Positions 1-64,000 of a stretch of 64,000 bases of DNA are shown here, piece by piece (position 1 is the stretch's first letter; the number at the start of each line of letters is the position of its first letter). The stretch lies in NCBI GenBank assembly GCA_028622995.1, contig JAJQJQ010000013.1, positions 1,860,001 through 1,924,000 on the forward strand. The letters are read 5' to 3'. The position numbers and the translations under genes are program-made. This DNA is from Panagrolaimus kolymaensis (taxonomy: Eukaryota > Nematoda > Chromadorea > Rhabditida > Panagrolaimidae). The notes below the pieces were generated by a model that was not told where the DNA came from, did no database searches, and saw only the letters and a list, made by a program, of their open reading frames with translations.

Positions 1-29
1 TTTAAAATATTAAAGGTATGAATTATTAC

Positions 30-1041
30 CTTTTGTTAAGCTCTTCTTCTTCTTCAGAGTCATTGGAAAAAGTATTATCATCTTCACTTTTGCCGCTATC
101 AAAAAAATCTGAATCCAAATTTTGGCTATCTCTGCCACCGCCGTCGGTGTCATCAAATTTATTGTTGTTTAAATCCGCCGATAATTTATCCTTAATACTT
201 TTAATTACAGGTGGTTCCTCCTTTTTCAGCAGCGGCCTTTTACGTAATTGCATCCTACTAAAAAAAACTCATTTTTAAAAGTAAAAAAATGTCAAAATAT
301 TGAAAAAAAAAATACTGATCACTACTAATTGCATTTTTAAGTGGTTTTATATTTTCAAAATCATTTTTCGTTTCATCACAAATTTCAGAATAAAAATTGG
401 TCGCATTTTCTATTTTGACATCAGTCAAATATTTTTCTCTTTTCTCAACAGGAAAATACTCTAGCAAAATGGTAAATATATTTTTAAGTGATTTTGAAGT
501 TGAAAATACTTTATTTGTTTTAAATTGGCTAAACAATGGCTCAAGGAATCGAGTTTGAAGCATACTTTCTAGCACTTTGTAATCTTGATAACCTTTATTT
601 GGAATCTAAAAATAATCAAATCAAAAATTAATAACAAAATTTGAATAATAAAAAAAGAAAATCAAACATCGGATTTTTGAATAATTTCATATATCTTTTT
701 GCAGCTTTCAAGTTTGGAAAAAATTAAAACAAAATTATGATCGTCGTCGCTTTTTGAAGCGAAGAAGCATAGGAGATTCTAAGGATTTAGTCTAAGTTAT
801 AAAAGTTTGATATATATTAGAAAAAGGCTTACACTTATTTGGATACTCTGTTGTTCAAACGAAGCTGCAATATTTTTTTGATCTAAATAATTTTTCTTTA
901 GCCTCCCCATATTATATAAAAACATAGTTTACCTTCACCATTTGGAATAACATTCAAACTCTTTTTAATTGAATTTGCAACAATTTTACATTTTCCATAA
1001 TAACTAGCTTGATGATTTTCGTTAAACAATAATAATTCCAT
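30..1041 (-). CDS. PP4R3/SMEK-like protein, 5' part, runs off left edge
   Basis: Five exons fit in phase on the minus strand: 1041-933, 882-833, 778-668, 605-316 and 257-30, the last ending at a GTAATA donor, so the gene continues beyond position 1. The N-terminus (LLLFNENHQ...YYGKCKI, then a segment ending FSKLESCKKIYEII) resembles the EVH1/PH-like domain of PP4 regulatory subunit 3, which recruits substrates to protein phosphatase 4. The following segment (TRFLEPLFSQF...IFTILLEYF...NFYSEICDE) resembles the C-terminal end of the SMEK armadillo region, then a basic and an acidic low-complexity tail, as in the family. Human family members have roughly 450 further residues between these parts; here they are absent, so this is a compact or degenerate copy. 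Start chosen at the ATG where the family's N-terminal strand begins. The family call rests on remembered sequence and is moderately sure. Confidence 0.55.
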
Positions 1042-1329
1042 AATTTAGCTCCTTCCAAAACCATTTATGGCACGCACACAAAATAAAATTGAAAGAATAG
1101 TGAAAGGCAAATATGCCAAAGTCTACAAAAATAGGGTATAAACTACAAAAATTATTTTTTTTTTATCGAATCTTAAAATTATCAAATATAAAAAAAGAAT
1201 TTTTTTGGCATTCATCACGGAATATGTTCAATTGATTACTAGATAATAATTAATTAAGTTGGGATCGACTAAATTTTTCAAAACATTTTTAGTTTTTCTA
1301 TTTTGCTAAAACAATAGGGAACTAACTAC

Positions 1330-1448
1330 CTTTGATCAATTGGAGTAAGAATTAGTGTTTTTGTAACAAAATTAACAATAATCTTGCATTCTCCAAAATA
1401 TCTAACTTGATGCTTTTCATTTAATAGCAAAAACTTTGATGGCAAATT
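1330..1448 (-). pseudogene. Decayed duplicate of the first exon of the PP4R3-like gene
   Basis: Minus-strand translation gives FLLLNEKHQVRYFGECKI and then TKTLILTPIDQ, ending at an AG/GTAGTT donor. This aligns with LLLFNENHQASYYGKCKI in exon 1 of the adjacent gene (933-1041). No in-frame ATG precedes it. Its donor is phase 2, while exon 2 of the neighbour needs phase 1, so splicing into that gene would cause a frameshift. It is best read as a leftover of a tandem duplication rather than an alternative first exon. Confidence 0.5.
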
Positions 1449-1699
1449 GAAATGAGAAAAAATTAAATCAAAAACAAAAAATATTCCAAGTCTCAAACCT
1501 TTTAATCTTTTTTTTTTTCAAAATTTTTTTTATTTTAATTTTTGGCCTTTCGTTCACTTAAAAAAACGTTAAAAAATAAAATTTTTAGAATAATGGCTAA
1601 AAAAATGTTTTACACTTCTTGATTGCATTTATTTTTTTCTTAATTTACTTTTCGACTTCTGGGCATTTATTTATTTACTGTGCTTTTAAAAATTTTTTT

Positions 1700-2542
1700 A
1701 TGAACCAACAATACTTTGGCATTTCAAATATTGATTGTTTAAATGATCCTTTTTTAACTGATATAAATTTATTTCCAAGTGTTTGCGAACAAACTTTATT
1801 AAATTATGTTAATTCAAATACAATTTTGGAAATATTTCAAGAAGCCGAAATAAGCAAAATGGTTGACTATGATACGACACCAATTTTATATCAGCATCGA
1901 GAAAATGAAAGTTTCAAAAATATTTGGAAAAATGTTAAAAATGGCGATGTAATTACAAATCGAGCTTCAATGAGATCTTTGAGTTTGACCGACAAAAATG
2001 TAATTTGTGAGAAAAAATGGTTTGACAACGAAATTAGCGATGATGAACATCCAAAATATTTTTATTTAATCCAACCAAAAAATTCGAATACCAATGTGCC
2101 AGAAAAATTAAAGCTTGGTAATGCCGCTCCAGCAGTAATTTTTAAAACTCCTTCCACAAAAAATCATTCAATTTTTCGTTACATGAAATCTCAACACGAA
2201 AATTTGACAGTGCATTACACCTGCGAAATTGATGGATTTGTGAAATCAGAAATCAACAATGCTGTAAATTTTGAGCCTGTGGAATTTAAATGTTTTAAAA
2301 ATCCAGAAAATCGAGTGCTCGAAGTTTGGGATATTTGGGATAATGTTAGAATTAGCACTGCAATACAATGTGAATTATCTGGAATTGAAAATGTTATCCT
2401 CGCATTTCATGATAATGGAAAATATATGCAACTTAAATATTATAATTTAAATTTATTGAAACTTGGAATTGGACAAAATATTGATGGAGCTTTATGGAAA
2501 ATGAAAAAAAATTTATCGAATATAATAAATCGTTGTAAATAA
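1700..2542 (+). CDS. DXO/RAI1-family (EOL-1-like) decapping nuclease, copy 1
   Basis: Single-exon gene of 280 residues. The family removes defective or non-canonical 5' caps and degrades RNA 5'-3'; C. elegans EOL-1 belongs to it. Visible family signatures are GDVITNRAS (about residue 85-95), the metal-binding CEIDGF with Glu176 and Asp178, EPVEFK with Glu195 and Lys197, and the following AIQCELSGIENVILAF helix-strand that corresponds to the DXO LLG.P.I..GF segment. Start chosen at the ATG giving MNQQYFGISNID, because the two paralogs begin at the same motif (YFGISNLD). A longer in-frame start at 1619 would only add hydrophobic residues from AT-rich DNA. The gene is convergent with the alpha-kinase gene. 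Catalytic acidic residues and lysine are kept, so it may be active. Confidence 0.75.
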   Translation: MNQQYFGISNIDCLNDPFLTDINLFPSVCEQTLLNYVNSNTILEIFQEAEISKMVDYDTTPILYQHRENESFKNIWKNVKNGDVITNRASMRSLSLTDKNVICEKKWFDNEISDDEHPKYFYLIQPKNSNTNVPEKLKLGNAAPAVIFKTPSTKNHSIFRYMKSQHENLTVHYTCEIDGFVKSEINNAVNFEPVEFKCFKNPENRVLEVWDIWDNVRISTAIQCELSGIENVILAFHDNGKYMQLKYYNLNLLKLGIGQNIDGALWKMKKNLSNIINRCK

Positions 2543-3002
2543 AAAATGGTTAAAATAAATGGTTTTATGACTAAGCATTCTCAGTTTAAAAAAACAAAAT
2601 TTTACTTTGTTTTACAAAGAATGGAAATGAAATAAATTAAAATTATATATATTTAAACTTATTTAAAGTCTTTTTTTTCTTTAACAAGACCACGTTCTTT
2701 TCGTTCGAATTTAACGTGTTCTTTTTTTTCGAACTTTAAGGTTTATTAACAACGACACTGAATAAAAAACTTTTTTTATTGCTAAATAATTTTATAAAAC
2801 AACAAAGTCCAAAATTTTATAAGATAAATTAACTCTTTTTGATTGGAAACGTATGGCATCCTTTAATAATAAAAAAAGCTACAAAATATGAGATTTATTT
2901 TGCATTAAAAATGCAATCATAAAAATTCAAGACTCAAAAATGATTTAAACAAATACCAACATTTTTTATATAATTTTTAAATTCTTAGACAAAGTTCCTT
3001 TA
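2543..3002. other. Intergenic DNA between convergent genes
   Basis: Shared 3' region of the DXO copy 1 gene and the alpha-kinase gene. It is AT-rich, with AATAAA-type motifs near 2630 and 2762. No coding potential was seen. Confidence 0.6.
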
Positions 3003-5031
3003 CTAGTTTGGCCAAGGATTAATCATACTAAAAAGATTTCTCGGTTTATTTAATTCAGCTGTAAAATCCATTTCAACGTCGCTCTCGATTGAAGGGAGGC
3101 AGAGAATTCGTCGTTTAATGTTTGTAGATAATTCTGACACTTTTGTGGTGCAATCCTCAAAATTAACTGGTTTCAAGCTTAAAGCTTGACAAAATTTGTT
3201 ACATTCATGCCCTTCAAAAAAGGTATCCATTCCGACTTTCCCTAAATTGGTCGTTCCAAATCGGGTTTCATCAACACAATGTATGGCGGGATCTGTAAGC
3301 ACTGTGATAGTTTTTCCTTTATAATCTTTAGTTATAATTCCTTGAAGATCCACAACCATCATGTTACCATTAGTAACCTTAATTTTTTAAATATAGATAC
3401 TATTTAAAAAGTAAATGAGAAATTTTACTTGGTATGTCCAATGAGAGAATGCTGTTAATGTCCAAACAAAATTTATATCAATCTTTAAATTTTCCGCCGT
3501 TGATTCAACCATTTCATAATCCGCATTATTTGTAAATCGAACAAAAATATCATCCTTCCCGTATTGTTTTTCACATGATAAATATCGATATTTTCCTTTA
3601 CCCATTTCAATACATAAAGTTTTTACCTTCAAAAATTTAATAGCATATCGGAATCCATTAACTTTACCAAATTCTTCATTAAACTTTCGCGCAAAAAAAG
3701 ATGCAATAGTTTGAAATTGATTCGTGATTTCGTATCGTGTGGCAGTATCCTTTTCAGAATTAAGTTTAATATATTCTTTAAGAACGATATTTACCGGTTC
3801 GGCGATAGTTAAATCTCGTCCATAAAAAGCGTATCGTTCGGCGCCTTTTGCAAAAGGGTTATCAGCTATTTGGATGATAGCTCGATTGGGCAAATTCCGT
3901 TCTAAAGTAACGTCATTTACGATGTCATCGATCGTTACGGGCATTTCATAGTCCATAAGACGACCATTTCTCTTTGGGATACTTTTCCAGTTTGGTGTTT
4001 CAGTGTCAAGTTTATAGGTTGGTTCTTTCTTTATAGTAGCAGCTTTTGGTGAGAAAAAGACAGAAGTTGTTACAGCTGTAAAAACAGCGCTGGTTATTTC
4101 CAAAACATCTTTAATATCAAAGTCAGTAATCTTTTTGCCATAAGCTGCAGAAAAAATTCCAAGCATTATATCAGTTGATGAGTTAATTTTACCAAAATAA
4201 TAATCAATATTTTTATCAGCAATTTTATTAAAAATATCTATTTCACATCGTTTTTTTGGATCTCCATCGGGATAATCGTCGTCCGCATCATCATATTCAT
4301 GATACTTTCTTCCATGGCACGGTGCATCAGCGATATGAAAAATAACTTTTGTTCCACAATCATCAGACCAAGCAAGTTTAAAAACTTCTTCAAAGGCGCC
4401 AAAAATATCTTCTGGAGTATCACCACCGCCATCAGCAATTAGCTTTCCACAAAAACTCTGGAATTTATCAACAGATTCGGTAAAATCGAGTAATTGAAAA
4501 TGTTTTTTATCTTTGAAATCACGATATGCTACTATTGAAAGCTTCAACTTCTTTGTATATTGGTCACGACGCGAGTGGAGATTTGCCTTTTTTAATAAAT
4601 AAACAATCTGTATGATTGAATCTCGCACACCGTCGATGTGATCTTGCATACTCTTAGTTGAGTCAACCATAAAACATAATTCAACATTTCGAGCCAGCCG
4701 AATTTTTTGTAAAATCAGTTTAATGTTTTTCTTTCTCAAATTTAATGCAACTCGAAATCGTTCAGGTAATTCATTTTCTGGAACATCTTCACCATAATTA
4801 AGTCCATGTTCTTGATAAATTGCACGAAAACGTTTGTTAGCTTCACGTTTTTGAATTAATGAAAGTAATGATGAATTTCCTAAATTTGTATTATCAATAG
4901 CAGAAAATAAAATTGCTAATAAAAATTTTTTATAACTAACCACCGTTGTTTAGTCGACCTATATTTTCGTGGGACCATGATGATGGAATTTCACTCAAGG
5001 ATTCATTTGTCCATGATGTTATATCCGACAT
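3003..5031 (-). CDS. VWA-domain alpha-kinase (VwkA/eEF2K-like)
   Basis: Three exons: 5031-4941, 4879-3429 and 3377-3003, joining in phase to a 638-residue protein. An N-terminal region is followed by a von Willebrand A domain (about residues 80-290) with a MIDAS-like DSTKSM motif and GGGDTPED. The C-terminal alpha-kinase domain (about 350-610) contains NPFAKGAERYAFYG and VLKEY (probable ATP-binding Lys), then HWTYQ at the exon 2-3 junction, MVVDLQGI, LTDPAIHC and FGTTNLG...CN.FC, all hallmarks of atypical alpha-kinases such as eEF2 kinase. The layout matches Dictyostelium VwkA, which phosphorylates Thr/Ser in helical contexts and acts at membranes and the cytoskeleton. Start ATG at 5031 gives MSDITSWTNE; the small first exon is supported by phase agreement at the GTTAGT donor. 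Confidence 0.85.
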
Positions 5032-6117
5032 CTTGCCAAAACTTATAAAAAAAATTTACTATATTTTTATTAATTTATAAATATTGTCGGTGAATAAACG
5101 GGATTCATTTCGCTTCAATAAGGTTTCATTTAGATTGCCTCGGGATTTATTTTGCAAAATTCTCTTTTTAAACTGTATTGAAACGGCTGACAATGAATCC
5201 TGTTTTTACACCCACGTCGTAGCTTAAATTTAAATTTAGAAATACAACTAAAAAACGCGGAAGCACAAATTTTTTATTTAAATTTTAATGACACAAAAAC
5301 TTTTTTAAGTATAAATCTATGTTTAATTAATAAATCCAATAGGAATTATATAAATATGTATATATTTTTAAAAAATAAGCAGGAAATTAAACGGCATCAA
5401 ATTTTACATTTATTTTATTGGGAACTATGTTTGATTCTTTTATAGGGAGAGTAAACTATTTTTTTATTACTTTTTCAAGAAATAGACGCTGTCATATTTC
5501 TTTTTCTACATATTTTTTAGAGAATATTTTTAATCTGAAATGTTCTTCTTAAAGGTTTTATCAGTTTATTGTTGATATGTCCATCTACACAGATGTTTTA
5601 TCAGCAATCAAGAGTGGCGCCATAAAAGTATGAAAAACATGAGTGAAAACAATCTAACTCGCATTGTCTGAATTAATAAACATATGCATAATATTTTTAC
5701 TACAAAATTGCTCTGAATGAATGGTTTCAGCCATAATCACAAAATTGTATTTGTAATTTTTGCGACTCTTTGTGTTACATTTTCGCTTTTTTACATATAA
5801 ACCCTAAGTTTATTACTTTTTACATGCTTAAATCAAAATTCCATCAAAGTTAAGACTTGCAGGTATTTAAAAAAAATAAAAAAAGATAATATTTACATAA
5901 AAAAGTTAAAATAAGAAAGTCTTTAATCAATATTTTTAATTTATATTCTTTATCAGCAATATTGATTATCATCATTTTCCAATGAATAACTTTCCCCTTT
6001 TTTCTTGTGAAATCAAAAATATAAAAAATATTTTTATTGAACTCTTTTACGTTACAAAGCATTAAAACTTTAAAAAATTGCAAAAGTATTAAAAAAGGTT
6101 AATAAATTTAAAGTTGT
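5032..6117. other. Intergenic DNA upstream of the alpha-kinase gene
   Basis: About 1.1 kb of AT-rich sequence holding the presumed promoter of the alpha-kinase gene and, at the far end, 3' flank of DXO copy 2. The only open frames are short, lysine/phenylalanine-rich and without splice context. Nothing else recognised. Confidence 0.5.
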
Positions 6118-6182
6118 GGTAATCTTGGTGATCGCAGAATAATTTGCGATTTAAGCCTCTTCGCCACGTCAAGGCGATTACC
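6118..6182 (-). ncRNA. Structured element A in the 3' flank of DXO copy 2
   Basis: Outer 7-bp stem GGTAATC (6118-6124) / GATTACC (6176-6182) encloses a 6-bp stem ATCGCA (6131-6136) / TGCGAT (6145-6150) and a 4-bp stem CGCC (6162-6165) / GGCG (6173-6176) with a 7-base loop ACGTCAA. It lies about 40-100 bases past the stop codon of DXO copy 2. A second copy lies at 7820-7895. The layout recalls a tRNA without a D arm, so a tRNA-derived repeat is an alternative to a 3'UTR regulatory structure. Confidence 0.45.
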
Positions 6183-6218
6183 TTTGAAGAGGGTAGCGCT
6201 GGATCTTAATTAATAATT

Positions 6219-7133
6219 TCAGGTATGCGCCTTCTTCCTGAATTTTGATTTATTGGAACGTTGATTTGACGAACCAATATTTTGATGTTCCTTTCCTGAT
6301 GGTAAAGCTGCTCGCGTGCAATTTTTCACTAAATTTTTCATATTTGTGTTCATCCAAAAGTTGACATTTTGCATTTTTTCTTGAATATCAGCTTCAAATT
6401 CATTAAGATTTAAATATTTTAATTCCATGGTTGAATTATTTAAAAGTCCAAAAATAATTGCATTTAATCCAGCTAATTCACACTGAGTCGCAATGGTAAG
6501 TTTTAAGTTGCCAAATATCTGGAATTCTTTATTTGAAGCCACAGTGAAGCTTTTGAATTCAACCGGTTCATAAACAAAATCGTTTCCAATTTTTGATCGA
6601 ATAAACCCATCTATTTCACAAGTATAGTGTTCAGTGCACTGGAGTTCTTTGTTGTAGCTTTTCACATATCGATAAATGGAATATTCATGTCTGGTTGGAT
6701 GATTGAATACAACGGATTCTGCATCGAATCCACTTTGAACTTGAGCCATTGATACATTTTGAGGTCGTGGTTTCTTACAAATTAAATATATTCGTTTTTG
6801 GATTCCATTAACTTCAACAATTTTTTCTTGGACCTCTTCATTTCTCCATGGTTTGGCAAATGATGCCTTTGCCCCACGGTTGGTGACAATATCGCCATCA
6901 TTGATACCATCCCAAATATTTCTTAGCATTGAATTACTTCGATGTTCGAATAAAATAGGCATAGAGAAATGAATATCTGGACATGTGACCTTTTCTTTTT
7001 TATTTACTTTAAAAATTTTACTGGAATTTATAGAATCTAATAAAATTTCTTTATCAATAAATGGAAATAATTTAAAATCATCAATAAATGGTTTATTAAA
7101 TGAATCCAAATTCGATATTCCGAAATATTCCAT
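6219..7133 (-). CDS. DXO/RAI1-family (EOL-1-like) decapping nuclease, copy 2
   Basis: Single-exon gene of 304 residues. It shares YFGISNLD at the N-terminus, GDIVTNRGAK, the metal-binding CEIDGF and EPVEFKSF pair, and ATQCELAGLNAIIFGLL with the other two copies. Start at 7133 chosen because MEYFGISNLD aligns with the paralog starts. It has a basic C-terminal extension of about 25 residues ending SKFRKKAHT that the other copies lack; this could be a nuclear-targeting or RNA-binding tail, by inference only. It is transcribed in the same direction as copy 3, and both carry a related structured element after the stop, so the pair looks like a tandem duplication that included the 3' flank. Catalytic Glu, Asp and Lys positions are intact. 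Confidence 0.75.
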   Translation of the reverse strand: MEYFGISNLDSFNKPFIDDFKLFPFIDKEILLDSINSSKIFKVNKKEKVTCPDIHFSMPILFEHRSNSMLRNIWDGINDGDIVTNRGAKASFAKPWRNEEVQEKIVEVNGIQKRIYLICKKPRPQNVSMAQVQSGFDAESVVFNHPTRHEYSIYRYVKSYNKELQCTEHYTCEIDGFIRSKIGNDFVYEPVEFKSFTVASNKEFQIFGNLKLTIATQCELAGLNAIIFGLLNNSTMELKYLNLNEFEADIQEKMQNVNFWMNTNMKNLVKNCTRAALPSGKEHQNIGSSNQRSNKSKFRKKAHT

Positions 7134-7819
7134 TAAATTCAGAGAAAAATAAACACAGCAAATGAGGCAGTTGGCAACCTCGGGAAAGGTAAAGAAAAGC
7201 AAGTTAACATTTTGCTTTTATATCTTGTTGCCTAGAGGCTTTGCAGTATGTTAAGACGTAAGAGAAAAACACATATTTTGCAGTTAATCAAGCAATAGCG
7301 CCTGTTTTACTTCTGTCAATTTTTTGTTTGAACTCTTTTTTTTCAAGATGATCCTCTTCCTTAACTTTTTTGTTGGTGTTAAAAATGCTTAGGCCAACTG
7401 CTATTTTTAAAGCAGCAAATTTTTATTTTATTTTTTTGTTAAATATCTTTTTCTTTTCACATTTTTCTTTAAAGAGGTAAAAATTAGAAGAAAAAACTAG
7501 AAAAAAATGCAGGCAAAAGAAAAACAAAACAAACGTGTTTTCTTTTCTCCACCAAAGTGTGTCGCTTTGGCAGTTGAATTGCAAAGGAAGCTATAAATAT
7601 GTTTTTCTTTTCTTTTTCTATGTGTCTTTTTCTTACACTTTCGAGAACTTAAGCTCCTTTTAGCTGCCTGCCAGTTGGAAGTCAATCAAAATCTTATTTT
7701 TATACAAATAAATGAAAAGAAAAAATCGAGGCATATCAAAAACTTTATTTTAAAAATTCCCAAAAAATGCAATGCAAAAAAAAAGGGAAATTTAAAGTTT
7801 AAATATGCCATAAAATTGT
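7134..7819. other. Intergenic DNA between DXO copies 2 and 3
   Basis: Presumed promoter of copy 2 and distal 3' flank of copy 3. AT-rich with A/T runs; no supported coding sequence. Confidence 0.5.
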
Positions 7820-7895
7820 GGTAGTCTTAGATCATCGCGATAAAATAATAACACAACAGCGACTTAAGCCCCTTCGCCACGTCAAGGCGACTACC
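7820..7895 (-). ncRNA. Structured element B in the 3' flank of DXO copy 3
   Basis: Second copy of the element at 6118-6182. Outer stem GGTAGTC (7820-7826) / GACTACC (7889-7895), inner TCGC (7835-7838) / GCGA (7859-7862), and the near-identical TTCGCCACGTCAAGGCGA hairpin. Relative to copy A, the fourth outer pair changes from A-T to G-C on both sides, a compensatory change. The first inner loop is longer here. It lies about 120-195 bases downstream of the copy 3 stop codon. Confidence 0.45.
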
Positions 7896-8015
7896 AATGA
7901 AAGGGGATGCACTTTTTTTTCTTCAGGGTATGCAAAACCCATATAAGTATTAATCATATCATCATCCTAATGTGGACAAATAGAGTTCTTCTTTTATAGT
8001 TCATAAGTATGAATT

Positions 8016-8849
8016 TTAATCGTGGATGGCTTTTTTGTAATTATTAATGAGCATTTTCATGTTAATATCCATGAAGAGAAGAGATTTTTTTACTTTATAT
8101 TCAACGCCTTCTTCGATTTGTGATAAATTAAAATAATGTAGCTTCATATTTTGATTATTTCGAGATCCAACGATAATATTATCGATACCAGCTAATTTTG
8201 CTTGAATGAAAATATTGACTTTGTTTTTATCTGGTAATAAAAGTTTTTCAGTGGGATTAACTTCATAACTTTTTAATTCAACTGGAATAAAATTATTTTC
8301 AGATATGATAAATCCATCGATTTCGCATGTGTAATGTTCAAAGCATTCAAGATCCGCATTGTATCCTTTCATGTACCGATAAATTGAATAAGGATGTCGG
8401 GTTGGATATTCGAATATTGCAGCTTCAGCAAGTAAACCAATATTGACTTTTGGTATATTTGTGTAAATATGTTGATCTTTTTTACAAATTAAATATATCC
8501 GTTTTTGGATTCCATTAAGTTCAACAATTTTTTCTTGAATTTCTTCATTTCTATTTGGATATGCCAGCGATCTCTTTGCAGCTCGATTTGTGACAATATC
8601 ACCATCCTTGATATCGTCCCAAATATTTTTTAATAAAATATTATTTCGATGCTCATAAAGTATCGGAATATTATTGTATTGATAGTTAATGATGATTCGG
8701 TTGACCATTTCTTCTGATTTAATAGTAAATTTTTTATTTGTTTTAATTGAATTTAATAAATAATCTTTATCAATAAATGGGAATAATTTTTTATCATTAA
8801 TAAAGGGTTCATTTAAGTAATCTAAATTTGAAATACCAAAATATACCAT
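8016..8849 (-). CDS. DXO/RAI1-family (EOL-1-like) decapping nuclease, copy 3
   Basis: Single-exon gene of 277 residues starting MVYFGISNLDYLNEPF. It has the same ordered signatures as its paralogs: ILYEHRNN, GDIVTNRAAKRSL, KRIYLICKK, YSIYRYMKGY, CEIDGF, PVELKSY and a final IVGSRNN strand region. PVELK is the version closest to the canonical DXO motif IV. No introns, and the start is directly at the conserved N-terminal motif. The three copies differ mainly in loops and C-terminal length. The gene lies 130 bp from the left end of a fold-back transposon. The function is inferred to be removal of aberrant RNA 5' ends; in C. elegans the related EOL-1 has been linked to antiviral and learning phenotypes, but orthology cannot be decided here. 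Confidence 0.75.
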   Translation of the reverse strand: MVYFGISNLDYLNEPFINDKKLFPFIDKDYLLNSIKTNKKFTIKSEEMVNRIIINYQYNNIPILYEHRNNILLKNIWDDIKDGDIVTNRAAKRSLAYPNRNEEIQEKIVELNGIQKRIYLICKKDQHIYTNIPKVNIGLLAEAAIFEYPTRHPYSIYRYMKGYNADLECFEHYTCEIDGFIISENNFIPVELKSYEVNPTEKLLLPDKNKVNIFIQAKLAGIDNIIVGSRNNQNMKLHYFNLSQIEEGVEYKVKKSLLFMDINMKMLINNYKKAIHD

Positions 8850-9306
8850 AAAAATAAAAAAAAGGGAAAAAGAAAGGTAAAAAATGAGAAAAAAGCATTC
8901 CCTTTTATACTCTTTTCTTCAGGCAGCGCTGCCAAGAAGAAGAAAAAAGAAAACATGAAAGACAGACACATACCCAATCAGGCTTTGGCGTAATTAAATT
9001 TTAAAAAAAGCGTAAGTGGGTTGGGCTCCGCATGGGAGACTGTATTTGAAAATGTGATTTAAAACCAATTCCGTCAATTTTTTTGAAACGGTCGGCTCCG
9101 ATGAAAATTTTTTTTTTGAGATAGCTTTACCAATGTTTTCGCACATGCTTAGCTTGGCTAATTCCAAGAGGTTTTGGCCAGATGTGTACCATATTCATGG
9201 AGATACAGCTACTTGAAGGTTTATGGTTGAATTAATTCAAAATTATGCCATAATTCATTCTTTCGTTATATTTTTATATTCTCTTATGATTAATAAGTTT
9301 TCGACC

Positions 9307-9591
9307 ATGGAGAATCCGAATTTAACCACCACAACCCTTCATGTATATGCTAAACATCGATTTTTCACCAACGTGGCATGGTTTTTGGCTCATCACGGGT
9401 CACAGAAGCTCGCGGGCGGAATGAGACTATTGCCATTCGAAAGAGCATGTTTTTTTACCCTAGAAACAGGAATAAAACCCGGAAAAAAAATTCCGCACGA
9501 TCATTTGGGAATTTTTGAATATTTCTTTTTACATAAATCAGCTAATAAGATCATTAAGAAAAAATTAGAAAAAATTCATAAACCCATTTAA
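9307..9591 (+). CDS. Hypothetical 94-residue ORF in left arm of fold-back element
   Basis: Small ORF starting MENPNLTTTTLHVYAKH; an upstream in-frame ATG (MINKFSTM) is possible. The protein has a central FLAHHGSQKLAGGMRLL segment and a lysine-rich tail. I do not recognise the family. The same frame is kept open in the inverted copy at 10138-10422 with only a few residue changes, which shows recent duplication of the arms and perhaps some selection, though high DNA identity alone could keep it open. It lies inside the transposon and has no intron signals. Confidence 0.35.
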   Translation: MENPNLTTTTLHVYAKHRFFTNVAWFLAHHGSQKLAGGMRLLPFERACFFTLETGIKPGKKIPHDHLGIFEYFFLHKSANKIIKKKLEKIHKPI

Positions 9592-10137
9592 AAAATCAGG
9601 AAAGCTAACAAAACCATAAAATCAATGCTCCTGGATTTTTTGGTACCAATTTCAACCTTATTTGTTATGCAACATCATCCACCTCGACCAATAGAAGCAC
9701 TAACAGTGCTTAATGAACTTCAAAAATGTGTAAAAATTCAAAAACTGTTATTTTTATTCTAGAATAATGTTTTCTATACCAATTTGAGGTCGTAGAATCC
9801 GAATATGAAGCCAGATTACCACCATTAATAGATAGTTTTAGAGATATGAAGACTTTAAATATGCAAATTTTCATAGTCCCAAAACATTCCTTTTAGTAAG
9901 GAAAACTAGTGAAACGGAGGTCAAATTCGGATTCTACGACCTCGATTTGATATTATAAAGATGATTGTGGAATAAAAATAAGAAATTTTGAGTTTATACA
10001 CATTTTTGAAGTTCATTAAGCACTGTTAGTGCTTCTATTGGTCGAGGTGCATGATGTTGCATAACAAATAAGGGTGAAATTGTTACCAAAAAATCCAGGA
10101 AGGTTGATTCTATGGTTCTGTAAGCTTTTCTGAATTT

Positions 10138-10422
10138 TCATATGTGATTATGAATTTTTTCGAATTTTTTCTTAATGATCTTATTAGCTGATTTATGTAA
10201 AAAGAAACATTCAAAAATTCCCAAATGATCGTGCGGAATTTTTTTTCCGGGTATTATTCCTGTTTCTAGGATAAAAAAACATGCTCTTTCGAATGGCAAT
10301 AGTCTCATTCCGCCCGCGAGCTTCTGTGACCCGTGATGAGCCAAAAACCATGCCACGTTGGTGAAAAATCGATGTTTAGCATATACATGAAGGGTTGTTG
10401 TGGTTAAATTCGGATTCTCCAT
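10138..10422 (-). CDS. Hypothetical 94-residue ORF in right arm, inverted copy
   Basis: Inverted-arm copy of the ORF at 9307-9591, identical over most of its length (MENPNLTTTTLHVYAKH, PHDHLGIFE) with small differences such as the last residues NHI in place of KPI. Function unknown. Transcription through both arms would give a long self-complementary RNA rather than two separate messages. Confidence 0.35.
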   Translation of the reverse strand: MENPNLTTTTLHVYAKHRFFTNVAWFLAHHGSQKLAGGMRLLPFERACFFILETGIIPGKKIPHDHLGIFECFFLHKSANKIIKKKFEKIHNHI

Positions 10423-10680
10423 GGTCGAAAACCTATTAATCATAAGAGAATATAAAAATATTACGCAAAAATGAATTATGGCATAATTTTGAATTAATTC
10501 AATAGTAAACCTTCAAGTAGCTGTATCTCCATGATAAGGTACACATCTGGCCAAAACCTCTTGGAATTAGCCTAATTAAGCATAGTTGAAAACCGGGGTG
10601 CATATATCTCAACAAAAAAAATTTCGACCGGTGCCGACTTTCTTGAAAATATTTAAAAAAATTGGTAGAATCGGTTTTAA

Positions 10681-10916
10681 ATACCATTCGGTAGCCCTTA
10701 TTCTGCTGCATCTTTTGGTGTCAAAATTATCTATCCAAATAAAGATTCCCATGAAGCTGTGAACCCACTTACGCTTTTTTTTCGACCCCTATCAATTTTT
10801 TTTAGTAGGGGTCGAAAAAAAAGTGTAAGTGGGTTCACAGCTTCATGGGAATCTTTATTTGGATAGATAATTTTGACACCAAAAGATGCAGCAGAATAAG
10901 GGCTACCGAATGGTAT
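10681..10916. mobile_element. Nested 236-bp palindromic MITE with TTAA duplication
   Basis: Starts ATACCATTCGGTAGCCC and ends with its exact complement; TTAA stands on each side (10677-10680 and 10917-10920). The left arm of the host element lacks this insert and reads straight through at the matching place (GATTTAAAACC), which marks the empty site. The insert is almost wholly palindromic around a short T-rich spacer near 10795. TTAA targeting suggests a piggyBac-type source; a 6-bp TTTAAA duplication is also compatible. Confidence 0.75.
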
Positions 10917-11008
10917 TTAAATCACATTTTCAAATACAGTCTCCCATGAGGAGCCGAACCCACTTACGCTTTTTTTTAAATTTAATTACGCCAAAGCCTG
11001 TACCCAAT

Positions 11009-11942
11009 GTGCAAATACGAGTCGATATTTTGCAAGAAAACGAGTTCCTCAATTTTTTTTCTCTTTCCTTCGCGAACTTCATTTATTTTTTTACTTTATT
11101 ACAAAAATCACAAGACTATCATCACTTCTCGATTAAAAAAAGATGTGAAGCTCTAAACAAAAAAGAAAAAAGGATGGTTGAAAAGAAATTCAAATTTTTT
11201 TAATAATTTAAAAATCACAACTAACTTGCAAAAAAAAAAAACACTTAACTTTTGTGGTTGAAATTTACGGTATTTGCAGAATGAATATTTTTGGCTCAAA
11301 AATCTCTCTTCCACCACTGATTATTGTAAAGGAGATATGGTCCTTTTTCGTTAAGCGTGTAATCAAATTTTCTTCAGTCGACTAAAATTATTTTTCCTTT
11401 GGTTGTATTCTCTTATTATGCATTTACACGAAAATACTTTGAATCAAAAAACATTTCAAAGCCGATGAAGAAAGAAAATGAAGCTTATAAAAGAGTTTAT
11501 CATTTGAAAAATGGAAAATTAAAGTTTCCTCCCTCAAAACTAACTATTCATCAATTTCTCCATGTAGTTTGACACCTACACAATCATTGGATTGAAACTT
11601 AATTTATTTCCTAATTATTTGTTGATTAATCGAAAGTTGAACTCATTCCAAAACAAAAAATAAATATAGGTCACAACAACCAATTTGTGTTTTCGTTTCG
11701 CGTTTGTACGAAATTTTATTTTGGTTTCGTTAAACTTTTTTTATACCTTCCTTTTTTTGTCGTAAATTGCATGTTTTTTATTTTACGCTCGTTAAGTTAC
11801 CTTTTTTCTTTTTTTCCTTTTCTTTTTTTGAGTTTATTTAAACTAATTAAGTTTTTTTAATGAATAAAAAAAACATTCTTCGAACTGAAAAGTTTTTCTT
11901 CGAAAAATGGTTAAAGTTTTTTGATTTCATTTCTTTTAAAAA
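11009..11942. other. Intergenic DNA upstream of the C6 gene
   Basis: AT-rich region containing the presumed promoter of the C6 gene. No ORF with splice context and no repeat structure recognised. Confidence 0.5.
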
Positions 11943-13200
11943 ATGGTGATTTTTCTATCGAAAAAAATTATTTTATTTTTTATATTTTTATCTTGTTTTC
12001 CATTAGTGGGATATTCTTGTGCACCCACAAGCGCTGTATCATCGCCAACAGTCACCACCACAACTACTATCCCATTGACAACCACTACCACCACCACCAC
12101 TGTTGCACCAACAACAACAACCACAACAGTTCCAACTACTACAACCACCACTACTCCTACAACTACATCGATGACTACCACGACAACAACCACGACGACA
12201 ACTACTACAACAACAACACCTTTAGGTAAGAAAAATATTGTAAAATTTTTTTTGTTGTTCTTGTCCATCAAAATTTTAAACTAAGCGTTTTGATTCCCGA
12301 ACTTTTTTGGAGATTTTTTTTTGTATCTAAAAAAGCCAGGGAAATTTGGATTTCTTTTTTTCATGTTTTTCATTAAAAGCAAGCAAAATCTGGATTAGAA
12401 GAATAATTTTTTATGTGTTGAAAAGTTTTTGTTTTTTTGCAACTTCATTAAAAAAATAACCGAATGAATGAGTTTAAACTTTAATGCTAAAATATAAAAA
12501 CAAGAAAAAATTGTTTTAACCTTGATATTTTGATTATGCACTAAATTGGTAGAGCTAATATTTTTATGGCTACCAAAACTAGAAATAAGAGCTTCAAAAT
12601 TTCGATATAAAAATCATTTCATCATTTTCGAAATAACTTAAAGAATAATTTTAAAAAGGTTTTTATCAAACAAACAAAAAATTATTACGGGAAGAATATA
12701 AAAAAAAAGAAGCTAATATTTTTTAATATATTTAAATTTTTTCAACAACAAAAAAAAGCTGCGAGCTTGAAATTTATTATATTTTTCTTCTTCAATCCCC
12801 TGTATTTTTTATAGCTTGTGCCACATGTGCTGATGTCGAAGTTTTACCTTCTGATATAGGAGGAACGGATAGACCTGTAACTCAAACGCCTGGAGTGGAT
12901 GCAAATGGTTGCGCAACCTTAATCATAACTTGCATGGCTGTCAATCCCACTTCTCAAATTGTATTCTTTGTGAGTCCAATCAATTATTTTTATAATTAAT
13001 TTTTTTATTATTTTAATTATCAACTAACAAAAAAAATTTATTTTTAGTGGTTTGAACAAATGGCCGATCGAGGTGTTTCAATGGATACTGGAACTATAAG
13101 CCGAACCCTAACTTGTAATGCAATGATGCAATTAGAATTATTTGAACCTGACACAGGTGCCACAGGAATAGTCGATCAAGTTCAATGTTTTTCAATATAA
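11943..13200 (+). CDS. Secreted Thr-rich protein with nematode C6 domain
   Basis: Three exons, 11943-12225, 12815-12969 and 13048-13200, give 196 residues. An N-terminal signal peptide (FFIFLSCFPLVGYS) is followed by about 65 residues of almost pure Thr with Pro, Val and Ala, a likely heavily O-glycosylated mucin-like stalk, then a C-terminal domain with six cysteines (CATC, NGC, ITC, LTC, VQC). The cysteine pattern and the segment TLIITCMAV...SQIVFF match the nematode-specific C6 domain of unknown function. Such proteins are expected at the cell surface or in secretions. The Thr tract is built from mixed ACN codons, so it has probably been kept by selection rather than by simple repeat slippage. 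Convergent with the RanBP9/10 gene 170 bp away. Confidence 0.8.
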
Positions 13201-13369
13201 ATAAATAAGACTTTTTTTTGCTTTCTCTTTGAAATTTAATTAATAAAAAAAATTAATATTTTATTTAATAAAAAAAGGTAGAAAACTTGCATAATTAAAA
13301 AAAAATAATTTTTTACAATAAAAAAAATCCATAAAAAAAGGCTTTAATTAACTATTTAAAATTTTTTAT

Positions 13370-16300
13370 TTATTCTTCATCAGCAATATTGATATCATCT
13401 TCATCTATATCATTTCGATGCATAATAATAAGATCATCATCAATTTCATTATCATCAACGTCATGACCTCCTCCACCTTCAATATCTTCATCTTCATCTT
13501 CACCTGAATCATTTTCATCCGTTTCAGGTGACGAAGGTTGTCGTTCATCATCACTTTCATTATCAATGGAATTATTTTCATTATTTTTATCCAAAAAATT
13601 AGAAAAAATTATTTCATCCACTTTTGCAAAAGTTATTCCTCCAGGTGATAATAGAGATAATTGAGGATGCAAATTTTCAAGGTAGCTAATGTTTTTACTA
13701 ATTGGTGGAAGTTGACCTTTTTTTGAATCTCCTTCACTAGCGGCGTCTAAAATTGGTTAGTTTTTAGCATTTTAAATTAAAATAAGAATTATTTTTTTTG
13801 GTTAATTTTGGAATTAATTTTCTATAGAAAATAAAGCTTACGCATGGTGGTTCGATTAAATACAGTTGCAACATATTCTCGATGCTCTTGTGAAATGAGA
13901 TCAGCATATTTATCCTTGATTAAATCTGGATCAGTTATCATCATTTCAAGAACTTTCTAAAAAAAGAAGATATAATTTCATTTCTGTAAATATTCGAAAA
14001 ATAAATTGGAATTTAGTCAATCAAAAAGTTGCACCAAAAAATTCGGTTAAATTATTAAAAAAAAATTATTTTAGAATTTTTTTGAATTAAAAATTCACCT
14101 ATAAGAAGAAAGTTAATTTATTTGCTAACAAAAAACACAATTTTTTGACAGATTTGAGAGCTGTATTTTTTCTTGAACATTTCTACCAAAAAATTAAAAA
14201 CAGAAATATCAGAAAGCCTTCAGTAAAAAAAGATTTTTTTGTTTGTTTCTTAAAAGTTTGTGTTTTTTGATTAAAAATTCGAATGAAAACTTTAAAAAAA
14301 AGAATTTCACAAAAATTGATTAACAAAAGTTTTTTTTACTGCTTTTATAACCTACCGTAACTTTAACATAAATAGATTCAGGAATATCTTTCATATTTTT
14401 AACAATTCCCCATAAATCTCGAGATTTTTCAAGGATTTCTAAATATGGTTTATATTCTTCAATAGAATTTTTAGTTATTATTTCTTTTCGTCTTCGTGGT
14501 GGTGGCATTAAAGCGGAAAGATCTTCCATTTCGGTATCATCATAATAATTTCCCGCTGATGAACCATTAGATTCATACATTTCCGCGATAATCGTGGTTG
14601 TCGTTGTGGGACAGCCATTTTTTTGATTTTTGTCATGACCGTTTGAAGATTCAATATTTGCGCTTTCAGAATTAAATCCATTTTGAGAATTTTGGGTTCC
14701 TGAATTTGCTGCTGCTCCTGCTGAAGCTGATCCAGAAGATGAATTTCGAGAATATGATCGATGAACATTTGTAGCAATAGTTTGATTTTGAGAATTGGAG
14801 GGTTCCGCCGTAGTTTGACTATTTCGTCGCTTTGTTCCACTTCGTTGTGATGAAGCTGCTGAAGCATTAGAAGATGAAGGAGAATTTTTACGCCGTGATG
14901 ACGAAGATGATGATTGAAGTTGTTGTTGTGGGGTGTTTTGAGAAGCACGGGTAGGCATTCTTGAACTTCCAGGTTGAGGTTCAATTGGAGTGGGATTTTT
15001 CATTTGCTGAAAAACATTGAAAATAAATTACAGAGTTGTCAATTTCTCTTCAGATATTGATTTACAAAAATAAAAATATTTAGAAAATAACCGTTTTTTG
15101 AATTAGCAAAAAAAACAATTTTAAGTCTTAATTAATTTTTAAAATTTTACTTACTCTAACAACTTTCATCATATCTTCAATAAATGCTTGAACTTTTAGC
15201 AAAACCAACAAAGCTTTATATTCGGATTTTGAAAAGGTTGAATTAAAATTCTCAAAAATTTCATTTAAATGTTCAGAAATTTTTCCACTTTTAATTATTT
15301 GAACAGCTTCTTGACGCTTTTTCATAAATTCTGGGTCATATTTAATTTTGATGTTAGTTTGATCTACAAAAGCTTGAGTGGCTTCTGCATATCCGAGATG
15401 GACCAACCAATTTGCAACGGCATCATTCATCCAAAGTGCTTTTTCAGGGGGAAGTTGAATGGAATTGAGACTCTTTTTAGCGTAATTTTTAACTTTTTTA
15501 AAATCCTTTTCAATATCATATAAAAATGGACGTTGACCAAAATTGGTTTGAACCACTTCGTTACAGGCTTGCATTCCAACCACCGGGTAATATTCATGAT
15601 CCAGAGGTAAATTAATATCGAGGTAGCCTAAAATATTTAAATAATTATATTTTAATGAAAAATAATGAAATTGTGAAAGATCATTTTAATGCAGAAAATG
15701 TTAAAATTTAAAATAAACTTTTCCATAAAAAAGAGAGGTATCACTTTTCTGGAAATAATTTTGTGAAAACTGTGTCAATTTTTAAATCAAAAATATAAAG
15801 AAAAAAACTGGTCGAGAATTAGGGTAAAATTTTACTCTGTTTTTTTACTTTTTCTTCTTTTTTTGAAGCAAATTAAACAAAAATATTCTTTCTTTTTTTC
15901 ATTGCTTCAAGAAATTTACATATATATTTTATATCCATGATAGATGGAAACTTACCAAGATTTTCACCATTTTTAGTGAAAAATATTTGTTTATTAGCAA
16001 AATTCACTCCACATCCAACTGTATCATTTATACCAAAATTGGGGCCATAATCGGTTCCTTTTCCAGATGAACAAAAAAAATGTCCATCATCTCCATGATA
16101 ACCAAACGATAAATTATCCCATCCAGGAAGTCGATTAGTTAAAATACTTTTTTCCATTATTCCAATTCCAATTAAACTATTTGTTGCGCTAAAAGCCCAT
16201 CTAATTTTTCAATATTTTTTTTAGTCTTTAGAATAATTTTTTTGGCTTACTTTCGTTCTGGAGTAATAATAGTTACTTCAAAATAATATACTCCACAACC

Positions 16301-17193
16301 CAATGGAATAGAATGATTTGCTCGAACTGAAGCTGCATCATTGTGATTGACTCCTAAACCTTTATATTTGAGAAGGGTTTTATCGGCTGAAACGTAAATG
16401 GTTTCTCGACGATCAATGGATGACCAATGAGTTGGTAGAGGAGTGACCTGGAAAAAAAATGAGTGGAATATATGGATTTTAAAAACTCAAAGATGCTTTT
16501 TCTAAAGGCACAATAATGAAAATTTTTTCAACTTTGATTTTTTTTTTTCAAAAGTCAAAAAATCTTGCGCTTTTAGAAGATTTTCAAAACTTGGACTATG
16601 TTAGAAAAAATTGAGTTAATTTTTAGCTGCTAGATTTAAATACTTGTAAATCACCTTTTAGAAGATATGGGCCATGCTAACCAAAAATAAATGTCCCTCT
16701 CTCATTTTTAATTTTTTAACCATTCAAGTTTTTTAGAATATATTATTTTTGAATTTTATATCTTCAAAGAAAAATAAATCGCTCGAAAAAAGTCCAGGAG
16801 TTTTACAACTTCCTTTTTTTAGCTTTTTTAATACTAAAATTTCATATTTTGTGTTCCAATAAATTACTTGTGACGTGAGTCCCCGTTCTCAATATACCTT
16901 TTTTTCTTATTTTCTCAAAAAGCATCACTAACCTTTGGATCAACACCAGGATATAATGAAGCAATTCGTCTATTGATATCCCGACCTGGAGTAACAAGCT
17001 CAACATCTTTAGGATATTTAACTCCCATAAAATTATTATCATCTGAATAATATGGTCGATTAATCCTTGTGGTCATATGTCGAAGATAATCGGGATTATT
17101 ATATACATGATGATAAGGATATAATCCAGCTAAAATTCTTGTTTCATTTTGTCGAGAGGCTAATTCTGCATCGATCATTGGAATATCATCCAT
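13370..17193 (-). CDS. RanBP9/10-like (RanBPM) CTLH-complex scaffold
   Basis: Seven exons: 17193-16933, 16447-16251, 16200-15956, 15627-15155, 15006-14356, 13956-13842 and 13746-13370, all in phase, 772 residues. A SPRY domain (about 100-265) shows the RanBPM signature GWD.LSFGYHGDDGHFF and VGCGVNF. A LisH motif follows (about 300-325, VANWLVHLGYAEATQAF), then CTLH (about 335-392, ending VQAFIEDMM), a Ser/Asn/Gln-rich linker (392-560) and a CRA-type C-terminus (YKPYLEILEKSRDLW, MITDPDLIKDKYADLI) with a strongly acidic tail. RanBP9/10 are subunits of the GID/CTLH ubiquitin ligase and act as scaffolds. The acidic tail after CRA seems unusual for the family. The start lies just after a CCCACAG acceptor, consistent with a trans-spliced 5' end. 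Confidence 0.9.
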
Positions 17194-20100
17194 GATGATG
17201 GCGACTGTGGGAGATAGAATTTAGATGGATGAAGAAGAGAAAAGTTATTGTTTTTTGGCAGTGATCTGAAAATGAAAGTAATATTAGAAAGAATATAAAA
17301 TTTAAAAATTAGCAATAACTGAAGGCGTTTTAATATCACAAAAAGAGTTTTGAGAATATATGAAAAAAGTTTTTGTGACACACGATAAACAAAAAAAATA
17401 ATGTTGGATTATGCGTGCTACTTTCAGATAATGTTGTGAAAGAAAAAACGTGAAAAGGACAATGGAATAACTTGGTCGTTGATTATTAGAAGAAAAAAAC
17501 ACACAATCAAAATCAAATCAATAAAAGAAAAATGGGGAGATGGTGCGTGATGAACCCTTTTTTATCATCAAAAAATCACCTTTCTATTTATACTTCTCTT
17601 ATTAGTGTTCGGTTTTCTAATTATCTTAAAGTTTTTTTTTCTGTTAAATTCAAACAGAAAATACTTTTACAGTAACAAAAAATTAGATTACATTTTTGAT
17701 AAATTTTGTTGCAAAATTTCTCCAAAAAATATTAAGTTTTTAGTAATTTAAAAATAGTTTATGTTGTCTGTCACATTTTTCTGATTGTTCTAGAGTCAAT
17801 ACGACAAATATTGATTAAAAAATATATGTACATACAACAACAACGAAAAGGCACCCTTCAAAGAAAAGATGGAGAAGTAAAAACATAATATTCTTGACTT
17901 TTAAAATTATCTTCTATCCAATTTTTATTAGAAAAAAATCAAAAAAAAGATTTTTTTAATTTCCTGTCATATTTTCAGCCTTCCAAAAGCTAAAAGTGGA
18001 TAAGTAGCCAAAATCAGTGATAGCACCACAAAATGGCTTTGTAAAGTCGCATTTTTACCTAATTAAATTTTTTCTTAGTAGTTTTACTAACAAAATAATT
18101 TCTGATCGATATATTTTTATTATTGAAAAAAAAAATAACCAAGACACCACCACCTCGACACCGCCGACAACAACGACGACAATAACTATGGCGAAAGGGT
18201 GAAAAAGGGGAAAACTAGCACGTGTCTGCAGCAACGAAAAAAAATAATGCACACAAAACAACACTCTTTGGAATATATTTGAAAATATATAGCAAAGTCG
18301 TCCTTTTTTTCTCTTTTTTTTTCTTTTTCCTTATGCTTTTTTTTGCTTTGGGTTTGTTTCATTTCATTCTTTTTTTTTGGATGGACGCTGCTGAAATATA
18401 AAATGTGCGTCGCCCGACGACTTTTCGTGTGGATGGTGTTCAACAGAAAGCAGCTGCGAGACATACATTTTGTTTTATATATATTTTTTTTCTCGGGTTG
18501 AAAAAAAGAAAAAAGAGTCCATGTTCGATTGAAAAATGAAAAGTCGTCGTCGTCGCCTGCATTTTTCACTCAAAATTGTGTGTGTGTATGTTTGGTCGTC
18601 GGTTGGTTGAATGAAGAATCAGCTGGAAAAAACAAATTTTTTTCTCTCTCTCTATGTGTTATTTGTTTTTTGGTCGTTTATCGTTTATGACTTTTGGTTA
18701 CTCTTTTTTGTTTTCTCTGCTATTCGACGTCTTAAGTTTAAATGGAAAAAAAGGCACAACAATAAATGATTTTTCGGATGGATGACTGACTGACTAACTG
18801 ATTTGTGTGTGACTGACCAGGTGATTGCAAAAACTATGGAAAAATTGAGAGAATAAAATAACTTAATTACATAAAAGTGCTAATGAAGATCTTTGACACA
18901 AAAAAAAATAACAAATGTCAGGAGATTTTAAGTTTTTTATTTTTAGTATAAAATTTGTAAATAAATTTGAAAAAAAGTAATAATAAATAAAAATGCAAAA
19001 TAATCTTGAAAAATTTAACAAATTTGCATCCAACAAAAAACAGTTTTCTGAATAAAATAAAAGAAAATTTTGAGAAATTATTAGAAAATATAGAAATAAT
19101 TTAATTTTAAAGTTTTTAACTTTATAGAATTACACTTCCTGTCTTATTAGTAGTTGTTATCAAAAAAAAAACTAAAAAAAGCATCGAAAGCAAATAACAA
19201 GCATTCGTCCGATGTATGTAAGAGTTTCTTCCGCTGACAGAAAAAACGAAAAAAATTTTGTTGTTGTTGCGAGTGTTAAAAAAAGTATTTTTCAGGCCTT
19301 TTTCTTTTTCTCGTTTTTAACAGATTTTTTTGTTTTGGTTTTTTTCCATTAATAATAAAAGCAAAAAAAACCTTTTGAATATTTTAGCTTTGTTTTTTCT
19401 TTTCTTTTTTTAGCTCTCTCAATATAAATGGAAAAACATAGATTTTTTTCGAGAAGAATAAAAGAAACTTAAATAATGAAACAGATTTTTCCTTGAAGCA
19501 GAAAAATGATGAATAAAAAAATTGTTTAACTGAATTTTATTACGATAAATGCTGTCCTGAGCACTGGACGCTTAAAAAGAAAAATTCCATAAAAAAAAAT
19601 TATTTGGGATTTATAAAGTTTGATATTTTTGAGAAAAATTATATGGAATTTATACAAAGAAACTTTGTAGATTTTTTTCTGAAAAAACTTTCAATGTTTT
19701 AACTTTATACATACATTTTTAAGAATCAATCAAACAAAATGAAGAGAGGAAAAGAAAACTCTTTTTTTGAGTTGAATTTAATTATGAAAATCTTTTATAA
19801 AAAGTAAACAAAAATTAATGTCAAGATTGAGAATGGATGAAATTTGTTTATGAGTTTTCGAAATAAAATAAAAGCTTTCTTTATAAACGTTACCATTCAA
19901 CAAGATAAAATGTTTTTTAGATTGCCGCAACATCGATCGATATTGTATTTATTTTTTATTTATTTTGATCGTTCGCGTATTATTTTGGGAAGCTTTTCTT
20001 TTATCCTTTTTTTAAAATGTTTTTGTTAAACAAGTTTTTTTCCTTTGAATATTTAAAATAATATATATTTTTTTGTTTTAAAAAACTAAAGTAAATGATT

Positions 20101-21300
20101 TTCAAGAAAAGTTTGAATAAAAAAATTAATTCTAGAAAAATAAAAAGATTTTTAATTAAAATAACGATTCAGTGGAATGAAGAAAATTTTCATATTCTTA
20201 CAATTTCAATAAAATCATTTTGTACTTCTAAAATGTCTGTAGCTTTTCCATCATCGCCACTTTAGTAAATGAATTAATCTAACTTTTATAATTTGAAACC
20301 GATGGAACTTTTTCTCATCATATTTCGTTGCAATAATTAATCAAGAAAAATAAGTTGCTCGTTCGTTCGGTTTTGTTTAATTTTTGGGAATCTGTACCCT
20401 CCATATTTTTTCCTTTTCCATGTGTGACGTTTATGCCTCAAAAATTGTGTTTTTGTTTGCACAAAATTTAAATTACCTTTACCTTTTGGTGACACTTGCG
20501 CAGAATATAGATCTGTTACAAAAGTTTATTTAATAGAAGATATTTATTAAAACATATTTTTAAATATGAAATATAATTTCAATCAAACAGTTTTATGTCT
20601 CGATATTAAACGATTTGAAAGCAATACAACTTCAACCGTTCAATTTTCTGCATACTCAAGTACCTCCACAATTATGCGAGTAAGTTATAGAAAAAAAATT
20701 TTTTCGCCAAAAGCTAAAATGGCAAAAAATTCGACAAAAAAGAGCAGTTTTGGAAGAATTACTTTGAAGAAATGTCTTCTGAGAAAACACTTTTTTTAGA
20801 AACAGAAATTTTTACATTTTCAAAAATCTCATTCATCACTGTCTCTATTTAGGTTACACGATTGACAAAATCGATGAAACATTTCTTTTTTTTTTCTTTT
20901 ATTTCTGTTGGAAAGCAAAAAAACTTTCTTCAAAAAAATCCCTTTTTTTCAGTTGTACTTTTTTCTTTTATTATTGTTTGACGCTGTAAAAGATTTTATT
21001 TGTTATTCATTTTTATGTGAATATTTCGGCATATTTTGTTTAAATTAATTTATGTTTCCAGATGCTTTTAATTGGATTTTAACAATACAAAAGTATGGTA
21101 ATAGAACTTAAAAAAGAATGATTATTTACTGGATTATTCGTAGATGGGCAAAAAAGTTAATAGATATTTAATAAACCCATTAAAAATATCTACCAAGAAA
21201 ATTGAGAGAGAGAAAACTGCATTGAGTTTTTGAAAATTATCAAGATTATTAATTTAATACATAGATTACAAAGCAAAAAATTAATCAGGTATTTAAAAAA
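17194..21300. other. 4.1-kb intergenic region, no gene recognised
   Basis: Upstream DNA of the RanBP9/10 gene and 3' flank of the HIT gene. It is rich in A and T runs with several simple tracts (GTCGTC near 18545, GACTGACTGACTAACT near 18783, TCTCTCTC near 18643). Open frames here are short, Lys/Phe/Ser-rich and lack family motifs. No tRNA or rRNA seen. Confidence 0.5.
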
Positions 21301-22803
21301 TTATTCAAAATCCTTGAAATTCATTTTTTTAACCATCTCTTCAATTTCATTTTCACTTAATTGCTTTCCATTTTTAGAGGAAACATAACCTTTATAATTT
21401 TCACAGAAATCAATATCTTCGCATTTTTTATTTAGATCGCCAATAATTGGAATTAACTTTGAATGAGCATAATCAATTTCAAAGCCTTCAAAAATTATTC
21501 CACAACCACGAGCATTTGGAATTCCATTTTTTAATAGTTGAGCCACTCGATAACTTGCTTTTAATAAAGCAATATAATCATTTTTTTCAAGGCTAAAAAA
21601 ACTTTCCATTATTTTTTCTTTGAACTCTAAAATGGGGAATTACCTAAAAATATCGCTTGACAAATGTTTTCGAGGAATAACAACGGTGAAGCCAGGAGTA
21701 TTTGGAAATGGAGTTAAAAATGCAACATGATTTGGATCTTCCCAAACACGCCATTGAGAAATTTCACCCCGGATTAATTTTGCGAATAAATTCTGAAAAA
21801 TAAAATAAAAATAATTTTAAATTAAGAAATTTTTACACTTTCAAAATTTATAAAGAAAAATTTTTTATTTGTCCAAGCAGAATTTTTTTTGTATTTGTTA
21901 TTAATCCTGGTACAAAAATGATAAAGCGAAACTCACTGTGTTTGTTGCTTCTCCATGGAATTCATTACTAACTTCTTTATTATCGGTATCAGTCATTCTT
22001 CCACGAATTTGTTTTTGCAAGTTTGTCAAAGCTTCTTCAGCTTGTTGTGGACCATTATTGGAAGAAATGTAACCTAAGAAAATATATATCTTGAATGTAT
22101 CATCAAAGTGTAAAATTATTTAAAATACATATTTTTTTTACGCAGAGTTATTTGGCTTTTGAACAACAAGGTGCATGGAATTTAAACATCATGAACTCAA
22201 CTTTCCACACTAAAATATTGAACTAACTTTTTTTACGCTTTTTATAATCCCAAAACAAAGAAGAAAAAAATGTTGAAGTTGTTCTTAAATTAACCAAAAA
22301 AAATTAGAGTTTAGCAAAAAGATTATTTGCATAATATTTTTAACACACAAAATTTTTAAAATAACTTTAGAAAAAATGAAAATAGCATCACAAACCAGGA
22401 AAAGTTTCATTATATTCAGGTTCTCCAGCTATCATTGCATTCCATTCAGCTTTAAGCCCGTGTAATGGAATAATGCGAACTCCAAGGGTATTATTGCAAT
22501 CAAGTGATCCTCCAACCATTGCGCAACTAAAAAAAATCTTTTTTCCAACTAATTATTTAATTAATGTCTTTTTTACCGTTGAACTTTTAATGATTCACAT
22601 AATTTATGGGCAACTTTTTGAGCTAAAAGCATAAAATCAATAAACTTTTCAATTGGCAAATCCATGATTGTTGTAAAATTGGGTTCGGGTTCTTTTGCAT
22701 TAACGTAAACGGTGCCAGGTGTAAATGGATGAGAATCCAATTCGACCATGAATATGGCATTTGAAAAAAGAAAAGAATTTTTTGAGCAGGATGACAAAAA
22801 CAT
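21301..22803 (-). CDS. Tandem HIT-domain protein, catalytic triads degenerate
   Basis: Five exons: 22803-22577, 22526-22396, 22073-21937, 21792-21644 and 21592-21301; 311 residues. Two HIT-like domains. Domain 2 is clear: LFAKLIRGEI, AFLTPFPNTPGFTVVIPRKH, then YAHSKLIP where the histidine triad HxHxH should be; only the central His remains (Tyr and Lys replace the outer ones). Domain 1 has ELDSHPFTPGTVYV and LGVRIIPLHG with no triad His. HIT proteins hydrolyse nucleotide-phosphoramidates, Ap4A and aminoacyl-AMP. With this triad, activity may be lost or altered. The ATG lies 2 bases after a TTTCAG acceptor, a typical trans-splice site. The gene is transcribed divergently from the tri-domain fusion gene, with 1.35 kb between starts. 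Confidence 0.7.
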
Positions 22804-24154
22804 TGCTGAAAGTTATATTTGAAAATATAAAAATAAAAAAAATATGATGAAAATAGCGAAAAATTACTAGATTTTAAAAAGCAAAAAATGAATCATACTT
22901 TAATATGTCCATTTTTATTTAAAGTTTTTTAATTAGTACGCGTAGACAGAAAATTTAAAATCCTCTTCTTTTTTTTCATTCTAAATGTTTGTCAATCGGT
23001 GACAAAATTCCACAAGCCCCGCGCGTTTATAACATTTTTATTTGAAATTTAAAAAAAGAAATGAAAAGAAAAATTCTGACTGACTGACTCACACACTCAA
23101 TGCATTTCTTTTTTTTGTGTTGTTGACGACGACAGAAAGTTTATTTTCTTTTTACTTGATAAAAACATTAGTCTTCCTTCGTGAAGGAAGAGGAGGAGGA
23201 GTCAAAGTTGCATAAAAAACTGTGTGAAAAATGAGTTAACCAAGAGCAAGTAAGCTTTTTTTATATTGCTTACCTGATCAAAAAATATGTATTTGCAGTG
23301 AAATAAAGCTTTGGAAATAAATACTGATAAAAAAAATTACGATGAATGAATAATTCGAAAATAAACAACCGCCTCCAATACATACAACGATTAAAAAAAA
23401 GTATGCGTATACTTTTTTTTATTTTTTATCATGAAAATAAAATGATTTAAAAGAAGGTGAATAAAAGAAGCATCGAATTTATGTAAAATCATCAGTTACA
23501 GGAAAACAAGATTTCATTTTCTTAAAAGTCTTATTACTGCGATACCACTTTTACTTTGAGTAATTGCAGAGTTATCCCACTTTAGCTTTTTTTTCTTAAA
23601 ATTTATTTTTAAATTTGTATGCTTTTTTTTTAGTAATTGCCCTTTATTTTAAAAATTTTAGACTAAAGACTCACAATATAATAAGTAAAAATAATTAAAG
23701 ACAAAGAGCAAGTATCTAACAAGAGGGAGATGAGGGGCGGCTTATTTAGGATAAAACTGGGTTTTAAACAAGTTTGGCTAATCTTGTAGGAATTTTAAAA
23801 ACGATATCTAAATAGTGTAGAAAATACCGGCATAAATAAGATTATTTTTCTGCCAAATTAAGACACATTTTAAAACCCACAAAATATAAGAAATAAAATA
23901 GATAGGTGTAAAATCGAACTTGGAAAAAATAACATCCGTTGTGAAAAGATTATAAAAAAGTGTGTTTACTATAAACTTTAAGATTATTAAAAAAAATCGT
24001 CTACAATTTTAAAACGGCTCTTAACATAAAAATGTTTATATTTTTCATTTTATATATCAAATCGTTTTGTTTTTCAAACTCCTCTTTTGAATTGTATGCA
24101 AATAAGCTAATACTGTTTTTTTTTTCAGAAAAAAAATTGAAAACAAAGCAAAAA
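22804..24154. promoter_or_regulatory. Divergent promoter region, HIT gene and tri-domain gene
   Basis: Region between two divergent start codons. It contains a TTTCAG acceptor 2 bases before the HIT gene start and a TTTTTTTTTTCAG acceptor ending at 24128, 26 bases before the fusion gene ATG, both likely spliced-leader acceptors. GACTGACTGACT occurs near 23079. No defined motif was assigned to a factor. Confidence 0.4.
24116..24128 (+). other. Probable trans-splice acceptor for the fusion gene
   Basis: A pure T run followed by CAG, 26 bases upstream of the chosen ATG. It supports the start at 24155 over the longer open frame beginning at 24032, whose first 41 codons would straddle this acceptor. 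Confidence 0.5.
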
Positions 24155-27100
24155 ATGGGTTTGCAAAATTACCCTGTTCCTGAATTGGATTCCACTTTGA
24201 CCGAAATCAAAGAAATCTTCCAACGTATGTTTTCTGAATCTGATTATGCCATATTCCAAAAAACTTTGGAAAATGCTTATGAAGTTATGAAAAGCAATAA
24301 TTTGGTATTTCATGATTCTGTAAAAGAAAAGAAAAATTGGGCTACAGAAATGTTTCAACAACATTTACTTTCCATTCGAGAACCAATTCCATTTTCAACT
24401 GCTGTTGGATGCATTCTCAAGCCACTTGAATTTCAAATGAGTCAAAGAGACCAAGCTGTAACGTTGCTTCATGCTATTGCAAACTTATTTTCCACTCCCT
24501 CTTTACTCCAAATTTCTGAAAAATGGGAAACAACGCAACAAAAAAATATGTTTGCTACTTGTCGAATTCCTGGGGAAACAAAAGACGAACTTGTAAATCA
24601 TCCTGAAAGTCGGCATGCGATTGTTGTTTTTAAAGCGCATGTTTTTGTGGTAGATATTCTTGATGAAAATGGAAATCCAATGGATATTCTTATTATAAGA
24701 GATTCAATCACTTCCATAATGGAATCAAACAAAATTGAAGCCGATGCCAAAAATTCCATTTGCTATTATACTGCTTTAAACAGAAACGAATGGGCCCGAC
24801 ATTACCAAAAAATGTTAAATGATCCATTTGTTAAACCATCTTTAGAAAAATTTCATAATGCCATTGTCACTTTGATCCTTGAAGATGATGTTTTAGACCT
24901 TTCTAAACCCGATGCGGCTTTTCAAAGCTTCCAAAAAAGCAAGCTTCGAAATTTTGATCAAACCACGAATATCGTCGTTTATGAAAATTCTGTTACTGGT
25001 CTTATTTGTGAGCATACCGCTGTGGATGGATTGATTATTTCAGAATTAGCGTTAGCTTTGAAAGAATTTACAAAAAAATCCCAACAAACTGATCAAATTT
25101 CTCCTACCCCAACGATTTCACTAATGCCATTGAATTTTAAATTAGAGGTTTCTGTTGTAAATGTCCCAAATGAAAAATTAATACAAAAAATAACTTATTT
25201 CGATTTTGATTTATATCCTGATATTATCGATTTACTTAAAGAATATCGAATTTATGATTCATGGATTGTTTTAGCTTTGCAATTAGCATTGAAACAAACT
25301 TTTGATGATAAAACTTTGTTGACGGTTAGTGTTTATTTTCTTCTCTTTTTTAGCAAAATTTAAACTAAAAAATATTTGCTCGTTTTTAGGTTTTTCCAAC
25401 TCATGTTCGCCACTTTGTTGAAGGTCGATGTGATCCAACATACGTTGCAAGCAAAGAAAGTACTCAACTTACAAAATTCCTTGAATCCATAAATCCCATT
25501 ACTTTGATAACCGATGAAAACCAAGCTATGAAAGGTTTAAAATTATTTTGGGCCTCTTTGGAAACCCTGAAAAATAAAGTTAAAAAAACTAAAATGGGTG
25601 AAGCAATTGGAACTCATATTGGAATTATTCGCAGAATGCTCAATGATGAACATCAAGAATTGAAAACTATGTTAGAAGCTTTTGCAACTCCATCAGTCAT
25701 TCTAACTGGAGATTCTAATATATTTGAAGCTGTCGAATTTGGTACAGGCAATATTTATGCTCAAAATCAATTATGCGTTAATTACCTGGGTAAGTACAAC
25801 CAATCCACTGGCATAGAAAATTAAAGGGCTAATAAGATAGAGACCGGCAAGTCGCATGCCTGAGTCTTTCACTCATTTTTTTTTCTTCGTCATTCTATGA
25901 GTGATAAAGAGAAAAAAGAGAATGTTTATTATTAATTTAATAAATGGCAAATAAATTATGCATATTTACCATAATAGAGATAATAGAAAATATTATATTT
26001 CAGGTGACAAAGATAAAGTAAGAATAACTCTTCGAGCCAGTGGCTTATTTGCCGAAAAACTTCCTCAACTCCAAGATAACCTTAAAACATCCATGAAAAC
26101 TATGTTAATCTTTGCTGTTCAACTTGGAATTATTAAACAAATGGATGCCATTGAAATAATTCAAAATACTTTTTCCGACCCTCAAAAAACCAATGAAACC
26201 CAACAAAACTTTGCTTTAGCCATTCATGGAGGAGCTGGAGAAATGTTTGCAATGATGCCTGAAATGTCAGCAATCATAAATTTTGCTCTTCGAATTGCAA
26301 TTTTGGTTGGAGTTGAAAGTTTAAAAAAATTTCAAAATTCTGTAGATGCTGTAGAAGCTTCGGTAAAAGCTATGGAAGATTGCTTTATTTTCAATGCAGG
26401 CAAAGGCGCAGTTTATAATTGCAAAGGCGAACATGAACTTGAAGCAGCTATTATGGATGGAAAAAGCGGCAAAGCTGGAGCTGTTGCATGCATAAAAAAT
26501 CTGAAAAACCCCATTTGTGCTGCAAAAAAAATTATGAAAAATTGTAAACATGTTTTTCTTAATGGAAAATCAGCTGAAGAATTTTGTGATGACCTTGATA
26601 AAGTTGATCAAAAATATTTTGATACTGACTTAAGAAAAAAACAATTTGAAGCTGTAATTAATAGTTTCAATAATAACAATAATGATAAAAATGATTATTT
26701 TAAACATCCACAAACGGTTGGAGCAGTTGCAATAGATCAAAATGGAAGATTAGCCGCAGCAACTTCCACCGGTGGAATGGTAAATAAAATGGATGAAAGA
26801 ATTGGAGATACAGCTATAATAGGAGCTGCAACATGGGCTGATGATAAAGTTGCTATTAGTTGCACAGGCAAGCATTAATATATATAAATATATTTAGGAT
26901 ACTTATAGCTCAAATTTTTTTATTAAGAACCAAAAGTTATTTAAAAAAAATATGTATTTTTCTTAAAAAAATAAGAACAAAAAGCTTTTGTCTAAAAAAA
27001 TTTAAAAAAGTAATGAAGAAAGTTTTCCCATTTTTTTGAATTTCGTCAAGAAAATATTATTCACATGTTGCGAATGAAAATAAATTTTATTTTTCAAAAA

Positions 27101-28808
27101 AGCAAAAAAAAATCATAAAAAATATACAAACAATTCAATGTTTTTTTTTTCAGGAGACGGAGAAGCTTTCCTTCGAAAATGTGTTGCTTCTAAAATTGCA
27201 TCCAAGAATGGAAATAACATTGATGATCTCCAACAAACTTGCATCAATATTCTTGATCATGATTTAAAAAATATTTTAGCTGGAATGATTGTAATTGATT
27301 CAAATGGAAATATTGTTGGATTAACAAATGCACAAATGTTTTTTGCAAGTTATAAAAATGGCAAAATTTCAACTAAAATTGCATATTCTGGAGATCACAT
27401 GGATGGAAAAAATGGTGGTGGTGAAACAAATTATGCGGAAAAAATAATTGCTCCAAAATCATGGGTTGATCCAATCCTTCATTCAAAAATAGCTATCACA
27501 AATAAATGGTATACTGGGGTTTTTAAACTTCAAGATACTTTATTTCATTCAACAATAGATTATTTTCGAAAACAATGTGGTTATAGTTATGTTATGACTC
27601 CATTATCAACTAGCACCATTTCATCGCCTATGGGATTGGGTTCAGATTCTTTACCGGTTTCAGTGAATTTATTTGGTGAAAATATTTATCTTGCAGATTC
27701 CATGCAATTTACTTTGGAATACTTTTTGAGGTTTGTTTTTACATATAAAAATTTTCAGAAAAAAAATGAATGAAAAAGTTGTTAAATGAGTCAAAAAAAA
27801 TCCCTTAAAAAGGAGGCGAAAAGTCTTTTGATAATCCAAAAGAAAAAAATTTCAGAGTTCAGGATGGCATTCCTGGAACATATTATGTTTCACCAAGTTT
27901 TCGAGGTGAAGATCCTGATGCAACACATTTAAATCAATTTTATCATGTTGAATGTGAAATCCTTGGAGATATGAAAAAAGCGATGAAAATTGCTGAAAAG
28001 TTTTTACTTTCAACAACGAAAACAATTCTTAAAGAACAAAAAGATGTGATTATGGCTTCCGCTGGAACTATTGATCATGTCACTCAAGTAAGTTGTTTCG
28101 ATGAAAAAAAATATATTTTTTAACAAGAATTCTTTTAATATTAAAAAATATATGTACTATTTTCAGTTTATTCAACTTTTTGAAAAGCACAATGGCCATC
28201 TTCCCCAAATCACTTTAGACGAAGCCATAGCCATTATGCCTTCACCAGATTATTATGCTTCCGTAGAAGAAGGTCGCCCAGAGCTTGGTTTGTCTCTCAA
28301 ACGAAAAGGTGAAAGATATTTAATTGAAAAATTTGGTGGAGCTGTATGGCTTACTGAAATGGACCATCTTTCTACACCTTTTTATCAAGCATATGTTGAT
28401 GGAAGTTATAGAAAAAAAGCTAAGGTGAGTTACATAGAATAAAATGTTATTATTAAAATTCTTGTTGTAAAATTTATGTTAATTTAAAATTACGTTTTTA
28501 TAAAAACCAAAAAAAATTATAGAAATATTTCGTATTTTTAGGCTGCGGATTTGCTTCTTGGTTTAGGAGAAACTTTGGGTTTGGGTGAAAGACATAAAAC
28601 CGCTCAAGAAGTTTGTGAAGCTTTAGCTCATCATGAAGTAAATCAAAATGAATATCAATGGTATGTCGATATGAGAGAAGTAAAACCCTTAAAAACATCG
28701 GGTTGGGGAATGGGCACTGAAAGATATATATGTTGGTTGCTTCAACATGATGATATTCGAGATATCGCAATTTTACCCCGACTTAAAGGATTCAAATATT
28801 TGCCTTAA
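24155..28808 (+). CDS. Trifunctional fusion: carnitine acyltransferase, asparaginase, AsnRS-like asparagine synthetase
   Basis: Seven exons, 24155-25324, 25390-25789, 26004-26867, 27154-27730, 27856-28087, 28167-28424 and 28542-28808, join in phase to about 1255 residues. Residues 1-590: choline/carnitine acyltransferase, starting NYPVPELDSTL, with catalytic His287 in CEHTAVDG and RHFVEGRCDPTYVAS; the usual STSQ motif is replaced near ILTGDSN. Residues 594-900: Ntn-hydrolase asparaginase/isoaspartyl peptidase, with LAIHGGAGE, FNAGKGAVYN, the nucleophile Thr761 in QTVGAVAIDQNG, and TSTGGM...ERIGDTAIIG. Residues 905-1255: class II synthetase core of AsnRS type, motif 2 FRGE (1019-1022) and motif 3 GWGMGTER (1221-1228); no anticodon-binding domain, as in archaeal AsnRS-like asparagine synthetase. 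Exon 3 encodes the acyltransferase C-terminus and the asparaginase without a break, so the first fusion is seen directly. The exon 3-4 intron is GC-AG. Domain identities are from motif recall. Confidence 0.85.
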
Positions 28809-29247
28809 AAAATTTTTGTGTAAAATAAGTGTGTATTTTTTTTTTATGAATTATAAAATTTTTTAATATTATTAATCTTTGTGTTTTTAATAAATTTAAT
28901 AAATTTTTGAAAACATAATGAATTTTATATAAATAAGCTACACACAAAATAGCAGCAATTCGATCATACATATTTCTGATTATTTGCAACCTTTGCTCCT
29001 TTTTTTCTCAATCGATGTATTTTTTTTGTTGTTGTTGTTTTTCTCTTTCTTTCATTTTCTTTTTTCCCATTAATCTTTATTTGTTTTTTGGTTCTCATTT
29101 TTTTCCCTCTCAAACATCAAAAGGAAAAACATAAAAGGTCATCAGTTTGTAGGTTTTCCACTTTTTTTACTTTAAAACGAACAAAATAAAAAACAAATCA
29201 TCGAAATTGTAATTCTTGTTATTTTTCCTTTTTTTTGTCAAAAAAAT
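28809..29247. other. Intergenic DNA between fusion gene and P450
   Basis: 439 bp between two genes on the same strand; AATAAA-like motifs near 28888. The spacing would allow separate promoters or a loose operon; no trans-splice acceptor is obvious directly before the P450 ATG. Confidence 0.4.
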
Positions 29248-31633
29248 ATGTGGTTCGCATGTTTTATTTCTATTATAGGAATATTTTTATTTTATAATTT
29301 TTATTGGAAAAGAAAAAATTTACCACCAGGTTAATTCTTGCCAAAAACCATAAATCTATAGGAAATTTAAAGCAAAAATCTTTTGTTGCCATTTTTAACA
29401 TTTTTCAAACCAATTTTTCAGGTCCAACACCATTTCCATTGATTGGAAATCTTTATGATATCGCTTCCAATCCTCCCGGCTATGCTATATTTGAAAAATG
29501 GCGAAAACAATATGGCGAAGTTTATACTTATTGGATTTATGGAAAACCTATTATCGCTGTAAATGATTATAATTTGATTCATGAACATTTTGTTAAAGAT
29601 GGTGACTCATTTTCTGGTAGATCAGATTGGGGATATCATATGGCTTGGTTGCGGGGAGGCAAATATGGAATTAGTCTCATCGATGGCGAACCGTGGATAG
29701 AACATCGAAAATTTATTATTCAAGTTTTTAAAAATTTAGGAATGGGTAAAGGAATAATGGAACAAAAAGTAAGAGAATTTTATAAAAGTTTTATAAAATT
29801 TGGCGTTGAAAACAAATTATTTAAATTTCTCTGAAAAGAATAATTTTTTTATAATTCTCGTGTCAAAACAAACTCTTTTTGTAGTTTTTTGTTTCGGGAA
29901 TACAATGTTTTCTTGCTAAAACCAAAAATAAAAATATATATTTTTGGTTTTAAGATCAAAAAATCAAATACTTTCCCGTTGAGATCGAAATCTTTATTAT
30001 TTTTAGATTCAAGCAGAACTGAAAATTTTCCAAAATGAAATTTTTGAAATGATGAATGGCAAAAATCAAATTGAAATCGATCCAATTCCATTAATCGATC
30101 GAACCATTGCAAATGCAATAAATCAAATGCTTTTTGGTTTTTCATTTCACAGTGAAAACCAGAAAGAAATTTATTGGAAACTCAAACAATGTTTAACGGA
30201 ATTTCAAAATATGATTACTTGGCCTTCAATAAGTTTTGCATTAATGAGTCCATGGATATTTTCAAGTTTACCATTTTTTAATAAAAGAATGGCTAAATTT
30301 AAAGGTAAAAGCAAATCGAAGAGCAAGAAAAAAATAAAAAAAACTGCATTTTAAAAGAAATTTGCATTTCACGAAATTTCTTTAATTTAAAATTCGCTAT
30401 TTTTTTTAAAACTCTCCTCGGAAAAACCGTGAAAAAAAACATTTGTACTTTACTTTTCTATTCTTTTTTTACTTTTTCAAAACTCTCCTAACATTAATAA
30501 TTAAACATCAGATTTTTCTTCTTCATTTTTTAACATTTTCTAGCTACGTATGATACCATGATCGCCCATTTCGTCGAGTGGATCAATGACCACAAGCTTG
30601 ACATGTCCAACCAATCATCCACAGACATCGAAGCCAAAGATTATGTCGAAGCATATCTTCGTCAAACTTCTTCCAACAATTCTTCTGAAAATCCATATTT
30701 TACTGAAACATATTTAAAAAATATTTTATTTGATCTTTGGATCGCTGGACAAGAAACCACAGCAAATAATTGCATTTTTTCTATTTTATATTTATTAAAT
30801 AATCCGAGCATTCAAGAAAAATTACATTCTGAATTGGATAAAATTATTGGGTCAAATCGACAAATAACTATGGCAGATAAAAATTCCTTAATTTACGTAA
30901 ATGCATTTATAAATGAAGTTCAACGAAGTATTAATTTACTTCCACAAAATATGTTTCATAAAACAATGAATGATACAAAAGTAGGAAATTATTTTATTAA
31001 AAAAGGCACAACTATCATTCCACAAATTTCTTCGGTGCTTTATGACGAAAAAGTAAGTATATTTGCATTTTTAGTCTTGACACCAAAAAAAATTTGTACA
31101 GAGGGTTTCGAAGCAAAAATAAAGAAAATATATGCAAAAACTAAAGCCTTTAAGAAACTTTTAAGAAAAACTTAAATTTTTACTCGCATCGAAAATTTAA
31201 AATTCGCTTTTCGCCGTGAAATTCACAAAAAATTAATGAAATATTTTAAAAAAGTTTTTTGGAACATCGAAAAAAGGGAGAAATTTTTTTTGGGATTAAT
31301 TAAAGATGCGATTTTATTTGATTGAATTTTCCTACGAAAGTCTTTTTTTAGATCTTTCCTGAACCCCATAAATTTAAACCCGAACGTTTTATCGATGAAG
31401 AAAATGGTGAACTAAAAAAATTTGAAGAATTGATTCCATTTTCCATTGGAAAGCGACAATGTTTGGGAGAAGCTTTAGCTCGAATGCAATTATTTTTATT
31501 TATCTCAAATTTTTATAATCAATTTGAAGTTCAACCCATTGATATGGAAAATATTCCAACATTAACCAAGATTCCTGGTATTTCCATTCAACCAACGCCT
31601 TTTAAATGTATTTTAAAAAAGCGATTTATTTAA
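29248..31633 (+). CDS. Cytochrome P450, nematode CYP2-clan type
   Basis: Five exons, 29248-29329, 29422-29768, 30007-30304, 30544-31052 and 31352-31633, total 505 residues, the normal length. An N-terminal membrane anchor (MWFACFISIIGIFLFYNFYW) is followed by the proline-rich hinge LPPGPTPFPLIGN, the GKYGISLIDGEPWIEHRKF helix-C region with the W..HR heme-propionate motif, I-helix AGQETT, K-helix EVQR (ExxR), ERF, and the heme loop FSIGKRQCLGEALA with Cys449. It is expected to sit in the ER membrane and oxidise small lipophilic substrates with NADPH-P450 reductase. The hinge and the FKNLGMGK segment resemble C. elegans CYP33/34/35-type enzymes. All key residues are present; substrate unknown. 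Same strand as, and next to, the tri-domain gene, so a shared pathway is possible but unproven. Confidence 0.92.
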
Positions 31634-31866
31634 AAAATATTTTTATGGAATAAATAAAGCTTCTTTTTTTGTTCATATTTTTGATGGTGAATGGCCAGGT
31701 TGATTAGAAGAAAGCCAAAAAAAGAATTAATTAAAAACTTTAAAAAAATTTAATTTGTTTAAGGCTTCCTTGTATCTGTTTTTTTGTTTTGTTTATTAAA
31801 CAATTAAAATATTAATAATATAAATGTAAAAAAAAATATTTATGCAAATTAAAAAGTTTCAATGTT

Positions 31867-33315
31867 TTAATATTTTTTAGGTTTGGTTTTAAATAATGGT
31901 GAATCAGTATATATAACCCAACCAAGTTCTCTTGCCTCTTCAGGGGTAGGAACATCCAAATCCCAATATCGTGGAGGAGTAGCAGGCATTTCTTGAAACC
32001 CTCGATGCTTACTCACTTTATTTACATATTCTCTTCGTTCTTCATCTTTGAGACCCAAGGAATCATAATAACCTTTGCAACAATTACATTCATAACCATT
32101 CATAAGTTTTCGAGAATCTTTACATTTTGGTTTTAATGCAGCTTTTTTCTTCATTTCTTCATATACTTCCGCTGTGGATGAATGTTTTTTAGCTAAAAAT
32201 CCTGGAGATTCCAGAGATGCTTTTAATTTTGCTGCCATGGCTGCGGGTAATGGAGAATATTCAGGGGATGGTGAACGTCCAAATTTACTACGTTTAAGGT
32301 TTTGTTTTGGCGGAGTTTTATAACTTTGATCGAGAAGAGGCCTCAATCGTGGAAGTTCCAGTGTTTGCTCCTTGGCTGCAGCTTTGGAAGTGGAAGTTTT
32401 GGATATATTCCGATTTTTGTCATTTTGACTTGGAGGTTGTAACTTTACTAATTTTGCAGGGATATTTGATTTTTTGTTATTTTCCCCATTTTTCCAAAGT
32501 AAATGTTGATCTATTTTAGTTTGGCCCCGTTCGGGTTTTAAAACAGATGATGAAGGCCCAGGTGCAGCAGAATTTAAAAGTTGAGATAAATTTCTTTTTG
32601 CCGTTGGTTGTTTTTTGAAAAATTGTTCCATTTTAGTTGGTTTCGTTGTTGTCGTTGTGATAAAATTTTCTTCATCTTTGGCATATCTTCTTCCATTAAA
32701 GTTTTCATTTTTAGCCGATTTTTTAATTGAATCTTCCAATTTAGCATTTTCGTCGTGAGCTTTTTTCTTTTTATTTTCAGATGAAATAAGTTTAATAATT
32801 TTATCATCCTTCGAAAGTTCTGGTTTCCTAACAAATTGATATAAATCTATTTTGGGTTTAGATGGATCTCGAGGAATAAAAAATGGTTTAGATTCAAGAA
32901 GTTTTCTTGGATTTATTATTTCTATATCATTGAGATCGTCATCATTCAACAAATCCATTTTTCGTTTTTGCTTTTTTGATGTGAATGGTAATATTTCAAT
33001 ATCATCGTCATCGTTGTTGTTGCGATCATCGCTATCCAAAAAAATTTCTTTTTGCAGAATTTTTGACGAAGTTGAAGGCAATTCTTCAATTTTTATTTTA
33101 TCATTGTCTGTTTTTTCTCTTGATAAATCAAAAATTTTATTGGATTTATTTCCATTAGAGCCATCACCAGCATTACTAAAGTTAGTAGGTTTGCTGCTGT
33201 ATTCAATAATATCTTCTTCTTCATCATTATCTGATGCAAAAATATCCACTGAAATATTAGATTTTGCTGGACTTGGTTCTATTCCAAGTGAATAAAATGC
33301 TGAATCTTCTTCCAT
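31867..33315 (-). CDS. com-1: CtIP/Sae2/COM-1-like DNA end-resection factor
   Basis: Single exon, 482 residues from the ATG at 33315 (MEEDSAFYSLG). The long acidic and basic low-complexity body has Asp/Asn-rich tracts. The C-terminal 75 residues carry the CtIP/Sae2 signature: RKLMNGYECNCCKGYY (CxxC), VSKHRG in place of SRHR, and ATPPRYWD, where the Thr-Pro matches the CDK-phosphorylated threonine needed for resection in vertebrates. The family activates the MRE11 complex to start double-strand-break resection; C. elegans COM-1 does this in meiosis. Two PCNA-box-like segments are visible, TKMEQFFKKQ and GQTKIDQHLLW. The N-terminal coiled-coil tetramerisation region is not obvious. The upstream extension to 33387 is hydrophobic AT-rich sequence and was left out. 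Confidence 0.8.
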   Translation of the reverse strand: MEEDSAFYSLGIEPSPAKSNISVDIFASDNDEEEDIIEYSSKPTNFSNAGDGSNGNKSNKIFDLSREKTDNDKIKIEELPSTSSKILQKEIFLDSDDRNNNDDDDIEILPFTSKKQKRKMDLLNDDDLNDIEIINPRKLLESKPFFIPRDPSKPKIDLYQFVRKPELSKDDKIIKLISSENKKKKAHDENAKLEDSIKKSAKNENFNGRRYAKDEENFITTTTTKPTKMEQFFKKQPTAKRNLSQLLNSAAPGPSSSVLKPERGQTKIDQHLLWKNGENNKKSNIPAKLVKLQPPSQNDKNRNISKTSTSKAAAKEQTLELPRLRPLLDQSYKTPPKQNLKRSKFGRSPSPEYSPLPAAMAAKLKASLESPGFLAKKHSSTAEVYEEMKKKAALKPKCKDSRKLMNGYECNCCKGYYDSLGLKDEERREYVNKVSKHRGFQEMPATPPRYWDLDVPTPEEARELGWVIYTDSPLFKTKPKKY

Positions 33316-33870
33316 TTTTTTACTCTTAAAATTTGATTTACCGGTAACAAAAATAAACAAGCAAATAAAAAACTTACAAATGATCAAATAAATTAACTTA
33401 AAAATAGCCCAAATTCTGAATATAATAAAAGCATAAATGTAGAAAGAAAATAAGAGATATCAAATTTTGAAATATTTTTCAATTCTCCAAAAAAATTTAG
33501 AGCAAGAAAAAAAAATATTTCGTTTCAAGATTTCTTTTTTGAGTCTCCATTAAAAATGAAGCACTATGAAAGGCGGTAGAGAGAGAGAAACTATATTTTT
33601 TATAGCTGCAACATGGCAAAGCTAAAAAGATTATTTATTTTGTTATATAAATTTTTATTCTTTGTACTGCTTTTCTTTTATTACCACAAAAATTATAGTT
33701 TGTCGTGGAGGAGATGCCACTCAACAAAAACAAATAAATGCAACCCAAAACCGCTAATTTTTCTTTAAACACACAAAATAAATTTTTGATTGTGGCGGTT
33801 GTTTATTTTTCGATTTCCTGGCTTTCAAATATTTTTAGGTGCTAAAATTTTTAGTAAAAAAAAGAAGAAA
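33316..33870. promoter_or_regulatory. Divergent intergenic region, com-1-like and membrane-protein gene
   Basis: 555 bp between two start codons on opposite strands, with a short GAGAGAGAGA tract near 33580. No specific operator recognised. Confidence 0.4.
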
Positions 33871-34909
33871 ATGGTTGCAACTTTTAATGTTTCAAGTTTT
33901 GGTCGAAATTGTTTGATTTATGAATCACCTGATGAAGTGACTTTGATTCGCCTGATTTTTGTTTTTGTAACTCTCATAATTGGAACTTTGACCCTTTTTC
34001 AAACCTTTAAATTTTATTTCAAACTTTATTCAAATCGAAATCGTAATAATTCAAAAAAAAGTTTTCCATTTTTAATTAATTTTATTTTCATTATTTTTAT
34101 TTTAAACGTTATTATTCATAATGGCCATTATGCGGATAATATTTATCGACCTGTAGCATATTTTTAACCTAAATGGTTATATGTAAAATATTTAATTTCA
34201 ACCATGGAAATTACATTTTTTGCTAATTTCTGGATTTCTTATTTGGGAACTATAGGAATGAAAGAAATTTTTAGTTTTGAAAAGAATGGTTTGGTTGTCA
34301 TTCATCGGTACGTTTTTTGGAGGTTTGGCAGTCTGAAAATAATTTTTGAGTTTTAAAATGGAGTTCCTAGACATATTCGAGCTAAAATTAATATTTTCCA
34401 AACTTTTTTTTAAATTTTCCGAACTAAAAATTGTTTGTTTTGAGATACAAATTATTAAAAGGTTTGTTTTTAGTCCATTTTTTCCATATAACTTCTAAAT
34501 TTTGCAGAGATTTGCATTTTTTGCATCGAGAGAAATTTTTAAGGCCATCGTTCTTTGTGTCAGTCAAGTCTTTCGATTAAACAAAATAACTTTTTTTAGA
34601 TCAGCATGTTTCAAAATGTTTGGTTTCATATTTGGCAGTTTACTTACTGTTGGACATTATCGAACTGAACCTCCATCCGCATATGCACCTTCCGTGAATT
34701 TTACGATTGCTGGAGAAGGAGTAGTTGCAATAATTTTACTTTTTGGGATTTTTTATTGTTTCAAAAATGCATCCAAAACTGAAACCGCGTATCAAATTTT
34801 AAATCAAAACGATAATGATGCTGAATCAGCTGAAGAATTGTTAATGGATGAAATTCCTGTTTCACAAAATGTTTCAGCTCGTCATCGATCACCTAAACGA
34901 ATAGAATAA
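33871..34909 (+). pseudogene. Multi-pass membrane protein with in-frame stop
   Basis: Two exons, 33871-34311 and 34508-34909, would give a 280-residue protein with about six hydrophobic segments (LIRLIFVFVTLIIGTL; INFIFIIFILNVII; FFANFWISYLGTIG; FKMFGFIFGSLLTV; GEGVVAIILLFGIFYCF), but codon 99 (34165-34167) is TAA. Reading continues in the same frame after it through a plausible membrane helix to a phase-0 donor, and the second exon is intact with an acidic cytoplasmic tail. No intron that removes the stop fits: there is no AG acceptor close by, and the next ones change phase. The conserved-looking NGHYADNIYRP just before the stop suggests a real family, which I cannot name. It may be a recent pseudogene, an allele or an assembly error. 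Confidence 0.5.
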
Positions 34910-37900
34910 TTTCTAACTTAAATTAATTTAAAAAAATTTAAAAACTACATCCTCGAAGCGACGATTTATCAATATTTTATTTTCGCTCCATGACTAAAAT
35001 TTATACGGTTTTTAAATGGATTTTTTTATTAAACGTTTTGTCTTTGTTTTTTTGAACTCTTTAATAAATTTTTTAAAATAAAGTTTTATCCAATTTTTTC
35101 TTTGTCCATTTTTCACTATCCTTTGCTTTGATATTTTTTGACTCTTGTTAGAGGAAGATTTTTTTAAGCAAGTAACAAATTTATGTTATCTGTCAGTCAG
35201 ATTACCTACCAATCAATCTAAAAGAGAATGATGACATCAAAAATAACATAAACCTATGCTTTCTTTTTTTTGTTGTTCAGTTAATTTAAATCAAAAATGT
35301 CAAGAAAAGGTAAAAATAAATTTGTTAACATCAAGAAAATGTTTGTTGTCTTTCGTTTTTTTAAATAATGATTAATTAGTTCTTCGCCGCAATCATGGCA
35401 TTTATTTTCTTGATTTTTTTATCGTGCTTTTTTTTTGAAAGGTATGTCATAGGTTAAAAAAATTCAAAAACTATGTTTTTTTGAGTTTCTTTGAATAAAA
35501 CTTGTTATTTTATTTTTTATTTTTATTTTATTTTTATTGTCAAAAAGTGTTTTTCAACTTACTTTTATTTCAATTTTAAGCCTTTTAAATTTTGGCGTCA
35601 TTTAAGAAAAATTTTATTTTTAGAATTTGTCTTATTTTTTTTAATTTTAAAGAAAAAACTTTCATCTTTCAAAATTTTTAATTTTATTTTCTCCTACTCA
35701 CATCTGCCTGACATTTTTTTATTTTGCTTTTTTTTTTATTTTTGCATTAAAAAAAGTTATTGAAATACTATTAAAAAAACTTTAACACGAGAAACAAAAA
35801 ATTTGTTAAATTGAAAAATTAAATCTTTTTCATTTTATTTAAATCTTTCGAGTCACAATTGTATCAAAAATCTTTTATGATTAATTTCTTCAAAAATAAA
35901 ATACTTGAATCGACGGACGCTATCAAAATCCAACCACAAGGCAAAAACTTAAAGACGTAAAAAAACATATGTCTTTCTTTTCTTTTTTTCAAGCTCCAGC
36001 AAGAAAAGAAAAAATTACGACACTTTCATTTATTTTTTTTATTTTCTTCTATGCTTTGCTTATGTTTTATCGTTTCATTTTGCTTACTTATTTTTGTTTT
36101 ATTATAGCAACACATTTTCCATATGTTTGAAACATTTCTTTTTATTTTTACTATAATTTCAAAGTTTATATCAGAAACTCGAGGAAAAAATAAATTTATG
36201 CTCGGATAAAAAAAATAATAAAAATTATATCTTTCTTTTTTTTATGATACCCAGAACATTTTATTTTTTTGTTTGTACTTCCTGACAGCTTTTTTTCTCG
36301 CTGTATTATCCTTATTTTTCTTCATAATTTTTGCAACATTTCACTTTTTTTCAAATTTTTGTTTCTTTTTTTCAAAAATAAAAATTTAATTATTGAAAAA
36401 AATGGATTTGTAGGAGTAGTGAGTAGAATTTTAATATGATGCTAAAAATGAAGCATCTTGACTTAACTCCTTTCGTTTCTTCATCCTCGATTATTTTTTT
36501 TGATGCTAATTTTACGTGACTTGAGTAACAAATAAATAAGAGGCATGTTTTTTTTTGTCAAAAAAACATGCAGAGAATATAAATATATTTTTGACTTTAT
36601 TTTTTATATGTAAAACAAAATTTAAGAAATTGGCATTATTTTCTTTTCAATGGGTAGTTTTATATTTTTATATAAAAACTGTAACTTTTTAAATCCAAGA
36701 TTTTTGGAGAAAAGGCTCACAAACAATAAATTTTCGTCACAATATTGCTTTCGTCAAACTTTTTTTTATTCCATTTCCTCCGCCACCCTTAATTTTGGTA
36801 ATAAAAATAAATCTTTTTTCTTTCACAAATCCATCCAACCACATCCATTTACGTCCATCATCAACACTTCATTTAAATGCCAAAACAATAAAAAATAATA
36901 AAACAATAAAAAATCCCTCAAAAAAAAAATACAGCTTTGGCGCAAAAGCAAAAACTTTGAACGCTAACATTTTCCATTTACGCAAGCAACGATTTATCTT
37001 TTTTTTATTTCTTCCAAAAAATTCTTCCAACAAAAACAAATTTTTTTCTATCGTTTTTTCTCCTTAATAGATATTCCCTTGAGATTTAATTTAAATAAAA
37101 TAAAAACTTTTTTTTGATGCAAGTTTTAAATGACTCTTAAATCGAACACTTTCTTTCTTCAATTTTTTTCGGTTTTCAAAAAGCTTTCCTTTTTTTCGTC
37201 AAAATTTTTGGTTCCCACCAAAAAAAGAATTAAGCTTCTTTTTTTAAGCTTTGGCTTTTCCACACCATAAAAAAAAAGAAGTGAAAAATATTATTTTGAG
37301 GCCAAAAATGGAAAATCTCTTTATTTTATTTTTTTTTCAAAGCTTCGTCACTGAAAAATAAAAATAATTCTTTTTTTGGCTGTGAAAAATCTTAAAAAGT
37401 TATTAGTTAACTTATTTTTAGTTTATTTTTTTTTGAAACTATGTGAGAAAATAATTTATTTATATTTTCTTTTTCTTTTTTTTTTGCCTTCAAGGGATAA
37501 TGAGAAATATGGCTTTATTCTTTTAAAAGAAAGAGTTCCTTTTTTAGGTGAAGAAGAGTAAGGACAAAGAAATACTGACTTCTTCTTTAAATATTTATTA
37601 TCCAAGCCAAAATAAATTATTTTCTAGTATTCCTCTCGACTTTTGGGAATCTCCATTCGACCTTTTTTTTCTGTGTTTTTGTCTAGTAAAAGAATATTTT
37701 GGGTTTCCTTTTGTGTCTGAAAAAAATTATTCGATATTTAATATTTTTAGAATCTTTTTTTCAAAGCCCGCATTTTGTTTTAATATTTTTGATAGGATTA
37801 TGAGTTCGTCAAAAAAAAACACCGCATTATTCAAATTCTAGATTGTGATTATTATAAAATCAAAAATTTATGATAATATCCAAAAATTATTATGGCTCTT

Positions 37901-39771
37901 CAGTAAACAAAGAGACTTTAATTTAGTAAACTTTTTTTGTTGTTATTTTTAGCCAACTTTAAAGCTTTCTAAACTCACTTAATATTCCATTAATTTATTT
38001 GGCATTGAATCTTAGTTTTTATTTAAGCCCATTTCAAACCGATTAACTCTTAATTTATTTTGACTGAAATTTGATATATATTTGTTTTCATTAAACCATT
38101 TTTAGTTTAAAAGGTTATAAAAAAAGGTTTCAGTCGCCCCATTCACTTAACTAGTTTTATTTTGGCTTTTTTAAAACTATAATATTTACTTTTGCTTTTT
38201 TTATCCACCATTTTTTTTAAGGCTAAAGATTAAAAATATATATGCTTTTTGTTTCTGGAAGATCTACACCATATTTATTTATTAGAAAAATGCATATAGC
38301 TTTTGACCAAAAAAAAGAAAAAGAAAAAGAAAAGTGAGAAAACGAATAAAAACCGGAAATGGGTTTTATTCTCATATACATATTTTCTCTTCTTTCCTTC
38401 TTTTTTTTTATGGTTCGGTGTGTTCCTTCCATAAAGCAAAAAAAACCTTTTTTGTTCTGTTCCTCTTCCAAAAAAAAAAGAAAGCAAAGTGATAGACAAA
38501 AAAAAAGTAAGAGGAAGTGAATGAGTAAGTAAAAAAGGCGAGGGCAACTTACTTTTGTTAAAACAAAAAAGTTTTTTTATTGGAAAATCATAGTTAGCTT
38601 GGTTCCGTTTTTTTATTTGTGATAGTTGAGTTCTTGAAATTACAGAGATCCTAAGATTATGATACCAAAAATTTTCGTGTCAAGACTTTCTGTAATAAAA
38701 ATTTTAAAAAATGTTTTTTTATTGGTCGAAAAGATTAAGTAAATGTCGAATTGAGTGCATCAAAAGTTTTAAAGGAAATCTTATCACGAAAAATACTATG
38801 ATTATGTCTTAACACGATTTTGTTCTCTCCCTCAAATTTGCCCAAAAGTTTTTGTTAAGTTAATAATTTTTTGACTTTTGTACTTCTTTATAATTATTCT
38901 TTTAATTTTATTAAATAATTGCAACATTTTTATTAACTAAAAAATTAAAATTCCATTCATGTTTCTGCCGTTACAAAATGGCAACTATTCATTCTTTCCT
39001 TAATTCCTTTCCTGTCTTCCTCGAAAAGCCATGCCTTGAATATTTATTCATTTCCAGTTAGCGAAGAATTTTTTTCTTTCATGTTCAATTTTTTTTTGTT
39101 TCCTTCCAAAATATTTTTCTAAAAACAATGAAAAATGTTTCAAGTATCCATCATCATCATCGCCGCCGCCGCAACCTCAACTTTTCCACCATCACTTTTT
39201 TTTTTCTTCAGTTGTGACGTAGAAAAAAAAAGAAGAAAGATTTAAAACGAAAACGAAAAACTCTTCCTCCTTTTTTTATTTTAATTTGTTGAGTAATAAA
39301 AAAAACATAAATAAAAATATAGCAGACGATGAGGAAAAAAATTGTGATTTGAAAAGGGTTTAAAAAAAATACATTTCAGTGGTTGAAATGAATCATAAAA
39401 AATACAGCGTTATTTTGCGACGATAGTAAAAAATATATGATGAAACTTGTGTTTTTTAATTTACTATTCCCTTTTTTATTTCCTTATTTCCTAACGCGAC
39501 ATCTCTTTTAACTAGCCTATATTTTTTATGTTATTTGTGTTATTTTTATTTTGTTGAACCGAGAAGATTGAAGCTAATTTTAAAAACATATTTCAGGAGC
39601 CAACATATTTTCCTTGTCTTCTAAATTTGAGCTAATTTACTCCCATATTTCAATGTCTGTGGTCTAAAATATTTAAAATATTTTATTCTGTTATTGTTTT
39701 TTTATTTTTCAATGATTTTATAAAAACTATTTATTAAATAAAAATTATTGGATGGATAATGGCAGAAGAAA
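34910..39771. other. 4.9-kb intergenic region, no gene recognised
   Basis: Long AT-rich stretch full of A and T runs of 4-8 bases. Open frames are Phe/Lys/Ile-rich and lack splice or family support. A CATCATCATCATCGCCGCCG tract lies near 39150. It could hold distal promoter DNA of the acetylcholinesterase gene. No RNA gene recognised. Confidence 0.5.
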
Positions 39772-42700
39772 ATGATACATTGGGGATATTTGAAAATTTA
39801 TTATTCTTTTAATAAAAAACTTATTTTATTTTTTCAAATATTTTTATTGTTTTTTGTTATAAATAATTGTTTTATTTCCGTTGCCGAAGCTCGTTCAATT
39901 TTAATGGGAGATGAAGCAATCGTGAAAACAAATTTGGGATGGATTCGAGGACAAAAATTAGTAAGTGTTTCTCTTGCCAATAAAATTTTATATCTAAATT
40001 TTTTGATTTTTGAAATCTTTAGGAATTTCAAAATGAATCCCTTCATGCATATTTTGGTGTTCCATATGCTAAAGCTCCAATTGGCGAGAGAAGGTTTCAA
40101 TTGCCAGAAATGATAGAACCATGGAGCGGAGAATTTGTGGCATCTAATTTATCTAAAACTTGTTTCTTTACTAAAGATGGAGCATTTCCTGATTTTCCTG
40201 GCGCAGAAATGTGGAATCCACTTAACGTGAGTTTTCTTGGTCCCACAGAAAAAAAAATTATACATCGAAATTTTTTACAAATCTTTAAAAAGATTATTTT
40301 ATTTCTTTGTTTTCTTTAGTGGTTTTTCTGCTATAAAAATACAAATTTGTAGATCTTAAAAACAAAACAAAAAATTCCATTCATAAATAAAAATTTAAAG
40401 TCCACTTAATTAATTTTTTTGATGACGCAGCAAATTCGTTTATGAATGTAATATTTAATTGTTCTGCTTTTTTTTTGTTTTCTCCAAAAAAACTGTTATA
40501 GTTGCTTGCCTCTATTTTGGTAGACCCATGCACTTTTCAAAGCAGCGCGCCAAAGCCAAGGATTTCATTTTATGTCAAAAAAAATAAAGAGTCCTTGAAC
40601 TCCATCTTGAAGCTTCAAGTATCTTTCTGCGAATTTTCTTTGTTTCCGCTTTTTTTTCTTCTTTTAATACGTGCAAGTCATAAAAATTGGCATTAAAAAC
40701 AAAGACAGGGAAAAATTTTCCCAATAAAAAAATATTTGAATAAAAAATTGGAAAATGTTTTAAGACTATGGATGAAGATTGTTTAAGTTTAAATATATGG
40801 GTACCTAAAAACCACGATGGTTCGGTGATGGTTTGGATATATGGTGGAGGATTTTATTCTGGTTCACCATCCCTTGAATTATATGATGGCAAAGTTTTAT
40901 CTGTGATGGAAAAAACTATTGTTATTAATATTAATTATCGGTAAGCAAAAACTTTTTTTTTGACGCGATATTTTCCATTCTTTATTATTTTGAGTTTTAC
41001 AACTGAAATTTTTAATAATTTTCAGACTTGGCCCATTTGGATTTTTATATTTTGGTGATGATTCCTCAATAAATGGAAACATGGGATTAGTGGATCAACA
41101 AATTGCTCTAAAATGGATATATGAAAATATAGGCTATTTTGGTGGAGATAAAAATCGTGTGACTTTGTTTGGTGAATCCGCAGGAGGTGCTTCAGCTACA
41201 GCTCATTTATTTGCTCCAGACTCGTCTAAATACTTTAATAAAATTATTTGTAATGTAAGTTACAATTAATAAATGTCTCATAACAAAAAAGCCTAAAGTT
41301 TTTTTGAAAGACAAAAATTATCTCCCAGCGAAGAAAAAAGAAATACCATAAAAAAGATTTCGTTTCAAAAACAATTTTTTTCTAAAGTCGCTTTTTTGGT
41401 TAATTTCTTTAATTATTTTTCAGTCAGGTGTAATAATTAATAGTTGGGCAACAAAACCGAAAAATTTCATCAAAAATCTTTCAATAAAATTAGCAAAAAA
41501 AGTTGGATGTATTCCATTGGATTCCAATGACGTTGAACTCAAATCCGAAAATATTCTTTCTATTTTAAAATGTATGGCTGATGTTAAACCCAGCACTTTA
41601 CAAGTGCGTTTTTTGTTTCGCCACGAAAATAATTTTTAAACGAATAAAAATATTTTTTCAGGAAAAAACCGATGAAATTTCTTTGGGCTTACATCCTATG
41701 GCATTTGCCTTTGTTCCAATTGATGAAGACAATCATTTTTTTAAAGGAAATATATTTGAAAAATTTTATAATCAAGATTTTAAAAAGAATGTTAGTGCTA
41801 TTCTTGGAACGGTTACGGATGAAGGAACATATTGGTTGCCATATTATTTAGCTAACACTGGATTTAAATTTAATCATACTGTCTCTTCTGAAGATGTTAG
41901 CAATCAAGCATTAATTTCAAAGTTAGTTTTACAATATTTTTTTAAGTTTTTGAATTTTGAAGTTGAGAAAGAAAAAGTAAAAAAATCGGAGGCTTTTTCT
42001 AAGTTTTATTGTAGCCCAATTTACAATACTTAGCCATTATTTTTAGACTAAATTTTTTTTTTGTTTTAGGACTAGATTTTTTGATTTTTATTTTCCTGCA
42101 ATTTTTTTAGCTTCATTTTATTTTTTATTTTTTTTTTAAAACTTATTTCTTTTGTAGATCCGATTACCAAGCATCGATAGATAAATTTATGCCATATTTC
42201 GGCAACTCCATCTTGGTTCGCCATGCCCTTTTAAATGCCTATCAACAAGTTTCAAATCAAAGCAGCGAAAATGCTCGATTTCGAGATGGTGTATCTCGAT
42301 TTGTTGGAGATTATTTTTTTACTTGTAGTTTAATAGAATTTGCTAATATTCTCGCAGATAATATTTATGGAAATGTATATATGTATTATTTCACTCGCAG
42401 ATCTTCAGCTAATCCATGGCCTAAATGGATGGGAACCATGCATGGTTATGAAATAGAATATATTTTTGGTCAACCTTTTCGTAAACCTAAATTATATAAT
42501 AAAAATCAATTAGAATTAGAACAAAAAATATCTAAAAAAATTATGAAATATTGGAAAGATTTTGCGTTGAATGGAAATCCAACTAAAGCATGGCCAAAAT
42601 ATAATCGAATTTCTCAACAAACTTTTATATTGGATGATAAAATCGCTTACACGGATGATGGGGATATTCAAGCTAGTGATAAATCACATGGAAAATATTG

Positions 42701-43040
42701 TTCCCTTCTTAAAGAAGCAAGCGATTATCGAGCTCCAAGTAAGTAATTAAATTTAATTATGATAGTAACATATTATTGACGATAATTTTAAAAAATAGAT
42801 TACTATCACAAAGAAGAGAGTAACACTTTCTGATAAATGTTTTAAAAAAAAAATTAATATGCGTCCCCAAAAAAAGTTTAATATTGTTTATTTTAATTAT
42901 ATTTTATAGATTGCGGTTTCGCGGCTGAAATTCAAGACATTCAAGCTGTGGTATCCTCAGCATTAAATGCGGCTTCTTCGCCCAAAATTATTGCAACAAT
43001 TTCAATAAATTTTTTATTTACTTTTTTGCTCATAATTTAA
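39772..43040 (+). CDS. Acetylcholinesterase, GPI-anchored type
   Basis: Eight exons (39772-39960, 40023-40226, 40765-40940, 41026-41254, 41424-41603, 41662-41921, 42158-42738, 42910-43040) give 649 residues. An N-terminal hydrophobic signal is followed by a cholinesterase fold. Landmarks: [12 protein letters not shown], oxyanion [18 protein letters not shown], nucleophile Ser241 in FGESAGGAS, catalytic Glu380 in VTDEGTYW, and catalytic His508 in [15 protein letters not shown], a segment typical of true acetylcholinesterases. The protein ends in a small-residue region (NAASSPK) and a hydrophobic stretch to the stop ([13 protein letters not shown]), the pattern of a GPI-anchor signal as in nematode ACE-2/ACE-3-type enzymes. 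It would hydrolyse acetylcholine at the outer membrane surface. Exon 3 is preceded by a 538-bp intron, long for this window. All catalytic residues are intact. Which ace paralog it is cannot be decided. Confidence 0.88.
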
Positions 43041-44867
43041 TCTAATTTTCTTTTATCTTCGTTTAATCACACATTTTCCCAATGAATTCAATGTTTTTTA
43101 TTGCTAAAAAATTTTAATCTTTGCTCTCCATTTTTTTGTTTCATAAAACTTTTTGTGTACAAACATATCTCTTCTTTTTTCTTTCTTTTTTCTTTAATTA
43201 TTTAGTGTTTATTTTTATAAAATCTTTCTTTGTTTGGAGCTTTACTTGATCTTGCCAATTTTTTTATTTTTGAAAATAAATTTACTGATTGTTTTATTAA
43301 ATAAATGGAATATTTTTTAATTTTAACTTTGAAAGAAAAAATTATGCATAAAGCAATTTAACAAAATGTAAACAAAAAAATATTTGTGAATTTGGGCGAT
43401 CTCTGATAAAAAATAAACATGTAAATTGATAAAACTTTATCCTCATTAAAAAAAAGACTAAATATCAAGTTCTATTTTTTTAAGTAGTGCTATTTTTGAT
43501 GTTAAAAATAATTAATAAATTTTAAGATATAACTTTGTTTCTTGTCAAAGGAATAGTTTCATTAACTTCTAATGGAACAAGTGCACACTCATTTTTGTCC
43601 AAAATTCAAAAAATAATATAAATCGAAAGATCCATGAAGCATTTCAAGATCAACTAACTTATTACTCAAACAAATAAATAAATAATATTTAGCTCTGTTT
43701 TTTTAATGTTTTTTCTTTTTTAATATAAAATCTTGAAAGAATGGAAAAAAATGTTACATTAAAAACGAAAAACAAAAAACTTTTTCTTGTTGGCTTCTGA
43801 TTCACCTTTTTTATGAAAAATAAATTGAGAAAAGAGAGAAAAAGATTCGTCGTCAATTTTGTTGAAAAGCCTAACTCATTATTTTTTGAATCACATGACA
43901 AAAAAAGTTCACTCCTTTAATGTGAAAAATCAATCAAAGGCAAAAGTTTTGCTTTGAAAAGTTTTTGAAATCATTGTTTTTTTTTGTTTCCTTTTTTGAA
44001 TGTTTTAATTTTCTTTTCTTTTTCTTTTTAATATCGTGAATTTTAAATAGAAATATCTAGGGAGGAGACTGCGAGGAAGAAAAATAAGAGAAACAACAAC
44101 GCAATGATTAGTTTCCTTAAAATTATCTTAAAATATACTAAATTATTTTAGTATGTTATTTTAAAATATTTTAAGAAAATGTATCTTTGCTTTATGTTCC
44201 TCGATAGTAGTAATCTGCTATTAATTGTGTGAAACATTGTATATTTCCTTATTGGGAAGGCTATGTGCTTATGATGCAAAACAGCAGATGAATTCGATAA
44301 AGACCCGCGTGGCAGATAATGAGCGGAACAACCCGAACAGCTCTGAGTCTTGCTTAAAAAACGGCCGAAACCGATGCTGTATTCAACGGCCGTTTCCAGA
44401 GATTATAATCTTTGAGTCGCTGATAATTAATTAATACTGTTAATGATAAATAATTTGTAACATTGGAAAATGATCGAAAAAAAGATTGAAACAAGAGTGG
44501 ACAAGTTTTGGAACTATTCATTCATGAATAAATGATTTATTTACTCTATAAAATTTTTCATTAATAGATAATACATATAATTAATTAATAGGCATTTTAA
44601 AATACGATGATAAAAGATGCTTATTTTAAATGTTTTTTTTATAGTTTGCACCCGCGACCAAAAAAAACTAATTTATTTTTTCAGATGAATAAACAAATAA
44701 TATTTTATTTTTTATGCGGATATTAATTTTAATTACTAATTTTATTCAAAACACATTTTTTTTTTTATTAAAAAAGTTTCTGTACTTTTTGTCTCTTTTT
44801 TTTATTAGAGCTACTATTTTTATTTATTTTCTTGTAAATTATTTTTATACAATATTTAAACTTTAAA
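43041..44867. other. 1.8-kb intergenic region with a GC-richer island
   Basis: Mostly AT-rich. From about 44255 to 44425 the composition shifts to more G and C, with a perfect 9-bp inverted repeat AAACGGCCG (44359-44367) / CGGCCGTTT (44387-44395). A 69-codon open frame (44225-44434) crosses it but has no recognised similarity. The island may be a structured RNA, a degraded insert or foreign sequence. Confidence 0.4.
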
Positions 44868-46223
44868 ATGCCCATGACATCTTTTCACATTGTTTTGATT
44901 AGCCTTGAAATTGTGTTTTACACTTTTCATTGTTCATTTTTAATTGTATTATTTTTTGATAAATCTAAAAATCAATTTATTGGTGCATTTTATAATATTA
45001 TTCGAATCATTTTTATTGCTGATTTATTATATATTTTAATGGTTAGTAAATATTTAATAATACAAACAATAAAAAAAATCAAATATATTTTTGCTAAAAA
45101 AAATTCTTAGTTTTTTTTAGATGTTTCCTGTTCTAACACCTGGATTTGGTTTATGGAGAGATTTTTATCAAAATAATAATTTCATTGCTGCCATTGCATT
45201 TAATTCCACAGCATATATAGCTTTTGTACAATTTTTTGGACAAGCCTTTTTAGCTTTAATCGATTTATATCTTTATGGTTTCCATTAAAGTATAATAAAG
45301 TAAATTTTTATTGAATCTAACTTTTTTTAAATTTACTTTATCGTTTGCTAATTTAGAAAAAATATTTTTTTTAGATTTGGTCCCCAAAACAATGGTGGTG
45401 GTATACATTATTAATAGTTTTATTACCATTTTTTGCAATTATTCATCGATTAGGTGAACCTGGAATATTTATATATAAAGAAAATGGCGAAGTTATTGTT
45501 CGTTTGGTTAGCGAAAATGTTATGCAAATTTGTTATATCGTCACTGCAGCTATTCTTTATTTGATGACTTTTATTGGGGCAATAATAAATATTTTATCTG
45601 TAATTAAATTTTATATTTTTAAACGAAACAATAATTTAATGGATAATGGAAGTGGAGGAGACGGTGGCGGAGGAGGAAGCAAAAAGGATGCACATTTGCT
45701 ATGTAAGTTTCCAAATAAATATCCTTTAGCTAAAAAAAACTTTTTGAATCAACTTTTTTACTGTTTTTTTTGGATTTAAAACCCGAAAAAATAATTTAAA
45801 AAATCTAAAGCTTTACGTTTATTAACTTTTTATTTGAAATACAATTATATCCATTTTTTTTTAAAGACGTTTCTTGCATTCTATTTTTAATTCAATGTTT
45901 ACGATGCGCATATAATTTATAAAGGTTTTTATTTTCAAACAATGAAGAAATTTTGCTATTTTTACAAGCCATTTTACCTTTAATTGCTGATATTTATGCT
46001 TGGATTGGTACATTTTCTTTATTATTTTTGAGGTAAATATATTATTTAATTTTTTTAAATTTTAAATTAAAATACAAAAAGAAAATGTGTTTTTAGTCCT
46101 TCAACTCGAAAAGCATATTTAAATTTTTATGATTTTCGCAAATTTTTTTCTTCAACAATTCATCCAATTATTTCAACAGATATGTATGGAAATGGAAAAG
46201 TTCAAAGTACAGCAAACAATTAA
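44868..46223 (+). pseudogene. srg-like 7TM chemoreceptor, frameshift and stop
   Basis: Exon blocks 44868-45041, 45121-45299, 45375-45702, 45867-46032 and 46097-46223 together spell a serpentine receptor: MTSFHIVLISLEIVF (TM1), FVQFFGQAFLAL, the diagnostic NRFISLWFPLKYNK, IWSPKQWWWYTLLIVLLPFF, ENVMQICYIVTAAILYL, LQAILPLIADIYAWIG and SPSTRKAYLNFY, as in nematode srg/srv receptors. The NRF block is reached only with a one-base shift near 45260 (in CTTTAATCG), after which the donor phase agrees with the next exon. A second defect is an in-frame TAA in exon 4 (YNL-stop-RFLF, about 45922). Two independent defects argue for a pseudogene; a base-call error in a T run could explain the first only. Confidence 0.6.
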
Positions 46224-46534
46224 ATTTGGAGTTATTTGTTTCTTCAAACAAAAAATTTTTGAAATGCAAAATGTGTTATTTTTTGAACCCTTTTAACTTT
46301 TTATATTTTCAAAAAACTTTTTGTTTACAAACATATCTTTTATTTTTCCTTTTTTTTCTATTATTTTGTGCTATGTTATTTTTATTATCTTTCGTTGTTT
46401 GAGCTTTACTTCATCTTGCCATTTTGTTTTATAATTCAAAATTTTATTCACTGTTATTCATTTTTTTAAAAATTATGTATAAATAAAGAAAATAATTCCA
46501 TAATTTTAATCATTATATTGATGAAAAAGCAATT

Positions 46535-49500
46535 TTAATTTAAAGTATTGTCAATATTATTTGACGGCCTAACGACTGCATTTGATTGTAACGAATTAAT
46601 TGAATAAATATTAGGTTTTATAATTTTTTTACAATGCTTTTCTGCGATACTGTATACTTTTTTAATTTTTCCAATAACAGCGCGTCGATAACATTTGATT
46701 GAAAAAATTGTTACCAATGGATTTGTTACGGGTATCCTGAAGAGATAAAATAATTTATAGAAAGAAGGGGAGCTATTTTTTGGTAGACTTACCAACACCA
46801 ATAAATGCTAACAATCACTCCAAGTCCAGGAATATTGATTTGAGCAAAGGTTGCAACCACTACACTTCCAACTGGGCACATAACAAAGATCAATGGTATG
46901 ATAGCCTAAAATAAGATTCGTTTATATAGATTTTTATTCAGAGAAACTTTTGTTCAAAAATTTGGAAATAATAACAAATTATTAGAAATTATTTTTTGCT
47001 TTATTACACTCAAATTTTAACCCAAGGAAAAAATATTTTAAAATAATATTTTTTTCTTGTGAAAATAAATATTTTTCATTGGTTCTTTCTAAATTAGTCA
47101 TAAAAGCAAAAATTATTTTAATTGTATGTTTTAATAAATAACGATCAAACTTTTTTGGACGACTCAAAATCACGCATCTTTGGTTCTTTAAAATGGCGCC
47201 GCGAGTTTTGCGGCTTTGGGTTTTGCGGCCCGACCTTTGCGGCCCGAACTTTGCGGCTGCGACTTATGCGGTTCGAGTTTTGCGGCCGATTTTTGCGGCT
47301 TAATTATTACGTCTTTTGCGGCCGACTTTTGCGGCCCATCTTTGCGGCCCGACTTTTGCGGCTCAATTTATTTTTTTCTAATTTTTTTAAATTTTTTTTA
47401 AAGAGTTTAAACTACATATATGAAAGGTATAAAAATTTATGAATTTTACAAATAAATGAATAGTGAACAAATAAATATTTTATATGGACGCCCTCAACTT
47501 GACATGAATAATAACAATCATTGGGATGATTAATGGATAATTAGAAGAAGAAAAAAAAACTCTAATCATCCCAATCATTGAAATTATTTTTGGCAAGACG
47601 ATAAGAAACTGCATACAGAAAACCAATTATTTGATCATCAGTTGGCTCTTGAAGTTGAGTATATCCATGAATAAGCCTATGAATTGCATGGTCATTTGCA
47701 ATATATGCTGGTTTGCGAGGATGTATATTTATTGGCATGGTTGAATCAAGAAGAAATGGCCTCGTTTTTTCTGTTGCTATTTTGTCCTCAGATTTGAGAA
47801 TTGTTATTACCATACAGTCAAAAGAAAATAAAAAAATAAAAACTAAAATCAAAACTAACTTTGAAAGGGAAGGATGAGAACCATGAAAACGCTGGTTTAA
47901 CGCTCCATGGAAGGCTTCCTAAATATAAAAACTATAATTATTTTTTTTTTAATTTATTAATATACTTGGGCATTATTAGTTCTACCAAGCCTTCCATCAA
48001 CCTGGAGTTCATAATACTTCCAAGTATTGGGTGGAAATGTAGCGGGTCTCCCATTTGTACCTTCAATATAATATCTAAATAAATATTTATTTTATTTTTA
48101 TTCCAATAATGCTATAGCTTCTTACCTTTGAAAATAATCAAAAACAGAAGATGGATCAATTCTACGAACTCGTTGACTTCTTTGAGATGCTACTGCACGA
48201 GGTTCATCTGCTTCAGCCGCTGCTGGCTGAAGTTCTGCTTCTTATCCAGACATTTCATCATTTCTTTTATGCATTCGAAAATTTACAAAGTAAAAAAAAT
48301 AATATATCTTCAAAGAAGCAAAATAAATAAAAGAGCAAAAACAAAAAAGAAACTTTCGAATCCAAGTTGTTCTTTTATGTGATCATCGAGCCTATCACCC
48401 AAAGGTGAAAATAACGTGAAAGCATACTTGCCATAAAGGTTTGTCGGCACAAAAGATAGAAAAAAATAAAAATCGTGCAACAACATAAACAACTATGAAT
48501 CATTTTTCGCATAATAATAATCTTTTGGTTGATGCGCAAAGGTTTGGGAAAATAACCTTAGCATTTATTGTCAAAAGCCGCAAAACTCGGCCGCAAAAGT
48601 CGTAATAAGCCGCAAAACTCGGCCGCAAAAGTCGTAATAAGCCGCAAAACTCGGCCGCAAAAGTCGAAATAAGCCGCAAAACTCGGCCGCAAAAGTCGTA
48701 ATAATTTGCGCCGCAAAAGCTACAACCGCTCGGCCGCAAAAGTCGTTATAATTTGCGCCGCAAAAGTCGAGCCGCAAAGCTCGGGCCGCAAAGCCTAAAG
48801 CCGCAAATCTCGTGCCACCTTTAAAATTTAAAAAAAGTATAGTTTTTGAAATAATGTCATCTTCAATAAAATTATAATTATTAATTTTTTAACCTTCACT
48901 CAACAAATTAATTAACTTTTAATTTTTTTTATAGATGAATAAATAATAATCATTGTTATTTTTTTAATCTAATTCGTTTTTGTTTTCTAACAAAATGCAT
49001 AAAACTACGAAATAATGAATAATTATTTTTTGTTTTTTTTTGCTATAGTAATCAATTTTATATATTTTTTTACAAAAAAAAAGCTAATTGTTTTTAACTT
49101 TAAAAAAACATACCTGAAATATGATAGTTTTAGTCATTTGTTTATGAATTTTTTGAGTTTGAAAAGAAAAAGTTGTATGTTGTTGATTTAATTTGCGCCA
49201 AACTTTTATGCAGGTTACTATAGTTATTCCATAACTAATTGAAATTAAAAAGGACGCATAACAAAATGAAATTCTTAAAGGCCAATGAAAAATATCTGCA
49301 ACAAAAAATGGTGGGATTCCATTAAAAAAATATGGATCCGCTTTGAGAAGGGCTAATTTTTCTTCCATCGTGGTAGGATTGGGCCAAAATACATAACTCG
49401 TTATACATGCATAAGAAAAAGCTCCAATAATTGAAAATCCAAAAATGATAAAATATTGAAAATTTGTGAGTTTCTTTTCTCGAACTATCATAAAATATCG

Positions 49501-50035
49501 ATAAATAAATTGTACGGGAATCGAAGTAACACAAAAAAGTAAAGCAAAAACCCAAATAACAATGCAAAGATAATTGTATGGAAATGGAATGAATGAAAAC
49601 TTTCCAACAATTAACATAAAAAATGAACCATTCTTGTAATCGGTTTGCTATAAAAATTTACTTTTTTTAGCACAAAATTTCAATTTCTATAGCGCTGAGA
49701 CAAAAAGTGGACACCAAAAATAAAAAAAACCTAATTCATAGGAAAATAATTATTTTAGTCAATCGGCCATGGTTTTATTAATTTTTTTAAAATTAACTTA
49801 CAACTTTAGTAATATCATTTACAACAGTGAAGAAAATATCTATCAAACAATTTTGAAGTAAAATAATTTTATAATCGTCTAATAATTTAGTGGTTTTATA
49901 AAAAATTAAATAAATCAAGAGCGCGTTCAGAGCCAAACCCATAATGGAAACGATATTTGCGATGATTTCAAAAATTAATCGCAAATCGATTAACGGTCGT
50001 TGTTGAGACATAGTAGTTTCATCGATGTAATCCAT
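46535..50035 (-). CDS. str-family 7TM chemoreceptor with transposon in intron
   Basis: Four exons, 50035-49802, 49647-49114, 46905-46793 and 46736-46535, give 360 residues. Signatures of the str/srd superfamily: LIFEIIANIVSIMGLALNALL (TM1), IPVQFIYRYFMIVRE (the YRY motif after TM3), SYGITIVTCIKVWRKL, HKQMTKTIIFQAIIPLIF (TM6 entry) and WIPVTNPLVTIFSIKCYRRAV (TM7 and tail). It is likely an odorant-type GPCR of sensory neurons. All junctions agree in phase and the reading frame is intact. The second intron is about 2.2 kb, far longer than others in the window, because it contains a MULE insertion (47195-48819). An in-frame ATG at 50056 would add seven residues. Convergent with the srg-like pseudogene. 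Confidence 0.85.
47195..47365 (+). repeat. Left terminal repeat of MULE, TTTGCGGC motif cluster
   Basis: At least ten copies of a degenerate TTTGCGGC(C) core spaced 10-20 bp apart, very GC-rich against the AT-rich background. Confidence 0.75.
47562..48250 (-). pseudogene. MULE (FLYWCH-type) transposase C-terminal remnant
   Basis: Exon-like blocks on the minus strand: about 48250-48126 (QRVRRIDPSSVFDYFQ), 48074-47966 (YYIEGTNGRPATFPPNTW then VDGRLGRTNNAQ), 47918-47860 (EAFHGALNQRFHGSHPSLS) and 47792-47562 (ending KNNFNDWDD-stop). The join DGRLGRTNNAQ-EAFHGALNQRF matches the conserved RTNN.vE..H..L segment near the end of Mutator-like transposases found with FLYWCH fingers in animals. The catalytic DDE core and the N-terminal half are missing, and a stop lies upstream of the first block, so this is a non-functional fragment. 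Block ends agree with splice signals, except the last, whose acceptor is uncertain. Confidence 0.65.
48572..48819 (-). repeat. Right terminal repeat of MULE, GCCGCAAA motif cluster
   Basis: Inverse-orientation cluster. Four near-perfect tandem units of about 32 bp (GCCGCAAAACTCGGCCGCAA plus AAGTCGTAATAA) are followed by variant copies. It resembles the left cluster in motif but is more regular, which suggests recent local amplification. Confidence 0.75.
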
Positions 50036-51676
50036 GACTTTTTTTATTATTTTCAAAAAATTCTAACTTTTTTATGAACAAAATTTTTTTTTATAAAAAA
50101 TGCACGAATAAAAAAATTTGAATTAATTTTTTGACTTTTATATATACGCTTTCTACAGATTTCTTAATTCATCTATAATTAATAATTAGAAAATGCTTAG
50201 GATGATTCAGAAAGTTAATGAGCAATTAATTATTTTTTATTTCTTTATCACAAAAAAGCCAAAACAAAATATATTATTCGTTTGCCTCTGCCGTCTTCAT
50301 ATGTGTATATGTAAAACTAAAAAATTCATCAAGCGGAATAGAAAAATATTATTTTTTTTAAATGTTGTCACAAAAAAATTTGTCCAACTCCAAAAGTTAA
50401 TTCGAGTTTGATATTTACAGTGTTCTATGGTTTGATTAATAAATAAATAAAATTATGATGTGGGATAAATTAGAAATTTTTGCTTCACTGATTAACAAAA
50501 TAAAAGAAAATAAAAAAATTAAAAAAAGAATGTACAAAACGAGGAGGAGGTTTTAGGCTGTAGTTTTTTTAAAAGTAATTTAAGTTTTTTGTATCAACCA
50601 AAAATTCGATATTAATTGAGCTAGAATAATAACTTTGAATATTATTTCCCATTAAGAAAGTAATGTACAAAAATATAAAATAAGCTGCGATCTTAATTTT
50701 AGGGAATTTTTTATTTAAAGTTTTTTCTTCAAAATGATTCGGTAAAAAGAAAAATGAATTTTTAAAATAATTAAAACGGATGACAATGTTGTCATTAATG
50801 AGCGCCAATTTTCTTGCGACTTTTTTTATTCCAAAATTTATTAAACACTAATGTGGGCCAATTTTCTTGAAATATTTTTGTTATGCCTTTCTTTTTAAAT
50901 TATTCGCCTGCGTGATAGAGAGAGAGAGTGGCTCTTTGGCAGTCTAGTTTGATTTCTTCCAGTTGGGTTTCTCAATGGCTCAACGCATTTTTTGTTTCTA
51001 ATCTTTCTTGGTCCCTTTTATAAAAGCAACGTCGTATATTTATTTAAATGTGGTCCGGAGCTTTCGGGTTATCATTAAATCCAACATCCGGAAGCAAACA
51101 CTTGACCACATTTTTTTCCTTTATTTTTTAAAAAATTTGGTTATTTAAACTTTTTAAGTTTAAAAATGTTGATAAAATTTTTGTTGACAGCTTTCCATAT
51201 CTTTGTTTTTATCCTGGGCAAACTTAATATTGCTTTTAGGGTTGGCAATTTATAATTAGCATGATAATTAGAATGCTTATTGTCCAACTCCAATTGCCTT
51301 TAATAAAATAATGGAGTTCACCAGAAACTTGAGTTGGGACTCGACAAGAAAGAAAAAATGTTTTTGATTATTGAAATTTAGTTTTTTTTTGGCCTTTATT
51401 AGCTTAGTCATAATTAAATTAAAGGAAGAAAAAATTAAAAAATGCTATAAAGTTTATGTTTTTCAAGAAACCTTTCAAAAAAACTTTGTTTATAAAAAAG
51501 AATCAACCCATAAAAGAGCAAAGAATCCACATTGCATTTTTTTAAAATCTTTTAAAAATTTTTTGGGGTATCGCTAGCAAAATACCTTGACACACTCACT
51601 TGCCCATGTATAGTTCAAAAGTGTTTCACCACTTTTCACTTTCTTATCTAATAAATATAAAACTTTTTCAAACATT
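50036..51676. other. 1.6-kb region upstream of the str receptor
   Basis: Presumed promoter of the receptor. It includes a GAGAGAGAGAG tract near 50920 and a strong hairpin at 51046-51113. Open frames here are short and unsupported. Confidence 0.45.
51046..51113. ncRNA. 68-nt hairpin, candidate small structured RNA
   Basis: Perfect 10-bp outer stem AAATGTGGTC / GACCACATTT, an asymmetric internal loop, then 8 bp GCTTTCGG / CCGGAAGC (one G-T wobble) and a further GTT/AAC pairing with a small terminal loop. The size fits a pre-miRNA or a short MITE; there is no expression evidence. Confidence 0.3.
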
Positions 51677-52016
51677 TTAAAAAATAGTCATGAGATAATA
51701 AATGATCGAAAAAATCATTGTTGTTCCCCAAATATTTTTAGTTTCATAACCACTACTCGGGTATTCGAGGGTGTAATCAGAGAAGAAATAATCATTAATG
51801 GGATCTTTTTGAGAAAATATAACTTCAAGATTTTCTCTTCGATCTATAGTAAAAAAATTTTCTTTGTTCCATTCTAAAAAAGAAACCAAAATATATATTA
51901 TTAAATTTCTATAAAAATTGTTTTTAGACAAATTTTAGGATTTTTTTTATTTAACTTCCCAATGCATTTTAAGCTCTTTTGTTATTTCATTTTCATCAAA
52001 ATCAATAATGTGTACA
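51677..52016 (-). pseudogene. Unassigned coding-like fragment next to satellite
   Basis: Two minus-strand blocks have coding character. One is about 52016-51952 (IIDFDENEITKELKMHWE). The other is about 51867-51677 (WNKENFFTIDRRENLEVIF, then YPSSGYETKNIWG and a hydrophobic end to a stop). Acceptor TTTTTTAG precedes the second, but the phases of the two blocks do not agree with the visible donor. I do not recognise the family. It may be the truncated end of a gene cut off by the satellite array. Confidence 0.25.
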
Positions 52017-52230
52017 ATAGAAAAATTTGAAGCATGGTTTTTGCCCAAATTTATCAATCCTGAGTTTTTTTGTTGTTGCTTTTATTCACCCCCAATGGGG
52101 TCTGTCTATGTCCGTTTTTCTCAAAACGTTTTCTTCGACTTTAAAAATAAAAAGTCATTTTCACAATCGAAAGTATCAATCACGTAAACTTGAAATCCAG
52201 CTTATAACTTTTGTTCACTTTTTTTTTCTG

Positions 52231-55200
52231 CGCCTTTCTTTAGACGTTCTTCATCGGCTTGGAATAAACTAGTTTTAATGTTTTTACTTTATTTTCATTT
52301 TATCAAGCCCGGACACTATTTTCTTTTGTTGCAAAAAATTTAGTGAATTTTAATCACAAAACCAAAATTTATTTATCACGCCTTTCTTTAGACGTTCTTC
52401 ATCGGCGTGGATTAAATATTATTTAATTTTTTTACTTTATTTTCATTTTATCAAGCCCAAACACTTTTTTCTTTTGTTGCAAAAAAGTTAGTGAATTTTA
52501 ATCACAAAACCAAAAATTGTTTATCACGCCTTTCTTTAGACATTCTTCATGGGCGTGGAATAAACAAATTTTAATTTTTTTACTTTATTTTCATTTTATC
52601 AAGCCCAAACACTTTTTTCTTTTGTTGCAAAAAAGTTAGTGAATTTTAATCACAAAACCAAAAATTGTTTATCACGCCTTTCTTTAGACATTCTTCATGG
52701 GCGTGGAATAAACAAATTTTAATTTTTTTACTTTACTTTCATTTTATCAAGCCCGGACACTATTTTCTTTTGTTGCAAAAAATTTAGTGAATTTTAATCA
52801 CAAAACCAAAATTTATTTATCACGCCTTTCTTTAGACGTTCTTCATCGGCGTGGATTAAATATTATTTAATTTTTTTACTTTATTTTCATTTTATCAAGC
52901 CCAAACACTTTTTTCTTTTGTTGCAAAAAAGTTAGTGAATTTTAATCACAAAACCAAAAATTGTTTATCACGCCTTTCTTTAGACATTCTTCATGGGCGT
53001 GGAATAAACAAATTTTAATTTTTTTACTTTATTTTCATTTTATCAAGCCCAAACACTTTTTTCTTTTGTTGCAAAAAAGTTAGTGAATTTTAATCACAAA
53101 ACCAAAAATTGTTTATCACGCCTTTCTTTAGACGTTCTTCATCGGCTTGGAATAAACTAGTTTTAATGTTTTTACTTTATTTTCATTTTATCAAGCCCGG
53201 ACACTATTTTCTTTTGTTGCAAAAAAGTTAGTGAATTTTAATCACAAAACCAAAAATTGTTTATCACGCCTTTCTTTAGACGTTCTTCATCGGCTTGGAA
53301 TAAACAAATTTTAATTTTTTTACTTTATTTTCATTTTATCAAGCCCAAACACTTTTTTCTTTTGTTGCAAAAAAGTTAGTGAATTTTAATCACAAAACCA
53401 AAAATTGTTTATCACGCCTTTCTTTAGACGTTCTTCATCGGCTTGGAATAAACTAGTTTTAATGTTTTTACTTTATTTTCATTTTATCAAGCCCGGACAC
53501 TATTTTCTTTTGTTGCAAAAAATTTAGTGAATTTTAATCACAAAACCAAAATTTATTTATCACGCCTTTCTTTAGACGTTCTTCATCGGCGTGGATTAAA
53601 TATTATTTAATTTTTTTACTTTATTTTCATTTTATCAAGCCCAAACACTTTTTTCTTTTGTTGCAAAAAAGTTAGTGAATTTTAATCACAAAACCAAAAA
53701 TTGTTTATCACGCCTTTCTTTAGACGTTCTTCATCGGCTTGGAATAAACTAGTTTTAATGTTTTTACTTTATTTTCATTTTATCAAGCCCGGACACTATT
53801 TTCTTTTGTTGCAAAAAATTTAGTGAATTTTAATCACAAAACCAAAATTTATTTATCACGCCTTTCTTTAGACGTTCTTCATCGGCGTGGATTAAATATT
53901 ATTTAATTTTTTTACTTTATTTTCATTTTATCAAGCCCAAACACTTTTTTCTTTTGTTGCAAAAAAGTTAGTGAATTTTAATCACAAAACCAAAAATTGT
54001 TTATCACGCCTTTCTTTAGACGTTCTTCATCGGCTTGGAATAAACTAGTTTTAATGTTTTTACTTTATTTTCATTTTATCAAGCCCGGACACTATTTTCT
54101 TTTGTTGCAAAAAATTTAGTGAATTTTAATCACAAAACCAAAAATTGTTTATCACGCCTTTCTTTAGACGTTCTTCATCGGCTTGGAATAAACTAGTTTT
54201 AATGTTTTTACTTTATTTTCATTTTATCAAGCCCGGACACTTTTTTCTTTTGTTGCAAAAAAGTTAGTGAATTTTAATCACAAAACCAAAAATTGTTTAT
54301 CACGCCTTTCTTTAGACATTCTTCATGGGCGTGGAATAAACAAATTTTAATTTTTTTACTTTATTTTCATTTTATCAAGCCCAAACACTTTTTTCTTTTG
54401 TTGCAAAAAAGTTAGTGAATTTTAATCACAAAACCAAAATTTATTTATCACGCCTTTCTTTAGACGTTCTTCATCGGCGTGGATTAAATATTATTTAATT
54501 TTTTTACTTTATTTTCATTTTATCAAGCCCAAACACTTTTTTCTTTTGTTGCAAAAAAGTTAGTGAATTTTAATCACAAAACCAAAAATTGTTTATCACG
54601 CCTTTCTTTAGACGTTCTTCATCGGCTTGGAATAAACTAGTTTTAATGTTTTTACTTTATTTTCATTTTATCAAGCCCGGACACTATTTTCTTTTGTTGC
54701 AAAAAATTTAGTGAATTTTAATCACAAAACCAAAATTTATTTATCACGCCTTTCTTTAGACGTTCTTCATCGGCGTGGATTAAATATTATTTAATTTTTT
54801 TACTTTATTTTCATTTTATCAAGCCCAAACACTTTTTTCTTTTGTTGCAAAAAAGTTAGTGAATTTTAATCACAAAACCAAAAATTGTTTATCACGCCTT
54901 TCTTTAGACATTCTTCATGGGCGTGGAATAAACAAATTTTAATTTTTTTACTTTACTTTCATTTTATCAAGCCCGGACACTATTTTCTTTTGTTGCAAAA
55001 AATTTAGTGAATTTTAATCACAAAACCAAAATTTATTTATCACGCCTTTCTTTAGACGTTCTTCATCGGCGTGGATTAAATATTATTTAATTTTTTTACT
55101 TTATTTTCATTTTATCAAGCCCAAACACTTTTTTCTTTTGTTGCAAAAAAGTTAGTGAATTTTAATCACAAAACCAAAAATTGTTTATCACGCCTTTCTT

Positions 55201-58200
55201 TAGACATTCTTCATGGGCGTGGAATAAACAAATTTTAATTTTTTTACTTTATTTTCATTTTATCAAGCCCAAACACTTTTTTCTTTTGTTGCAAAAAAGT
55301 TAGTGAATTTTAATCACAAAACCAAAAATTGTTTATCACGCCTTTCTTTAGACATTCTTCATGGGCGTGGAATAAACAAATTTTAATTTTTTTACTTTAC
55401 TTTCATTTTATCAAGCCCGGACACTATTTTCTTTTGTTGCAAAAAATTTAGTGAATTTTAATCACAAAACCAAAATTTATTTATCACGCCTTTCTTTAGA
55501 CGTTCTTCATCGGCGTGGATTAAATATTATTTAATTTTTTTACTTTATTTTCATTTTATCAAGCCCAAACACTTTTTTCTTTTGTTGCAAAAAAGTTAGT
55601 GAATTTTAATCACAAAACCAAAAATTGTTTATCACGCCTTTCTTTAGACGTTCTTCATCGGCTTGGAATAAACTAGTTTTAATGTTTTTACTTTATTTTC
55701 ATTTTATCAAGCCCGGACACTATTTTCTTTTGTTGCAAAAAAGTTAGTGAATTTTAATCACAAAACCAAAAATTGTTTATCACGCCTTTCTTTAGACGTT
55801 CTTCATCGGCTTGGAATAAACTAGTTTTAATGTTTTTACTTTATTTTCATTTTATCAAGCCCGGACACTATTTTCTTTTGTTGCAAAAAAGTTAGTGAAT
55901 TTTAATCACAAAACCAAAAATTGTTTATCACGCCTTTCTTTAGACGTTCTTCATCGGCTTGGAATAAACTAGTTTTAATGTTTTTACTTTATTTTCATTT
56001 TATCAAGCCCGGACACTATTTTCTTTTGTTGCAAAAAATTTAGTGAATTTTAATCACAAAACCAAAATTTATTTATCACGCCTTTCTTTAGACGTTCTTC
56101 ATCGGCGTGGATTAAATATTATTTAATTTTTTTACTTTATTTTCATTTTATCAAGCCCAAACACTTTTTTCTTTTGTTGCAAAAAAGTTAGTGAATTTTA
56201 ATCACAAAACCAAAAATTGTTTATCACGCCTTTCTTTAGACGTTCTTCATCGGCTTGGAATAAACTAGTTTTAATGTTTTTACTTTATTTTCATTTTATC
56301 AAGCCCGGACACTATTTTCTTTTGTTGCAAAAAAGTTAGTGAATTTTAATCACAAAACCAAAAATTGTTTATCACGCCTTTCTTTAGACGTTCTTCATCG
56401 GCTTGGAATAAACTAGTTTTAATGTTTTTACTTTATTTTCATTTTATCAAGCCCGGACACTATTTTCTTTTGTTGCAAAAAAGTTAGTGAATTTTAATCA
56501 CAAAACCAAAATTTATTTATCACGCCTTTCTTTAGACGTTCTTCATCGGCGTGGATTAAATATTATTTAATTTTTTTACTTTATTTTCATTTTATCAAGC
56601 CCAAACACTTTTTTCTTTTGTTGCAAAAAAGTTAGTGAATTTTAATCACAAAACCAAAAATTGTTTATCACGCCTTTCTTTAGACGTTCTTCATCGGCTT
56701 GGAATAAACTAGTTTTAATGTTTTTACTTTATTTTCATTTTATCAAGCCCGGACACTATTTTCTTTTGTTGCAAAAAAGTTAGTGAATTTTAATCACAAA
56801 ACCAAAAATTGTTTATCACGCCTTTCTTTAGACGTTCTTCATCGGCTTGGAATAAACTAGTTTTAATGTTTTTACTTTATTTTCATTTTATCAAGCCCGG
56901 ACACTATTTTCTTTTGTTGCAAAAAAGTTAGTGAATTTTAATCACAAAACCAAAAATTGTTTATCACGCCTTTCTTTAGACGTTCTTCATCGGCTTGGAA
57001 TAAACTAGTTTTAATGTTTTTACTTTATTTTCATTTTATCAAGCCCGGACACTATTTTCTTTTGTTGCAAAAAAGTTAGTGAATTTTAATCACAAAACCA
57101 AAAATTGTTTATCACGCCTTTCTTTAGACGTTCTTCATCGGCTTGGAATAAACTAGTTTTAATGTTTTTACTTTATTTTCATTTTATCAAGCCCGGACAC
57201 TATTTTCTTTTGTTGCAAAAAAGTTAGTGAATTTTAATCACAAAACCAAAAATTGTTTATCACGCCTTTCTTTAGACGTTCTTCATCGGCTTGGAATAAA
57301 CTAGTTTTAATGTTTTTACTTTATTTTCATTTTATCAAGCCCAAACACTTTTTTCTTTTGTTGCAAAAAAGTTAGTGAATTTTAATCACAAAACCAAAAA
57401 TTGTTTATCACGCCTTTCTTTAGACGTTCTTCATCGGCTTGGAATAAACTAGTTTTAATGTTTTTACTTTATTTTCATTTTATCAAGCCCGGACACTATT
57501 TTCTTTTGTTGCAAAAAAGTTAGTGAATTTTAATCACAAAACCAAAATTTATTTATCACGCCTTTCTTTAGACGTTCTTCATCGGCGTGGATTAAATATT
57601 ATTTAATTTTTTTACTTTATTTTCATTTTATCAAGCCCAAACACTTTTTTCTTTTGTTGCAAAAAAGTTAGTGAATTTTAATCACAAAACCAAAAATTGT
57701 TTATCACGCCTTTCTTTAGACGTTCTTCATCGGCTTGGAATAAACTAGTTTTAATGTTTTTACTTTATTTTCATTTTATCAAGCCCGGACACTATTTTCT
57801 TTTGTTGCAAAAAAGTTAGTGAATTTTAATCACAAAACCAAAAATTGTTTATCACGCCTTTCTTTAGACGTTCTTCATCGGCTTGGAATAAACTAGTTTT
57901 AATGTTTTTACTTTATTTTCATTTTATCAAGCCCAAACACTTTTTTCTTTTGTTGCAAAAAAGTTAGTGAATTTTAATCACAAAACCAAAAATTGTTTAT
58001 CACGCCTTTCTTTAGACGTTCTTCATCGGCTTGGAATAAACTAGTTTTAATGTTTTTACTTTATTTTCATTTTATCAAGCCCGGACACTATTTTCTTTTG
58101 TTGCAAAAAAGTTAGTGAATTTTAATCACAAAACCAAAAATTGTTTATCACGCCTTTCTTTAGACGTTCTTCATCGGCTTGGAATAAACTAGTTTTAATG

Positions 58201-61200
58201 TTTTTACTTTATTTTCATTTTATCAAGCCCGGACACTATTTTCTTTTGTTGCAAAAAAGTTAGTGAATTTTAATCACAAAACCAAAATTTATTTATCACG
58301 CCTTTCTTTAGACGTTCTTCATCGGCGTGGATTAAATATTATTTAATTTTTTTACTTTATTTTCATTTTATCAAGCCCAAACACTTTTTTCTTTTGTTGC
58401 AAAAAAGTTAGTGAATTTTAATCACAAAACCAAAAATTGTTTATCACGCCTTTCTTTAGACGTTCTTCATCGGCTTGGAATAAACTAGTTTTAATGTTTT
58501 TACTTTATTTTCATTTTATCAAGCCCGGACACTATTTTCTTTTGTTGCAAAAAAGTTAGTGAATTTTAATCACAAAACCAAAAATTGTTTATCACGCCTT
58601 TCTTTAGACGTTCTTCATCGGCTTGGAATAAACTAGTTTTAATGTTTTTACTTTATTTTCATTTTATCAAGCCCGGACACTATTTTCTTTTGTTGCAAAA
58701 AAGTTAGTGAATTTTAATCACAAAACCAAAAATTGTTTATCACGCCTTTCTTTAGACGTTCTTCATCGGCTTGGAATAAACTAGTTTTAATGTTTTTACT
58801 TTATTTTCATTTTATCAAGCCCGGACACTATTTTCTTTTGTTGCAAAAAAGTTAGTGAATTTTAATCACAAAACCAAAAATTGTTTATCACGCCTTTCTT
58901 TAGACGTTCTTCATCGGCTTGGAATAAACTAGTTTTAATGTTTTTACTTTATTTTCATTTTATCAAGCCCAAACACTTTTTTCTTTTGTTGCAAAAAAGT
59001 TAGTGAATTTTAATCACAAAACCAAAAATTGTTTATCACGCCTTTCTTTAGACGTTCTTCATCGGCTTGGAATAAACTAGTTTTAATGTTTTTACTTTAT
59101 TTTCATTTTATCAAGCCCGGACACTATTTTCTTTTGTTGCAAAAAAGTTAGTGAATTTTAATCACAAAACCAAAATTTATTTATCACGCCTTTCTTTAGA
59201 CGTTCTTCATCGGCGTGGATTAAATATTATTTAATTTTTTTACTTTATTTTCATTTTATCAAGCCCAAACACTTTTTTCTTTTGTTGCAAAAAAGTTAGT
59301 GAATTTTAATCACAAAACCAAAAATTGTTTATCACGCCTTTCTTTAGACGTTCTTCATCGGCTTGGAATAAACTAGTTTTAATGTTTTTACTTTATTTTC
59401 ATTTTATCAAGCCCGGACACTATTTTCTTTTGTTGCAAAAAAGTTAGTGAATTTTAATCACAAAACCAAAAATTGTTTATCACGCCTTTCTTTAGACGTT
59501 CTTCATCGGCTTGGAATAAACTAGTTTTAATGTTTTTACTTTATTTTCATTTTATCAAGCCCAAACACTTTTTTCTTTTGTTGCAAAAAAGTTAGTGAAT
59601 TTTAATCACAAAACCAAAAATTGTTTATCACGCCTTTCTTTAGACGTTCTTCATCGGCTTGGAATAAACTAGTTTTAATGTTTTTACTTTATTTTCATTT
59701 TATCAAGCCCGGACACTATTTTCTTTTGTTGCAAAAAAGTTAGTGAATTTTAATCACAAAACCAAAAATTGTTTATCACGCCTTTCTTTAGACGTTCTTC
59801 ATCGGCTTGGAATAAACTAGTTTTAATGTTTTTACTTTATTTTCATTTTATCAAGCCCGGACACTATTTTCTTTTGTTGCAAAAAAGTTAGTGAATTTTA
59901 ATCACAAAACCAAAAATTGTTTATCACGCCTTTCTTTAGACGTTCTTCATCGGCTTGGAATAAACTAGTTTTAATGTTTTTACTTTATTTTCATTTTATC
60001 AAGCCCAAACACTTTTTTCTTTTGTTGCAAAAAAGTTAGTGAATTTTAATCACAAAACCAAAAATTGTTTATCACGCCTTTCTTTAGACGTTCTTCATCG
60101 GCTTGGAATAAACTAGTTTTAATGTTTTTACTTTATTTTCATTTTATCAAGCCCGGACACTATTTTCTTTTGTTGCAAAAAAGTTAGTGAATTTTAATCA
60201 CAAAACCAAAATTTATTTATCACGCCTTTCTTTAGACGTTCTTCATCGGCGTGGATTAAATATTATTTAATTTTTTTACTTTATTTTCATTTTATCAAGC
60301 CCAAACACTTTTTTCTTTTGTTGCAAAAAAGTTAGTGAATTTTAATCACAAAACCAAAAATTGTTTATCACGCCTTTCTTTAGACGTTCTTCATCGGCTT
60401 GGAATAAACTAGTTTTAATGTTTTTACTTTATTTTCATTTTATCAAGCCCGGACACTATTTTCTTTTGTTGCAAAAAAGTTAGTGAATTTTAATCACAAA
60501 ACCAAAAATTGTTTATCACGCCTTTCTTTAGACGTTCTTCATCGGCTTGGAATAAACTAGTTTTAATGTTTTTACTTTATTTTCATTTTATCAAGCCCAA
60601 ACACTTTTTTCTTTTGTTGCAAAAAAGTTAGTGAATTTTAATCACAAAACCAAAAATTGTTTATCACGCCTTTCTTTAGACGTTCTTCATCGGCTTGGAA
60701 TAAACTAGTTTTAATGTTTTTACTTTATTTTCATTTTATCAAGCCCAAACACTTTTTTCTTTTGTTGCAAAAAAGTTAGTGAATTTTAATCACAAAACCA
60801 AAAATTGTTTATCACGCCTTTCTTTAGACGTTCTTCATCGGCTTGGAATAAACTAGTTTTAATGTTTTTACTTTATTTTCATTTTATCAAGCCCGGACAC
60901 TATTTTCTTTTGTTGCAAAAAAGTTAGTGAATTTTAATCACAAAACCAAAAATTGTTTATCACGCCTTTCTTTAGACGTTCTTCATCGGCTTGGAATAAA
61001 CTAGTTTTAATGTTTTTACTTTATTTTCATTTTATCAAGCCCAAACACTTTTTTCTTTTGTTGCAAAAAAGTTAGTGAATTTTAATCACAAAACCAAAAA
61101 TTGTTTATCACGCCTTTCTTTAGACGTTCTTCATCGGCTTGGAATAAACTAGTTTTAATGTTTTTACTTTATTTTCATTTTATCAAGCCCGGACACTATT

Positions 61201-63034
61201 TTCTTTTGTTGCAAAAAAGTTAGTGAATTTTAATCACAAAACCAAAAATTGTTTATCACGCCTTTCTTTAGACGTTCTTCATCGGCTTGGAATAAACTAG
61301 TTTTAATGTTTTTACTTTATTTTCATTTTATCAAGCCCAAACACTTTTTTCTTTTGTTGCAAAAAAGTTAGTGAATTTTAATCACAAAACCAAAAATTGT
61401 TTATCACGCCTTTCTTTAGACGTTCTTCATCGGCTTGGAATAAACTAGTTTTAATGTTTTTACTTTATTTTCATTTTATCAAGCCCGGACACTATTTTCT
61501 TTTGTTGCAAAAAAGTTAGTGAATTTTAATCACAAAACCAAAAATTGTTTATCACGCCTTTCTTTAGACGTTCTTCATCGGCTTGGAATAAACTAGTTTT
61601 AATGTTTTTACTTTATTTTCATTTTATCAAGCCCGGACACTATTTTCTTTTGTTGCAAAAAAGTTAGTGAATTTTAATCACAAAACCAAAAATTGTTTAT
61701 CACGCCTTTCTTTAGACGTTCTTCATCGGCTTGGAATAAACTAGTTTTAATGTTTTTACTTTATTTTCATTTTATCAAGCCCGGACACTATTTTCTTTTG
61801 TTGCAAAAAATTTAGTGAATTTTAATCACAAAACCAAAATTTATTTATCACGCCTTTCTTTAGACGTTCTTCATCGGCGTGGATTAAATATTATTTAATT
61901 TTTTTACTTTATTTTCATTTTATCAAGCCCAAACACTTTTTTCTTTTGTTGCAAAAAAGTTAGTGAATTTTAATCACAAAACCAAAAATTGTTTATCACG
62001 CCTTTCTTTAGACGTTCTTCATCGGCTTGGAATAAACTAGTTTTAATGTTTTTACTTTATTTTCATTTTATCAAGCCCGGACACTATTTTCTTTTGTTGC
62101 AAAAAAGTTAGTGAATTTTAATCACAAAACCAAAATTTATTTATCACGCCTTTCTTTAGACGTTCTTCATCGGCGTGGATTAAATATTATTTAATTTTTT
62201 TACTTTATTTTCATTTTATCAAGCCCAAACACTTTTTTCTTTTGTTGCAAAAAAGTTAGTGAATTTTAATCACAAAACCAAAAATTGTTTATCACGCCTT
62301 TCTTTAGACGTTCTTCATGGGCGTGGAATAAACAAATTTTAATTTTTTTACTTTATTTTCATTTTATCAAGCCCAAACACTTTTTTCTTTTGTTGCAAAA
62401 AAGTTAGTGAATTTTAATCACAAAACCAAAAATTGTTTATCACGCCTTTCTTTAGACATTCTTCATGGGCGTGGAATAAACAAATTTTAATTTTTTTACT
62501 TTACTTTCATTTTATCAAGCCCGGACACTTTTTTCTTTTGTTGCAAAAAAGTTAGTGAATTTTAATCACAAAACCAAAAATTGTTTATCACGCCTTTCTT
62601 TAGACGTTCTTCATCGGCTTGGAATAAACTAGTTTTAATGTTTTTACTTTATTTTCATTTTATCAAGCCCGGACACTATTTTCTTTTGTTGCAAAAAAGT
62701 TAGTGAATTTTAATCACAAAACCAAAAATTGTTTATCACGCCTTTCTTTAGACGTTCTTCATCGGCTTGGAATAAACTAGTTTTAATGTTTTTACTTTAT
62801 TTTCATTTTATCAAGCCCGGACACTATTTTCTTTTGTTGCAAAAAAGTTAGTGAATTTTAATCACAAAACCAAAAATTGTTTATCACGCCTTTCTTTAGA
62901 CGTTCTTCATCGGCGTGGATTAAATATTATTTAATTTTTTTACTTTATTTTCATTTTATCAAGCCCAAACACTTTTTTCTTTTGTTGCAAAAAAATCAGT
63001 GAATATTAATCACAAAACCAAAATTTATTTATCA
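52231..63034. repeat. Satellite array, 73 units of 148 bp
   Basis: Taking CGCCTTTCTTTAGAC as the unit start, the first unit begins at 52231 and the last at 62887, exactly 72 x 148 bp apart. Spot checks at 54451, 56671, 58891 and 61111 fall in exact register, so there is no net insertion or deletion between checkpoints. Units are AT-rich and fall into a few classes by linked substitutions: A (CGGCTTGGAATAAACTAG, usually with CCCGGACAC), B (CGGCGTGGATTAAATATT with CCCAAACAC) and C (ATTCTTCATGGGCGTGGAAT). No ORF runs through. The array ends abruptly at CACTAGGGTTCC. Unit length is close to nucleosome-core length. It might be (peri)centromeric or heterochromatic DNA, by inference. Confidence 0.97.
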
Positions 63035-64000
63035 CTAGGGTTCCGCCCCGGTAAATTTACCACTCAAAAAGTCGCCTTGTTAATTTTGTAAATTACAATC
63101 CATCACAAAGTTCTACAAAGTCTTACCAAAGTTTTGTAAAGCTTTGTTAAACTTTGTAAGAATTTGTAAGGGTTTTACCTGCGTGGATATTTTGAGGATA
63201 TTTATTTAAAGTTTTGTAATTGAAATGGGTCATTTAAAATAAATCTGAATTAATGAATCTTCTAAAACGAAAGACTATATTATCTTTGACCGTAATAAAT
63301 TTCCATGCTGGTCAATGGCCTCAAGAAAACAGGTACATGTGCCTGTAAACTTTAATGAATTTGTATTTCATCTTGACAACCCAACACTACAGTTTCTATT
63401 TTTTTTTGTGACTCAAACTCCTGTAATTAAAAATATCCTTTCATGGCAAAATTTAATTTTTTGCAAATGATAGTATAAAATTTGTGAAACTATTAAACTT
63501 TTGTCGTTTAAAATATTTCTTAATCTTTTAACCAAAATCATTACTATAACAGCGATTTTATCATTACAATTTGATATTTTTTTTTGATATTTATAGTTTT
63601 TCAATTTTAAAAATAAACCATTTTTGATAAATTTGTTGTTTGTTGCTTTATTTTCTCGATGGTGTTACGACGGAGTTTGAACAGACCGAATGCTTTCATA
63701 CGTTAATTTAAACTACAGTTTGACATGCTCAAAAAAATATTTTAGCTTGTAACTTGTGGCTTGCTTATTTACATGGGAAACGGAAGTATTTTTTGACTAT
63801 AAATGAAAAAAAAATTAAAATTCACTATCGATTTTGTGAACTATTAATACAAGTTTTTTCTTCTCTTCTTTTTTTTAACTTTTCTTTTATCATTATTAAA
63901 CTCTCATGGTGTCTCTTTCAATTATTTTTTTTTTTTACATGTCAAATAAAGTGCTTTTTAGGGTTATTTTAGTTTCAAAAACATTACACTAAATTTTTAT
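63035..64000. other. Unique flank to the right of the satellite
   Basis: Contains the 12-bp palindrome GGTAAATTTACC (63050-63061) and a cluster of direct and inverted ACTTTGTAA-like motifs (63095-63180). The rest is AT-rich with short unsupported open frames. No gene recognised. Confidence 0.5.

Follow-up and report, generated by a model that had tools for sequence, protein, structure and literature searches.

Within the window, a stretch of 64,000 nucleotides of contig JAJQJQ010000013.1 of the nematode Panagrolaimus kolymaensis, two divergently oriented genes encode a fusion of three enzyme modules and a double-HIT protein. The fusion gene occupies positions 24155–28808 of the forward strand from ATG to stop, and its seven exons (24155–25324, 25390–25789, 26004–26867, 27154–27730, 27856–28087, 28167–28424 and 28542–28808), predicted from genomic DNA, join in frame to give 1,255 codons and a stop. 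Five of the six introns are GT-AG, and the sixth (intron 3, 26868–27153), which lies inside the asparaginase module, is GC-AG with its donor at 26868. The protein across this junction, where SCTG meets DGEAF, aligns without gaps with ten relatives, with C810, G812, G814 and F817 invariant.

A Pfam search with the joined protein matched Carn_acyltransf (aa 7–492, 1.2e-52), Asparaginase_2 (aa 594–884, 1.4e-77) and tRNA-synt_2 (aa 926–1248, 1.9e-32), and the active-site signatures of all three enzymes named in the original prediction were recovered, with His287 and Thr761 where it had placed them: EHTAVDG from residue 286 (with His287), TVGAVA from 761, FRGE from 1019 and GWGMGTER from 1221. Both module boundaries lie within exons, the first at about residue 590 in exon 3 (aa 524–811) and the second at about residues 890–912 in exon 4 (aa 812–1003). 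A search of protein databases returned 250 matches at E ≤ 0.001, the best with 1,128 bits, which excludes chance as an explanation of the fusion. The possibility of a gene-model artefact was rejected given that both joins fall within exons and are conserved. The three-enzyme gene is thus confirmed at the level of the predicted protein.

The first module (24155–26203, forward strand; encoded by exons 1 and 2 and the beginning of exon 3 and reaching to about aa 590) is a CAT-type acyltransferase (PF00755) with a profile match to the ChAT, COT and CrAT structures in the PDB. The catalytic-type histidine of EHTAVDG (His287, codon 25013–25015) is present with its acidic neighbour, and E286, H287 and D291 are invariant in 11 aligned rows. 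The acceptor site is altered. At the position of mouse CrAT Arg518, which we take to be the arginine that binds the carboxylate of carnitine, the worm reads I-G-T-H and has no arginine, while COT reads F-D-R-H, ChAT I-D-N-H and the family profile I-G-P-H. The STS motif is a C-terminal feature of carnitine acyltransferases; its place in the worm reads TG by eye and lies beyond the end of the PDB profile match, which stops before the C-terminal part of the module. Judging from the position of the missing arginine, carnitine is a doubtful acceptor.

The second module, a Thr-type asparaginase or isoaspartyl peptidase (PF01112; 26213–27419, forward strand; from aa 594 to roughly 900, in exons 3 and 4), carries the predicted nucleophile-type Thr761 (codon 26714–26716). 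In alignments with solved beta-subunit chains such as 1jn9_B, it falls on their first residue, and T761, R789 and D792 are invariant in the 11 aligned rows. The third module (PF00152; 27453–28808, forward strand; aa about 912–1255; exons 4–7) is an AsnRS-core synthetase, with motif 2 (FRGE) from 27899 and motif 3 (GWGMGTER) at 28701–28724. Alignment of the worm module with PDB sequences and an AlphaFold2 model of P0121, its orthologue from Panagrolaimus, place these class II motifs in the catalytic core. The N-terminal anticodon-binding domain is absent, the match covering 1x54 only from residue 132 of its 434 and the query from residue 42 onwards. The synthetase scored highest with the NCBIfam 'asparagine synthetase A' models, yet all scores fell below the cut-offs (PRK06462 models: 224.6 against 322, 197.0 against 389, 67.1 against 309 and 63.9 against 368), and comparison of the P0121 model with known folds placed it nearer AsnRS than archaeal AsnA. 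Plain asparagine synthesis by this module is therefore doubtful, as far as scores and a predicted fold can indicate.

The second gene lies 1.35 kb upstream of the fusion on the reverse strand (21301–22803; exons 22803–22577, 22526–22396, 22073–21937, 21792–21644 and 21592–21301) and encodes a separate protein of 311 aa that reaches 40.6 bits with the Pfam HIT model (cut-off 21.5). Its residues 11–305 are 43% identical to residues 883–1173 of the scorpion fusion, the very segment that the worm fusion lacks. The second HIT module has the active-site variant Y-A-H-S-K (21457–21471, reverse strand), and the Y, H and K of this Y-x-H-x-K pattern, which is not the histidine triad H-x-H-x-H, are invariant in 30 aligned proteins; the pattern survey misses the L001 HIT protein, which was judged by eye. 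In the worm, the first HIT module has no motif histidine (TLGVRIIPL). The two start codons are separated by 1,351 bp (22804–24154), and each ATG is immediately preceded by a 3' splice-type site, the arrangement that addition of a spliced leader would require. The two genes may use spliced leaders and share their control, and may perhaps be co-expressed.

The architecture of the fusion is not peculiar to this worm. The original prediction knew of no animal enzyme with this order, which proved wrong: the order CAT, Asparaginase_2 and AsnRS-like synthetase in one chain recurs in fishes, a scorpion, a brachiopod, a rotifer and one Ca. Parabeggiatoa MAG contig. We examined the best 120 of 250 matches for the fusion, 120 of 1,086 for the synthetase and 120 of 320 for the HIT protein. 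Among the 120 fusion matches listed, 119 have all three Pfam domains; 106 are fish-named, and the four other named animals are the scorpion, the brachiopod, the rotifer and one nematode. The fish gene is saiyan (si:ch211-256m1.8), whose synthetase is 62–66% identical to the worm's in six fish rows, including P0120. Fish chains are typically about 1,510–1,600 aa long, and a pair of HIT modules separates their hydrolase from their synthetase, whereas in the worm these modules reside in the divergent neighbour. This double module, found at the same place in the scorpion and brachiopod chains, had been missed by the original prediction. The closest relatives of each worm part, among the matches listed, are from Panagrolaimus (identities: CAT 48%, asparaginase 63%, synthetase 78%, HIT 65%), where they appear as three predicted proteins, P0110 (912 aa) and the separate HIT homologue P0241 (308 aa) of Panagrolaimus sp. 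ES5, and P0121 (380 aa); P0121 was assigned to Panagrolaimus by likeness of sequence, and the split between P0110 and P0121 may have been made by gene prediction. Rotaria sp. Silwood2 likewise combines a three-module fusion without HIT (P0104) with a separate HIT protein (P0245). With its double HIT outside the chain, the worm gene is, like that of Rotaria, a variant of the saiyan-type multienzyme, and we regard it with high confidence as the nematode orthologue of the ancient multienzyme of animals that is named saiyan in fishes.

Considering that the double HIT sits in the divergent upstream gene, the full module set appears to be made by two neighbouring genes. On a tree of 45 hand-picked HIT rows, separate and embedded copies interleave, with nine state changes, at least five of them forced by starred branches; entry of the HIT module into this multienzyme, or its exit, has taken place more than once. 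The Rotaria and worm proteins are not sisters on this tree, so their separation from the chain was probably independent. The same mixture is compatible with an older separate paralogue that was kept while the embedded copy was lost in the worm lineage, the adjacency being due to chance or shared control, and separate double-HIT proteins also occur, among the matches listed, in fishes, scorpions, Hydra, a brittle star and amphioxus. We consider this a serious possibility, although short of an even chance: the neighbour gene matches the missing segment end to end, some of the 'separate' rows may be gene-prediction fragments, and the separate copies of scorpion and fish are nearest to the embedded copies of their own lineage, which suggests that separate copies arise repeatedly.

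A mechanism can be proposed for the complete set. At the expense of ATP, the synthetase would convert aspartate (or an aspartate-like acid) into an adenylate and couple this with an amine; through its central histidine, the HIT protein would bind or cleave the AMP-linked intermediate; the acyltransferase would acylate the product, or its partner, with acyl-CoA as donor; and the Thr hydrolase would open a beta-aspartyl amide, the net product being an acylated aspartyl-type amide metabolite. We infer every step, the substrates and the co-regulation, and the catalytic scheme as stated is tentative and, on its own, more doubtful than the general reading. For that reading, which takes together the saiyan orthologue, its HIT module as the divergent upstream gene and a mechanism of the acylated aspartyl-amide type, we estimate a probability of about 0.55.

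The original prediction had proposed ammonia or asparagine handling coupled to acyl transfer, and its interpretation is partly supported. The coupling of acyl and aspartyl-amide chemistry is a fair hypothesis, but carnitine as the acceptor and plain asparagine synthesis are both doubtful given the acceptor site, the AsnA cut-offs and the fold. A scheme in which the protein regulates the asparagine pool, with the synthetase making asparagine from aspartate, the hydrolase degrading it and the acyltransferase tying this turnover to the acyl-CoA state, would agree with the retained hydrolase residues and the 'asparagine synthetase A' models as best scorers; we find it unlikely. Less likely still is a chain that is in part an enzymatically dead scaffold, with the synthetase alone mattering. 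The altered acceptor site of the acyltransferase could be read in this way, as could its identity to non-nematode relatives of only 28–36% against 57–66% for the synthetase, but neither the catalytic-type His of the acyltransferase nor the hydrolase residues Thr, Arg and Asp vary across the 11 aligned rows.

Trees of the synthetase were built from hand-picked rows (70 in a quick and 48 in a careful tree). In the careful tree, a single group with support of 100/100 holds the named animals and fungi, 16 further rows and the Parabeggiatoa contig, distinct from the remaining bacterial rows that were included. The worm and Panagrolaimus are a pair (100/96), fungi are separate (99/99), and the branch that has the animals on one side is weakly supported (72/68; 84 in the quick tree). 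A new assembly or horizontal gain within this nematode might be read from the patchy distribution, with Panagrolaimus sp. ES5 the only other named nematode among the 120 matches listed, but we reject it as extremely improbable, since the order is shared with scorpion, brachiopod, rotifer and fishes and in the synthetase trees the worm pairs with Panagrolaimus and with no bacterium or fungus. Of the horizontal origin, or assembly from a bacterial or fungal cluster, raised by the original prediction, a recent event is not supported. An older bacterial source for the synthetase domain is plausible.

Stand-alone AsnRS-like synthetases of bacteria (P0238 and P0221) are single-domain proteins with the same motifs, 46–47% identical to the worm's. 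The Parabeggiatoa contig (QNER01000461.1) encodes the four modules together in a single intronless frame of 1,499 codons that is open at the contig's 5' end, and the G+C content of this frame (0.536) differs from that of its flank (0.407), a difference that could reflect gene transfer or misbinning of the contig. Of 134 relatives, 80 were kept as bacterial loci; the synthetase was identified in all 80, although an ORF caller missed it in 15. As raw counts, and as lower bounds because the contig of many loci runs out within 10 kb, relatives of S66 peptidases lie near the synthetase in 67 of the 80 loci and those of methyltransferases, a family so broad that some of its matches will have no true relation, in 60; Lux-type genes were found in three, HIT in two and asparaginase in two (one of each two being the Parabeggiatoa fusion). 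In 59 of the 67 S66 loci, spacing could be taken from non-overlapping open segments: 46 pairs share a strand, the median distance is 2.4 kb and 38 lie within 3 kb. Nothing in the animal chain corresponds to the S66 and methyltransferase neighbours, and the bacterial chemistry may therefore differ. A scan of viral contigs gave 40 pattern matches and no relatives. The bacterial relatives suggest specialised metabolism rather than asparagine supply.

According to a passage of PMC12919797, which cites Salis 2019, saiyan is essential in zebrafish for the normal cover of iridophores, the reflective pigment cells. As far as our literature searches show, which led to passages of PMC12918100, PMC10606920, PMC12919797 and PMC9437257, the gene is mentioned at gene level, with no chemistry described; in PMC10606920 it appears only in a list. 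Searches by the domain terms of the multienzyme, and for carnitine acyltransferase and asparaginase together with horizontal gene transfer in nematodes, found no publications. The natural division of the worm modules over two genes offers a clean way to ask the role of each, and the presence of the family in other animals shows that it was not invented by nematodes alone.

It is possible, although rather unlikely as a complete account, that an AsnRS-derived ligase, a Y-x-H-x-K HIT protein, a CoA acyltransferase with an acceptor other than carnitine and a beta-aspartyl hydrolase together define a new acylated aspartyl-amide class, descended from a bacterial cassette, needed in iridophores, repeatedly split and rejoined, and present here as a head-to-head pair. 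Each module belongs to a known fold family, namely the choline/carnitine acyltransferases, the EcAIII-type isoaspartyl peptidases, AsnRS and the HIT proteins. The set departs from these families in its altered acceptor site, in the absence of the anticodon domain and in the replacement of the histidine triad by Y-x-H-x-K.

The gene at 24155-28808 (+) comprises seven exons that join in frame into 1255 codons, exactly as modelled in the original prediction, with the reading frame kept across all exons; the introns have GT-AG ends in five cases and GC-AG ends in the sixth. A domain search of the joined protein recovered three enzyme-type Pfam domains, namely Carn_acyltransf (aa 7-492, E 1.2e-52), Asparaginase_2 (aa 594-884, E 1.4e-77) and tRNA-synt_2 (aa 926-1248, E 1.9e-32). 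Both module boundaries fall within one exon each, as had been claimed, and the predicted active-site motifs (EHTAVDG, TVGAVA, FRGE and GWGMGTER) were located at their expected positions. About 0.6 kb downstream lies a cytochrome P450 coding sequence (29424-31175, +), with a PF00067 match on 29424-29831 and additional frames besides.

Elsewhere in the window, two near-identical 124-aa frames at 9217-9591 (+) and 10138-10512 (-), inverted and ~0.5 kb apart, look like a recent inverted duplication. The frames at 1601-2542 (+), 6219-7217 (-) and 8016-8918 (-) share FGISN, EHR and HYTCEIDGF stretches and look related, perhaps forming a local family of unassigned function. In the last 12 kb (52001-64000), GC and AT skew are both negative throughout, unlike the remaining window.

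The original prediction took this order of modules to have no known animal counterpart, a claim that did not survive the full-chain protein search: all three Pfam domains occur in 119 of the best 120 of 250 matches, the one entry lacking the synthetase domain being from Panagrolaimus. Fish names are carried by 106 of these 120, and 10 others have no taxon; the remaining four come from a scorpion (Centruroides), a brachiopod (Lingula), a rotifer (Rotaria) and a nematode (Panagrolaimus). Identity to the fish protein P0001 is 35% for the acyltransferase, 48% for the asparaginase and 65% for the synthetase module. In the accessible text of the papers found, with few subscription journals among the sources searched, no description of this architecture appeared.

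In the alignment, fish, scorpion, brachiopod and Parabeggiatoa chains carry ~300 extra residues between hydrolase and synthetase that the worm chain lacks, and PF01230 (HIT) is reported on many of the full-chain matches listed. In the worm, a separate HIT gene (22803-21301, -; 5 exons, 311 aa) lies 1351 bp upstream of the fusion ATG on the opposite strand. Its protein (aa 11-305) matches residues 883-1173 of the scorpion fusion (43% identity, E 1e-78), in which the hydrolase match ends at 872 and the synthetase match begins at 1176. Panagrolaimus has a separate HIT homologue (308 aa, 65% identical), and so does Rotaria, where both the fusion and HIT entries give a longest contig of 17659 bp, which suggests, without proving, linkage there as well. 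In a HIT tree of 45 rows (27 separate, some of which may be prediction fragments, and 18 embedded), the two states are intermixed, with 9 state changes, at least 5 of them forced by well-supported branches, so the module has entered or left the chain on more than one occasion. The separate worm gene may reflect either fission or loss of the embedded copy beside a duplicate.

A 48-row synthetase tree placed the named animals, fungi, the Parabeggiatoa contig and 16 further rows in one group (100/100). Within this tree, the worm sequence is sister to P0121, taken as Panagrolaimus (100/96), fungal synthetases group at 99/99 with further rows inside, and the animals form a single branch with weak support (72/68). 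Among the bacterial rows included, the closest come from two MAGs, one of Herpetosiphonaceae (L001) and one deltaproteobacterial (L002), and from a Kineosporiaceae protein (P0221). The Ca. Parabeggiatoa contig (L072), from a giant sulphur bacterium MAG, holds a four-module fusion at 1-4500, all within a single intronless frame. Since the G+C of this frame (0.536) differs from that of its flank (0.407), gene transfer or misbinning of the contig is possible.

A genome scan yielded 134 relatives, of which 80 loci were kept, and neighbours were counted in flanks of up to 10 kb. As raw counts at E 1e-8, S66 peptidase relatives occur near the synthetase in 67 of 80 loci and methyltransferase relatives in 60; together the three possibly form a bacterial cassette, which merits its own study across L001-L080. 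HIT and asparaginase each occur in 2/80, one in both cases being the L072 fusion. LuxC, LuxD or LuxE relatives are found in three loci: L001 and L002, which are both among the three bacterial rows closest in the tree, and L044. Because L001 also encodes a HIT protein (motif H-x-H-x-K), and L044 an Asparaginase_2 gene in the same gene run, these few examples hint that ligase, HIT protein, hydrolase and acyl chemistry were linked before any fusion, a link that the commonest neighbours do not favour. The L044 run (9920-19145, from a MAG) comprises synthetase, GNAT, MoeZ/ThiF-like, ThiS, class V aminotransferase, asparaginase and LuxD-, LuxC- and LuxE-like genes.

Judging from residues and neighbours, the synthetase module would act as an ATP-driven aspartyl-type ligase, in a proposed mechanism that would also handle AMP, transfer an acyl group and hydrolyse a beta-aspartyl bond. 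A simple asparagine cycle in its place is possible but less likely than this ligase mechanism.

Several records among the matches listed bear the gene name si:ch211-256m1.8, which the accessible text of PMC12918100 and PMC12919797 calls saiyan. The best-supported statement is that the worm fusion is a saiyan orthologue and that in the worm the HIT module stands apart as a neighbouring gene. PMC12919797 reports that zebrafish cannot do without saiyan for their normal iridophore cover. In the accessible portion of PMC12918100, saiyan is counted among iridophore-related colour genes and, in clownfish, is expressed in white skin but not in orange.
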